A program made the translations under genes and the position numbers. This document shows, piece after piece, positions 1 to 36,751 of a stretch of DNA of 36,751 nucleotides. Where the stretch lies: positions 1 to 36,751 of IMG/VR virus record IMGVR_UViG_3300047359_000962; one strand, given 5' to 3'. The DNA is from a virus. Positions within the stretch are counted from its first letter, which is position 1. Each line of letters begins with the position of its first letter. Under the pieces are notes generated by a model, which was given only the letters and a program-made list of their open reading frames with translations, had not been told where the DNA came from and searched no databases.

Positions 1-460
1 GCCGTTAACACGAGAAGGTATTGAAAAGAAAGCCAAAGAAGATCACCCAAATACAACACTGAATACGCAAGATGATATTGGTACGTTTTTAAAAGATTCT
101 ATTGTAGAGAGTTCTTCAGGCGCGACTGGTCGAGTTGTTAGAATAGATACAGGTCTCGGTCAAGTAGTTGTCGATGTATTAGAAGGCACTTTTTCAAAAG
201 ACGACACAGTCACCAACGGTACACAGATTGCGACAATGATGTCTGTTGAATCAGAATATTTTTCTACGCGATTCTATCGAAACTCTGACGGAGAAAAAAT
301 CGATTATCGAACAAAGGATGGGTGGGACACTTCGGGATACCCTGTTACCCATATGGAACATTACATGGAAGAAAACGACTCTTTGAGGCAGATTCAAGTT
401 ATCAGGCCAGACTCAATAAGTGCAGTCATCGGAATGTTTAATAAAGCGATTCAGTCATAA
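1..460 (+). CDS. 53: Baseplate wedge subunit gp53-like, 3' part
   Basis: The reading frame is open from the left edge (first full codon at base 2) to the stop at 458-460, giving 152 visible residues; the true start lies outside the window. The internal ATG at 236 is not the start, because similar coding sequence continues upstream. The C-terminal part (VTHMEHYMEENDSLRQIQ, then a helix ending in FNKAIQS) resembles the end of T4-type gp53, which joins baseplate wedges to the hub. Before it lies a small beta-rich stretch (SSSGATGRVVRIDTG to NGTQIATM, about residues 38-78) that looks like an SH3-like insertion. The stop overlaps the next start as TAATG. Its place directly before hub and spike genes fits a baseplate role. 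Assignment rests on C-terminal resemblance and gene order. Confidence 0.65.
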   Translation, partial: PLTREGIEKKAKEDHPNTTLNTQDDIGTFLKDSIVESSSGATGRVVRIDTGLGQVVVDVLEGTFSKDDTVTNGTQIATMMSVESEYFSTRFYRNSDGEKIDYRTKDGWDTSGYPVTHMEHYMEENDSLRQIQVIRPDSISAVIGMFNKAIQS

Positions 461-1815
461 TGTCTAATGTCACCAGCATAACAAATGAGCATAAAACTGC
501 GGCCAACATAGAATCATTTTTAATTGAAGGTTGGGGCGCAGAGTTTGAGGTCGCTCCTGCAATTGTCGATCTAGATGTATTTGAACATATAGACAAACCA
601 TATCTGACAGCAGCTGCCGGATTTTTAGATTTTGATAATGTGTTTGAAATTATGAAGATTTCTGGTGGCGAAAAAGTGTCTATTAAAGTCAAAAGTACAC
701 ACGAACTCGCTGAAGAAATTAACAAAACATTCTACATTGATCGTATAGTAAGTAGTAATAAGATACAAAGTGATCAAGAGTTTTATGTAATTCATTTAAT
801 AGAAGACATAGGGTTTTTCGGAGTCACTAAGAACATTAATAAGTCATATAGTGGTTATGGGTCAGATATCATATCTAAGATATCAAAGGATTACCTCAAT
901 AATAAAGAGGTTGTTGTAGAGGGAATCTCTAATGAAAATGAGGCAATGAAAGTCATCATACCCAATATGAACCCCATTGATGCATTGTGTTGGATAAAAA
1001 ATAGATTAGTTACTGACGAAAATTACCCCTACTATCTTTTTTCTTCACTTGTAGAAAAGAAATTACATTTGTCAGACCTTAACCACCTTTTAGGTCAACC
1101 TGTTTTAAATCCAGATATCCCTTATGTATTTGCAGAGAGTTCTGTGTCCCATACCGCCGCAATGGGACCCGTACAAAGGCGAATCATACTATCGTACAAA
1201 GGTAGAAATACCGACAACGTATTTAAGTTGCTCGATGCCGGAGCCATTGGTTCAAAGTACGAATACATTGATGTTACTGAAAAATCAGAGACGAAAAAAG
1301 AATTTGAGTTAGATGTAGAAGATGACATAATTGATAGATTCAAGAAAGATAAGTTTGTTTATAAGTCGCCCACAATCGACATGTCAAAATATGATTGGTA
1401 TAGTGCAGAAGGGATCACTTCTAAAAAGATAACACAGATCGGCGGAACAACATCCTATGAAAACTATAAATCGTATTCCGAATGCGATGGTAAGTCGCAA
1501 TATAAAGCGAGAGTTGTTTCGAACGCCATGGCAAATATTATCACAAAGAATTCAATTGATATCACTGTCAATGGATACGATTTCCTTGACGGAATGAAAA
1601 ACACCTCTATAGGATGTAAACTAAGGGTTCTATTCTTAACAAATCAGATACCTGAAGATAAAGAGAATGGGTCCACCGATACACAGTTTGACCACAAAAA
1701 ATCTGGTGACTTTTTAATAATGGGGTGTAAACATTCGTTTAGTCAAGAGGCATATACTATATCAATGTCTGCAGTGAAAGTCAACCAAGATATGCCGGAG
1801 ATTAATACGCAATGA
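460..1815 (+). CDS. 27: Baseplate hub protein, gp27/gpD-like
   Basis: This 451-residue protein is most likely the tail hub that forms the trimeric ring above the spike and joins it to the tail tube. T4 gp27 is 391 residues. Visible gp27/VgrG-like features are the N-terminal beta domain (DVFEHIDKPYLTAAAGFLDF, about residues 38-57), the following barrel segment with KVSIKVKS, and the central NMNPIDALCWIKNRLVTD (near residue 170), which matches the 'P-x-x-A-x-x-W' helix typical of such hubs, followed by a YYLF strand. The gene starts on the A of the preceding stop (TAATG) and its own stop overlaps the next start as ATGA. Lying immediately before an OB-fold spike gene supports the call, since hub and spike act as one complex. 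I see no enzymatic motif. Confidence 0.72.
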   Translation: MSNVTSITNEHKTAANIESFLIEGWGAEFEVAPAIVDLDVFEHIDKPYLTAAAGFLDFDNVFEIMKISGGEKVSIKVKSTHELAEEINKTFYIDRIVSSNKIQSDQEFYVIHLIEDIGFFGVTKNINKSYSGYGSDIISKISKDYLNNKEVVVEGISNENEAMKVIIPNMNPIDALCWIKNRLVTDENYPYYLFSSLVEKKLHLSDLNHLLGQPVLNPDIPYVFAESSVSHTAAMGPVQRRIILSYKGRNTDNVFKLLDAGAIGSKYEYIDVTEKSETKKEFELDVEDDIIDRFKKDKFVYKSPTIDMSKYDWYSAEGITSKKITQIGGTTSYENYKSYSECDGKSQYKARVVSNAMANIITKNSIDITVNGYDFLDGMKNTSIGCKLRVLFLTNQIPEDKENGSTDTQFDHKKSGDFLIMGCKHSFSQEAYTISMSAVKVNQDMPEINTQ

Positions 1816-2399
1816 TACCCAGCAGTTTTATTGATTACTATGGCGACCAGACTCGCTGGTTCCTAGGTGAAGTCGTCAACATAAAAGATGATCCTCTGAA
1901 GTTGGGTCGTGCGCGTGTGCGCATCTTCGGTGTGTACGATGAGATTGAAGAAGAAGATCTACCTTGGGCGCAGATTGTTGTACCTGTGACACATACTGTA
2001 CACGGAGGTAATGGTCAGACATTGGGTCTGTTAGTCGGCGCACAGGTATTCGGCATATTCTTAGATGGACAGAACTCGCAGCTACCTCTCATCGTTGGTT
2101 CTATTCCAAAAGAAAAAGACTCACCACCAAGGTCTATAAAACACGGCGAGTACCCGTACAATAAAGCATATCAAACTGAGAGTGGTCACTTTAAAGAATA
2201 CGATGATACACCAGAGAAAGAACGCATCATGGAACATCATCAGAGTGGCACTCACTGGGAAATTACTAACGACACATTTACTATCAATCATTTTTCTGGT
2301 TCGAGTATCTCGATGGATGAAAAAGGGAACATCGAAATCAAAGCTTCTGGAGACGGTGAACTTATCTTCGTAGGCAAATCAGTCAGACTTAACTCATGA
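1812..2399 (+). CDS. 5: Baseplate spike protein, gp5-like OB-fold, no lysozyme domain
   Basis: This 195-residue protein is a short version of the central tail spike. Residues about 14-105 form a gp5/VgrG-type OB fold: WFLGEVVNIKDDPLKLGRAR, then RVRIFGVYD, LPWAQIVVPVTH, GLLVGAQVFGIFLDG and PLIVGSIP. The C-terminal 60 residues (GTHWEITNDTFTINHFSGSS, then SISMDEKGNIEIKASGDGEL) look like the start of a trimeric beta-helix, ending at KSVRLNS. T4 gp5 has about 575 residues with a lysozyme domain between OB fold and helix; that domain is absent here. Start and stop overlap both neighbours by ATGA, suggesting coupled translation with the hub gene. No PAAR-type tip protein is visible in the window. 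Confidence 0.85.
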   Translation: MIPSSFIDYYGDQTRWFLGEVVNIKDDPLKLGRARVRIFGVYDEIEEEDLPWAQIVVPVTHTVHGGNGQTLGLLVGAQVFGIFLDGQNSQLPLIVGSIPKEKDSPPRSIKHGEYPYNKAYQTESGHFKEYDDTPEKERIMEHHQSGTHWEITNDTFTINHFSGSSISMDEKGNIEIKASGDGELIFVGKSVRLNS

Positions 2400-3781
2400 T
2401 AGAACTACCTTGCAGCGACTCTACTCTACCTAAAAAGGCAGACTTTGTCAATCTGTTTAATCAGATTGCGGAGATTCCTACAGATCTACAAATGCAGATC
2501 AACGAGTACCGCGCACAGATAAGGTCAAAGGTCAATGACGCTGAGAAAAAACTGAAAGGTCTGTCGCTCGAAGAGATCGAGAAGGGAATAGACAAAGAGA
2601 TAGGTAAGGCAGAACTACAAGTAATAGAAGAGATAGAAAGCAAGATCGAAGAACTCGAAGATATCATGGAAGGTATCGCGGATCTACTTGCGCCATACTG
2701 GAAGAAGGGTCAGGTGCGAGACTGGGAGAAAGAGGCAGAAGATGCCATCGAAGAATTGATCCAAGAGTTTCATATCTTTATCCCCGTCAAGATTCTAGAG
2801 TTGATCAACAAGATCATACCTATATCGTTTGAAGTCGATATATTGGGATTGTCGATTGATGTACTCAAACTCACAGACCCTGCGTATCAAGAAGAGTTGA
2901 CCAATCAGATATCAGGGTATACAGAAGAATACTTTGCCAAACTAGAACAACTAGAAGCAGACTTCAAGAGTGGTAAGTTAGAGCAAGATGCGTACGATAG
3001 TGCAAGAGGCATGTTGAATGACGAAGCTGCGAAAATACTTGACACGTTTTATAAACTAGTGCCAGAAGAACTGCGGTACTATGACGGCGAGTTCGGACTG
3101 ATTGTTAATGAGTACAAGGCGAAACTCACTTGGAAATATGTCAAGACTGAGGTCATGGAATGGTGTACTATGACCATGTACAAGTTGTTTGAAAAACTTA
3201 TTGATATGTTTAAGGAGATATGGGACGCACTAGGTCTACCCGACTTACCTATTCCATTATCTCTTGATATGGGCGAGTGGGTTCGGTCGATGGTTGACCT
3301 CGCGAAACAAAAGATGGAACGTGAGATACAACGGATAGAAGATCAGGCAAAGGAACTAGAACAAAAGTTAGAAGACCTAGATTCCGATGTACGCAACTTT
3401 GATGCGCAAGAAGAGATAAGCAAGGTCAAGCAACAGATGGTCGATGAGATCATGGACCTAAAAGTTCCGCTGCCCTCTCCATTCGATATATCACTCAAAG
3501 AAATACTTGGTGGCGATATTGACAAGACCGTAATCTCTATTGAACAAGAGATTGACAAGTTGGTCGCCGCAGCGAAAGATTGGAAAACGATTGTCGTGAA
3601 AGAGTTACTCTTTCTATGGGTCAAGGTAATCAAGAAGTTCTTGGACGCGATTGGATTAGGTAAGTTACTTGACTTATTGACACTGACTTTCTGTGATGTA
3701 CTTGAATTATTAGGTGTACCTACGTCGTTTGATGTAACTTTGCCTGAATTACCTGAACCAACCTTAGAACTTTCAGTATAA
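2396..3781 (+). CDS. Long coiled-coil baseplate-associated protein of unknown function
   Basis: I do not recognise this 461-residue protein. It is mostly charged alpha helix with coiled-coil stretches at about residues 35-95 (EKKLKGLSLEEIEKGIDKEI and following) and 305-350 (KQKMEREIQRIEDQAKELEQ). Between and after these are amphipathic or hydrophobic segments (FIPVKILELINKIIPISFEV; ELLFLWVKVIKKFLDAIGLG) and short proline-rich loops such as LGLPDLPIPLSLD. The C-terminus is LPELPEPTLELSV. There is no signal peptide. It starts inside the spike stop codon (ATGA), so it is probably co-translated with the spike, and it ends at a late promoter. The position suggests a baseplate, tail-tip or assembly role; a scaffold or an injected protein are alternatives. 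None is shown by sequence. Confidence 0.6.
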   Translation: MIELPCSDSTLPKKADFVNLFNQIAEIPTDLQMQINEYRAQIRSKVNDAEKKLKGLSLEEIEKGIDKEIGKAELQVIEEIESKIEELEDIMEGIADLLAPYWKKGQVRDWEKEAEDAIEELIQEFHIFIPVKILELINKIIPISFEVDILGLSIDVLKLTDPAYQEELTNQISGYTEEYFAKLEQLEADFKSGKLEQDAYDSARGMLNDEAAKILDTFYKLVPEELRYYDGEFGLIVNEYKAKLTWKYVKTEVMEWCTMTMYKLFEKLIDMFKEIWDALGLPDLPIPLSLDMGEWVRSMVDLAKQKMEREIQRIEDQAKELEQKLEDLDSDVRNFDAQEEISKVKQQMVDEIMDLKVPLPSPFDISLKEILGGDIDKTVISIEQEIDKLVAAAKDWKTIVVKELLFLWVKVIKKFLDAIGLGKLLDLLTLTFCDVLELLGVPTSFDVTLPELPEPTLELSV

Positions 3782-3784
3782 ATA
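3777..3784 (+). promoter_or_regulatory. T4-type late promoter upstream of gp25
   Basis: An exact TATAAATA octamer, the T4 late-promoter -10 element read by gp55-type sigma factors, overlaps the stop codon of the preceding gene and lies 21 bases before the gp25 start. An RBS-like run (AAAGAAAAGAG) follows it. It would start a separate late transcript for gp25, gp6 and the downstream genes. Confidence 0.75.
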
Positions 3785-3805
3785 CAAAGAAAAGAGTTTC
3801 ACAAC

Positions 3806-4249
3806 ATGGGTAAAGCATTTTCAATTGAAGATGGCAATCTAAGTAATGCGCCTATCACCACATCGGTGAAGCGTACTAACTCAGACATAGATTGTTCATT
3901 TGAAAGAAATCCGCACACAAATGATGTCTACAAAAAGACAGAAGCGGCGGCTGTGCGACAGTCAATTAAGAATCTTTTGTTGACTAGTCAAGGATCTATT
4001 CCATTCAAACCTGTGTATGGCAGCGACCTAGAATCGCTCTTGTTCCAATTGGATACAGAGATTGATGCATACGATATCGAAGAATCGATAAAAACTCAGA
4101 TAAAATTATTCGAACCTAGAGCGAGATTAAAACAAGTTCGTGTTAAAGAAAGAGCAGACTACAATTCAGTATCTATTACAATCGTCTTTCAAGTGGTCAA
4201 TACGCGTGAAGTCGTAACTATGGAACTGGCAATATCAAGGGTGAGGTAA
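3806..4249 (+). CDS. 25: Baseplate wedge subunit gp25
   Basis: This 147-residue protein matches the T4 gp25/GPW family, the conserved inner-baseplate wedge protein that binds gp6 and gp53 and starts sheath polymerisation. Family features in order: DIDCSFERNPHTNDVYKKTE near the N-terminus, the helix AAVRQSIKNLLLTSQGSIPF (about residues 49-68), KPVYGSDLESLLFQ, then I-x-x-x-I-KTQIKLFEPRARLKQVRV and the final strand pair VSITIVFQVVNTREVVTMEL. Length is close to the usual 130 or so. The start follows AAAGAAAAGAG. The stop is directly followed by the gp6 start, as in T4-like genomes, where 25 and 6 are neighbours. Confidence 0.93.
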   Translation: MGKAFSIEDGNLSNAPITTSVKRTNSDIDCSFERNPHTNDVYKKTEAAAVRQSIKNLLLTSQGSIPFKPVYGSDLESLLFQLDTEIDAYDIEESIKTQIKLFEPRARLKQVRVKERADYNSVSITIVFQVVNTREVVTMELAISRVR

Positions 4250-6085
4250 ATGACGGTCAACACAAGCGATCTAGATTTTGTTAATATTAAAGGTAAGTTA
4301 AAGACTTATTTTCAAAACTCTCCAGAGTTCAAAGACTATAACTTTGACGCGAGCGGTTTGTCAAGTATTCTAGATGTATTAGCATATAATACACACATTA
4401 ATGCATTGATCGCCAACATGGCAATCAATGAGTCGTTTCTGTCAACGTCGCAGTTACGTTCTTCTGTATTGGGGCATGCGGAGTCTTTGGGGTATACGCC
4501 TAGATCTAAGTCTTCTGCTATGGCTACAGTCGACGTTATTATCTCAGATCCACAAGGCGTTACTACAGAAGAAATAATCGGACCTCGTACAAGATTTAAT
4601 ACAGAAGTTGATGACTCTTCTTTTGTATTTTATACTAATCGAGAATATGTCGCAAGCAGAAATGACGACGATCAGTTTATTTTTTCTGGTGTTGATCTAT
4701 ACGAAGGTAAAGAGAGGACTAAGACCTTCTTCGCTGATGCTGATGTCGAAACCGTCTTTGTGATTCCAGATGAAGATATTGATACATCAACAATGATCGT
4801 AGAAGTATATGAAAACTCAACATCTGACGTATCTGTGCGTTATAAAAACATTCTGACTGCACCTGCGATCACCAACAATTCTCGTGTTTATATGTTGAGA
4901 GAAACACCTGCAGGTGAATATGAAATGTATTTTGGTGACGGCGAGTTACTAGGCATTAGACCTTCTGCGGGCAACGTCATCACAGTAAGTTATATTGCAA
5001 CATCAAGTTCTGACGCTAATGGTGCTTCTAATTTTAATTTAGATGCCTTCAATGGGTATAGTAAGCAAGTTGTGACTATATCACCAGCGTCAGGCGGATC
5101 AGAGAAAGAATCCATCGCAGAGATAAAAGTTAATGCTCCACGTGCCTTCGCCACTCAACAGCGACTTGTTACTGCAGAAGATTACACGTCAACTATTAAA
5201 AGTCTCTACGGACAATACCTAAAAGACGTTATATCTTGGGGTGGCAATGATAACATACCACCTAAGTTCGGTTCTGTGTTTGTATCAATCAACTTTTTGG
5301 ACGGGTATACTGAGTCAATTAAAGACGAAATCAAGACGTTGATTCGCGACAACCTTACAGACTTCCGATCCATCATGTCTATTGAGACTGAGTTCGTAGA
5401 TCCAGAGGTCGTCTACCTTAAGTTGACCACGTTGTTCAATTTAGACTCTACGCTTTCAACCGTGAGTACAGAGGTATATAAACAACAAATCTCAGACCTT
5501 ATCTCTAATTATTTCTTTAATGAGATGGACAAATTCGGATCTATCTTCCGTAGGTCAAACCTATTGAGTTTGATAGATGATCAGAGTCCCGCGATACTAA
5601 ACTCTAAAATGGAGATCGTTGCGCAACGACAGATAAATACGCAACCTTATTTTGATGAAATAGACGATTATCATCTAATGAAGGGAACGACTCCACCAGA
5701 CTTCATTGAACGAGACATCACAGTCAACTTCCCATTTACCCTTGCGTTACCGGATAAAGATGATTATGTTATCACAACATCTACATTCAGATATCTAAAT
5801 CAAAACGCGGTGATCAAGAACGAACTAGGTTCATATCGACTACAAGTTTACGACACTAACAATAATGTATTGTTGTCTAACGTGGGTGAATATCAACCTG
5901 CAAGCGGTGAGGTCAATTTTAGAGCATGGAACATACAGCGAGACTCTAACAGAATTATTGAAGTTACCGCAACCCCTGGAAATCAAAGTACGATTACTCC
6001 TCTGCGCAACTACTTGTTTGAACTTTCAGACGACTCAGTTGTACTCGTGAATGTAGAACGAGATGGCACTAAGGTTCTATTGTAA
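4250..6085 (+). CDS. 6: Baseplate wedge subunit gp6 (baseplate J-like)
   Basis: This 611-residue protein is the gp6 homologue, the main structural dimer of the inner baseplate ring (T4 gp6 has 660 residues). Diagnostic blocks are at the N-terminus, LSSILDVLAYNTHINALIAN followed by MAINESFLSTSQLRSSVLGH and AESLGYTPRSK, and near residues 300-345, LVTAEDYTSTIKSLYGQYLK, DVISWGGNDNIPPKFGSVFV. These are the regions shared by T4 gp6 and Baseplate_J proteins. The start directly abuts the gp25 stop, with an AAGGGTGAGG RBS inside gp25. The stop overlaps the next start as TAATG. Confidence 0.93.
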   Translation: MTVNTSDLDFVNIKGKLKTYFQNSPEFKDYNFDASGLSSILDVLAYNTHINALIANMAINESFLSTSQLRSSVLGHAESLGYTPRSKSSAMATVDVIISDPQGVTTEEIIGPRTRFNTEVDDSSFVFYTNREYVASRNDDDQFIFSGVDLYEGKERTKTFFADADVETVFVIPDEDIDTSTMIVEVYENSTSDVSVRYKNILTAPAITNNSRVYMLRETPAGEYEMYFGDGELLGIRPSAGNVITVSYIATSSSDANGASNFNLDAFNGYSKQVVTISPASGGSEKESIAEIKVNAPRAFATQQRLVTAEDYTSTIKSLYGQYLKDVISWGGNDNIPPKFGSVFVSINFLDGYTESIKDEIKTLIRDNLTDFRSIMSIETEFVDPEVVYLKLTTLFNLDSTLSTVSTEVYKQQISDLISNYFFNEMDKFGSIFRRSNLLSLIDDQSPAILNSKMEIVAQRQINTQPYFDEIDDYHLMKGTTPPDFIERDITVNFPFTLALPDKDDYVITTSTFRYLNQNAVIKNELGSYRLQVYDTNNNVLLSNVGEYQPASGEVNFRAWNIQRDSNRIIEVTATPGNQSTITPLRNYLFELSDDSVVLVNVERDGTKVLL

Positions 6086-7200
6086 TGCAAAGAGCGAACG
6101 TCAAATTACACAACAGTCAGGTATCGGAATTACTACCTGACTTTTTTGATTCTGAGTATCCCTTACTAGTCAAGTTTCTAGAAAGATACTACGACTATAC
6201 GAAAGAAGACGATTCTATTTCGTATGAGGCCAAGATCAAAGAGTTGTTTGACCTTCGTGATATCACCACAACAGAACTAGACGCACTAGACTACCTACTA
6301 AGAGAAATAGGTGATGGTGTTGATCATACGATCTTTCCAGAGGACATTCGCGAAGAACGTGCGAGGCTTTCTGCAAGACTTCTAGCGAATTTCTACCGTA
6401 CTAAGGGTACACAGAATTCTGCTGAACAATTTTTCAAGATGTTCTTCAATGAGGACGTTGAAGTCTCTTATCCGAAAGAGAACATCTTTTACTTGAACGA
6501 CCGTATAGGCAACTCGCTCATAGGCCCAGAGTCAATCAAGTTTATTACAGACAACCGCAGATATCAAATCTTTTCTGTTCTTTTAAAAACAGGTTTGTCT
6601 TCTGCTGACTATGACTCTCTATACAAAAAGTATGTACACCCTGCAGGATTCTATCTCGCTGCAGAAGTTGAGACAAAAGGTGTTGGCACTTTAGATGCTT
6701 TAGGCGAGGGCACAGACCCACTAGAGACCCCATACCTGTTCCTTGAGACAGAAGTACACGCTTCAACCACACCGCAATATGACTTGATGACGATGCGAGA
6801 GACTGATCCAGTTGATGAGTCTTTCATTCTAAGTTCCGAAGTCACTTTGCGTTTGTTCGAAGGTATGACGTTACAACGAATAAACGATTTATATGGCACG
6901 TTAGCAGCAGCACAAGCGCCAGGATCTTGTTTGGTGGGGCAAGATGATATATACCTATCAGACGTTTTTGATTGTAAAGATGCAGACTTTGCAGAGACTA
7001 CAATAGACGTTAGTTTAATCGATAGAACGCAGAACAAAAGAATTCAACCAGACCCTGTACCTGATGTCATTACTAAGCAAGACGAAGATAGAGGATTCAA
7101 TGTATTCTTCGGCGACACAAGAATTGAAACAATCAAACTAGGCGAAGAAAACATAACGTCTATACAGTATAGCAACGATCAAATAATCGTAGGAAACTAA
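6085..7200 (+). CDS. Conserved virion structural protein in the gp7 position
   Basis: The N-terminal half of this 371-residue protein has a pattern I associate with structural proteins of marine T4-like phages: [29 protein letters not shown], then [13 protein letters not shown] and [20 protein letters not shown] with [20 protein letters not shown] (about residues 10-145). The C-terminal half (about 200-371) is acidic, with threonine- and leucine-rich strands, and I recognise nothing in it. It follows gp6 with a one-base overlap, where T4 has gp7 (1032 residues), but length and sequence give no reason to call it gp7. A wedge or fibre-attachment role is inference from position. A TAAC separates it from the first adhesin gene. 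Confidence 0.6.
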
Positions 7201-7201
7201 C

Positions 7202-8623
7202 ATGAGTATTATAGATCAAAACTCAGGTGATACAATCAACGTATGGGTTGGAACGCAATCTGAGTATGATGCGATAACATCTAAAGATGAAGACACATTG
7301 TATTTCATCAAAGAAGTTGTGGATCCTCCAGGTCCAGAACCAGAACCTGAGCCACAACCAGAACCAGAACCGGAACCAGAACCGCAACCTGAACCAGAAC
7401 CAGAACCAGAACCGGAACCTGAGCCAGAACCAGAACCAGAACCGGAACCTGAGCCAGAATATCCAGATGGAGTTGAATATTGGATCGCAAGCCCTAGGTT
7501 TGAGTGGTCAGAATACGACTACCCAGATGATGGGACATTAAGCATTACCTTGATGGTGTTTTATAATGATCAAATAGCCTTCCAAGGAACATTCGATTCG
7601 CCGGATGATGTCCCTTTGAGTGTCACAGGTGTCGACGGAAACACTTATACCCGAGGAACATTAGAAGGTTCGTATGGTGCAGTTAACTCGAAATACTTTG
7701 GTGTAACAAAAACTTCTGGGTCGTCTGAACCACAACCAGAACCTGAACCACAACCAGAACCTGAACCACAACCGGAACCGGAACCTCAACCAGAACCTGA
7801 GCCGGAACCAACTATAGACGAAAACATTATGGTGGTAGGAACTGGTGTGCACTTCGAAAGTGACGTTAATGATGATCTTGAATTCAACAGTTTGTATACT
7901 GGATCAAGTCACAGACCAGCAATACAACTTGATACGGCACCGACTATTCAGAGATTGATCGACCTAGAAATGGAAAATGTATCGAATGTTACGGTCGGTA
8001 GATCTTTTAAAACGATCAAAGCGTCAGACTCTCATATATTAGCAAGCACCGACGAAAGTTTGATACAAGAGGATGGATCGTATGGACTCGGTGCGTTATA
8101 TGTCTACTCTTTAGTGGATATACAAAGAGTAAAGAACCTAGAACTTCATACTATGAATGTTACGGGATTAAAAGAAATTGCGACACAAGAGGGTCTTATG
8201 ACATCACAACAAGATGGTGTGTTGGATCCTTTCTGGAACAAACTTAACCTTGCTGGTAAACGAAAGGTTTTACAGCACTACTTACTTGACCCTAAAATTG
8301 TAACCAACGGTGGATACTCAACAGATACATATGTTGCTGAACCAGAACCAGATCTACCAAACAATCAACCTCATTGGTCAGGATCGGTCCCTAGGTATGA
8401 GTGGTCTGAGTATGTTGTCGAGTCAGATAACGACGACCCATCAACTTCACTTATTTTAATGTGGAATAACATTAAGGTGTATCAAGAAGAAATACCAGAC
8501 GGTCAAACAATTCCAAGTAGAATAACCACCGATGACGGAGATACTTATTTGAGAGGGGCTCTCAGAGGATCTTATGGTGAAAACGAACAATCAAACTACT
8601 ATAGCATCATAAGAGAGGGATAA
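7202..8623 (+). CDS. Modular tail fibre/adhesin-like protein with Pro-Glu linkers
   Basis: This 473-residue protein is built from separable parts. Residues 11-37 ([20 protein letters not shown] then TLYFI) are a short N-terminal element common in phage fibre and collar proteins. Residues 42-86 are an almost pure PEPEPQ linker. Residues 92-171 are a module with SEYDYPDDG and [15 protein letters not shown]. Residues 176-203 are a second PEPQ linker. Residues 207-378 are a middle domain I do not recognise ([30 protein letters not shown]). Residues 391-473 are a second copy of the first module ([34 protein letters not shown]). The same module recurs in three other genes. Repeated surface domains on acidic stalks suggest a virion-exposed adhesin or decoration. 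The start codon is one base past the previous stop. Confidence 0.6.
7325..7459 (+). repeat. Pro-Glu (PEPEPQ) linker repeat, first copy
   Basis: About 45 codons alternate CCA/CCT/CCG with GAA/GAG and occasional CAA, a 6-base period in DNA. The encoded stretch is acidic and proline-rich, expected to be an extended stiff spacer between the N-terminal element and the first globular module. Confidence 0.9.
7727..7810 (+). repeat. Pro-Glu (PEPQPE) linker repeat, second copy
   Basis: A second run of alternating proline with Glu or Gln, about 28 codons, separates the first module from the middle domain of the same protein. The 6-base DNA period matches the first linker. Confidence 0.9.
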
Positions 8624-8627
8624 TATT

Positions 8628-10859
8628 ATGGCAGACGGAACATACTCAAAATCTGGGATGTATGCAACAAGTACTTTTGGTGCGCATATTATATCAACTG
8701 CAAACAGACATATTATATTTAATGATTTAGAAGGTCACTTTATATCCAACTCCCAGATTGAAAACGGACTTCCATACGGACGCAAGGTTACCATATACGA
8801 TGATCAGTTCAACAAACTATTAGAATTTCAACTAAAGGCACGTAGATTACAAATACCTGGCGACCCAATGACTGGATGGCACAAGACTCCGTCCACAAAT
8901 CCAAATAAAAGTCTGTTCATCCATGATGATCGTTGGTTAGTTTTCGTTGATTCATCTAGTAGATGGTGGGGAGGTGCTTATCGCAGTTTCAATTACTATG
9001 GAAAAAGCATTGGGGTTTTAGACTTAGATAATTTAGAAAACTTCTCTTATCAAGAAGATAATGCGTATGGGGTCACTCATGACTATACAGGATTATCATT
9101 CATGGGATCTCTCGATATTCCAAGGTGGCAGAGATCGACAGACGACACCAAAGTCGCAACGATAGATGGTAAAGTAAAAATAATACATTCAGGTTGGATT
9201 CCACCTAGTAACCATCACATAACTACATCCGGTACTTGGACTCCTAAAATTTGGATTCACGACATAGAAGATATTATCACCCAAGCATCTAACAACCCAA
9301 ATGGACCGGACGGGTTGAATATTTTTGAACCAGAACAAGAACTTGATATTTTTGTTGGTGACGGTACTATGAAACAGTACCTTAGTAGTGACGATCCTGG
9401 TGATGTTGTTACTGTCCCTCAAGGAATTGGACCTGAAGTGTGGGAAGGACGTTTATACAACGTTCCCCGCTGGTTAGTTCCTAATATAACGGTATTAGAA
9501 GACAAAATACTCGTCTCGGATAATGGTTTCTCAGCGGGTTATGGCTGGCCCGGAGAAGATTATCAGGGTAAGTCTGAACTATATGAATTTACTAATGGGT
9601 CTTGGTCCTCTCCTACTGTGATTAATGCCCCGTATGCTGGTGGCATTTTAAAGAGTGGTGATGGGTCACTTGGATATCAGGTTCAAAACAAGTATTATCC
9701 AGATATTATCAATCCACGATTGAATGAATCTTATATTCAATATGAAGGTGAAGATCTCCGGAGATCCGTTTACTATACATCGGAAATTCCTATACAATAC
9801 GTAGATGATTTCAATCTGACCGAACCACTTAATTATCCTGTGTTGTATTGGCCAGAACCGATATCAGTGAATGCTGAAAGTACTCGTAGGAAACTTTACG
9901 GTTCTTATAATAACGGAAACCTCTCTCCTTGGATATCTCAATTACCAAGACGAACGCGTATTAGTGTTACGTATAATAATGATGGTACATATAAAGTAGA
10001 AAGTCGTGATCCAAGCTGGACTAGTTCCTACGTCCTAATAGACACCGGAAGGTGGATATCAGAAGAACAATTAGGATCCGGATCGATTAAAGACCCACAA
10101 TTTGACATAGTTTCTATTAATTACACCAATCCAGACGACTCCCAAAATATAGTAATAACGGATTCGGAGAGCATTGAAGACGGACAGAAAGTCATTTCAT
10201 TGACAATTCAAGAGGCTGATCTGTCACTAGACCCTTCCATTCCTATGGAAGTGGAAGTGAACTTCAAAGCCTTAATCGGTGGATTTTCGAGACTCACATA
10301 CTCCGAACACGAAATAACAGTTAATGCAAAGTTGTCGGGAATTGCCAACCCTAGTGTAGACCTTACCGATCCAAATGTTATTATTAATCTTTCACCACAC
10401 GCTTTAATTGAATGGCCAGATGATGCCTTTACTCATGTCGCATTCAGTGTTTGGAAACCGTGGGTACAGGCATATGAAAATAGTCAAAACGGATTCGTTT
10501 CTGAAACTCTTACTATCGATGCCAATACTGAAAGTGTTGAATTCTTTATAAATCGAGGGTACGCATTAAATGGTCAGCAAGTGACGTTCGAGTTTGGTAA
10601 TGGTTGGGTAGATGACTACGGAGACTCACTTGGAACGGTAGTTATCGACCTTCATCAATCAGATATCGTAGACCCGAACCCTAGAGGTGACCAGTTCCCT
10701 GAAATAATATTTAACGCCAAACTAGGTAATATTACTGGAGGTCAAGACTTATCGGTCACAGTTTCTACGTTCTTCGATGGTTGGAGGCAAAGTAGTTACG
10801 ACAACTACCCTATTTCAACAACGATGACAAGAACTATCCCAATACAAGTCGCCGGATAG
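8628..10859 (+). CDS. Large structural or fibre-like protein, unknown
   Basis: I do not recognise this 743-residue protein as a named family. The N-terminal two thirds has recurring strand-turn segments with GKSIGVLDLDNL, TKVATIDGKVKIIHSG and EDKILVSDNGFSAGYGW, spaced like blades of a beta-propeller, though I cannot show a propeller. Aromatic clusters are frequent (SSRWWGGAYRSFNYYG, about residues 110-125). The C-terminal third (about 500-743) looks like two or three immunoglobulin-like beta domains (FDIVSINYTNPDDSQNIVIT; SVDLTDPNVIINLSPHALIE; FPEIIFNAKLGNITGGQDLS). There is no signal peptide, transmembrane segment or catalytic motif. It lies in the adhesin cassette just after the Pro-Glu protein and ends at a late promoter, so a virion receptor-binding or decoration role is plausible. 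The start has the weak upstream run GAGAGG. Confidence 0.55.
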   Translation: MADGTYSKSGMYATSTFGAHIISTANRHIIFNDLEGHFISNSQIENGLPYGRKVTIYDDQFNKLLEFQLKARRLQIPGDPMTGWHKTPSTNPNKSLFIHDDRWLVFVDSSSRWWGGAYRSFNYYGKSIGVLDLDNLENFSYQEDNAYGVTHDYTGLSFMGSLDIPRWQRSTDDTKVATIDGKVKIIHSGWIPPSNHHITTSGTWTPKIWIHDIEDIITQASNNPNGPDGLNIFEPEQELDIFVGDGTMKQYLSSDDPGDVVTVPQGIGPEVWEGRLYNVPRWLVPNITVLEDKILVSDNGFSAGYGWPGEDYQGKSELYEFTNGSWSSPTVINAPYAGGILKSGDGSLGYQVQNKYYPDIINPRLNESYIQYEGEDLRRSVYYTSEIPIQYVDDFNLTEPLNYPVLYWPEPISVNAESTRRKLYGSYNNGNLSPWISQLPRRTRISVTYNNDGTYKVESRDPSWTSSYVLIDTGRWISEEQLGSGSIKDPQFDIVSINYTNPDDSQNIVITDSESIEDGQKVISLTIQEADLSLDPSIPMEVEVNFKALIGGFSRLTYSEHEITVNAKLSGIANPSVDLTDPNVIINLSPHALIEWPDDAFTHVAFSVWKPWVQAYENSQNGFVSETLTIDANTESVEFFINRGYALNGQQVTFEFGNGWVDDYGDSLGTVVIDLHQSDIVDPNPRGDQFPEIIFNAKLGNITGGQDLSVTVSTFFDGWRQSSYDNYPISTTMTRTIPIQVAG

Positions 10860-10860
10860 A

Positions 10861-10868
10861 TATAAATA
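10861..10868 (+). promoter_or_regulatory. T4-type late promoter upstream of the 293-aa fibre gene
   Basis: An exact TATAAATA lies one base after the end of the 743-aa gene and 31 bases before the next start, followed by an AT-rich spacer and an AACAGGTAG stretch that can act as RBS. It is the only good promoter candidate for the block from 10900 to about 32800. Confidence 0.78.
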
Positions 10869-10899
10869 GAAAAATAAAACTTTAACAGGTAGATTATTC

Positions 10900-11781
10900 A
10901 TGTCTCAGCAAAAATTAAATCTCGGAGTAGGTGCTAACGACGGCACCGGAGACACTTTACGAAGTGCTGGTGAGAAGATCAACGACAACTTCGAAGAGTT
11001 GTACTACTTGATCGCTTTAGGCGGAGGCGACGGAAATGTTGACATGGACGCCATTCGGGCATTGATCGACCAAGAAATACAAGATCAATTAGAAAAACTA
11101 AATATCACCGATGGTGCGAATTCAGCAAATATTCTTTTGTACAAATCATTTTCTTCAGATATTTTACCGCCAGAAGAAGATATAGATTTTTCTACGATCT
11201 ACACGTTTGAAACCGGAAACTTAACAAAAGTTGACACTACGGATTTAGATTTTAAAGAGTGGCAGACAGAAGCCCCTCCTATTAGTTCCGGAAGGTTTGT
11301 ATTTTTGATTCAGGCTGTTTTGATAAGCGCTGAAGATTCAGTTACGGTAGAACCTAGCCGGTGGTCTAATCCAGTTTTAATTTTTGATCGAGGTTTTGAA
11401 GACCTTGATGTAAATATTGTATCTTCTAATGGAAATGTTTTCAGAGAAGATCAAGGTCAAACAGAACTAAAAGCAAATATCATTGCAGATGGTGAAAGTT
11501 TGATAACAGACGACTATTCTAACTTTAATTACGAATGGTCCGATGGTGAGAATCCTGTATGTGTCAATTTATCTACACGTGAAGTTTCTCATTTGAATGG
11601 GGAAATCGTTACTGCAACTGATGGCGTATGCCCAGTTGGGTTCGGTGTTCCTGCAAAAAGTTCTTCTAGTTCATTTTCAAATGGAGAGCTCAGATCGATT
11701 TTTATTGATGCCCAAGCGGTACCTAATCAAGGAACGCTAAACTTACAATTAACCATTACAGACAAAATTCAAGAGGATTAA
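10900..11781 (+). CDS. Tail fibre/tip-like protein, N-terminal segment of a split set
   Basis: This 293-residue protein begins with an element typical of phage fibre N-termini: LNLGVGANDGTGDTLRSAGE then KINDNFEELYYL (residues 6-37). A short helix follows (AIRALIDQEIQDQLEKL), then one copy of the ~90-residue module repeated in later genes (ILLYKSFSSDILPPEE, FETGNLTKV, WQTEAPPISSGRFVFLIQA, RWSNPVLIFDRG; about residues 78-168). The C-terminal domain (VNIVSSNGNVFREDQGQTEL onward) resembles the C-terminal domain of the next protein (VNIVPNNGVFRNNSGSPITA). A late promoter precedes it and the next gene follows after two bases. It looks like one part of a larger tip or fibre architecture divided over three ORFs. 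Confidence 0.62.
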   Translation: MSQQKLNLGVGANDGTGDTLRSAGEKINDNFEELYYLIALGGGDGNVDMDAIRALIDQEIQDQLEKLNITDGANSANILLYKSFSSDILPPEEDIDFSTIYTFETGNLTKVDTTDLDFKEWQTEAPPISSGRFVFLIQAVLISAEDSVTVEPSRWSNPVLIFDRGFEDLDVNIVSSNGNVFREDQGQTELKANIIADGESLITDDYSNFNYEWSDGENPVCVNLSTREVSHLNGEIVTATDGVCPVGFGVPAKSSSSSFSNGELRSIFIDAQAVPNQGTLNLQLTITDKIQED

Positions 11782-11783
11782 TC

Positions 11784-12941
11784 ATGGCAACAAGAACGGC
11801 CACGGCCGCCATAACCTTAACTGACCTGAAAGATGGTCAAGATTCAGTAACAGCGTTCTTAACTAACGAAAACCATTCATTCGTTGCTAACGACGCTGGC
11901 GTAGTACACCAAGACACTATAGGACTTTTCTCAAGTTATGTGAAAGTGTTTGTGGGTGGAACCCCACAGACATATTCTGTAGGAACCGAACCACAAGCTG
12001 GAAAGTTCGGAATAGGAACACTTGCTTCTTCATCTTCTGGTTGGGAATTCGTAGTAGACTCAAGCACTGGTGAAATTACAGCTGATGCTATTGGTATTGC
12101 TAATATCAACAAAGTAACAGTACCTGTCTACTACAACAACGCAGGATCAATTAATAACTTCAACTTAGAAATATCAGTAAACCGAGTTCAAGATGGTGCT
12201 GGTGGCACTGTCATTAACTTAACACCATCAAGCCAAATGTTCTCTGCTGATGCTAATGGTGTAATGCTACCAAGTCAGCTCGATGCTGATCTTGAAATCG
12301 ATGTCACCGGAAATCCTGGCGCACTCAGTTACGAAACCTCAAAGGACGGCCTTCCTTATGTCGCTCAGACATCAACAGGTGACAATCCAGGCGGAATCGC
12401 AGGATATGATACTGATGGGTCAGGAACATATTTAACAGGAACATTACCGACAAATTTGGGCAATGGTGCTCGACTTTTGATCAAGAAAGAAAACCTAGGC
12501 AGCAGCGTCGCTACACTAACGGTTCGCGTAAAAGGCGTAAATGCTGGAAAGGACGCAGTAACTTTTGCTAAAGTTCGATCAGGGGCTGGTGCGGTTTACG
12601 TCAACATCGTTCCAAATAACGGCGTCTTCCGTAATAATTCAGGCAGCCCTATTACTGCTATCGCTAAAGTCTATGATGCTACTACAGGACTTCCAATGTT
12701 TGATGCTGGAGATAATAATTACCCAAGAGTTCATTATGATTGGGAATACCTTGATGAAACACAGGTCTACTACAATACGGAAACTGGTGTGATTTCTACA
12801 GACGCTAATGGAGTTCCTTCTACTACCGGCACTGCTGCTGAAGGTTATGGACTTGATGAGCTTATTATTGGACCATCAAACGTTCCAGACACAGGCGAGC
12901 CAGTTAGCATTACTTGTACCGTTACTGTAACAACTGAATAA
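11784..12941 (+). CDS. Beta-rich tail fibre/tip-like protein, middle segment
   Basis: This 385-residue protein appears to be a chain of beta-sandwich domains. The N-terminal domain starts with VTAFLTNENHSFVANDAGVV; the same LTNENHS domain is found inside the 1348-aa protein (LDLTNENHSITAQNDGTLYN). A second domain begins at about residue 145 (VINLTPSSQMFSADANGVML). The third, from about 270 (VYVNIVPNNGVFRNNSGSPI), matches the end of the upstream 293-aa protein. There is no enzyme motif and no transmembrane segment. The RBS AGAGGA lies inside the end of the preceding gene, so the two are tightly coupled. The domain set suggests a shaft or tip protein working with the flanking ORFs. Confidence 0.58.
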   Translation: MATRTATAAITLTDLKDGQDSVTAFLTNENHSFVANDAGVVHQDTIGLFSSYVKVFVGGTPQTYSVGTEPQAGKFGIGTLASSSSGWEFVVDSSTGEITADAIGIANINKVTVPVYYNNAGSINNFNLEISVNRVQDGAGGTVINLTPSSQMFSADANGVMLPSQLDADLEIDVTGNPGALSYETSKDGLPYVAQTSTGDNPGGIAGYDTDGSGTYLTGTLPTNLGNGARLLIKKENLGSSVATLTVRVKGVNAGKDAVTFAKVRSGAGAVYVNIVPNNGVFRNNSGSPITAIAKVYDATTGLPMFDAGDNNYPRVHYDWEYLDETQVYYNTETGVISTDANGVPSTTGTAAEGYGLDELIIGPSNVPDTGEPVSITCTVTVTTE

Positions 12942-12969
12942 TTAATTTGATAACAAAGCGAGTTCCCCC

Positions 12970-15357
12970 ATGGCAACTGTAAAAACAGCTCAAGACACAG
13001 CTACTTTCGTAGACCTACATGATGGTACGTCAAGAGTAACACTGCAATACTTTTATAAGACTAGTGCAGATGCTAGTGAACCAACTGTACCACAGGGGAA
13101 CTTTGAATATAACTTTTTAAGTGGAGTACTGACTGCCAGTGTCTCCACTGCTTTTGATAACTGGTCGACCATTCCCGAGACCCTTTCTTTCTCAGAAGCA
13201 TTGTGGATGGTGTCCATCACATTAGAAGGTTCGACAGTATCTACCGCAACGTTTGATAAAGATGATTGGAACGGTCCTGTTGTTCTTTCACGTGTTGGTT
13301 TTCAACCGACACAACCAGATCCAGCAACAAGTGTTGCGACGGTCTTTATATTCAAAGCAGGTGCAAGCAATACCACGGCACCTACTGGAAATCCATCGGG
13401 CGACTTCACCTTCACTTATGCAACGGGTAATTTGTCAGGTGGGAATCTAAACGGGTGGTCTCAAGACTTACCTACTGTTGCCCCAGGAAATTATGTTTGG
13501 GTGAAGCAAGCAACTGCATCTAGCACTTCCACAACAGACACGATTCCAGCATCTGAATTTAATGCGAGCGCCGCAACTGTTTTATCAGGAACAGGGCTAG
13601 ACGGATACAACACTGCAGTCGTACAACTATACAACAAAAACAGTAATGCGTCAAGTGCTCCAGCAGACCCGACGGGTAGTTTCAAGCACACCTTTTCTAC
13701 TGGTTTGTTGACCGCAGAGTCCGGTGCTGATTTTAAAGGATGGACTCAGAGTGCTCCGTCAATCACAAACGGAGAATACCTTTGGGTCATTCAGGGATCT
13801 GCCGTTTCACGTGGATCTACAGACCTCATTGCGGGAAGTGAGTTTGGTGCCGCACAGATTGTCGGTGTTGGTGGTGAAAATGCTCTACCGTTAACTGTTA
13901 CTGATACAGACAGAGACGGACTGAACCAAACAATCACTTTGAGTGATGGATCAACGATAGTAATTAGTGACGGTAATCCTGCTACCAATGAAGGGGTTAT
14001 CGTTGTCTATGCATCGAATGCCAATGGCGCTGATAAGAGTCTAGCACCAGGACCTAATCTACAGTACGTAAGGTACTATGAGTGGTCGGGTACAAAACCC
14101 ACTCTAAGTGAGATACCAAATACCAATAATGGATGGGTCAAGTACATAGGTGAGAATGCTACCGATTCCGGCGTGATTCCTATCTATTCTCCTATCTCAG
14201 ACCCAGATGCAAACACCAATTTATCGTTGACCCTAGGTAGCAACACCTACGTGACGTTCTATGAGTGGACAATTACAAAACCGACATCGGTGCCTAGTGA
14301 CGCGCACACGAATACTTTCGTTCCATTCGTTGCTGTGTCTCCAACAATATCGACCAGTTATAATGCAACCACCGGAGTGACAACAGTCACTGTTGTTGAT
14401 ACAGACGGAAGCACGAACTTCGATATCACTGACGGGGATGCGGGTACTTCAGAAGGGGTCACAGTAATCTATGCAAATGATTCTAGTGGTGATGGTAAAA
14501 ATACTGTTCGACAGACTGGACAGGAATATGTCTTATATTATGAATGGGTCGGCATAGAGAATAAACCAAACTCTGACCTTTCCAATTTGACGGGTACTTT
14601 GGAATGGATCAAGTTCGTAGGAGAGACTCCGAACGCACCAGATGCACAAGGCATCATTCCGATTTATGCAAACAGAGCAAACCCAACACAAGATAGTCAC
14701 ACTTTCATATCTTATTCCACTGGTCGAAATTGGGTAACGTTCCTAGAGTACTCCGGAACCAGACCAACAAATGTACCTAGTGGCACACACGAACAAACAT
14801 TCGTCCCGTTCGTCGGAAGTAACGGTGACCCAGCAGGTCGATATTCAACATTCCGTGCATACAGTACAACAAGCACTACTCCACCAAGTGGTACTATCAC
14901 TTGGGCAACAGGTGCTGTCGTTTTAAGTGATACTACGAACTGGTCTCTGTCTGCCCCAGAGGTTGCAGTTTCACCGTCCACGACGGTCTATTGGTCAGAT
15001 CTTGTTTTTGTTGATGCTGATGGTGATGCGGAATATACTACAGACACAGGCAGTGCTGTACGATCATTGATCAGTTTCAATGGTGTGGTGTCGTTCACGA
15101 ACACCACTGCTGGAAGTATTGAATTAAACAACGACGGAACTCCAATTCCAGTTCTCGATCCGACATCGGTGGGCCCTGCAGGATCGACTGTAATTAACGG
15201 CGGTCGTATCGACGCCAATACGATAAAACTATCCGGTATAGAAAATAGTGGCGGCGCTACAACAGGAGATCAATCAGGTATGATCTTGAGCGACGATACA
15301 ATAACAATTCAAGATTCGGCAGGGTTGACAAGGGTCTTCATAGGAAAGTTGTCATAA
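12970..15357 (+). CDS. Tail tip/fibre-like protein with fibre modules and J-type C-terminus
   Basis: This 795-residue protein contains three tandem ~90-residue modules at about residues 23-110, 121-207 and 212-300 (LQYFYKTSADASEP; VFIFKAGASNTTAPTG; VQLYNKNSNASSAPAD, each followed by an F-strand, a GW or NW and a W-strand). Two ~145-residue repeats follow at about 312-455 and 475-618 (DTDRDG versus DTDGS, EGVIVVYA versus EGVTVIYA, YYEW, IPIY, TFVPFV). One more short module starts at about 625. The C-terminus has VSFTNTTAGSIELNND, STVINGGRIDANTIKLSGIE and ITIQDSAGLTRVFIGKLS, a layout typical of the end of lambda-J-like host-specificity and central-tip proteins. No T4 core homologue is apparent. 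The start (12970) follows a weak GCGAG. Confidence 0.62.
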   Translation: MATVKTAQDTATFVDLHDGTSRVTLQYFYKTSADASEPTVPQGNFEYNFLSGVLTASVSTAFDNWSTIPETLSFSEALWMVSITLEGSTVSTATFDKDDWNGPVVLSRVGFQPTQPDPATSVATVFIFKAGASNTTAPTGNPSGDFTFTYATGNLSGGNLNGWSQDLPTVAPGNYVWVKQATASSTSTTDTIPASEFNASAATVLSGTGLDGYNTAVVQLYNKNSNASSAPADPTGSFKHTFSTGLLTAESGADFKGWTQSAPSITNGEYLWVIQGSAVSRGSTDLIAGSEFGAAQIVGVGGENALPLTVTDTDRDGLNQTITLSDGSTIVISDGNPATNEGVIVVYASNANGADKSLAPGPNLQYVRYYEWSGTKPTLSEIPNTNNGWVKYIGENATDSGVIPIYSPISDPDANTNLSLTLGSNTYVTFYEWTITKPTSVPSDAHTNTFVPFVAVSPTISTSYNATTGVTTVTVVDTDGSTNFDITDGDAGTSEGVTVIYANDSSGDGKNTVRQTGQEYVLYYEWVGIENKPNSDLSNLTGTLEWIKFVGETPNAPDAQGIIPIYANRANPTQDSHTFISYSTGRNWVTFLEYSGTRPTNVPSGTHEQTFVPFVGSNGDPAGRYSTFRAYSTTSTTPPSGTITWATGAVVLSDTTNWSLSAPEVAVSPSTTVYWSDLVFVDADGDAEYTTDTGSAVRSLISFNGVVSFTNTTAGSIELNNDGTPIPVLDPTSVGPAGSTVINGGRIDANTIKLSGIENSGGATTGDQSGMILSDDTITIQDSAGLTRVFIGKLS
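13903..14823 (+). repeat. Two ~145-residue in-gene repeats
   Basis: Residues about 312-455 and 475-618 of the 795-aa protein repeat the same order of motifs: D-T-D-x-D/G, (I/V)xDGxxxTxEGVxVxYA, YVxYYEW, W(V/I)K(Y/F)(I/V)GE, GxIPIY, VTFxEW/Y, KPTxVPS or RPTNVPS, THxxTFVPFV. The copies are clear at protein level and diverged in DNA. Confidence 0.75.
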
Positions 15358-15374
15358 TATCAAAACGACGACTA

Positions 15375-15382
15375 TATATAAG
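15375..15382 (+). promoter_or_regulatory. Degenerate late-promoter-like element before gp8
   Basis: TATATAAG lies in the 51-base gap upstream of gp8. It differs from the exact TATAAATA seen at four other places, so it is at best a weak late promoter. Confidence 0.25.
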
Positions 15383-15408
15383 TTATACCTTTTTAATGGG
15401 AAAATATA

Positions 15409-16767
15409 ATGCCAGCAACAGTAAGACAAACATTTAATCAAGACCTTGCGAAACGATTTCTCGCAGATGTTATTGGTACAGAAAAAGAATTTTATATCGG
15501 TATTGGTAAGTCAGATGTTTTCCCAACCGCAGTAGTTGATGGCGAAACCATCGTTGACTATCCTTACTTGCCTATAGACGGCAACCTAGAAGAGAGCGAG
15601 TTTCGCCACAATCTACAGTCTATCAAGAAAGTAGAAGGTGCAATCATCGTCGCAAAACGAAACAACTGGGTCTCTGAAGCGATATATCACGAGTGGTCAG
15701 ACGTTAAGAACGCCGAAGAAGATACCGCGTTCTATGTTTTAAACGACGCCAAGGAAGTCTATGTCTGCCTAGAGACAGGTCGTGATGGTGATGGTAATAT
15801 CGTCACTTCTACTGTCAAGCCTAGTTATTGCGAACTCAACGTAGACTACACTCGACCATTCCGAACTTCGGACGGTTACGTATGGAAGTTTCTATACAAG
15901 TTGACCCCTCAGCAAATCTTCCAATACCTTTCTAGCAACCACGTACCAGTCAGTCTGACAGGTCCAGTATCTAACTGCGACAACTCTGCGATTGAAGACT
16001 TGCAGATGAACGTGATCAATGCCGCAGTTAAGGGCGAGATCATTCGTTGTGAAGTGACGAGTAAGGGGTCAGGGTATACAACTACCCCTACCGTAGAAGT
16101 TGTGGGTGATGGTTCTGGTGCTGCGGCAGTCGCGACTATGGTCGGCGGTGAGGTCGTAAAGATTACGATGACAAACTACGGTTCGGGGTATACCCGTGCA
16201 TCGTTTGTCCTAGACGGAACGCCTACTACTGAGTGCGAAACACGCGCAGTGATCACTAAACACATGGGTAACGATCCAGTAGATGATTTAAAAACAAGTT
16301 CGGTTATGTTAAACATTAAACCAGACGGTACGGAAGGCAATACATTTATTGTAGAGAATGAGTTCCGTCAGATCGGTGTTATTCAAGATCCTTTAGCATT
16401 AGACGGCGCTCCATATACAGAAATTTCTGGTAAAGTTATGTCGGTCATGCATTTTGACGCAGACTCCCCGTTCTCTAATGGTAGCCTTATTAAGGGTCAA
16501 GGCGATTACCCTGCAGAAGCATATGTCAATGAATCTGTTGGTCAGCACTTACTGTACCATCAAAACGAAAGTACAGGGTATCTTCCCTTTGAACTAGGCG
16601 ATTTAATTAAAGAAGTTGGATCAGACGCGGAAGCGACTGTCACGGGATTGACCTTTAGACAAGAAATAGATAGGTATAGCGGTCAGGTTCTATACATTGA
16701 AAACCGTTATCGAATCATTAGAGACGCAGAACAACAAGAAGACATTAAAGTCGTTATTACAATATAG
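15409..16767 (+). CDS. 8: Baseplate wedge subunit gp8-like
   Basis: This 452-residue protein corresponds to T4 gp8 (334 residues), a baseplate wedge protein. Matching blocks are the N-terminus ([20 protein letters not shown] then YIGIGKSD), [15 protein letters not shown], the aromatic strand [15 protein letters not shown] (about residue 153; T4 has GDGYVWEYLFEIPP) and the C-terminus [16 protein letters not shown] then [11 protein letters not shown] (T4 ends with GEMIYMENRPPI and EEINILFTF). An insertion at about residues 214-270 contains two G-S-G-Y-T units ([35 protein letters not shown]) and explains much of the extra length. It lies over 9 kb from gp6, with the adhesin cassette between. 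Confidence 0.85.
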
Positions 16768-16775
16768 GATACACG

Positions 16776-19700
16776 ATGACTGATTATACTAATAAAGTTT
16801 TTCGCGAAACATACCGAGACTTCTATGATAAGGAAGACGGGTATCATCGTGTATTGTACAATTCAGGTCGCGCACTACAAGCGCGAGAGTTAACAGAATC
16901 TCAAAGAATCATTCATGAAGAGATTGCGCGGTTTGGTCAAAACATCTTCAAAGAAGGTGCAATGGTCAATCCAGGTGGCGCGACCGTTGATAATGGTTTA
17001 GAGTACATTCGACTCACCGCAGAAAGTACTTACGATGAATCCCTTATCGGCGTAGAACTAACTAACGGCTCTGTACAATTCAAGATTTTAGAGATGTACA
17101 ATATAGAGGGTGAAGATCCTATTACGTTGTATGTCCAATACACAAATACTCTTAATGATGTTGATACAACGACAGCCCCCAGAGTTTCTTCTGGTGATAC
17201 GCTGGTTCGTGTTGTGGGAGCAACTACTCCCACTATGGTCGTTGCGGCAGATAAACCTGTTGTAGAAAATGGTGTGACCGTGAAGGTCATCCCAGGATCT
17301 GGTAAAGCAACAAAAGCATACTTTGCCTCGGGTGATTTCTTTGTACAGGGTCACTTCGTTTATCTAAGCGGTGGCAGTGCATTTATTGACAAGTATAGTG
17401 GCGTTCCTACAGTAGACTTTGGGTTTCGTGTCGAAGAGAATATCATCACAGAAAGCGAAGATGAAAACTTACACGACAATCAAGGTGAGGTTCCTAATCT
17501 AACATCTCCTGGCGCGCACCGATATCAAATCAGACTCGTACCTAGCGTTCTTGATGAATCAAGTAATAATTTTGTATTCGTTGCACGTATTGTCGACGGC
17601 GTCATTACTCGCGAAGTGAGTTCTTTCGATGCATATAATCGTATCAACGATCTACTGGCGATTCGTACAAAAGAAGAGTCGGGCGATTATGTTGTCGAAG
17701 ACTTCAAAGCAATCTTTGAAGATATAGATGACGACGAAACAAATCTAAACCTAGACGTGACAGAGGGTGTCGCGTACGTAGACGGTTATCGTTTGGAGGT
17801 GGGTACTACTGACATCACCGTACCGAAAGCGCGTGATACGCGAACACAAGAGCTAGAAGCAGTACCTGCAGTATACGGTAACTGGGTGTACATTGACCCA
17901 GATCGAACACAGGGTTTCGGCCGTCTAAATGTATTCGGCGGTGTTAACTTAGTTGACATCAACGATGTTGTTATAGGATCTGCACACATTCGTGGCATTC
18001 AACCAGACCAAGTAGGTTATAGACTATATCTTTTTGATATCAAGATGAATCTTGTTAATCCAGGAGACATCACTTCAAATATTCGACATTCGTTTTCAAA
18101 AGTTACGAAACTTGTTGATGAGTCTAATGGTAATGTAATGCCTCTAAGACCTTTGACCTTTGATACAGATCCGGATCAAACGCCTCTTACCTTTGACACT
18201 ACATTGTATGGCACATCTAACAACGATCTGTTGTTCGCGCTTCCATATAAGTCGCCGTCAAAACTTAGTATTCAGAACGCTTCTTATACTGCTCAAACGT
18301 TTATTTTTGCGAGAACTCCTACAAATGGAGAAATACAAATTAATGACGGGGTTGAAGAAAATCAATGGGTTATTGCAGAATCAGGCGGACCTATTCTAAA
18401 CGGCGAAACCCTCAAAGACAAAATTGTCACACTTTCAAACGGCATATACGTAATCACGGGCCTCGATGACGCGAAGGCATATGATATCGCATACTTCAAA
18501 CAAGAATCTATAAGTCCTAAGACTAAAACTGTTACGACCAATGTAATTAGTTTATCCCTATCAGAATCAGGTATAGAGACCATCGGTCTAGGTGTTGTTG
18601 ATGGCATATCTCTTGATGAAGTGAAGATCAGAGAGAATTCGACAACCCTTTGGACAGACGCGGAAGACATTACACACCAATTTACTTTAGATGGCGGTCA
18701 GCGAGACAACTATTATGGTCTCGCACAAATAATGTTGAAGAGTGGGTATACTTTACCTTCGGACGGTGAACAGGTACAGGTAACTTTCACATACTATGAT
18801 CGGATAGGTGGCGGTAAGTTCTTCGCTGCAAGCTCATATCAAGATGTAGATTATGAAGACATCCCTAGTCATACAACTTTAAGTACTGGAGAGACTGTCT
18901 CTTTACGCGATGTGTTAGACTTTAGGCCAGACCGAAACTCTACTAGTCCTTATGACTTTACTGTTTCTGAGTTACCACAGAATGCTTCATCAATTATAAT
19001 CAATGAACTAGACTACTACATGCCACGTACAGACGTTCTTGTAGTGAATGCTACAGACAGTCGTGGAGATATAGGATTTGGTGAGTTACAAGTCGTTCGT
19101 GGTCAACCTGCAATCGATCCTCGTGAACCAGAAGTCCCTGCAGGATCATTAGCATTATACAAGTTCACATTGAACGCATACACATTCGACCGTTCAGATG
19201 TAATCAGCACATATATACCTAACCGCCGATTCACGATGAAAGACATCTCTAAATTGTCTGATCGTGTAGAGACCTTGTACGAATTGACCGCATTGAGTTT
19301 CCTTGAGACTAATACGAATGTGCTTTCGGTGCTTGATGCGAACGGTAACAACCGTACAAAGGCAGGGTTCATCGCGGATAATTTCAGCACGCTAAACTTC
19401 TGTGATGTGCATAATCCAGCATATCGTGCGTCGGTGGACCCAGAAGGTCTACTAAGACCATCGTTCGTTGAGAATTCTGTGCGATTGATGTATAATGCAT
19501 CTAATACAGATAATGTTATATCTAAGAAAGGCGATCTTGTCACTCTTCCACATACAGACGAAACTTTCGTCTCTCAGACACTAGCGACTGGAACTGATAA
19601 CATCAACCCGTTTGCGGTAATCACTTCAAACGGACACATGACGTTATCGCCTTCATCTGACGAATGGGTAGAAGTGAAGCGACTTCCAGATATCATGCAA

Positions 19701-22355
19701 AATGTGGTACGTCGTATCAACACATACCTACCAACATTCTTCAGTCGACCTAATAATAGAATTAGATCTAAGGTTACTGAAAAAACAATTCAAGAATTTA
19801 TTGGCGAACGCATCTTAGACGTTGAAATTATTCCGTTCATGCGTTCACGTAAGATTAGTTTCCGTGTTCAAGGTCTACGACCTAATACAAGGCTCTTTGC
19901 TTATTTTGGAAACAAGAGTGTATCTGATTGGGTGCGACCAGAGTCTACTTACGTAAACTTCTCAGACGACCCTACTGAGTACGGTAACGAATATGCGAAC
20001 GCAACTTCGTACCCACCTGCACTAGGCGGCAAGGGAGATCTAGTAACAGATAGTAAAGGCGAGTTGATCGGTTCGTTCTTCCTGCCTAACACTCCGGATA
20101 TTGCTTTCCGCACAGGTCGTCAAGAATTCAAACTGCTTGACATTAGTGTAAATGATGAAGAAGAATCAACCACTATTAGTCGCGCGGGATACACTTCGGT
20201 AGGAACCATCGAGACAGTACAACGTACTATGCGTACAACACGTATTGTAGAAACAACTTACTGGCGTGATCCACTTGCGCAGACTTTCTTCGTCGATCAA
20301 GTAGAAAACCCCAATGGAATCTTTATTACTAAAGCGCATGTTTATGTTGAGAGTAAAGATTCTGTTATTCCTATGCAGGTTCAGATTCGAGCAGTAGAAA
20401 ATGGACTTCCTACTAACCGTATTGTTCCAGGATCGGTAAAGTTTGTCAATTCTGAAGATGTTACAGTAACACCTTTAGCAGACGCACAAGAACAAGGCAT
20501 AGATTATCTCTCTGGAAGAGGAACAGAAGTTGTATTTGATGAACCAATTTACTTGACTTCTGGTGAAGAGTATGCTATAGTGTTACTTGCTGAGTCTGTA
20601 GACTACAACGTATATACTGCTCAGACCTATGAGTTTGTCGTAGGACCTGACAATGACCGTCGTGTAAACCGACAGCCTACATTGGGTTCGCTATTCCTTT
20701 CACAGAACGGATCAACATGGACACCAGATCAAACTAAGGACTTGATGTTCAAACTAGATCGTGCGGAGTTTACTTCTTCTGGTGTACTACACCTAGAGAA
20801 CGCAGAATTGCCTAAAGTGACTTTGATTCAAAGTCCGTTTGAGACTACTGCAGATGAAGAAAGGTCAAATAAAGTAAATGTTCGGCATCAAGGTCACGGG
20901 TTTAGTCACGGGGACACAGTCGTTTTCTCTGACGTATCAAGTGATGTTGGAGGCGTTGGAGCAGATGTCCTGAATGGCGCTTTTGTGTTAGAGCACCCTA
21001 CATGGGAAGGGTATACTATCACAATACCTTCGAACGCTGAACGTTCGGCGCAGGGCGGAGGTAACAATGTTACTGCAACGCAACAAGTAGTATATGACCA
21101 GTATATTCCGCAAGTGCAGTCATTTACACCTAACATGACAAGCATTCAATCTACCGTGAAGAAATCTAAGGCGAAATCATATGGCGCGGGAGCTGCTGGA
21201 CGCACGTTTGAAAGGCATCCATACTCAGCAGACCCACAGCCGCCTAGAACACAAACTGTATCGTTGAATGATCTAAATGTCAATACTAACCCAAACGTTG
21301 TCGCTACTTCAGATAACGGTAGTGCCAAGTCTTTAGAGTTTGTATTGAATATGGCAACCAGTGACCCTAAAGTTTCTCCTGTAGTAGATCTACAAAGAGT
21401 TTCGATGGTCACCCTAGAAAATGTTATTGACGCGGGCAATGCAACTCAACACATTACAACACCTGTGATTATTGATGAGTTGTCAGAAGGTCTGAAGATT
21501 ATCTTCGCAGCGAACCGAGCACGTGGCGCAGAGTTTGAAGTCTACGCACGTACATCTCTGGATGAAAATGAGTTTGCAGACGCATGGTGGTACAGAATTG
21601 AAATTGACACACCAATGCCTACAGATGAGAATCCAGACATTTTCCGAGACTATGAGTACACACTAGACTCAGAACCATTTACTGTATTCCAAGTCATGAT
21701 TGTAATGAAGTCTGATAATTCATCTAAGTCTCCTATGATTACAGACCTTCGTGCGATCTCTTTGATCACTGCGAGTGGACTACAGAAAACAGGACAACAA
21801 GTAGATCTGGACCTAAATCCTGTAGATACACCTGCGCCAAGTCCTGAACCTGAACCTCAACCTGAGCCAGAACCTGAGCCAGAACCAGAACCAGAACCAG
21901 AACCTCAACCTGAGCCAGAACCAGAACCCGAGCCAGAACCGGAGCCAGAACCAGAGCCAGAACCGGAGCCTGAACCTGAGCCAGAACCTCAACCTCAGTA
22001 TGGCGAATATTACAGAGGGCAAGATGAACCTGAGTACTATTACGCTATGATAGACGCTCAAGGAAACGGCGATATTGGATTCGTTCCTCTTATTATGTGG
22101 AATGGCAATGAGGTGCCTTATGACAATTCACAATTGGAAAAGGAGGGCACTGTGATTCAAAATGGATTCTTGACTGGTACTGATGGAATGGTCTATTTGA
22201 GGGGATTCAACGAATCGTCTGGTTATATAAATGATACACAATACTTTTTCTATAGAATATTTCAAATAGATCCTGATGTTTTTGAAAACATCGACTTAGG
22301 TGATCTACAACAAATAGGGAATGTGCAGATAGACCTTTCAAACCTTTTACTGTAG
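16776..22355 (+). CDS. Giant DUF4815-type virion structural protein with C-terminal adhesin module
   Basis: This 1859-residue protein begins with a DUF4815-type region ([40 protein letters not shown], about residues 22-63) known from large structural proteins of cyanophage-like myoviruses. The body is beta-rich with no enzyme motif. At about residues 1366-1430 is an '[15 protein letters not shown]' to 'LNGAFVLEH' module, a kind that recurs in marine phage structural proteins. Residues about 1686-1741 are a PEPEPQ linker, and 1742-1832 a WN/YLRG module ([21 protein letters not shown]) like those of the 473-aa protein. The final [20 protein letters not shown] is a short tail. The RBS AGGATA precedes the start, 8 bases after gp8. 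Its role is probably baseplate periphery or fibre attachment, inferred from family and position. Confidence 0.75.
21831..21998 (+). repeat. Pro-Glu (PEPEPQ) linker repeat in the giant protein
   Basis: About 56 codons of alternating Pro with Glu or Gln, in CCA/CCT/GAA/GAG/CAA codons with a 6-base period, join the body of the DUF4815-type protein to its terminal WN/YLRG module. It is the same type of linker as in the 473-aa protein. Confidence 0.9.
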
Positions 22356-22359
22356 ATTG

Positions 22360-22599
22360 ATGATTATGAATAAGCATTTAAAGGTCAAAGGTCATAACAA
22401 TCTAGTGCGAGATAGCCGTACTGGTGCCATACTAAATACTAACAAATCCGAAATACAAAACGCGAGGAACCAAAGCAGAGTACAACGAGAGAGGCAAGAT
22501 CACATCAACTCCCTTACAGAAGAAGTAAAGGGGTTGAAAGATGACATGCGACAAATCAAAGAACTGCTTATGGGTTTATCAGGGGAAGTGAATGAGTAA
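22360..22599 (+). CDS. Small conserved phage protein, coiled-coil C-terminus
   Basis: This protein of about 77-79 residues has an N-terminal motif, HLKVKGHNNLVRDSRTGAIL followed by NTNKSEIQNARNQ, that I recall from small proteins in the structural region of T4-like marine phages. The second half is a short coiled coil (HINSLTEEVKGLKDDMRQIK, ELLMGLSGEV). The start could be ATG at 22360 or ATG at 22366; the latter puts the conserved KHLKVKGH closest to the N-terminus, and no strong RBS decides it. Its stop lies 8 bases into the next gene, whose RBS (AGGGGAAG) is inside this ORF. A role as structural adaptor is a guess. Confidence 0.7.
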   Translation: MIMNKHLKVKGHNNLVRDSRTGAILNTNKSEIQNARNQSRVQRERQDHINSLTEEVKGLKDDMRQIKELLMGLSGEVNE

Positions 22600-25500
22600 C
22601 ATAAAAACCATTAATCTTGCAGATCATATTAATTCTGCTATCGATAAGATCAATGAAAACTTCGTTGAGGTTATGGCTAATGCTGGTCTGACTGAGGCAG
22701 AAGTTATTGCCCTTATATTGTCTGAAATCGGTAAGATTAATGATGATACGGGATTTACTGAGGCTGAAATTCGTGCATTCCTCGCGTCTACTACATTAGA
22801 CCTTGGTAGCAACAAGATTCTATACAGCAATGTATTTCCTACTGAGGCAGACCTACCGGACGCTTCTGCTTATCATGGTATGTTCGCGCATGTTCATGCC
22901 ACTGGTGCTGCATACTTTGCGCACGGTGGACAATGGGTCGAACTTGCGAACAAGAGTGATGTGGGTAGTGGTGGCGCGACATCCCTTGACGAACTATCAG
23001 ATGTAGAATTTACGACTCTTGCTACGGGCGAAGTTTTGAAGTGGGACGGCGTCAGATGGACTAATAAAACAGATAATAATACTGGTGGCGGTGGTTCTGG
23101 GTCATCAACCTTTCACGCAACTGTCTACACAAGATCTGAAACAAATCCTAATCAACCTACTGGTGGGTCATATGATTTTGCTGCAAACGACAATCAAGGT
23201 CTATTGACTCCTCCTCCAGCAACTGACGTTACTTGGTATGAAAACTTACCCGCCGCAGTAAGTGGGGATCCTTCTAAAGTATGGGCGTGTAATTATAGGT
23301 TTGTAGACATACAGTCAGATACAGATTTAATTTCCGGTGGACAGTGGTCTATCCCTTATCTTATTGGTGGAACACCAGTAGATAATAGCGGTCAAGATCA
23401 GTATGCCCAGTTATTAGCATACAAGAGATCATCAACAACGTTGTCCAGCGGCGATCAACCTTCGGCAGATGATGGTGATGACGTAGGTTCTTTCAACTTT
23501 GATACTCGCGAATATTCTGCCCCCGACGGGTGGAAAGAAACTCCATATGGCAGCGTTAACGATGGCCAACTATATGTGATAGGTGGTATTTCCTCTGATG
23601 CTGACGGCCGTATAGATACGTCAATTTTATGGTCTGATCCATTAATCGCAACAACCGGTCTTAACGGAACTTCGGTCACAGAAATCTCACTCTACAAAAT
23701 GGTAGAGCGTCCAGATGGTTGGGAACCTTCGGACGGGTTAAATCCACCTGACAAACCAGAGGCAACAGGAACTCTAAACTTTGGCGACAATACATTTACT
23801 CGCGGCGATAGTGACTCATGGTTCTCTTCGCTAAACGCAGTTTATGCTTGGGGGGAGAGTCAAGATCCGAAAATAAGAGGAGACATTTGGTCGTCAACAT
23901 ATAGTTTCCTTATCGAAGGTGACACGGGTACGGCAAGTGTTGAAGATCCCCCAGGATGGAGTGAACCAGTACCAGAAATTCTTCAGTCAAGGTCAACATA
24001 TAGAGCATCGCTTTATATGCGCAAGTCTAGGACATATGATACGAACGGTAATATTGTACCACCAGCTGCGATTGACTCGGGCAACAGCGTCGTATATAGT
24101 TTTACCTCTAATGAATTTATCAAGACTGCTAGTGGAAACGTTTCGGGCGCTAGTTCTACGGGTCTCTGGTATGAAGAACCACCAGCATTAGATCTAGATG
24201 ACCCTAAAGATTTGTGGGAAGTCTCGACTGTAGCTTCCTTAGCAGGATGGTATGGCGTTGATGGGTCGTTAACTTTTACAGATCCTAAGTTATCTGTAAA
24301 CTACGCGATCGATGCTGAAAATGGTTATAGTTTCCTTCAGTTGAATCTTTACAAGTGGTCTACGGCTGACTCATTGACTGAGCCTGCTAACGATTATGCG
24401 AAGTTCAACTTTACAAATAAAAAACTAATATTACCAACTGTTGGTAGTGATGATGACTTGGGGTGGTCACAAGTAATACTTGATAACCCAGATGAAAACA
24501 ATGAAAATTACAAATTATATGTGACGACGGGTGTTGCGTCAACTCAACCCCCTGCTAATTCAGGAAGCGACGAACCACTTACAGAAGATAATGATATTAG
24601 CTGGTCTATTCCAGACCAAACTACCGCTGGTGGTGCGGGTCGTGATGGACGATCAACATATCTCGTAAGAATTGTTAAGAAGCACGTGGTCACTGAAGAT
24701 GCTTCAGAACCAGATACTCCAGTAGGTGGTTTAGTAAACTTCGGTCAGAATCCTGTTGATCCAGCATCAGAAGATCCTGTGATCGACACACAATTACTAA
24801 ACACATATTATCTAGATGTTAATAACCAAATCCCAGGCAACTCTGTCGTTCCTCCTAAAGGGTGGTGGGATCATGTAAGCGAAATTCCTCCTAGTGAAAC
24901 AGGCACCATATTCGAAAGTGAAATGACTTTCGCGATTAATGGTGATACTGGAATAGATCTGGGCGGCGAGGGTTGGTGTGATCCTTACTTAGATCACAAT
25001 AATGGCGAAGACGGATACTCGTCTTTCTCCGGCCAGATTTTTATAAGATCACCTGAACAACCAAACAAGCCTATAGGAGGATCATATAGTTTCGATAGTG
25101 ATGTAATGTCTAGTCTTCCGTCAGGATCTTATGGGACAGGAGATGATAGTGTTGATTTAGGAAATTGGACAGAAGACGCGCCAGCATCTAATTCAGCTGG
25201 CGATTCTCTATGGATGTCTCGCACTACCGCAACAAGTAAAGATCTTGCTGGCGACGATACAGACTTGACTTGGACTATTCCTGTAAAGATATCAACAGAC
25301 GGTAGTTCAGCAATCGTCTTAGACCTTACTAATGAGAATCATTCGATCACTGCCCAGAATGATGGTACACTATACAATAATTCTTTGGTAGGTGCTTCAA
25401 CTAAACTTCAAGCATTCTTAGGCGATACTGCTATACCTCTGACAGCATCTCAAGTAAATGTAAGCATTATTGGTGACGTTGTATCAAATGACGCCAGTGA

Positions 25501-26638
25501 TGGCGGCGTGCAGTGGGAAGAAGAGTGGGGAGAAGATGGACTACTAACAACGACGATTACTCTTGTCGGTAAAAATGTAGATGAAGTTGCATTGTTGTTC
25601 AGTGTACCTTCACTAAACAAATCTACTGTGTTTAGTCTTACAAAAGTCAAAGCAGGTCCAAACGGAGAACCGCCAACAGTTTATCGATTAGTGCTCAGCG
25701 CTAGTGTCGTTAGAGCAAATTCTACTAAAACGGAATATACTCCAGATACGATCACCGCTACGGTTATGAAGTATACAGGTGGGATGCCGCCTGTAGCTGC
25801 GAATCAGACCGATGGAACTACTATCAAAAGGTATCGTAACGAGGATTCGACTCTTTCCGATCAATCGGATAGTGGGGCATTATCGTATACAATTTCTAAT
25901 GGCACGACAGAAAGTTTGTTCCAGTTATACGTGGGTGACACCAAAGTCGACGAAGAAACCGTCCCAGTAGTTATTGAACAAGCAGACCCAGGCGACATAA
26001 CGGTAAATATTCCTAGAACGGAAACTGGATATCTATATTACTTAGAGTCATCAACAGGCGCTCCAACCCCCACTCCGTCAGCAACTAGATTCACTTTCAC
26101 TGAATTTGTAGATTCAGCAGATACTGTGGTCGATGGGTATTTTACTGGACTTTCTCCTACATATAGTGGAACATCTAACCCGAAGTGGTCGATTTCCCCT
26201 GTGGGCACAAATTTGTCTGGTGATAACTGGGCCGTTAAGTTCATAGCAAACGAGTCCGTTGATGATAGTAGCGGAAACCTCCTTGGATACTCAGAAGGTT
26301 CTGATCTAATGTTTAGCCCTCCCTTCCAATCATATAGTTTTGATGGGTTGGTTACGTTTGAGAATACTAATAACATTTTCACTGAAGATTCTGATAATCG
26401 GACTGTAATTGACGGAGGGAAGATTCTCACCAACTCAATTACGGCCGATCAGATCGACACATCAACACTCTCTATTACGCCCGACTGGAACGCCCTTGAC
26501 GCGCAATCGACGGGTTCTGCTGCGGGCGAAAAGGTAGAGATAACTTCGAAGGGAATGAAAGTCTATTCTGGGTTGGACAGTGACGGCGATTCTATTTTAC
26601 GTGTACAATTAGGCGACCTGAGTGATTTACCGTCATGA
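22592..26638 (+). CDS. Giant modular tail fibre/tip-like protein with seven fibre modules
   Basis: This 1348-residue protein has an N-terminal fibre element (INSAIDKINENFVEV), a second fibre-like segment (LDELSDVEFTTLATGEVLKW, about 132-151), a glycine-rich hinge, then seven tandem ~90-120-residue modules at about 173-260, 271-358, 362-463, 468-572, 580-685, 688-806 and 810-904. Each starts with an aromatic/LY-x-(R/K) strand (LLAYKRS, ISLYKMV, ASLYMRKSR, LNLYKWS) and ends with W-S-x-P then G. Next comes an LTNENHS domain (about 907-1027), further beta domains, and a J-type C-terminus (TVIDGGKILTNSITADQIDT). It contains in one chain nearly all the parts that the three ORFs at 10900-15357 carry separately. 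The RBS AGGGGAAG at 22581 fixes the start. It probably acts as a fibre or tip component. Confidence 0.68.
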   Translation: MSNIKTINLADHINSAIDKINENFVEVMANAGLTEAEVIALILSEIGKINDDTGFTEAEIRAFLASTTLDLGSNKILYSNVFPTEADLPDASAYHGMFAHVHATGAAYFAHGGQWVELANKSDVGSGGATSLDELSDVEFTTLATGEVLKWDGVRWTNKTDNNTGGGGSGSSTFHATVYTRSETNPNQPTGGSYDFAANDNQGLLTPPPATDVTWYENLPAAVSGDPSKVWACNYRFVDIQSDTDLISGGQWSIPYLIGGTPVDNSGQDQYAQLLAYKRSSTTLSSGDQPSADDGDDVGSFNFDTREYSAPDGWKETPYGSVNDGQLYVIGGISSDADGRIDTSILWSDPLIATTGLNGTSVTEISLYKMVERPDGWEPSDGLNPPDKPEATGTLNFGDNTFTRGDSDSWFSSLNAVYAWGESQDPKIRGDIWSSTYSFLIEGDTGTASVEDPPGWSEPVPEILQSRSTYRASLYMRKSRTYDTNGNIVPPAAIDSGNSVVYSFTSNEFIKTASGNVSGASSTGLWYEEPPALDLDDPKDLWEVSTVASLAGWYGVDGSLTFTDPKLSVNYAIDAENGYSFLQLNLYKWSTADSLTEPANDYAKFNFTNKKLILPTVGSDDDLGWSQVILDNPDENNENYKLYVTTGVASTQPPANSGSDEPLTEDNDISWSIPDQTTAGGAGRDGRSTYLVRIVKKHVVTEDASEPDTPVGGLVNFGQNPVDPASEDPVIDTQLLNTYYLDVNNQIPGNSVVPPKGWWDHVSEIPPSETGTIFESEMTFAINGDTGIDLGGEGWCDPYLDHNNGEDGYSSFSGQIFIRSPEQPNKPIGGSYSFDSDVMSSLPSGSYGTGDDSVDLGNWTEDAPASNSAGDSLWMSRTTATSKDLAGDDTDLTWTIPVKISTDGSSAIVLDLTNENHSITAQNDGTLYNNSLVGASTKLQAFLGDTAIPLTASQVNVSIIGDVVSNDASDGGVQWEEEWGEDGLLTTTITLVGKNVDEVALLFSVPSLNKSTVFSLTKVKAGPNGEPPTVYRLVLSASVVRANSTKTEYTPDTITATVMKYTGGMPPVAANQTDGTTIKRYRNEDSTLSDQSDSGALSYTISNGTTESLFQLYVGDTKVDEETVPVVIEQADPGDITVNIPRTETGYLYYLESSTGAPTPTPSATRFTFTEFVDSADTVVDGYFTGLSPTYSGTSNPKWSISPVGTNLSGDNWAVKFIANESVDDSSGNLLGYSEGSDLMFSPPFQSYSFDGLVTFENTNNIFTEDSDNRTVIDGGKILTNSITADQIDTSTLSITPDWNALDAQSTGSAAGEKVEITSKGMKVYSGLDSDGDSILRVQLGDLSDLPS
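23108..25303 (+). repeat. Seven tandem fibre modules
   Basis: Seven protein-level repeats of roughly 90-120 residues lie within the 1348-aa protein. Shared positions are an N-terminal LY-x-(R/K/W) strand, a Pro-x-x-Pro-x-G turn, an F-x-F or Y-x-F strand, a GW or W core, and a C-terminal W-(S/T)-x-P followed by glycine. The modules are diverged, so the repeat is old rather than a recent duplication. Confidence 0.72.
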
Positions 26639-26937
26639 GTTATGGTCTATATATTTCAGACGGTAAGAATGGTGCAGTTATTACCAACTCCAATAATATA
26701 TTCAATGAGGAAGTTGATCTTGATTTATCAGACCTATCCCTTCCTTCGGGGGGTTCTCTTCCAATACAAACTGAAGGCGCTGGAAACCCAGCACTCATAG
26801 AACTTTCAATCGTTGCAAGTGGAGAAACGATTGATGACTTAACCATTACTAGAGACTTATCCACAGATACATTAACAATCACAAACACTGGAACGAGCGA
26901 CTTATCGTTTTCCGCAAAATTATTTAGGTTTCAATAG
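26635..26937 (+). CDS. Small YGL-module protein, first copy
   Basis: This 100-residue protein starts with MSYGLYISDGKNGAVI, the YGL-type N-terminal motif of small distal fibre or tip proteins in many tailed phages. The rest is serine/threonine-rich beta strand ending SFSAKLFRFQ. There is no signal peptide or catalytic motif. It overlaps the preceding stop as ATGA and its stop overlaps the next start (TAGTG), so it is translated with its neighbours. A 102-residue protein of the same type occupies the same position in the second cassette (28150). It probably forms part of a fibre tip, inferred from motif and order. Confidence 0.6.
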   Translation: MSYGLYISDGKNGAVITNSNNIFNEEVDLDLSDLSLPSGGSLPIQTEGAGNPALIELSIVASGETIDDLTITRDLSTDTLTITNTGTSDLSFSAKLFRFQ

Positions 26938-27701
26938 TGTCAAACGATTACGGTCTTACAGTTTATAATGATAACGGCGGGTTAATGTTTGACTCTCGTC
27001 GGAAAATGAACAGTTATGTTGTGACTGAAGTTTCCACGGGGAAGGGACCTGACACGTCAGGGTTTACATGGGACCCAGAAACAGGAGACCTTCTAATATC
27101 AGAAGCAGACTTCGTTTTTGTTAAGATTCCTCCTAGTTCAGAGTCTATTGTGATTTATTATAGTCCATGGCAATCTAAATTTTACTCAAGAACGATGACT
27201 ATTAATTATTCGTCAGGCACTACGTCCGCAACTTTTGGTCCAGAAACAGAGATAGATCTTGATTATTTTGTAGTAAAACATTCTAGTAAAGTTGACCTTG
27301 AAGGGGATTTTGGATTATCGATATTGAATGAAGACGGTACAAAACAGTTTGATAGTAGATCTATCAAGTTAGGTAATCATTTTAAAATTACTTCTTTTAG
27401 CCCAGCAGGGTCTGTAGACGCATGGTCTCCTGAAGATGAAGGTATAAGTTTGGGTGACAATGATGATTATTGGGAAATAAGTAAGTGGACATACGCAACA
27501 ATAGGTCCTGGATCAACTGCTATACAAGGTCTCTGGGGAGCTGGTAACGGCCCATTCGCTATAAATTATTTTTCGGTTTCAATGGGTGGGGGTGGAGAAC
27601 AACCTACTGGTGGGCTACCTAGCACCACCTCTAGCGAGACTTGGGGGTCTACAATTTATAGTACGATACTTTCAGCGGAATTAACAGGAACGGTAAATTA
27701 A
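26937..27701 (+). CDS. Double YGL-module fibre-tip-like protein
   Basis: This 254-residue protein starts with GTG, sharing its G with the preceding TAG. It has two YGL modules: residues 4-25 (DYGLTVYNDNGGLMFDSRR) and 124-145 (DFGLSILNEDGTKQFDSRSI), each followed by a beta domain. Between them is LDYFVVKHSS, matched by FDYFVVRKAS in the 1449-aa protein. The whole chain parallels residues 1-280 of that larger protein, so it looks like the short form of the same architecture. The end is a Gly/Pro/Ser-rich stretch (GGGGEQPTGGLPSTTSSE). A virion tip or adhesin role is inferred from the module and the tail chaperone gene that follows. Confidence 0.6.
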   Translation: MSNDYGLTVYNDNGGLMFDSRRKMNSYVVTEVSTGKGPDTSGFTWDPETGDLLISEADFVFVKIPPSSESIVIYYSPWQSKFYSRTMTINYSSGTTSATFGPETEIDLDYFVVKHSSKVDLEGDFGLSILNEDGTKQFDSRSIKLGNHFKITSFSPAGSVDAWSPEDEGISLGDNDDYWEISKWTYATIGPGSTAIQGLWGAGNGPFAINYFSVSMGGGGEQPTGGLPSTTSSETWGSTIYSTILSAELTGTVN

Positions 27702-27711
27702 AGAGAATAAA

Positions 27712-28140
27712 ATGATTTATTATATAGCGATCATTTCAAATAATGAAATACAAACACTGAAATTAGCTGGTGGTTCTAACCCACCAGAGGGACTACGAGA
27801 AGATGGATCAACCGTTGTTCATGTTGATTTTGTTATTTCAGATAAAAGAGAATTTATAGACACTCATTATTGGGATGGTGAGTGGAAAGAGAGAGAACCT
27901 AAGCCAAATAGATTCGCTAAGTGGTCAAACTCAGAATGGACATGGGACCCTGAAGACCTATTAAATGAACTCCGTATGCACAGAAATTCCAGATTAAGCG
28001 CCACAGATTGGACCCGTATGGACGACAATGGTTTAGATGACGATGACCGTGAAATATGGGCGATCTACCGTCAAGAACTGAGGGATATAACAAACCTATA
28101 CTCAAGCTTAGATGATGTGGTCTGGCCTGAATCGCCATAA
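27712..28140 (+). CDS. Tail (fibre) assembly chaperone, PF16778-type, first copy
   Basis: The C-terminus of this 142-residue protein has the clear tail-assembly-chaperone pattern: DLLNELRMHRNSRLSATDWT, R-x-x-D, then EIWAIYRQELRDITN and VVWPESP. In that family the block 'RN-x-x-L-x-x-TDWT ... W-x-x-YRQ-x-LRD ... V-x-WP' is conserved. The N-terminal half is a small beta domain (YYIAIISNNEIQTLKL). Such proteins help fold or assemble tail-fibre proteins and are coded next to them. The RBS AAAGAGAA precedes the ATG. A second member lies at 32856, also after a YGL-module gene. Confidence 0.82.
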   Translation: MIYYIAIISNNEIQTLKLAGGSNPPEGLREDGSTVVHVDFVISDKREFIDTHYWDGEWKEREPKPNRFAKWSNSEWTWDPEDLLNELRMHRNSRLSATDWTRMDDNGLDDDDREIWAIYRQELRDITNLYSSLDDVVWPESP

Positions 28141-28149
28141 GGAATCGTC

Positions 28150-28458
28150 ATGTCGTACGGATTAGAAATATATGGGCCAGTAATAGACAGTGCTGGGTCT
28201 TCTAAATTAGTATTTTCTGATAATATTCGCACTTCTAATATTCAATTATATTCTTCGTTTAGTTTGAGTAAGAATGAAATAAGTAGTGTGTATGCTTGCC
28301 CCGATGCCAACGATGATACTAAAATATTAATTATATTTGTGGGCAACCCTAGATATGTTGACGTGATCAACAAAACTTCGACTGGTTTCCAATTACAAAA
28401 TAATAGTGGTTCTAACGGTACACAGGGTGGTATTGTAATGGCACTGAGAATCTCATAA
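28150..28458 (+). CDS. Small YGL-module protein, second copy
   Basis: This 102-residue protein begins MSYGLEIYGPVIDSAGSS and continues as short beta strands (VFSDNIRTSNIQLYSS, ILIIFVGNPRYVDVI), ending GGIVMALRIS. It has the same length class, start motif and relative position as the 100-residue gene at 26635, but low identity otherwise. The upstream run AAGGAAT is its RBS, and its stop overlaps the next start as TAATG. I infer a fibre-tip component paired with the large downstream protein. Confidence 0.58.
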   Translation: MSYGLEIYGPVIDSAGSSKLVFSDNIRTSNIQLYSSFSLSKNEISSVYACPDANDDTKILIIFVGNPRYVDVINKTSTGFQLQNNSGSNGTQGGIVMALRIS

Positions 28459-31400
28459 TGTCATATGGTTTTAAAATAATAGGAAGTGATGCCGGAGGAA
28501 CGTTTACTGTATCCGACACAGAACTAGACATCCTTAATCTGATTGTCACAGACGCTGGTCGTGCACACTCGTTTACGCTTCCAGGTGGACTATTAGAAAG
28601 CGACATGATATTCGTTAAGAACCCGAGCGCGCCTGGTGGAGGCGATTGGAGTTCTGTTGATATTGAAGTGCCTTCAGATTATCTAATGACGGTAACTTTT
28701 GATACACCTTACCTTCACAAAATGAACGTGTCTGGAGAAACAGTAACATTTACTGGAACAGGCATAGAAGCGTACACCCCTCAACAAGACGGTCAGTTTG
28801 AAGGTTGGAAACTCGCAGTTTATAATGATTGGCAAACAGAGTTCGATTATTTTGTTGTCAGGAAAGCTTCTACTATTATGGCGGACCCAAGTCGATACGA
28901 CACTAGTATGAATTATGGGTTACGGGTTGTCGCAAGTAATGGTGAAGTCTCGTTTGATAGTCGTGCATTGGGCACCAATTATAATTTCGATATCGTCTCA
29001 TACTTACCACCCCTTCTTAGCAATAATGTGGGGACGGAATCTAGCTCCTATGTAATGACCAAAGATGCGGACGAATATGTAAATATTGAATGGTCTGCTA
29101 CCGACTCATCTGGTTCAGGCATGTTTAACTCAAATTGGGCGACGTCGAACTTTTTCGGTCTAAGGATCGGTAGCACAATAGCATCGGCTTATGACGCTAT
29201 TGTCGCTGATCAAAACGATAATCAGAGACTCCAATCCTATCCTACAGGCAGCCTCATAGGGGCAACTTTAAGACTGGGTGGATCTGGCGCCACTGTACCT
29301 CCTGATGATGGCGGCGATGTTGACACAGATAGTGACGGTATCGGTAATCCAAACGCTACTGGATCTCTATCATACCAATCAGGGTCTGCAATTACAGAAG
29401 GAAGTTCTATTACGTTCAATGCGAATACTTCTGAAGAAGGCGCATATCATGTTCGAGTATTTCAAACTTCAGGTTCTGGGAACGATCTAGGGTCAGACAG
29501 AGTATCTTTCTTTGGCGATACCAAAAGCGCAACATTCACAACAACTTCCCCTACCTCATCAAGGTCAGTCTCATACACCAACGTCGCCAATTACATAGGC
29601 ACATACTCAAGAAACAGTGTTGCTTCATACTCTCGAACTGTAGCAGGATCGTTCTCAAGAGATTTTGCTGGTAATTATGTTGGAGAATATACCGGAGAGT
29701 ATTCTGGAGCATACGCTCGAACAAGAACAAGTACTTATGATAGAACAAGAGTTGAAGGGTACGCACGATCTTTTTCTGCGACATATTCAAGAACCAGAAC
29801 CTCTGCATATGTAGGGACATACAGCAGAACAGATACTACGAATTACTCTAGAGAGTTCTTGGGGATATACACAGGAAACTTCACAAGAAATTCTACATTA
29901 ACTGAAATACAAGAGTACTCTAGAAACCTTCCCAATGGTGAAGTTGCATATTATTTTAGAATGCCAAGTACGGTAACATATAGTCGCACACGTTACTCTA
30001 CCTACAACCGAAGCAGACAATCTACCCGAACTTCATCGTATGCTCGTAGTTATGGTGCATCATATATTGGCAACTACAGTAGAGACTATACAAGATCGAG
30101 AGTTTCTGCATATACCAGAGATCGTACTGTAACCTATTCGGGATATTATGCTAGAGAGTTTACAAGAAACTCTGTGCTTTCTGGGACCGAGTCCTATTCA
30201 CGACAAGTTGAAATTGAACCTGGTGAATTTGAAGAAATTTTTTTCACAAGAACACCAGACGCAACAAATTACAGTCGCACACGTTACTCTGCATTTAGTC
30301 GCACTAGAGGCGTGACTCGTAACGAGTATTACTCTAGTACATATACTGCAACTTTTACTGGGGACTTTATTGGCAACTACGGACGGACCAGAGTTACGAA
30401 TTTTGTAGGTGATTATGCGAGAACGACTAGCGCAAGTTACACTGGTAACTATGCTGGTGACTATACTAGGGTGGGGTCATACGCTAGAAATTATCTTGGG
30501 AATTATGTAAACCCAGCAGTAGAATTTACTCGCACATCTACCCGTACGCGATATTCTGCCTATAGTCGCACCAGAACAAAGGTCAGTTCTTATGCTAGAG
30601 ACTTTACTGGAAATTATTTCCCAGCCGACTCTACAAGAACCTTATATTATATAGGAAACTATTCTCGTGGATTCACACGCAACTTTACGAGAACTGTTGG
30701 TTACGAAGGCACTTACACAGGCAACTATGTTGGCGACTTCGCTGCAGCAGGAAGAATTAGTACTTTTACTGGTAACTATTCTCGTGGATATACACGTACC
30801 ATTGGCGATGGATATTTTTACACTGCAAACAACACTTTCTTCTCAGTTGATACTAATACTAGTTATGACGAAGGGTTTTCGGTCACAGTACATGTCACCA
30901 ATATTAAATGGAACGGAACAACGAAAGTACTTAATAACACGCGGGATTATGGCAACGGTCCAACTAAGTTAAAAGGTAACGATAACATTTATTACTGGAG
31001 AGGTGATTTAATCGCTACAATAGGTGGCACCAAGTATTATGAAGTTGGTCAAGGAACCACAAGTTCTACCGCGGCCCCTACTGGAACAACTACTGAATAT
31101 ACGCGTAATTTTACTAGGGATCGTACTCAATCATTTACCAACGGCGCGACATATTCCAGTGAATTTACTGCTCCGTTTACAGGCACTTACTCGCGAGACT
31201 TTAACTATGCGAGGGACTTTATTCGTGGATACACTCGCACAAGAACTGGAACTGGATACTATGCATCTACCAGAATATCTACATTACCTGAGACTGATAT
31301 AAATGGTGATCCTATAGAATATGAGGTTCCGCATGATGGGTATGCTAGAGTAAGGTCCTCTAGTTATAGTAGAACTTTTTATTATGAAGGTAATTATTCA

Positions 31401-32807
31401 AGAGGGTTTGCTGGAAATTATACGGGTAACTACACAAGATCTATAGATTATACTTTCAACTATTCCCGCAACTTCACTAGAACGCTATACTATAGTAGAA
31501 ACTTCATTCTCATAAGAACTTCTACTTTTGAGGGGAACTATTCACGCACTTCTGTGGGCAACTTTGCGGGCAATTATAACAGAACAAGAATAACAGATTA
31601 CTCTAGAAGTCGTGATTCGGCATATACTAGGTCCTATAGTACTGGGTTTGTAGGTGAATATGCGCGTGGGTATGTTGGAGATTATGTCGGTAATTTTGCG
31701 GCCAACTTTGTTGGTAATTATAGTAGAAACTATTTTGGAAACTATACTGCAAACTTCGAAGGAAACTATTCACGCAACTTCGGTGGAAATTATAGCAGAG
31801 AATTTACTCGCACAAGAGTTACACAAGGGGCTGGATATTTTACTAGAGACTTCCTTGTAGGCAATTACACTGGAAACTATGCACGTGGGTATGTTGGAGA
31901 GTATGTAGGCAACTTCGCTGGTAACTACACAGGCGATTTCTTAACACCATTCACTGGAAACTATACTGGCGAGTTCTCTAGATCAATAGGTTCTAACTAT
32001 GTTGGTAATTATTCGCGAGACTTCGCTGGCAACTATACTGGAAACTATTCTCGTGACTATACAAGGTCTTTTGTAGGAAACTACAGTAGGAACTTTATTG
32101 GGGATTATACTGGCGCTTATGAAGGCACTTATAGTAGAACCAGTACTCGCGCCAGAAGCAGTTCTTATACAAATACATTTGGTGGCGCTTACGAGAGAAC
32201 ATTTGTAGGAAACTATACAGGAAACTTCATAGGTAAGTATACACGTAACGGAACAGGAAGTCAAGAAGATTCTGAAATTGGATGGCAAGGGGAAACGTTC
32301 GTTGCTGAGTTGAGAACAGGCAATACTTCATCCTTAATGTCAGAACCTAGAGGTTCTTCTAATGTAAGAGTGCTTGACTCAAAGTCATTTACGTTATACG
32401 ATAACGATATTGGCACTATTTTGTCAACGACTCAAAATATCGTACACCATAGCGCGACGACACATACCGTAGAGTTTGATTTTAATACGCAAGGGGATCA
32501 GGCAGTTCAAGGTAGAATTTATAATAGCGGACTAACCCTACTTCAATCGTTTACCATTCAAAATGCTAATGGCGCTCAAACTGTTACTGTCTCGGACGTG
32601 CCTGCAGAAGGGCAAACAAAACAATATACGATTGGATTCTATAATGGAAGTCAGTGGTTAAACTCTGGGGAATATACAGTCACTAAAGTTTCTAGTAATG
32701 CAACTGATTCTACGCCTTCACCAGCACCTGCACCAGAACCATCGCCTGCACCAGAACCAGAACCATCACCTGAACCTGATCCAAATGAAAATATTGGGCT
32801 TGAATAA
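28458..32807 (+). CDS. Giant YGL/tyrosine-tetrapeptide-repeat fibre protein
   Basis: This 1449-residue protein starts with two YGL modules: MSYGFKIIGSDAGGTFTVSD, and MNYGLRVVASNGEVSFDSRA from residue 151. An Ig-like domain follows at about 298-362 (GSLSYQSGSAITEGSSITFN). Residues about 371-1265 are a repeat with an aromatic, Arg or Ser at every fourth residue (GNYTGNYARGYVGEYVGNFA; SRTRTSAYVGTYSRT). It is interrupted at 783-866 by a WN/YLRG module (IKWNGTTKVLNN, DNIYYWRGDL). The C-terminal part is beta-rich (VEFDFNTQGDQAVQGRIYNS) and ends in a Pro/Glu/Ala tail (PAPEPSPAPEPEPSPEP). I do not recognise the repeat as a characterised fibre fold. A long shaft or surface-binding region is an inference from repeat length, virion context and the chaperone gene downstream. 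Confidence 0.65.
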   Translation: MSYGFKIIGSDAGGTFTVSDTELDILNLIVTDAGRAHSFTLPGGLLESDMIFVKNPSAPGGGDWSSVDIEVPSDYLMTVTFDTPYLHKMNVSGETVTFTGTGIEAYTPQQDGQFEGWKLAVYNDWQTEFDYFVVRKASTIMADPSRYDTSMNYGLRVVASNGEVSFDSRALGTNYNFDIVSYLPPLLSNNVGTESSSYVMTKDADEYVNIEWSATDSSGSGMFNSNWATSNFFGLRIGSTIASAYDAIVADQNDNQRLQSYPTGSLIGATLRLGGSGATVPPDDGGDVDTDSDGIGNPNATGSLSYQSGSAITEGSSITFNANTSEEGAYHVRVFQTSGSGNDLGSDRVSFFGDTKSATFTTTSPTSSRSVSYTNVANYIGTYSRNSVASYSRTVAGSFSRDFAGNYVGEYTGEYSGAYARTRTSTYDRTRVEGYARSFSATYSRTRTSAYVGTYSRTDTTNYSREFLGIYTGNFTRNSTLTEIQEYSRNLPNGEVAYYFRMPSTVTYSRTRYSTYNRSRQSTRTSSYARSYGASYIGNYSRDYTRSRVSAYTRDRTVTYSGYYAREFTRNSVLSGTESYSRQVEIEPGEFEEIFFTRTPDATNYSRTRYSAFSRTRGVTRNEYYSSTYTATFTGDFIGNYGRTRVTNFVGDYARTTSASYTGNYAGDYTRVGSYARNYLGNYVNPAVEFTRTSTRTRYSAYSRTRTKVSSYARDFTGNYFPADSTRTLYYIGNYSRGFTRNFTRTVGYEGTYTGNYVGDFAAAGRISTFTGNYSRGYTRTIGDGYFYTANNTFFSVDTNTSYDEGFSVTVHVTNIKWNGTTKVLNNTRDYGNGPTKLKGNDNIYYWRGDLIATIGGTKYYEVGQGTTSSTAAPTGTTTEYTRNFTRDRTQSFTNGATYSSEFTAPFTGTYSRDFNYARDFIRGYTRTRTGTGYYASTRISTLPETDINGDPIEYEVPHDGYARVRSSSYSRTFYYEGNYSRGFAGNYTGNYTRSIDYTFNYSRNFTRTLYYSRNFILIRTSTFEGNYSRTSVGNFAGNYNRTRITDYSRSRDSAYTRSYSTGFVGEYARGYVGDYVGNFAANFVGNYSRNYFGNYTANFEGNYSRNFGGNYSREFTRTRVTQGAGYFTRDFLVGNYTGNYARGYVGEYVGNFAGNYTGDFLTPFTGNYTGEFSRSIGSNYVGNYSRDFAGNYTGNYSRDYTRSFVGNYSRNFIGDYTGAYEGTYSRTSTRARSSSYTNTFGGAYERTFVGNYTGNFIGKYTRNGTGSQEDSEIGWQGETFVAELRTGNTSSLMSEPRGSSNVRVLDSKSFTLYDNDIGTILSTTQNIVHHSATTHTVEFDFNTQGDQAVQGRIYNSGLTLLQSFTIQNANGAQTVTVSDVPAEGQTKQYTIGFYNGSQWLNSGEYTVTKVSSNATDSTPSPAPAPEPSPAPEPEPSPEPDPNENIGLE
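29568..32250 (+). repeat. Tyr/Arg/Gly tetrapeptide repeat array, first gene
   Basis: About 890 codons follow a four-residue period (12 bases) with pattern x-(Y/F/R/S)-x-(G/R/S), such as GNYT, GNYA, RGYV, GEYV, GNFA. The array is broken by a non-repeat module at 30804-31055 and by short loops (for example near 29911-29960 and 31276-31340). Arginine is often AGA here. Confidence 0.9.
30804..31055 (+). other. WN/YLRG module inserted in the tetrapeptide array
   Basis: Residues 783-866 of the 1449-aa protein leave the repeat pattern and show FSVDTNTSYDEGFS, VHVTNIKWNGTTKVLNN, LKGNDNIYYWRGDLIATIGG and TKYYEVG. This matches the order of the module seen twice in the 473-aa protein and once at the end of the 1859-aa protein. 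Confidence 0.65.
32719..32790 (+). repeat. Pro/Ala/Glu-rich C-terminal tail repeat
   Basis: A short run of PAPEPSP and EPEPSPEP codons ends the 1449-aa protein. It is related in composition to the PEPEPQ linkers but includes Ala and Ser, and nothing folded follows it. Confidence 0.75.
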
Positions 32808-32818
32808 AGTTAAATCAG

Positions 32819-32826
32819 TATAAATA
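32819..32826 (+). promoter_or_regulatory. T4-type late promoter upstream of second chaperone
   Basis: An exact TATAAATA lies 29 bases before the start at 32856, in the 48-base gap after the 1449-aa gene. AAGGTTAA before the ATG can serve as RBS. The chaperone may therefore be expressed separately from the giant protein. Confidence 0.75.
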
Positions 32827-32855
32827 ACAATCAGATATCAAAGGTTAATTTAATC

Positions 32856-33335
32856 ATGGAACTAAAATACATCGTTTATGTAGATAAAGTGTCTGGTAAA
32901 ATAAATAGGATTTCATATCCTACTTTTAAAATAGACCCAGCCGGAGTCTCTGAAGACGGAAAAGAGTTAATAATTCATATAACAGAAGATAATATTCCTG
33001 CAGGATGCGAAGATCTTCGACACTTTATGAGTTATTATTGGTATGTTCCTTCTGAGGGAGAATTTATCTTCATTGGAAATGCCCCTAATAGGCATGCCAC
33101 TTGGAGCAATGAACTAGTTGGTTGGGAGTTTAACCGAGAAGATTTACTGAACGATATCAGAGTAGAGAGAAATAGAAAATTATCATTAACAGATTGGACT
33201 CAAGCGGCGGACAGTCCTTTGACTGAAGAACAAAAAATAGAATGGAAAAATTACCGCCAATCATTAAGAGATGTTACAGATAATTTGGGAGCGATACTTT
33301 CCGTCGCGGAAGTAAATTGGCCCGCAACCCCTTAA
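32856..33335 (+). CDS. Tail (fibre) assembly chaperone, PF16778-type, second copy
   Basis: This 159-residue protein is a paralogue of the chaperone at 27712. The shared C-terminal block is DLLNDIRVERNRKLSLTDWT, then SPLTEEQ, WKNYRQSLRDVTD and VNWPATP. The N-terminal half differs (YIVYVDKVSGKINRISYPTF) but also looks like a small beta domain, and a WSN-x-x-V/E-W motif before the block occurs in both. It has its own late promoter and is followed by a terminator. Lying between two genes with tetrapeptide repeats, it probably assists one or both in folding or trimerisation; which one cannot be told from sequence. Confidence 0.85.
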   Translation: MELKYIVYVDKVSGKINRISYPTFKIDPAGVSEDGKELIIHITEDNIPAGCEDLRHFMSYYWYVPSEGEFIFIGNAPNRHATWSNELVGWEFNREDLLNDIRVERNRKLSLTDWTQAADSPLTEEQKIEWKNYRQSLRDVTDNLGAILSVAEVNWPATP

Positions 33336-33352
33336 CACTTAGGGGATTTTTT
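33328..33352 (+). terminator. Rho-independent terminator after the second chaperone
   Basis: CCCCT (33328-33332) pairs with AGGGG (33341-33345) around an 8-base loop, followed by A and six T. The stem is short (5 bp, four GC) and overlaps the gene's stop codon, but the T-run and its position just before a new late promoter support a terminator. Confidence 0.65.
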
Positions 33353-33354
33353 AT

Positions 33355-33362
33355 TATAAATA
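33355..33362 (+). promoter_or_regulatory. T4-type late promoter upstream of the last gene
   Basis: An exact TATAAATA directly follows the terminator T-run. The distance to the GTG start at 33422 is 59 bases, longer than for the other three late promoters, leaving a leader of about 50 bases. Confidence 0.75.
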
Positions 33363-33421
33363 TACCTATGTCATTACTGCAGTGATGGCAAAACTAACTT
33401 TAACTTAAAGAGAGCGATATC

Positions 33422-36400
33422 GTGTCAACATCTAGTATACCACTAAAAATTAAGAATGCTAATGGTGACCTACAGGAATTTACACCTAGTCAAGAATCTT
33501 ACTTGGCGTGGAAGGTGAGTGAAGCACTAACATCGGCCGCTGTTAGTGAAACAGGTAGCCTCAGCCTAACTGATGGTGTTAATATTGGTTCGTTTGTAGA
33601 TACATATTACAACGAAACAGCAGGGACGCACCCTGCATCAAACATCACCAGTACCACAGTAACCACAACCTTGAAACAGGTTGGTGGGGTTGCTGATGAG
33701 TCTGATGCTAATTTTGTACGTCCTGTCGGATACTACGAAGTAGGTCCAAATCCTGGTTTCTATGAAATGACGGATGCAGATCTAGATCTTCTTACTACTC
33801 GTGCGCTAAGCACGATAGAATCTAATTCTGAGGAGGGGATTTACAGACTATCTGCGACCCCACCAAGCCCTGATTATAAGGTTGTCGTGTCAAGTGTCTT
33901 TACAGATACTCGTGGCGACGGAACAACAACTGATTATCATATCTGGCAAAAAGATGGTTCGTTTACCTTCCCTGATGAACCTACACGACCAGTTTCCATT
34001 TGTTATGACGGTTCGTCTTTTGACGGGTTCAAAGAGATGACAGATGATCAGATTAAGATTACATTTGGTCAACGCGCCAAGACATTACGATCAGTCCCAG
34101 GCGCAATTGGATCTTATCAACTAAGATCTTCTGCACAAGGTGCCCCTATCTTGCCAGGAACATGGCATGCAAGAGGAACCGCAGAGAACACTCGACGCAC
34201 AATCGTAGATACTGATTACACTCGTAATCGTGTTTCTTCATATGCTCGTACACGTATCTCGGCTTATAGTCGTGATCGTATTTCATCATATACTCGTAAC
34301 AGTGTCAATACTTTCTCACGTACTTTCGTAGGAGATTACACTGGTGCATATACACGTGACTTTACTGGTAACTATACTCGCGGATTTGAAGGCAACTATG
34401 CCCGCACACGAACCTCAACATATGACGGTACGTATGCCCGCACACGTGTTTCAGCATATACACGTAACCGACTAACTGCGTTTACTGGATACTTTGCAGG
34501 TACTTACAACCGTGCACGTGTTTCAACATACACTCGCAACCGTGTGACTAACTTCACAGGAACCTTCTCACGTAGTCGTGCATCTTCGTACACTCGTGGT
34601 CGTGTCTCTTCTTACGCTGGTACTTACTCGCGTACTCGTAGTTCTTCATACTCTGCGAACTATACTCGTACTCGTGTATCTTCATACACAGGCACTTACT
34701 CAGGCACTTACTCACGTAACCGTGTTTCTGCTTATGCGGGCACTTACTCACGTAACCGTGTTTCTGCTTATGCTCGTACATCTACACGTACACGCGTCTC
34801 TGCATACACTGCAGATTACACACGCACTCGTGTAACTAACTACACTCGTGATCGTGTTACCAACTTTGCTGGCGTTTACTCACGCGCACGTGTATCTTCA
34901 TATGTACGTAACCGTGTCACTAACTTTGCTGGTAACTTTGTAGGCAACTACTCACGCAGTTTCCAAGGCAACTATGCACGTAACTTTGTAGGCAACTACT
35001 CACGTGGGTATGCTGGCAACTATGTCGGTAACTACGCTCGTGTTTCAACACGTACATCTACACGTACTCGTTACTCTGCTTATGCTCGTACACGTATTAC
35101 TAACTACGTCGGGAACTTTACCCGCATACGTGTTACTAACTATGCTGGCAACTTCGTAGGCAACTATGCGACCACATTTACTGGTGACTTCGTAGGTAAC
35201 TATTCTCGCAACTATGCGGGTAACTACACTGGTGACTTTGCTGGTAACTATGCTCGTACTTCAACTCGTACTTCAACACGAACACTAAACTATACCCGTA
35301 CATTGTACTATACTGGTAACTTTGTCGGTAACTATGCTCGCAACTATTCTGCGGCATATGCTACAACACCAGCATATAGTCGTTCTGTATCTTACGCAGG
35401 TGACTTCGTAGGCAACTATGGTCGCACACGTGTTTCATCATACGCAGGTAACTATAGCCGTACTCGCGTAACTGATTATACTGGTAACTACATAGGCAAC
35501 TATTCACGTAACTTCACTGGTAACTACTCAAGAGCGTATGGCGGAGATTATAGTCGTACCGGATATTATACACGTAACTTCACTGGTAACTACTCAAGAG
35601 CGTATGGCGGAGATTATAGTCGTACCGGATATTATGCACGAACAGTCACAAGTAACTTCACGCGAACCTCTGTAAGTCCGCCAGGAAACTATGTTGCGGC
35701 CAATGGTGCAATTACGGCATTCTGGGGTAATAACGCATTTTGGAGTCACTGGTGGATTGTACAACCAGGATTTCCAGGCGAACCAGGAGAAGTTCGCGTT
35801 TACTGGGCAAATTCACTAAAAGCAACATACTACGGCGAAAATACTGATCTTACCAGTATACTTGGTACTGACGGTAACAGGTATTATAGAGACGTTCAAT
35901 ACCAAGGTGGAAGTCACTACAAAGTATATCGAATACGTTATACGGCCGCTTACTTTACGGGTAACTATGCAGGAACCGCGAGCCAAACATACACGCGTAA
36001 TCTGTATTACTCAGGCGCTTACTCGCGTAACTTCACCCGTGTGCGCGCGGGATCTTACACACGTAATCTGTATTTCTCAGGCGCTTACTCGCGTAACTTC
36101 TCCCGCGTCAATCAACAGTCGTACGCAGGGACTTACGCTGGTACCTATACTGGCAACTTCGTAGGCAACTATGGTCGTACAAGCCAAGCGTCTTTCGCAG
36201 GTAACTACGCACGTACGTCAACACGCGCTCGACCAGCAACGTTATATTACACACGTACATTGTATTACACAGGTAACTATGCTCGTGCGTTTACTCGCGA
36301 CCGTACTGCTGTATACACCAACACTGGTAACTATACACGTACTGGTTACTATGCTGGTGACTTCGTAGGTGAATACACTCGTAACCGTACTCAGGTCTTT

Positions 36401-36751
36401 TCACAGAACTATGCTAATAGCTATGCCCGTACTCGCGTTACTAACTATGTTGGCGACTTCACTCGTGATCGTGTGACTAACTTTGAAGGTAACTTTGGTG
36501 GTAACTACACAACAACCTTTACTGGTGACTTTGTAGGTAACTATGCTCGTGGATTCGTTGGTGACTTCGCTGGTAACTATACTGGTGAATATACTCGTAC
36601 ATCAACACGTACACGTTATTCTGCTTACACACGTACTCGCGTATCGGCATATGTCCGCAACCGTAACTCTGCATACACACGTGATCGTGTGACTAACTTT
36701 GCGGGTGACTTTGCTGGCAACTACGCACGTACATTTACAGGCAACTACTCA
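33422..36751 (+). CDS. Giant tyrosine-tetrapeptide-repeat protein, open at window edge
   Basis: The frame is open from GTG at 33422 to the window end, 1110 codons with no stop. An RBS (AAAGAGAG, 33407-33414) lies 7 bases before the GTG, so this is a real start. Residues 3-43 (IPLKIKNANGDLQEFTPSQE, SYLAWKVSEAL) resemble an N-terminal element seen in marine phage structural proteins. The region to about residue 260 is a globular beta-rich part (YYNETAGTHPASNITST; GDGTTTDYHIWQKDGSFTFP). From residue 264 the chain is a four-residue repeat (TRNRVSSYARTRISAYSRD; GNFVGNYSRSFQGNYAR), interrupted at 764-840 by a WN/YLRG-like module (VRVYWANSLKATYYG, TDGNRYYRDVQY). It is a paralogue in style of the 1449-aa protein but has no YGL module. 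Role inferred: long fibre or adhesin. Confidence 0.8.
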   Translation, partial: MSTSSIPLKIKNANGDLQEFTPSQESYLAWKVSEALTSAAVSETGSLSLTDGVNIGSFVDTYYNETAGTHPASNITSTTVTTTLKQVGGVADESDANFVRPVGYYEVGPNPGFYEMTDADLDLLTTRALSTIESNSEEGIYRLSATPPSPDYKVVVSSVFTDTRGDGTTTDYHIWQKDGSFTFPDEPTRPVSICYDGSSFDGFKEMTDDQIKITFGQRAKTLRSVPGAIGSYQLRSSAQGAPILPGTWHARGTAENTRRTIVDTDYTRNRVSSYARTRISAYSRDRISSYTRNSVNTFSRTFVGDYTGAYTRDFTGNYTRGFEGNYARTRTSTYDGTYARTRVSAYTRNRLTAFTGYFAGTYNRARVSTYTRNRVTNFTGTFSRSRASSYTRGRVSSYAGTYSRTRSSSYSANYTRTRVSSYTGTYSGTYSRNRVSAYAGTYSRNRVSAYARTSTRTRVSAYTADYTRTRVTNYTRDRVTNFAGVYSRARVSSYVRNRVTNFAGNFVGNYSRSFQGNYARNFVGNYSRGYAGNYVGNYARVSTRTSTRTRYSAYARTRITNYVGNFTRIRVTNYAGNFVGNYATTFTGDFVGNYSRNYAGNYTGDFAGNYARTSTRTSTRTLNYTRTLYYTGNFVGNYARNYSAAYATTPAYSRSVSYAGDFVGNYGRTRVSSYAGNYSRTRVTDYTGNYIGNYSRNFTGNYSRAYGGDYSRTGYYTRNFTGNYSRAYGGDYSRTGYYARTVTSNFTRTSVSPPGNYVAANGAITAFWGNNAFWSHWWIVQPGFPGEPGEVRVYWANSLKATYYGENTDLTSILGTDGNRYYRDVQYQGGSHYKVYRIRYTAAYFTGNYAGTASQTYTRNLYYSGAYSRNFTRVRAGSYTRNLYFSGAYSRNFSRVNQQSYAGTYAGTYTGNFVGNYGRTSQASFAGNYARTSTRARPATLYYTRTLYYTGNYARAFTRDRTAVYTNTGNYTRTGYYAGDFVGEYTRNRTQVFSQNYANSYARTRVTNYVGDFTRDRVTNFEGNFGGNYTTTFTGDFVGNYARGFVGDFAGNYTGEYTRTSTRTRYSAYTRTRVSAYVRNRNSAYTRDRVTNFAGDFAGNYARTFTGNYS
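34705..34776 (+). repeat. 36-bp tandem duplication
   Basis: A unit starting CACTTACTCACGTAACCG at 34705 is repeated from 34741, almost identical over the 36 bases and differing only at the last few. It encodes 12 residues, exactly three tetrapeptides, so the frame and register are kept. Confidence 0.85.
35505..35636 (+). repeat. 66-bp tandem duplication
   Basis: The unit 35505-35570 (starting CACGTAACTTCACTGGTA) is repeated at 35571-35636 with one mismatch at the final base. It encodes 22 residues (RNFTGNYSRAYGGDYSRTGY as its core). This near-identity indicates a recent duplication. Confidence 0.93.
35711..35941 (+). other. WN/YLRG-like module inserted in the second tetrapeptide array
   Basis: Residues 764-840 of the last protein break the repeat: ITAFWGNNAFWSHWWIVQPG, VRVYWANSLKATYYG, TDGNRYYRDVQYQGG, YKVYRIRY. 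The order resembles the modules in the 473-, 1449- and 1859-aa proteins, with RG replaced by RD. Confidence 0.55.
35996..36110 (+). repeat. Second 66-bp-spaced imperfect duplication
   Basis: CGTAATCTGTATT occurs at 35996 and again at 36062, each followed by a near-identical stretch (CTCAGGCGCTTACTCGCGTA). The spacing is 66 bases, 22 residues. The two copies differ at a few bases, so they are older than the duplication at 35505. Confidence 0.8.

Follow-up and report, generated by a model that had tools for sequence, protein, structure and literature searches.

In phages G7C and K1-5 and in Klebsiella phages (KP32), an anchor with a T4gp10-like domain binds another receptor-binding protein through a short, conserved peptide at the N-terminus of the latter (PMC6872550). 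In phage T4, the N-terminus of gp12 binds coaxially to the N-terminal domain of gp10, and the long tail fibre gp34-gp35-gp36-gp37 strings together, in order, chains from several genes (PMC3004832). Here we describe three neighbouring ORFs of 293, 385 and 795 aa, followed by gp8, on a phage fragment of 36.7 kb that comes from a public collection of viral sequences; the whole stretch of 36,751 nucleotides is called the window below, and a T4-like baseplate region lies inside it. We consider it likely that this trio builds one baseplate-bound tail fibre, of three proteins joined head to tail.

The trio resembles the anchor systems in that the first protein would dock by its N-terminus and offer a domain, the second would bind by an N-terminal peptide, and the distal parts are swapped. 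A short conserved N-terminal peptide, as in those systems, was found on the 385-aa protein and the third ORFs only. However, the joint would be used twice in series through a dedicated adaptor, the Ig-like acceptor has no detectable T4 gp10 match beyond the N-terminal dock, and the trio alternates with a single-chain fibre in close relatives. A sequence profile gave no match of T4gp10-like docking domains 2/3 in the acceptor; given a weak model, a remote fold relation between acceptor and gp10 is possible. Compared with T4 gp10 and gp12, the dock of the 293-aa protein corresponds to the gp9/gp10 N-terminus, but about 40 gp10 residues are in common, and the gene order relative to gp8 and the downstream domains differ. 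With the T4 long tail fibre, the trio shares the principle of one fibre made from several encoded chains in order, but no sequence relation was detected. To our knowledge, no repeated pair of acceptor and N-terminal motif has been described for that fibre, and a literature search judged by titles returned no identifiable split or fused fibre like the trio. What is new is the proposal of two joints in series via an adaptor, alternating with a single chain, while multi-chain fibres and the logic of anchor and peptide are already known.

Three separate genes in a conserved order

The gp7-position wedge protein of the window is followed by a 473-aa ORF, a 743-aa ORF, the trio and gp8 (Table 1). 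The closest annotated match of gp6 was in phage C48C1 (Kyanoviridae), at 48%. As the initial annotation had described, the trio ORFs exist and the first two nearly abut, with a gap of 2 bases between the 293- and 385-aa ORFs and of 28 bases before the 795-aa ORF.

Table 1. Coordinates of the fibre locus and its surroundings in the window
Feature	Position	Strand	Remarks
gp5-type OB protein	at 1812		
gp25	at 3806		
gp6	at 4250		
gp7-position baseplate wedge gene	6085..7200	+	Pfam Baseplate_wedge PF23786; upstream border of the wider fibre slot
293-aa base protein	10900..11781	+	Wedge dock, one fibre module and C-terminal acceptor domain; syntenic in all three-ORF relatives
T4 gp9/gp10-type dock, residues 1-45	10900..11034	+	Pfam T4_gp9_10_N (PF07880), E 6.9e-8, above cut-off
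Fibre module of 293, residues 72-166	11113..11397	+	Homologous to the 795 modules
C-terminal acceptor domain of 293, residues 166-293	11395..11778	+	Proposed socket for the 385 N-terminus
CAAGAGGATTAA-TC	11770..11783	+	Ribosome-binding-like AGAGGA in the last 293 codons, 6 bases before the 385 ATG
385-aa adaptor	11784..12941	+	Proposed N-terminal plug strand and three Ig-like domains, the last being the acceptor
Adaptor N-terminal motif, residues 3-22	11790..11849	+	Proposed plug; among 861 N-termini, common to third ORFs only
LTNENHS Ig-like domain, residues 17-138	11832..12197	+	Matches the 1348-aa protein at 902-952
Second acceptor domain, residues 268-385	12585..12938	+	Homologous to the 293 C-terminal domain
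795-aa distal fibre	12970..15357	+	Proposed plug strand, fibre modules, duplicated inner module, tip-J-like tip
Distal fibre N-terminal plug motif (proposed)	12970..13035	+	19.2 bits on the adaptor matrix; best unrelated N-terminus 7.3
Inner module, doubled	13876..14829	+	About residues 303-455 and 455-620; single in relatives
Tip (TVINGGRIDANT ... RVFIGKLS)	15202..15354	+	Similar tips end the single-chain fibres of relatives
gp8 baseplate wedge gene	15409..16767	+	PHROG 438 E 3.7e-68, Pfam Phage-Gp8; downstream slot border
DUF4815 protein	at 16776		
1348-aa single-chain fibre, second slot	22592..26638	+	Dock fragment, modules, part of the LTNENHS domain and tip in common with the trio

We gathered relatives of the 385- and 795-aa proteins from viral contigs. 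Wherever a contig had the whole first ORF and extended far enough to include the gene after it, it carried the order 293-385-third as separate ORFs, and this order was kept across relatives down to about 37-55% identity. The dN/dS values against the relative L107 were 0.07, 0.24 and 0.26 for the three ORFs, and no fused 293-385 or 385-795 was found among the acceptor-bearing contigs examined. All three ORFs are thus real, separate, working genes under purifying selection. The initial annotation had raised the possibility that a gene was split, and a fibre gene recently broken by stops or frameshifts, in the genome or in assembly, would fit the short gaps and the fact that the single-chain 1348-aa protein of the window combines modules, an LTNENHS domain and a tip. 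This explanation is hardly credible, however, given that each ORF has its own start and that no examined contig with an acceptor has the ORFs joined, across several metagenomes and two phage types; conservation of order and selection rule it out. The combination expected of an interrupted fibre, namely an intact one-ORF version of the domains in close relatives together with relaxed selection on the pieces, was not found. An old split from one chain is a possible origin of the trio.

The IND/ENF element that the initial annotation had noticed at the N-terminus of the 293-aa protein proved to be its T4 gp9/gp10-type dock. The profile of the 293 family against PDB 5hx2 matched T4 gp10 at residues 2-41 (E 1.2e-7) and at these residues only, so that the middle and C-terminal domains of gp10 had no counterpart. 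The fibre module and the LTNENHS domain were also present where expected, the former matching modules of the 795-aa protein by profile (E 4.5e-9 and 3.5e-8). The acceptor domain ends at the stop codon or at most 1 residue from it in 16/16 distinct first ORFs, and its profile gave no PDB match up to E 1. The AlphaFold model of the 293-aa protein was weak (mean pLDDT 52; acceptor domain mostly below 50), and a fold search with it yielded nothing significant. AGAGGA or AGAGGG together with the 2-base gap is kept in all listed wedge-type relatives, and the ribosome-binding-like site within the end of the 293-aa ORF suggests translational coupling of the 385-aa ORF.

Homologous C-terminal domains and a shared N-terminal motif

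As had been noticed at the outset, the C-terminal domains of the 293- and 385-aa proteins match each other. The hhalign comparison gave E 1.2e-9 over 104 columns, nearly full-length, and HMM searches gave E 1e-6 and 3e-4. By contrast, the C-terminal domain of the 293-aa protein did not match the two other Ig-like domains of the 385-aa protein (E 0.05-0.08). Generic beta-strand similarity, a concern raised with the initial annotation, is ruled out as the source of the match, which is both nearly full-length and specific.

The AlphaFold model of the 385-aa protein reached a mean pLDDT of 64, with the N-terminal region mostly below 50, and a fold search with it returned generic Ig-like tandem matches and phage proteins including those of tip-J type. 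We assign three Ig-like domains to this protein, the first with LTNENHS, with moderate to low confidence. A search of the annotated phages in the collection with the 385-aa protein gave no match, and none of the bacterial and archaeal genomes searched with this protein family contained a relative.

We scored 861 distinct ORF N-termini from the window and the fetched loci with a matrix built on the N-terminal residues of the 385-family proteins. Below five members of the 385 family, ranks 6-13 of 861 were all third ORFs, of both fibre types described below, at 10-24 bits, and the next N-terminus scored 7.3. The third ORF of the podovirus-like contig L214, which lay outside the matrix set, scored 23.5 bits. 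A third ORF added later, from L194, scored 6.3 bits, below the best unrelated N-terminus (7.3), and was placed by position and by likeness to other starts of its type, so the matrix alone does not separate every case. The motif is short, covering about the first 20 residues of the 385-aa protein, and the matrix search found it in no window protein beyond the 385- and 795-aa ones. The acceptor and the motif also occur together: 16 distinct first ORFs end in the acceptor, the adaptor comes next in 15/15 having a next gene, and a third ORF with the motif follows in 13/13. Thus, in this set, the proteins ending in an acceptor appear to be exactly those followed by a protein starting with the motif. 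The homologies of acceptor and motif therefore suggest two successive socket-and-plug joints.

Two unrelated kinds of third ORF occur, namely module fibres resembling the 795-aa protein and collagen-like fibres (type B, including L194) whose shafts match Pfam Collagen at E 1e-85 to 1e-99. Because a collagen shaft requires three chains, the three-protein fibre is probably trimeric.

The trio was also found in the contigs L214, L215 and L217, where the first protein has a different N-terminus and no wedge dock. In L214 its proteins measure 257, 379 and 880 aa; the L217 contig ends after the second gene. A 522-aa gene beside the trio resembles one in CRP-7 (34% over its length); this Roseobacter phage is a short-tailed podovirus (PMC6918029). 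At the corresponding position CRP-7 has a single 295-aa fibre ending in IRVKIGDLS. From its neighbouring genes, we take L214 to be a podovirus.

Single-chain fibres in the slot of the trio

In many relatives, one ORF with a gp10-type dock and a similar tip occupies the place of the trio upstream of gp8. In L118 this is a chain of 1745 aa with the dock at its start and RVILGQLS at its end, and the wedge gene of this contig is 90% identical to that of the window by BLAST; in L117, which is of the same kind, the wedge is 94% identical over 300 compared tree columns. Coiled-coil shafts occur in single chains of L120 (1792 aa), L165 and L169 (1291 aa) and C48C1 (1568 aa), while L142, L149 and L183 carry dock, collagen shaft and head in a single chain. 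Over 129 residues, the head of L183 and that of the stand-alone third ORF of L168 share 76% identity (E 2e-69). With their coiled-coil or collagen shafts, these single chains are one-chain equivalents, not simple fusions of 293, 385 and 795. The C48C1 fibre (OQ984149) agrees with the trio in genomic slot, dock (56% over 48 residues) and kind of tip, but differs in being one chain with a coiled-coil shaft, without acceptor domain and without adaptor.

The gp7-position wedge gene was the basis of the survey and of a tree, in which the nearest neighbour of the window (94% identical) has the one-chain form. At least seven changes between one-chain and three-chain forms are needed on this tree, which has 44 rows, was made by a quick method and includes several partial contigs called one-chain from the N-terminal part alone. 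The slot contents were therefore probably exchanged repeatedly. These phages thus offer a natural comparison between one-chain and three-chain versions of the same baseplate fibre, with the adjoining wedge gene up to 94% identical.

The initial annotation had taken the 1348-aa protein for an intact paralogue of the trio, with the same parts in one chain. Domain alignment of 10900-15357 with 22592-26638 showed that fragments alone are in common. The dock is represented by 17 residues (E 1.9e-5) and the LTNENHS domain by about 45-51 residues (E 4.6e-6 and 3e-7); the fibre modules are of the same wider family, as seen by iterated search only, and the tip is weakly similar (E 7e-4). The C-terminal domain of the 293- and 385-aa proteins was not found in it (E 0.24-0.26). 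An intact copy of the trio is thereby ruled out. The protein lies in another fibre slot, the one behind the DUF4815 gene. C48C1 likewise has a single chain there, a 457-aa fibre that matches the N-terminal 118 residues of the 1348-aa protein (51%). The related suggestion, that three subunits assemble into what is one chain elsewhere, is supported in so far as L118, L120, L165, L142, L183 and C48C1 have syntenic single chains; the 1348-aa protein is not the counterpart.

Collagen-type fibres in the trio slot have an extra gene between fibre and gp8 (L013:11181-11828, L153:8241-8876, L025:11782-12330, L168:13204-13755 and L183:14010-14561), which encodes either a 2OG-Fe(II) oxygenase (Pfam E 4e-13, 3e-9) or a DUF6445 protein; the genes at this position are different ones in L016 and L149. 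Closed non-collagen slots with gp8 adjoining had no extra gene before gp8 in the slot survey. With an oxygenase gene next to that of a collagen-like fibre, one may ask whether the fibre is hydroxylated.

Proposed assembly, alternative readings and neighbouring genes

The homologies, gene order, co-distribution and single-chain equivalents were observed; from them we infer a physical assembly with the motif as plug, the C-terminal domain as socket and a role in receptor binding. The 293-aa protein would dock on the baseplate wedge via its T4 gp10-type N-terminus and present the Ig-like acceptor domain at its other end, into which the 385-aa protein would insert its N-terminal strand motif (TATAAITLTDLKDG). 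The C-terminus of the 385-aa protein would then offer the second, homologous acceptor, and the 795-aa protein would plug into it by the same N-terminal motif, carrying the shaft and the tip that presumably meets the host. Because this joint would consist of a motif plugging into the second acceptor, the third protein would be exchangeable, and other phages would plug in a collagen-like fibre; the whole trio would be exchangeable for a single chain with dock and tip. The weak AlphaFold models of the 293- and 385-aa proteins, each predicted singly, speak neither for nor against strand insertion. Each of the two acceptor domains appears to include a last strand of its own, so the N-terminal strand may bind otherwise; the 385-aa protein could also sit beside the fibre instead of in line.

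The same parts could be arranged differently. The 293- and 385-aa proteins might form a branching hub with the third protein as one of several attached fibres, and the pairing of an acceptor with a conserved N-terminal peptide does follow the logic of anchor-branched receptor-binding systems (PMC6872550); the 293-aa protein keeps its own fibre module, and there are further fibre-like genes in the vicinity (those for 743 aa at 8628 and for 1348 aa at 22592). We regard such a hub as unlikely, since the motif was found only on the two proteins following the two acceptors and on no other window protein, and one acceptor per plug better fits a linear chain. Still less probable, in our judgement, is that the three are independent proteins at neighbouring baseplate positions, with shuffled beta-sandwich modules, which never form one fibre. 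Ig-like modules are widely shuffled among phage tail proteins, the fold search yielded broad Ig and tip-J-type matches only, and the third ORF is replaced between clades. However, the specific pairing of domain and motif and their unbroken co-occurrence speak against independence, as do the replacement of all three by one dock-to-tip chain and the recurrence of the trio, its dock changed, in a second type of phage.

A linear fibre of three proteins remains our preferred reading. We add, tentatively and with more doubt than conviction, that acceptor and N-terminal strand may constitute a portable plug and socket, compatible with itself, which works by strand insertion and serves at two successive joints, and that unrelated virions, contractile-tailed and short-tailed, may exchange the adaptor-plus-fibre set or replace it with a single chain. 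The short N-terminal motif and the C-terminal domain are the parts that should form the joint. If true, the proposed assembly would explain how the distal fibre is replaced without touching the baseplate, and would provide a marker by which adaptor-type fibres, whose genes lack annotated relatives there, could be found in uncultured marine phages. With the assembly probable, this marine phage shows how phages can switch between one-piece and plug-together receptor-binding fibres.

Several further features were seen around the fibre genes. The 473-aa protein (7202-8623) and the protein of the DUF4815 gene (16776-22355), both structural proteins, contain long proline-glutamate linkers (PEPEPQPEP), and the C-terminal domains after these linkers are similar (27% over 102 residues when the 473-aa protein is compared with a relative of the DUF4815 protein). 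Two large proteins at 28458-32807 and from about 33420 to the end of the window consist almost entirely of degenerate short repeats (e.g. YxRTRTSxYxGNYxR), and a related protein, more than 2900 aa long, occupies the equivalent position in C48C1. Two homologous tail assembly chaperone-like proteins (Pfam Phage_tail_APC; 27712-28140 and 32856-33335) flank a repeat protein, one before and one behind it, and L214 also has a tail-fibre-assembly-like gene after its trio. Small proteins with MSYGL-type starts lie among the fibre genes (26635-26937, 26937-27701 and 28150-28458), and in the podovirus CRP-7 proteins with similar starts come after its fibre.

Follow-up and report, generated by a model that had tools for sequence, protein, structure and literature searches.

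What kind of structure is built by a chain that repeats every four residues for hundreds of residues? The question is raised by two very large neighbouring genes, here called A and B, in the window, by which we mean the whole stretch of DNA analysed (36,751 nucleotides). The explanation that we favour, with a probability of roughly 0.55 given jointly for all of its parts, is that the window comes from a marine T4-like myovirus in which both genes make tail-fibre or adhesin proteins, and that their repeats form an extended beta-type shaft that is probably oligomeric. We infer the beta geometry, the oligomer, the virion location and the receptor role; the lattice, its grammar, its conservation pattern, the synteny and the inserts were observed directly.

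The lattice of both proteins has a period of four, with G, R or S at position 1 (p1), N, T or D at p2, Y, F, R or S at p3 and T, A, V or S at p4. Pairs of Y/F at lag 4 number 100 in gene A as opposed to 33.0 +/- 5.0 in residue shuffles, and 87 as opposed to 29.7 +/- 4.4 in gene B (z about 13 in either case), and the aromatic spacing peaks at 4, 8, 12 and 16 only, in agreement with an earlier, sequence-only reading that had set the period apart from those of collagen (3), pentapeptide repeats (5) and coiled coils (7). The same reading had counted more than 1600 repeat residues in strict register; the two ORFs and the repeat are real, but the in-lattice total amounts only to about 1,480, and the lattice, although borne out, is broken by non-repeat inserts and register slips. 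Its G-N-Y and R-T-R-V-S-A-Y blocks are both present and share one common register. The tracts consist mainly of T, Y, R, G, S, N and A with almost no K, C, W or M (arginine 12.7%, lysine 0.1%, aromatic residues 20%).

Gene A (28458..32807, + strand, ATG start) encodes a 1449-aa fibre-type protein, 723 residues of which lie in the lattice according to our tetrad HMM (aa 376-1264, interrupted). An N-terminal non-repeat part of the MSYG type (aa 1-375; 28458..29582), for which Pfam returns nothing confident and CBM_35 only at E=0.07, is followed by tetrad tracts at aa 376-490, 507-573, 602-720 and 725-781 (29583..30800), by an insert at aa about 782-877 that falls outside the tetrad states and has no Pfam match (30801..31088), by further tracts at aa 878-894, 898-942 and 962-1264 (31089..32249), and by a C-terminal non-repeat part that ends in a Pro/Glu-rich tail and matches no confident Pfam family (32250..32807). 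Gene B (33422..36751, + strand, GTG start) is truncated by the contig end and thus encodes at least 1110 aa, 754 of them in the lattice by the same HMM. Its N-terminal domain (aa 1-264; 33422..34213) is shared, in conserved form, by 28 IMG/VR loci and by Phage C48C1; in its AF2 model the pLDDT lies mostly between 70 and 92 for aa 1-230 but falls to 50-55 at aa 61-80. There follow a tetrad tract of 488 residues (aa 265-752; 34214..35677), an insert (aa 753-844; 35678..35953) and a second tract that is open at the contig end (aa 845-1110; 35954..36751). The closest relative of B is the full-length L012 (9983-14578), which is about 400 residues longer and carries a conserved C-terminal cap. In the explanation we favour, B is a very long aromatic-tetrapeptide shaft held between a domain that folds at the N-terminus and a cap that is conserved at the C-terminus.

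The regularity of the lattice could be a mere trace of recent copying, or it could be maintained. Tetrads of the same residues in gene A share codons at a rate of 0.416 where 0.426 is expected, that is, at chance level, and the repeat is therefore held at the protein level; in gene B the corresponding values are 0.62 vs 0.50, indicating some more recent copying. Among 220 distinct contexts of a break in an aromatic run across the family, 153 regain register, and slips by an even number occur in 23 of 42, a modest excess (p = 0.003 vs 1/3) for which contexts were clustered only, with no phylogenetic correction. A strongly even slip count from the HMM (84/129) was set aside, since stretches rich in R/S-T fit two registers, and for the same reason the weaker, aromatic-only count is preferred.

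The individual positions were compared in a profile of the repeat family built over 12,283 tetrads. Column identity is high at p1 (0.74/0.79) and p3 (0.73/0.75) as opposed to p2 (0.40/0.41) and p4 (0.37/0.36). The residue choices named earlier, Y/F/R/S and G/R/S, are the right ones, yet they are not freely mixed, p3 and p1 obeying a grammar in which residues two apart pair as Y/F-x-G or R-x-S. In 4,958 distinct octapeptides, R at p3 is followed by S/T 640 times, by G 27 times and by R 8 times, and F at p3 by G 829 times and by S/T 31 times. Side-chain volumes are anticorrelated between p1 and p3 (r = -0.42), as opposed to p2 and p4 (r = 0.01). In 29 aligned columns where p3 is R in some proteins and Y/F in others, the next p1 tracks p3, with 307 R-S, 448 Y-G, 12 Y-S and no R-G pairs (S standing for S/T and G for G/R). 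Part of this coupling could stem from the duplication of entire units (RNFVGNY taking the place of RTRVSAY) or from how MAFFT aligns repeats, a caveat raised by the fact that the flanking p2 and p4 differ at the same columns.

Conserved and coupled p1 and p3 beside drifting p2 and p4 suggest, on sequence grounds, a beta-type fibre that is extended and packs along one face. In such a fibre p1 and p3 would face inward and p2 and p4 outward, where they would be free to vary, and the packed face would be ordered such that two residues after Y/F comes G (after Y also R), after R comes S/T, and after S comes R. These observations bear on a different explanation, one we regard as possible but unlikely, by which the shaft is intrinsically disordered and acts as a sticker-and-spacer polymer, forming a flexible, adhesive, self-associating brush, its register being a relic of unit duplication. 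FUS-like low-complexity proteins combine Tyr and Arg with G/S/N/T spacers in this way, and the tract composition, the all-coil AF2 monomer model of the mixed shaft (pLDDT about 25), the coexistence of acidic and basic versions and the related shafts that hold the composition while their spacing shifts to 6 or 7 (L257 and L261 keep it, but not the period of 4) would all fit. However, plain spacers should not make the choice of G or S/T at p1 depend on the residue two before, nor let p1 and p3 hold while p2 and p4 drift; also, register is picked up again after interruptions, and in A the pattern persists although its codons are randomised. In contrast to FUS-like proteins, A and B maintain a strict register and the p3/p1 grammar over hundreds of residues.

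If the shaft is an ordered beta fibre, is it a beta-solenoid built from a single chain, with about 12 residues, or three tetrads, per turn? This is quite improbable in our view. The C-terminal GNY-rich part of L012 is indeed modelled by AF2 as solenoid-like, with strands of 2 or 6 residues, 2-residue turns and often a 12-residue pattern, and tetrad identity peaks locally at lag 3; but pLDDT reaches only about 30-50, the best Foldseek E is 0.28, and AF2 over-predicts beta-solenoids for perfect repeats (PMC11795689). Nor is there a single number of tetrads per turn. Peaks of mutual information and tetrad identity fall at 3, 6-7, 11, 14, 18 and 21 tetrads, and a fixed number was rejected: the spectra differ between tracts (2, 2.75, 3 and 3.6 tetrads), so that sub-repeat duplication explains the lag peaks as well as geometry does. 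The AF2 monomer runs that had been proposed for the shaft gave nothing confident, and neither a confident solenoid model nor a fold match was obtained (pLDDT 25 and 30-50). A Foldseek-type search with the N-terminal domain and the low-confidence shaft model returned nothing with E below 0.001. Profile searches, proposed likewise, matched the repeat to no PDB, Pfam or NCBIfam entry, no model of the latter two covering it, and a MORN-like PDB match at E 3.6 was dismissed; in PHROGs it finds only a weak match to a family of unknown function.

The tail-fibre role of A and B is supported by their surroundings, and on this point the sequence-only reading of a phage fibre shaft agrees with gene context, chaperones, caps and inserts alike. 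Baseplate wedge and hub genes lie upstream in the window. A tail-assembly chaperone (PF16778; PHROG 4912, tail fiber assembly) precedes gene A with one small ORF in between (27712..28140, + strand, E 1.5e-16), and another lies immediately 5′ of gene B (32856..33335, + strand, E 9.1e-18; PHROG 4912). Trimers are usual among phage fibres, and folding of the shaft would probably need oligomerisation together with the chaperone encoded just upstream. The family is large, marine and of the Kyanoviridae type; it comprises 77 non-redundant fibre proteins with the same C-terminal cap, its unslipped runs reach 903 residues, and the same N-terminal type and cap occur at the same locus on other aromatic shafts (GSRNY, GTRNF). 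Its one isolate-type record with the repeat, Phage C48C1 CDS0201 (OQ984149; 3,347 aa, hypothetical protein), is directly homologous to gene B, with an identity of 63% in the N-terminal domain and 46% over 752 aa; it differs by a longer shaft with several folded inserts and bears no annotation, and tail fibre genes flank it on both sides. As for a cellular origin, the repeat retrieved no relative when scanned against genomes of 84,980 species, and the literature searched on the repeat and on C48C1 yielded nothing relevant.

What the virus would bind with is a separate matter, and here the folded inserts are better candidates for glycan binding than the shaft, judging by their relatives. The insert of B is of a module type shared with another protein (7202..8623), in which one copy lies between Pro/Glu linkers (7463..7720, + strand) and a second at 8327..8617 (+ strand); an independent HMM of shaft inserts retrieves this protein at 1.7e-6 and 4.8e-4 (hhalign E 1.9e-6). 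The module also occurs near the C-terminus of a 1859-aa protein (21990..22274, + strand), a match that is not independent because the models included this segment. In the relative L068 a LamG lectin sits within the shaft (Pfam, E 4.3e-16). Shaft length and inserted adhesin modules could then set reach and receptor choice. In this sense the repeat is, whatever its fold, a route to the adhesins of the lineage, because the folded receptor-binding candidates are shaft inserts.

The proposal that the shaft itself binds nucleic acid through Tyr and Arg, for instance host or extracellular DNA, is barely credible. Arginine (13%) and aromatic residues (20%) are plentiful, and the B repeat has 113 R+K vs 32 D+E; however, lysine, usual in nucleic-acid binders, is almost absent, the net charge per residue of same-cap fibres spans +0.11 to -0.14, and acidic Y-lattice relatives at the same locus reach a net -288 in 2,252 aa.

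A GT-A-like gene, with an invariant D-x-D, adjoins the repeat gene in 77 of the 77 GT loci whose upstream sequence is long enough (10 of 15 members match Glycos_transf_2 weakly, best E 0.001), and homologues of the next gene share an invariant H-x-N...H...R that hints at 2OG-Fe(II) oxygenases, a reading without Pfam or PDB support. With this neighbour present in all of these loci the shaft may be modified and, more speculatively, might be glycosylated or hydroxylated by the two enzymes downstream in related loci. Taken to its end, this would make the shaft a tetrapeptide chain that runs nearly straight under a coat of ordered glycans, similar to environmental glycofibrils. The sugar-nucleotide enzymes annotated in C48C1 would fit, as would two solved filaments, 9ikm (TLP-4) and 9ufe (OCM3), which we take to be CryoSeek glycofibrils, presumably environmental and glycan-coated. 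We nevertheless hold it to be very improbable: there is no enrichment of N-x-S/T sequons (1,368 observed vs 1,566 expected), the oxygenase lacks Pfam and PDB backing, the host surface may be what the enzymes act on, or they may be present by lineage, and the same genes accompany non-tetrad shafts. The two filaments are regular period-4 chains, but of T/A/S or P/S/G/Q units, and the stretches shown are without aromatics. The earlier reading knew of no solved fibre fold with this period; this is upheld insofar as the repeat matches no PDB sequence, with these tetrapeptide filaments as a caveat.

This repeat is the dominant part of one of the largest proteins in an ocean virus group that is almost absent from isolate collections. 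If ordered, the shaft would represent a fibre architecture not yet solved, and its simple, readable rules (F calls for G, Y for G or R, R for S/T) could be tried on short synthetic segments and would be of interest to materials design; if disordered, the virus would display a natural polymer of aromatic residues and arginine that is unusually regular. The fullest version of the ordered case remains speculative and is, in our estimate, rather doubtful: a new fibrous fold of beta type with an alternating Tyr/Phe-Gly and Arg-Ser ladder as its packed face, tunable in charge from strongly acidic to basic and in length to more than 3,000 residues, broken up by plug-in lectins and modified by a dedicated adjoining glycosyltransferase and oxygenase.

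Among known systems, the T4 gp5 triple-stranded beta-helix (VxGxxxxx) has a comparable hydrophobic-x-G motif and N/D surface positions (PMC4576200), but a period of 8 with V in place of an aromatic residue or Arg. The window repeat retrieves no gp5 in the PDB, and A and B have no Gp5 Pfam match. The nearest known repeat is the GNVT tetrapeptide fibre of cyanophages and roseophages (S-RIM2, Syn9, S-P4, P-TIM68, CRP-1, S-TIP37), which likewise has period 4 with G at position 1, N/D at 2, a hydrophobic residue at 3 and T at 4. While the G, N and T preferences are common to both, A and B place an aromatic residue or Arg at position 3 and R/S at 1, whereas the GNVT fibres have aliphatic V/L at 3, no arginine grammar, tracts of tens of residues and other flanking domains; the gene A matches in S-RIM2 proved to be plain GNVT repeat and were discarded as aromatic relatives. 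The GNVT repeat itself retrieves gp5 constructs weakly (PDB, E 0.004-0.04; Gp5_trimer_C at E 0.0017, below the cut-off), and it has matches in 86 phage records, where the annotation is in most cases tail fibre or structural protein.

The stretch, a single virus record of 36,751 bases, carries a T4-like myovirus baseplate-to-fibre module (hub, tail lysozyme, baseplate wedge and fibre-connector-type proteins), and has at its right end the two repeat-bearing genes: gene A (28458..32807), which is complete, and gene B, which starts with GTG at 33422 and is cut by the contig end. Shortly upstream of each stands a PF16778 tail-assembly chaperone, labelled in both cases by PHROGs as tail fiber assembly. 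A tail-fibre role, in line with the phage shaft proposed by the sequence-only reading, is supported by location, by the chaperones and by the fibre genes neighbouring the homologue in Phage C48C1. Further evidence for this role comes from more distant relatives at the same locus, in which the same N-terminal type and conserved C-terminal cap accompany other aromatic shafts (such as GSRNY and GTRNF). At one locus the shaft is replaced, with N-terminal type and cap kept, as in the related loci L257 (1530-6739) and L261 (3025-6733), where GSRNY or FQGTRN units occur with aromatic spacings of 6 and 4.

The repeat itself, also noted in the sequence-only reading, is real. Y/F pairs at lag 4 exceed residue shuffles by 13 standard deviations in both A and B, the spacing of aromatics peaks at 4, 8, 12 and 16, and a tetrad HMM places 723 residues in the lattice for A and 754 for B. 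Codon sharing among same-residue tetrads in A is no higher than chance (0.416 versus 0.426), and the pattern is therefore old and held at the protein level; the sharing in B (0.62 versus 0.50 expected) shows some recent copying.

A profile over 12,283 tetrads gave, in per cent, G 38, R 34, S 12 and T 6 at the first position (p1), N 31, T 24, D 14 and A 9 at p2, Y 48, F 26, R 18 and S 5 at p3, and T 26, A 22, V 20 and S 15 at p4. The p3 residue strongly sets the next p1: in a set of 4,958 distinct octapeptides, the p1 after R3 is S/T in 640, G in 27 and R in 8; after F3 it is G in 829 and S/T in 31, after S3 mostly R, and after Y3 R or G. An R1-R3 tetrad preceded R1 in none of 1,985 cases. Comparison of homologues shows conservation at p1 and p3 (identity about 0.75) but not at p2 and p4 (about 0.38). 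Where p3 varies between R and Y/F, in 29 columns, the following p1 changes along with it (R followed by S/T, 307; Y/F by G/R, 448; Y/F by S/T, 12; R by G/R, 0). This coupling may represent compensation inside a packed face or, since the flanking p2 and p4 residues differ there too, just as well the swapping of entire units. A beta-extended chain that buries one of its faces would be expected to show such alternating conservation and i,i+2 coupling. When an aromatic run is interrupted, the register is resumed in 153 of 220 distinct contexts; short slips are biased to even numbers (23 of 42; p = 0.003 versus one third, uncorrected for phylogeny); the longest slip-free run, in the related locus L073, spans 903 residues.

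A phmmer search of the repeat against PDB chains gave nothing meaningful, and the profile of A1, an alignment of 33 B homologues, reached at best E 3.6 against PDB. AlphaFold2, run with the 33 homologues, rendered the B N-terminal domain mostly folded (pLDDT 70-92 over most of its length, dipping at aa 61-80) and the shaft as coil (pLDDT about 25). The GNY-rich C-terminal part of L012, the closest B relative, was modelled as solenoid-like with a frequent 12-residue pattern (pLDDT 30-50), but AlphaFold2 is too ready to predict solenoids from perfect repeats (PMC11795689), so this model is no evidence for one; given its low confidence, a simple monomeric solenoid is probably not the answer. Among known repeats the GNVT tetrapeptide comes closest. 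It shares the lattice of A and B but has aliphatic residues where theirs has aromatic ones, and it is matched in 86 phage records, where the proteins are annotated mostly as tail fibre or structural protein. It weakly retrieved the triple-stranded beta-helix of T4 gp5, in which the VxG motif and the N/D positions (PMC4576200) resemble Y-x-G and the p2 N of the A/B repeat; gp5 was not retrieved with the window repeat itself. Unlike A and B, the PDB tetrapeptide filaments 9ikm and 9ufe are without aromatics in the stretches shown. On these comparisons we file the A/B repeat as a putative tail-fibre shaft constructed from tetrapeptides.

The shafts are broken up by folded inserts. One of those in the related locus L068, sitting between tetrad tracts, is a lectin domain of LamG type (aa 3097-3283 of the ORF at 4298; PF13385, E 4.3e-16); the remaining large shaft inserts gave no confident family. 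The B insert module recurs twice in the protein at 7202..8623 of the window, where an independent HMM found it at E 1.7e-6 and 4.8e-4 and hhalign gave E 1.9e-6. Such inserts fit a shaft that would display adhesins. The module, of ~90 residues (7463-7720, 8327-8617, 21990-22274 and 35678-35953; consensus like W.G...G.(T/Y)YxRG), is common to the B insert and other virion-type proteins, often flanked by Pro/Glu linkers. One of the 33 homologues in A1 has an FG-GAP_2 match (5.6e-15) within its first 600 residues. Nucleic-acid binding, also suggested by the sequence-only reading, is argued against by the acidic Y-lattice relative L260 (net charge -288). The acidic Tyr-lattice fibres of L260 (3-6758) and L268 (1-6651), with units such as GQYERSQDQTY, have net charges near -290 and are nearly lysine-free.

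The B N-terminal domain retrieved 28 IMG/VR loci, and the repeat search found 123 stretches, from which 72 distinct loci were kept. Among 50,697 phage records gene B occurs only in Phage C48C1 (Kyanoviridae, 156 kb), as an unannotated protein of 3,347 residues, and a scan of cellular genomes for the repeat found no relative. With all loci pooled, 79 non-redundant proteins bear the terminal cap ...YTLYVR(V)A; in the 77 whose middle section was long enough to measure, some being fragments cut by contig ends, this section spans 368 to 3,901 residues, with medians of 18.5% aromatic, 12.7% arginine and 0.1% lysine and a net charge per residue of -0.14 to +0.11. Small proteins (157-285 aa) with a similar repeat lie close to the large genes (L084, 5861; L103, 7054 and 7587).

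In related loci B is followed on its 3' side by genes for a protein of 153 residues, for a GT-like protein in which a D-x-D is invariant, and for a 2OG-Fe(II) oxygenase-like protein in which H-x-N, H and R are invariant. The GT-like gene is present in 75 and the oxygenase-like gene in 68 of the loci examined. A tetrapeptide gene lies upstream in 77/77 GT-like loci with enough sequence, the other three being truncated. C48C1, the only phage record with these two genes, has them at 28587-29312 and 29312-30016 of locus L009, where they come straight after the giant repeat gene on its 3' side. That these putative enzymes modify the shaft is only a lead, since the GT-like assignment is weak (Glycos_transf_2, at best E 0.001), the databases gave no support for the oxygenase reading, and the cluster also adjoins non-tetrad shafts. 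The C48C1 record (OQ984149) has seven tRNA genes in the stretches read (26148-59506), for Thr, Asn, Leu, Asp, Tyr, Ser and Ala, and six of these, tRNA-Tyr included, match residues of the repeat.
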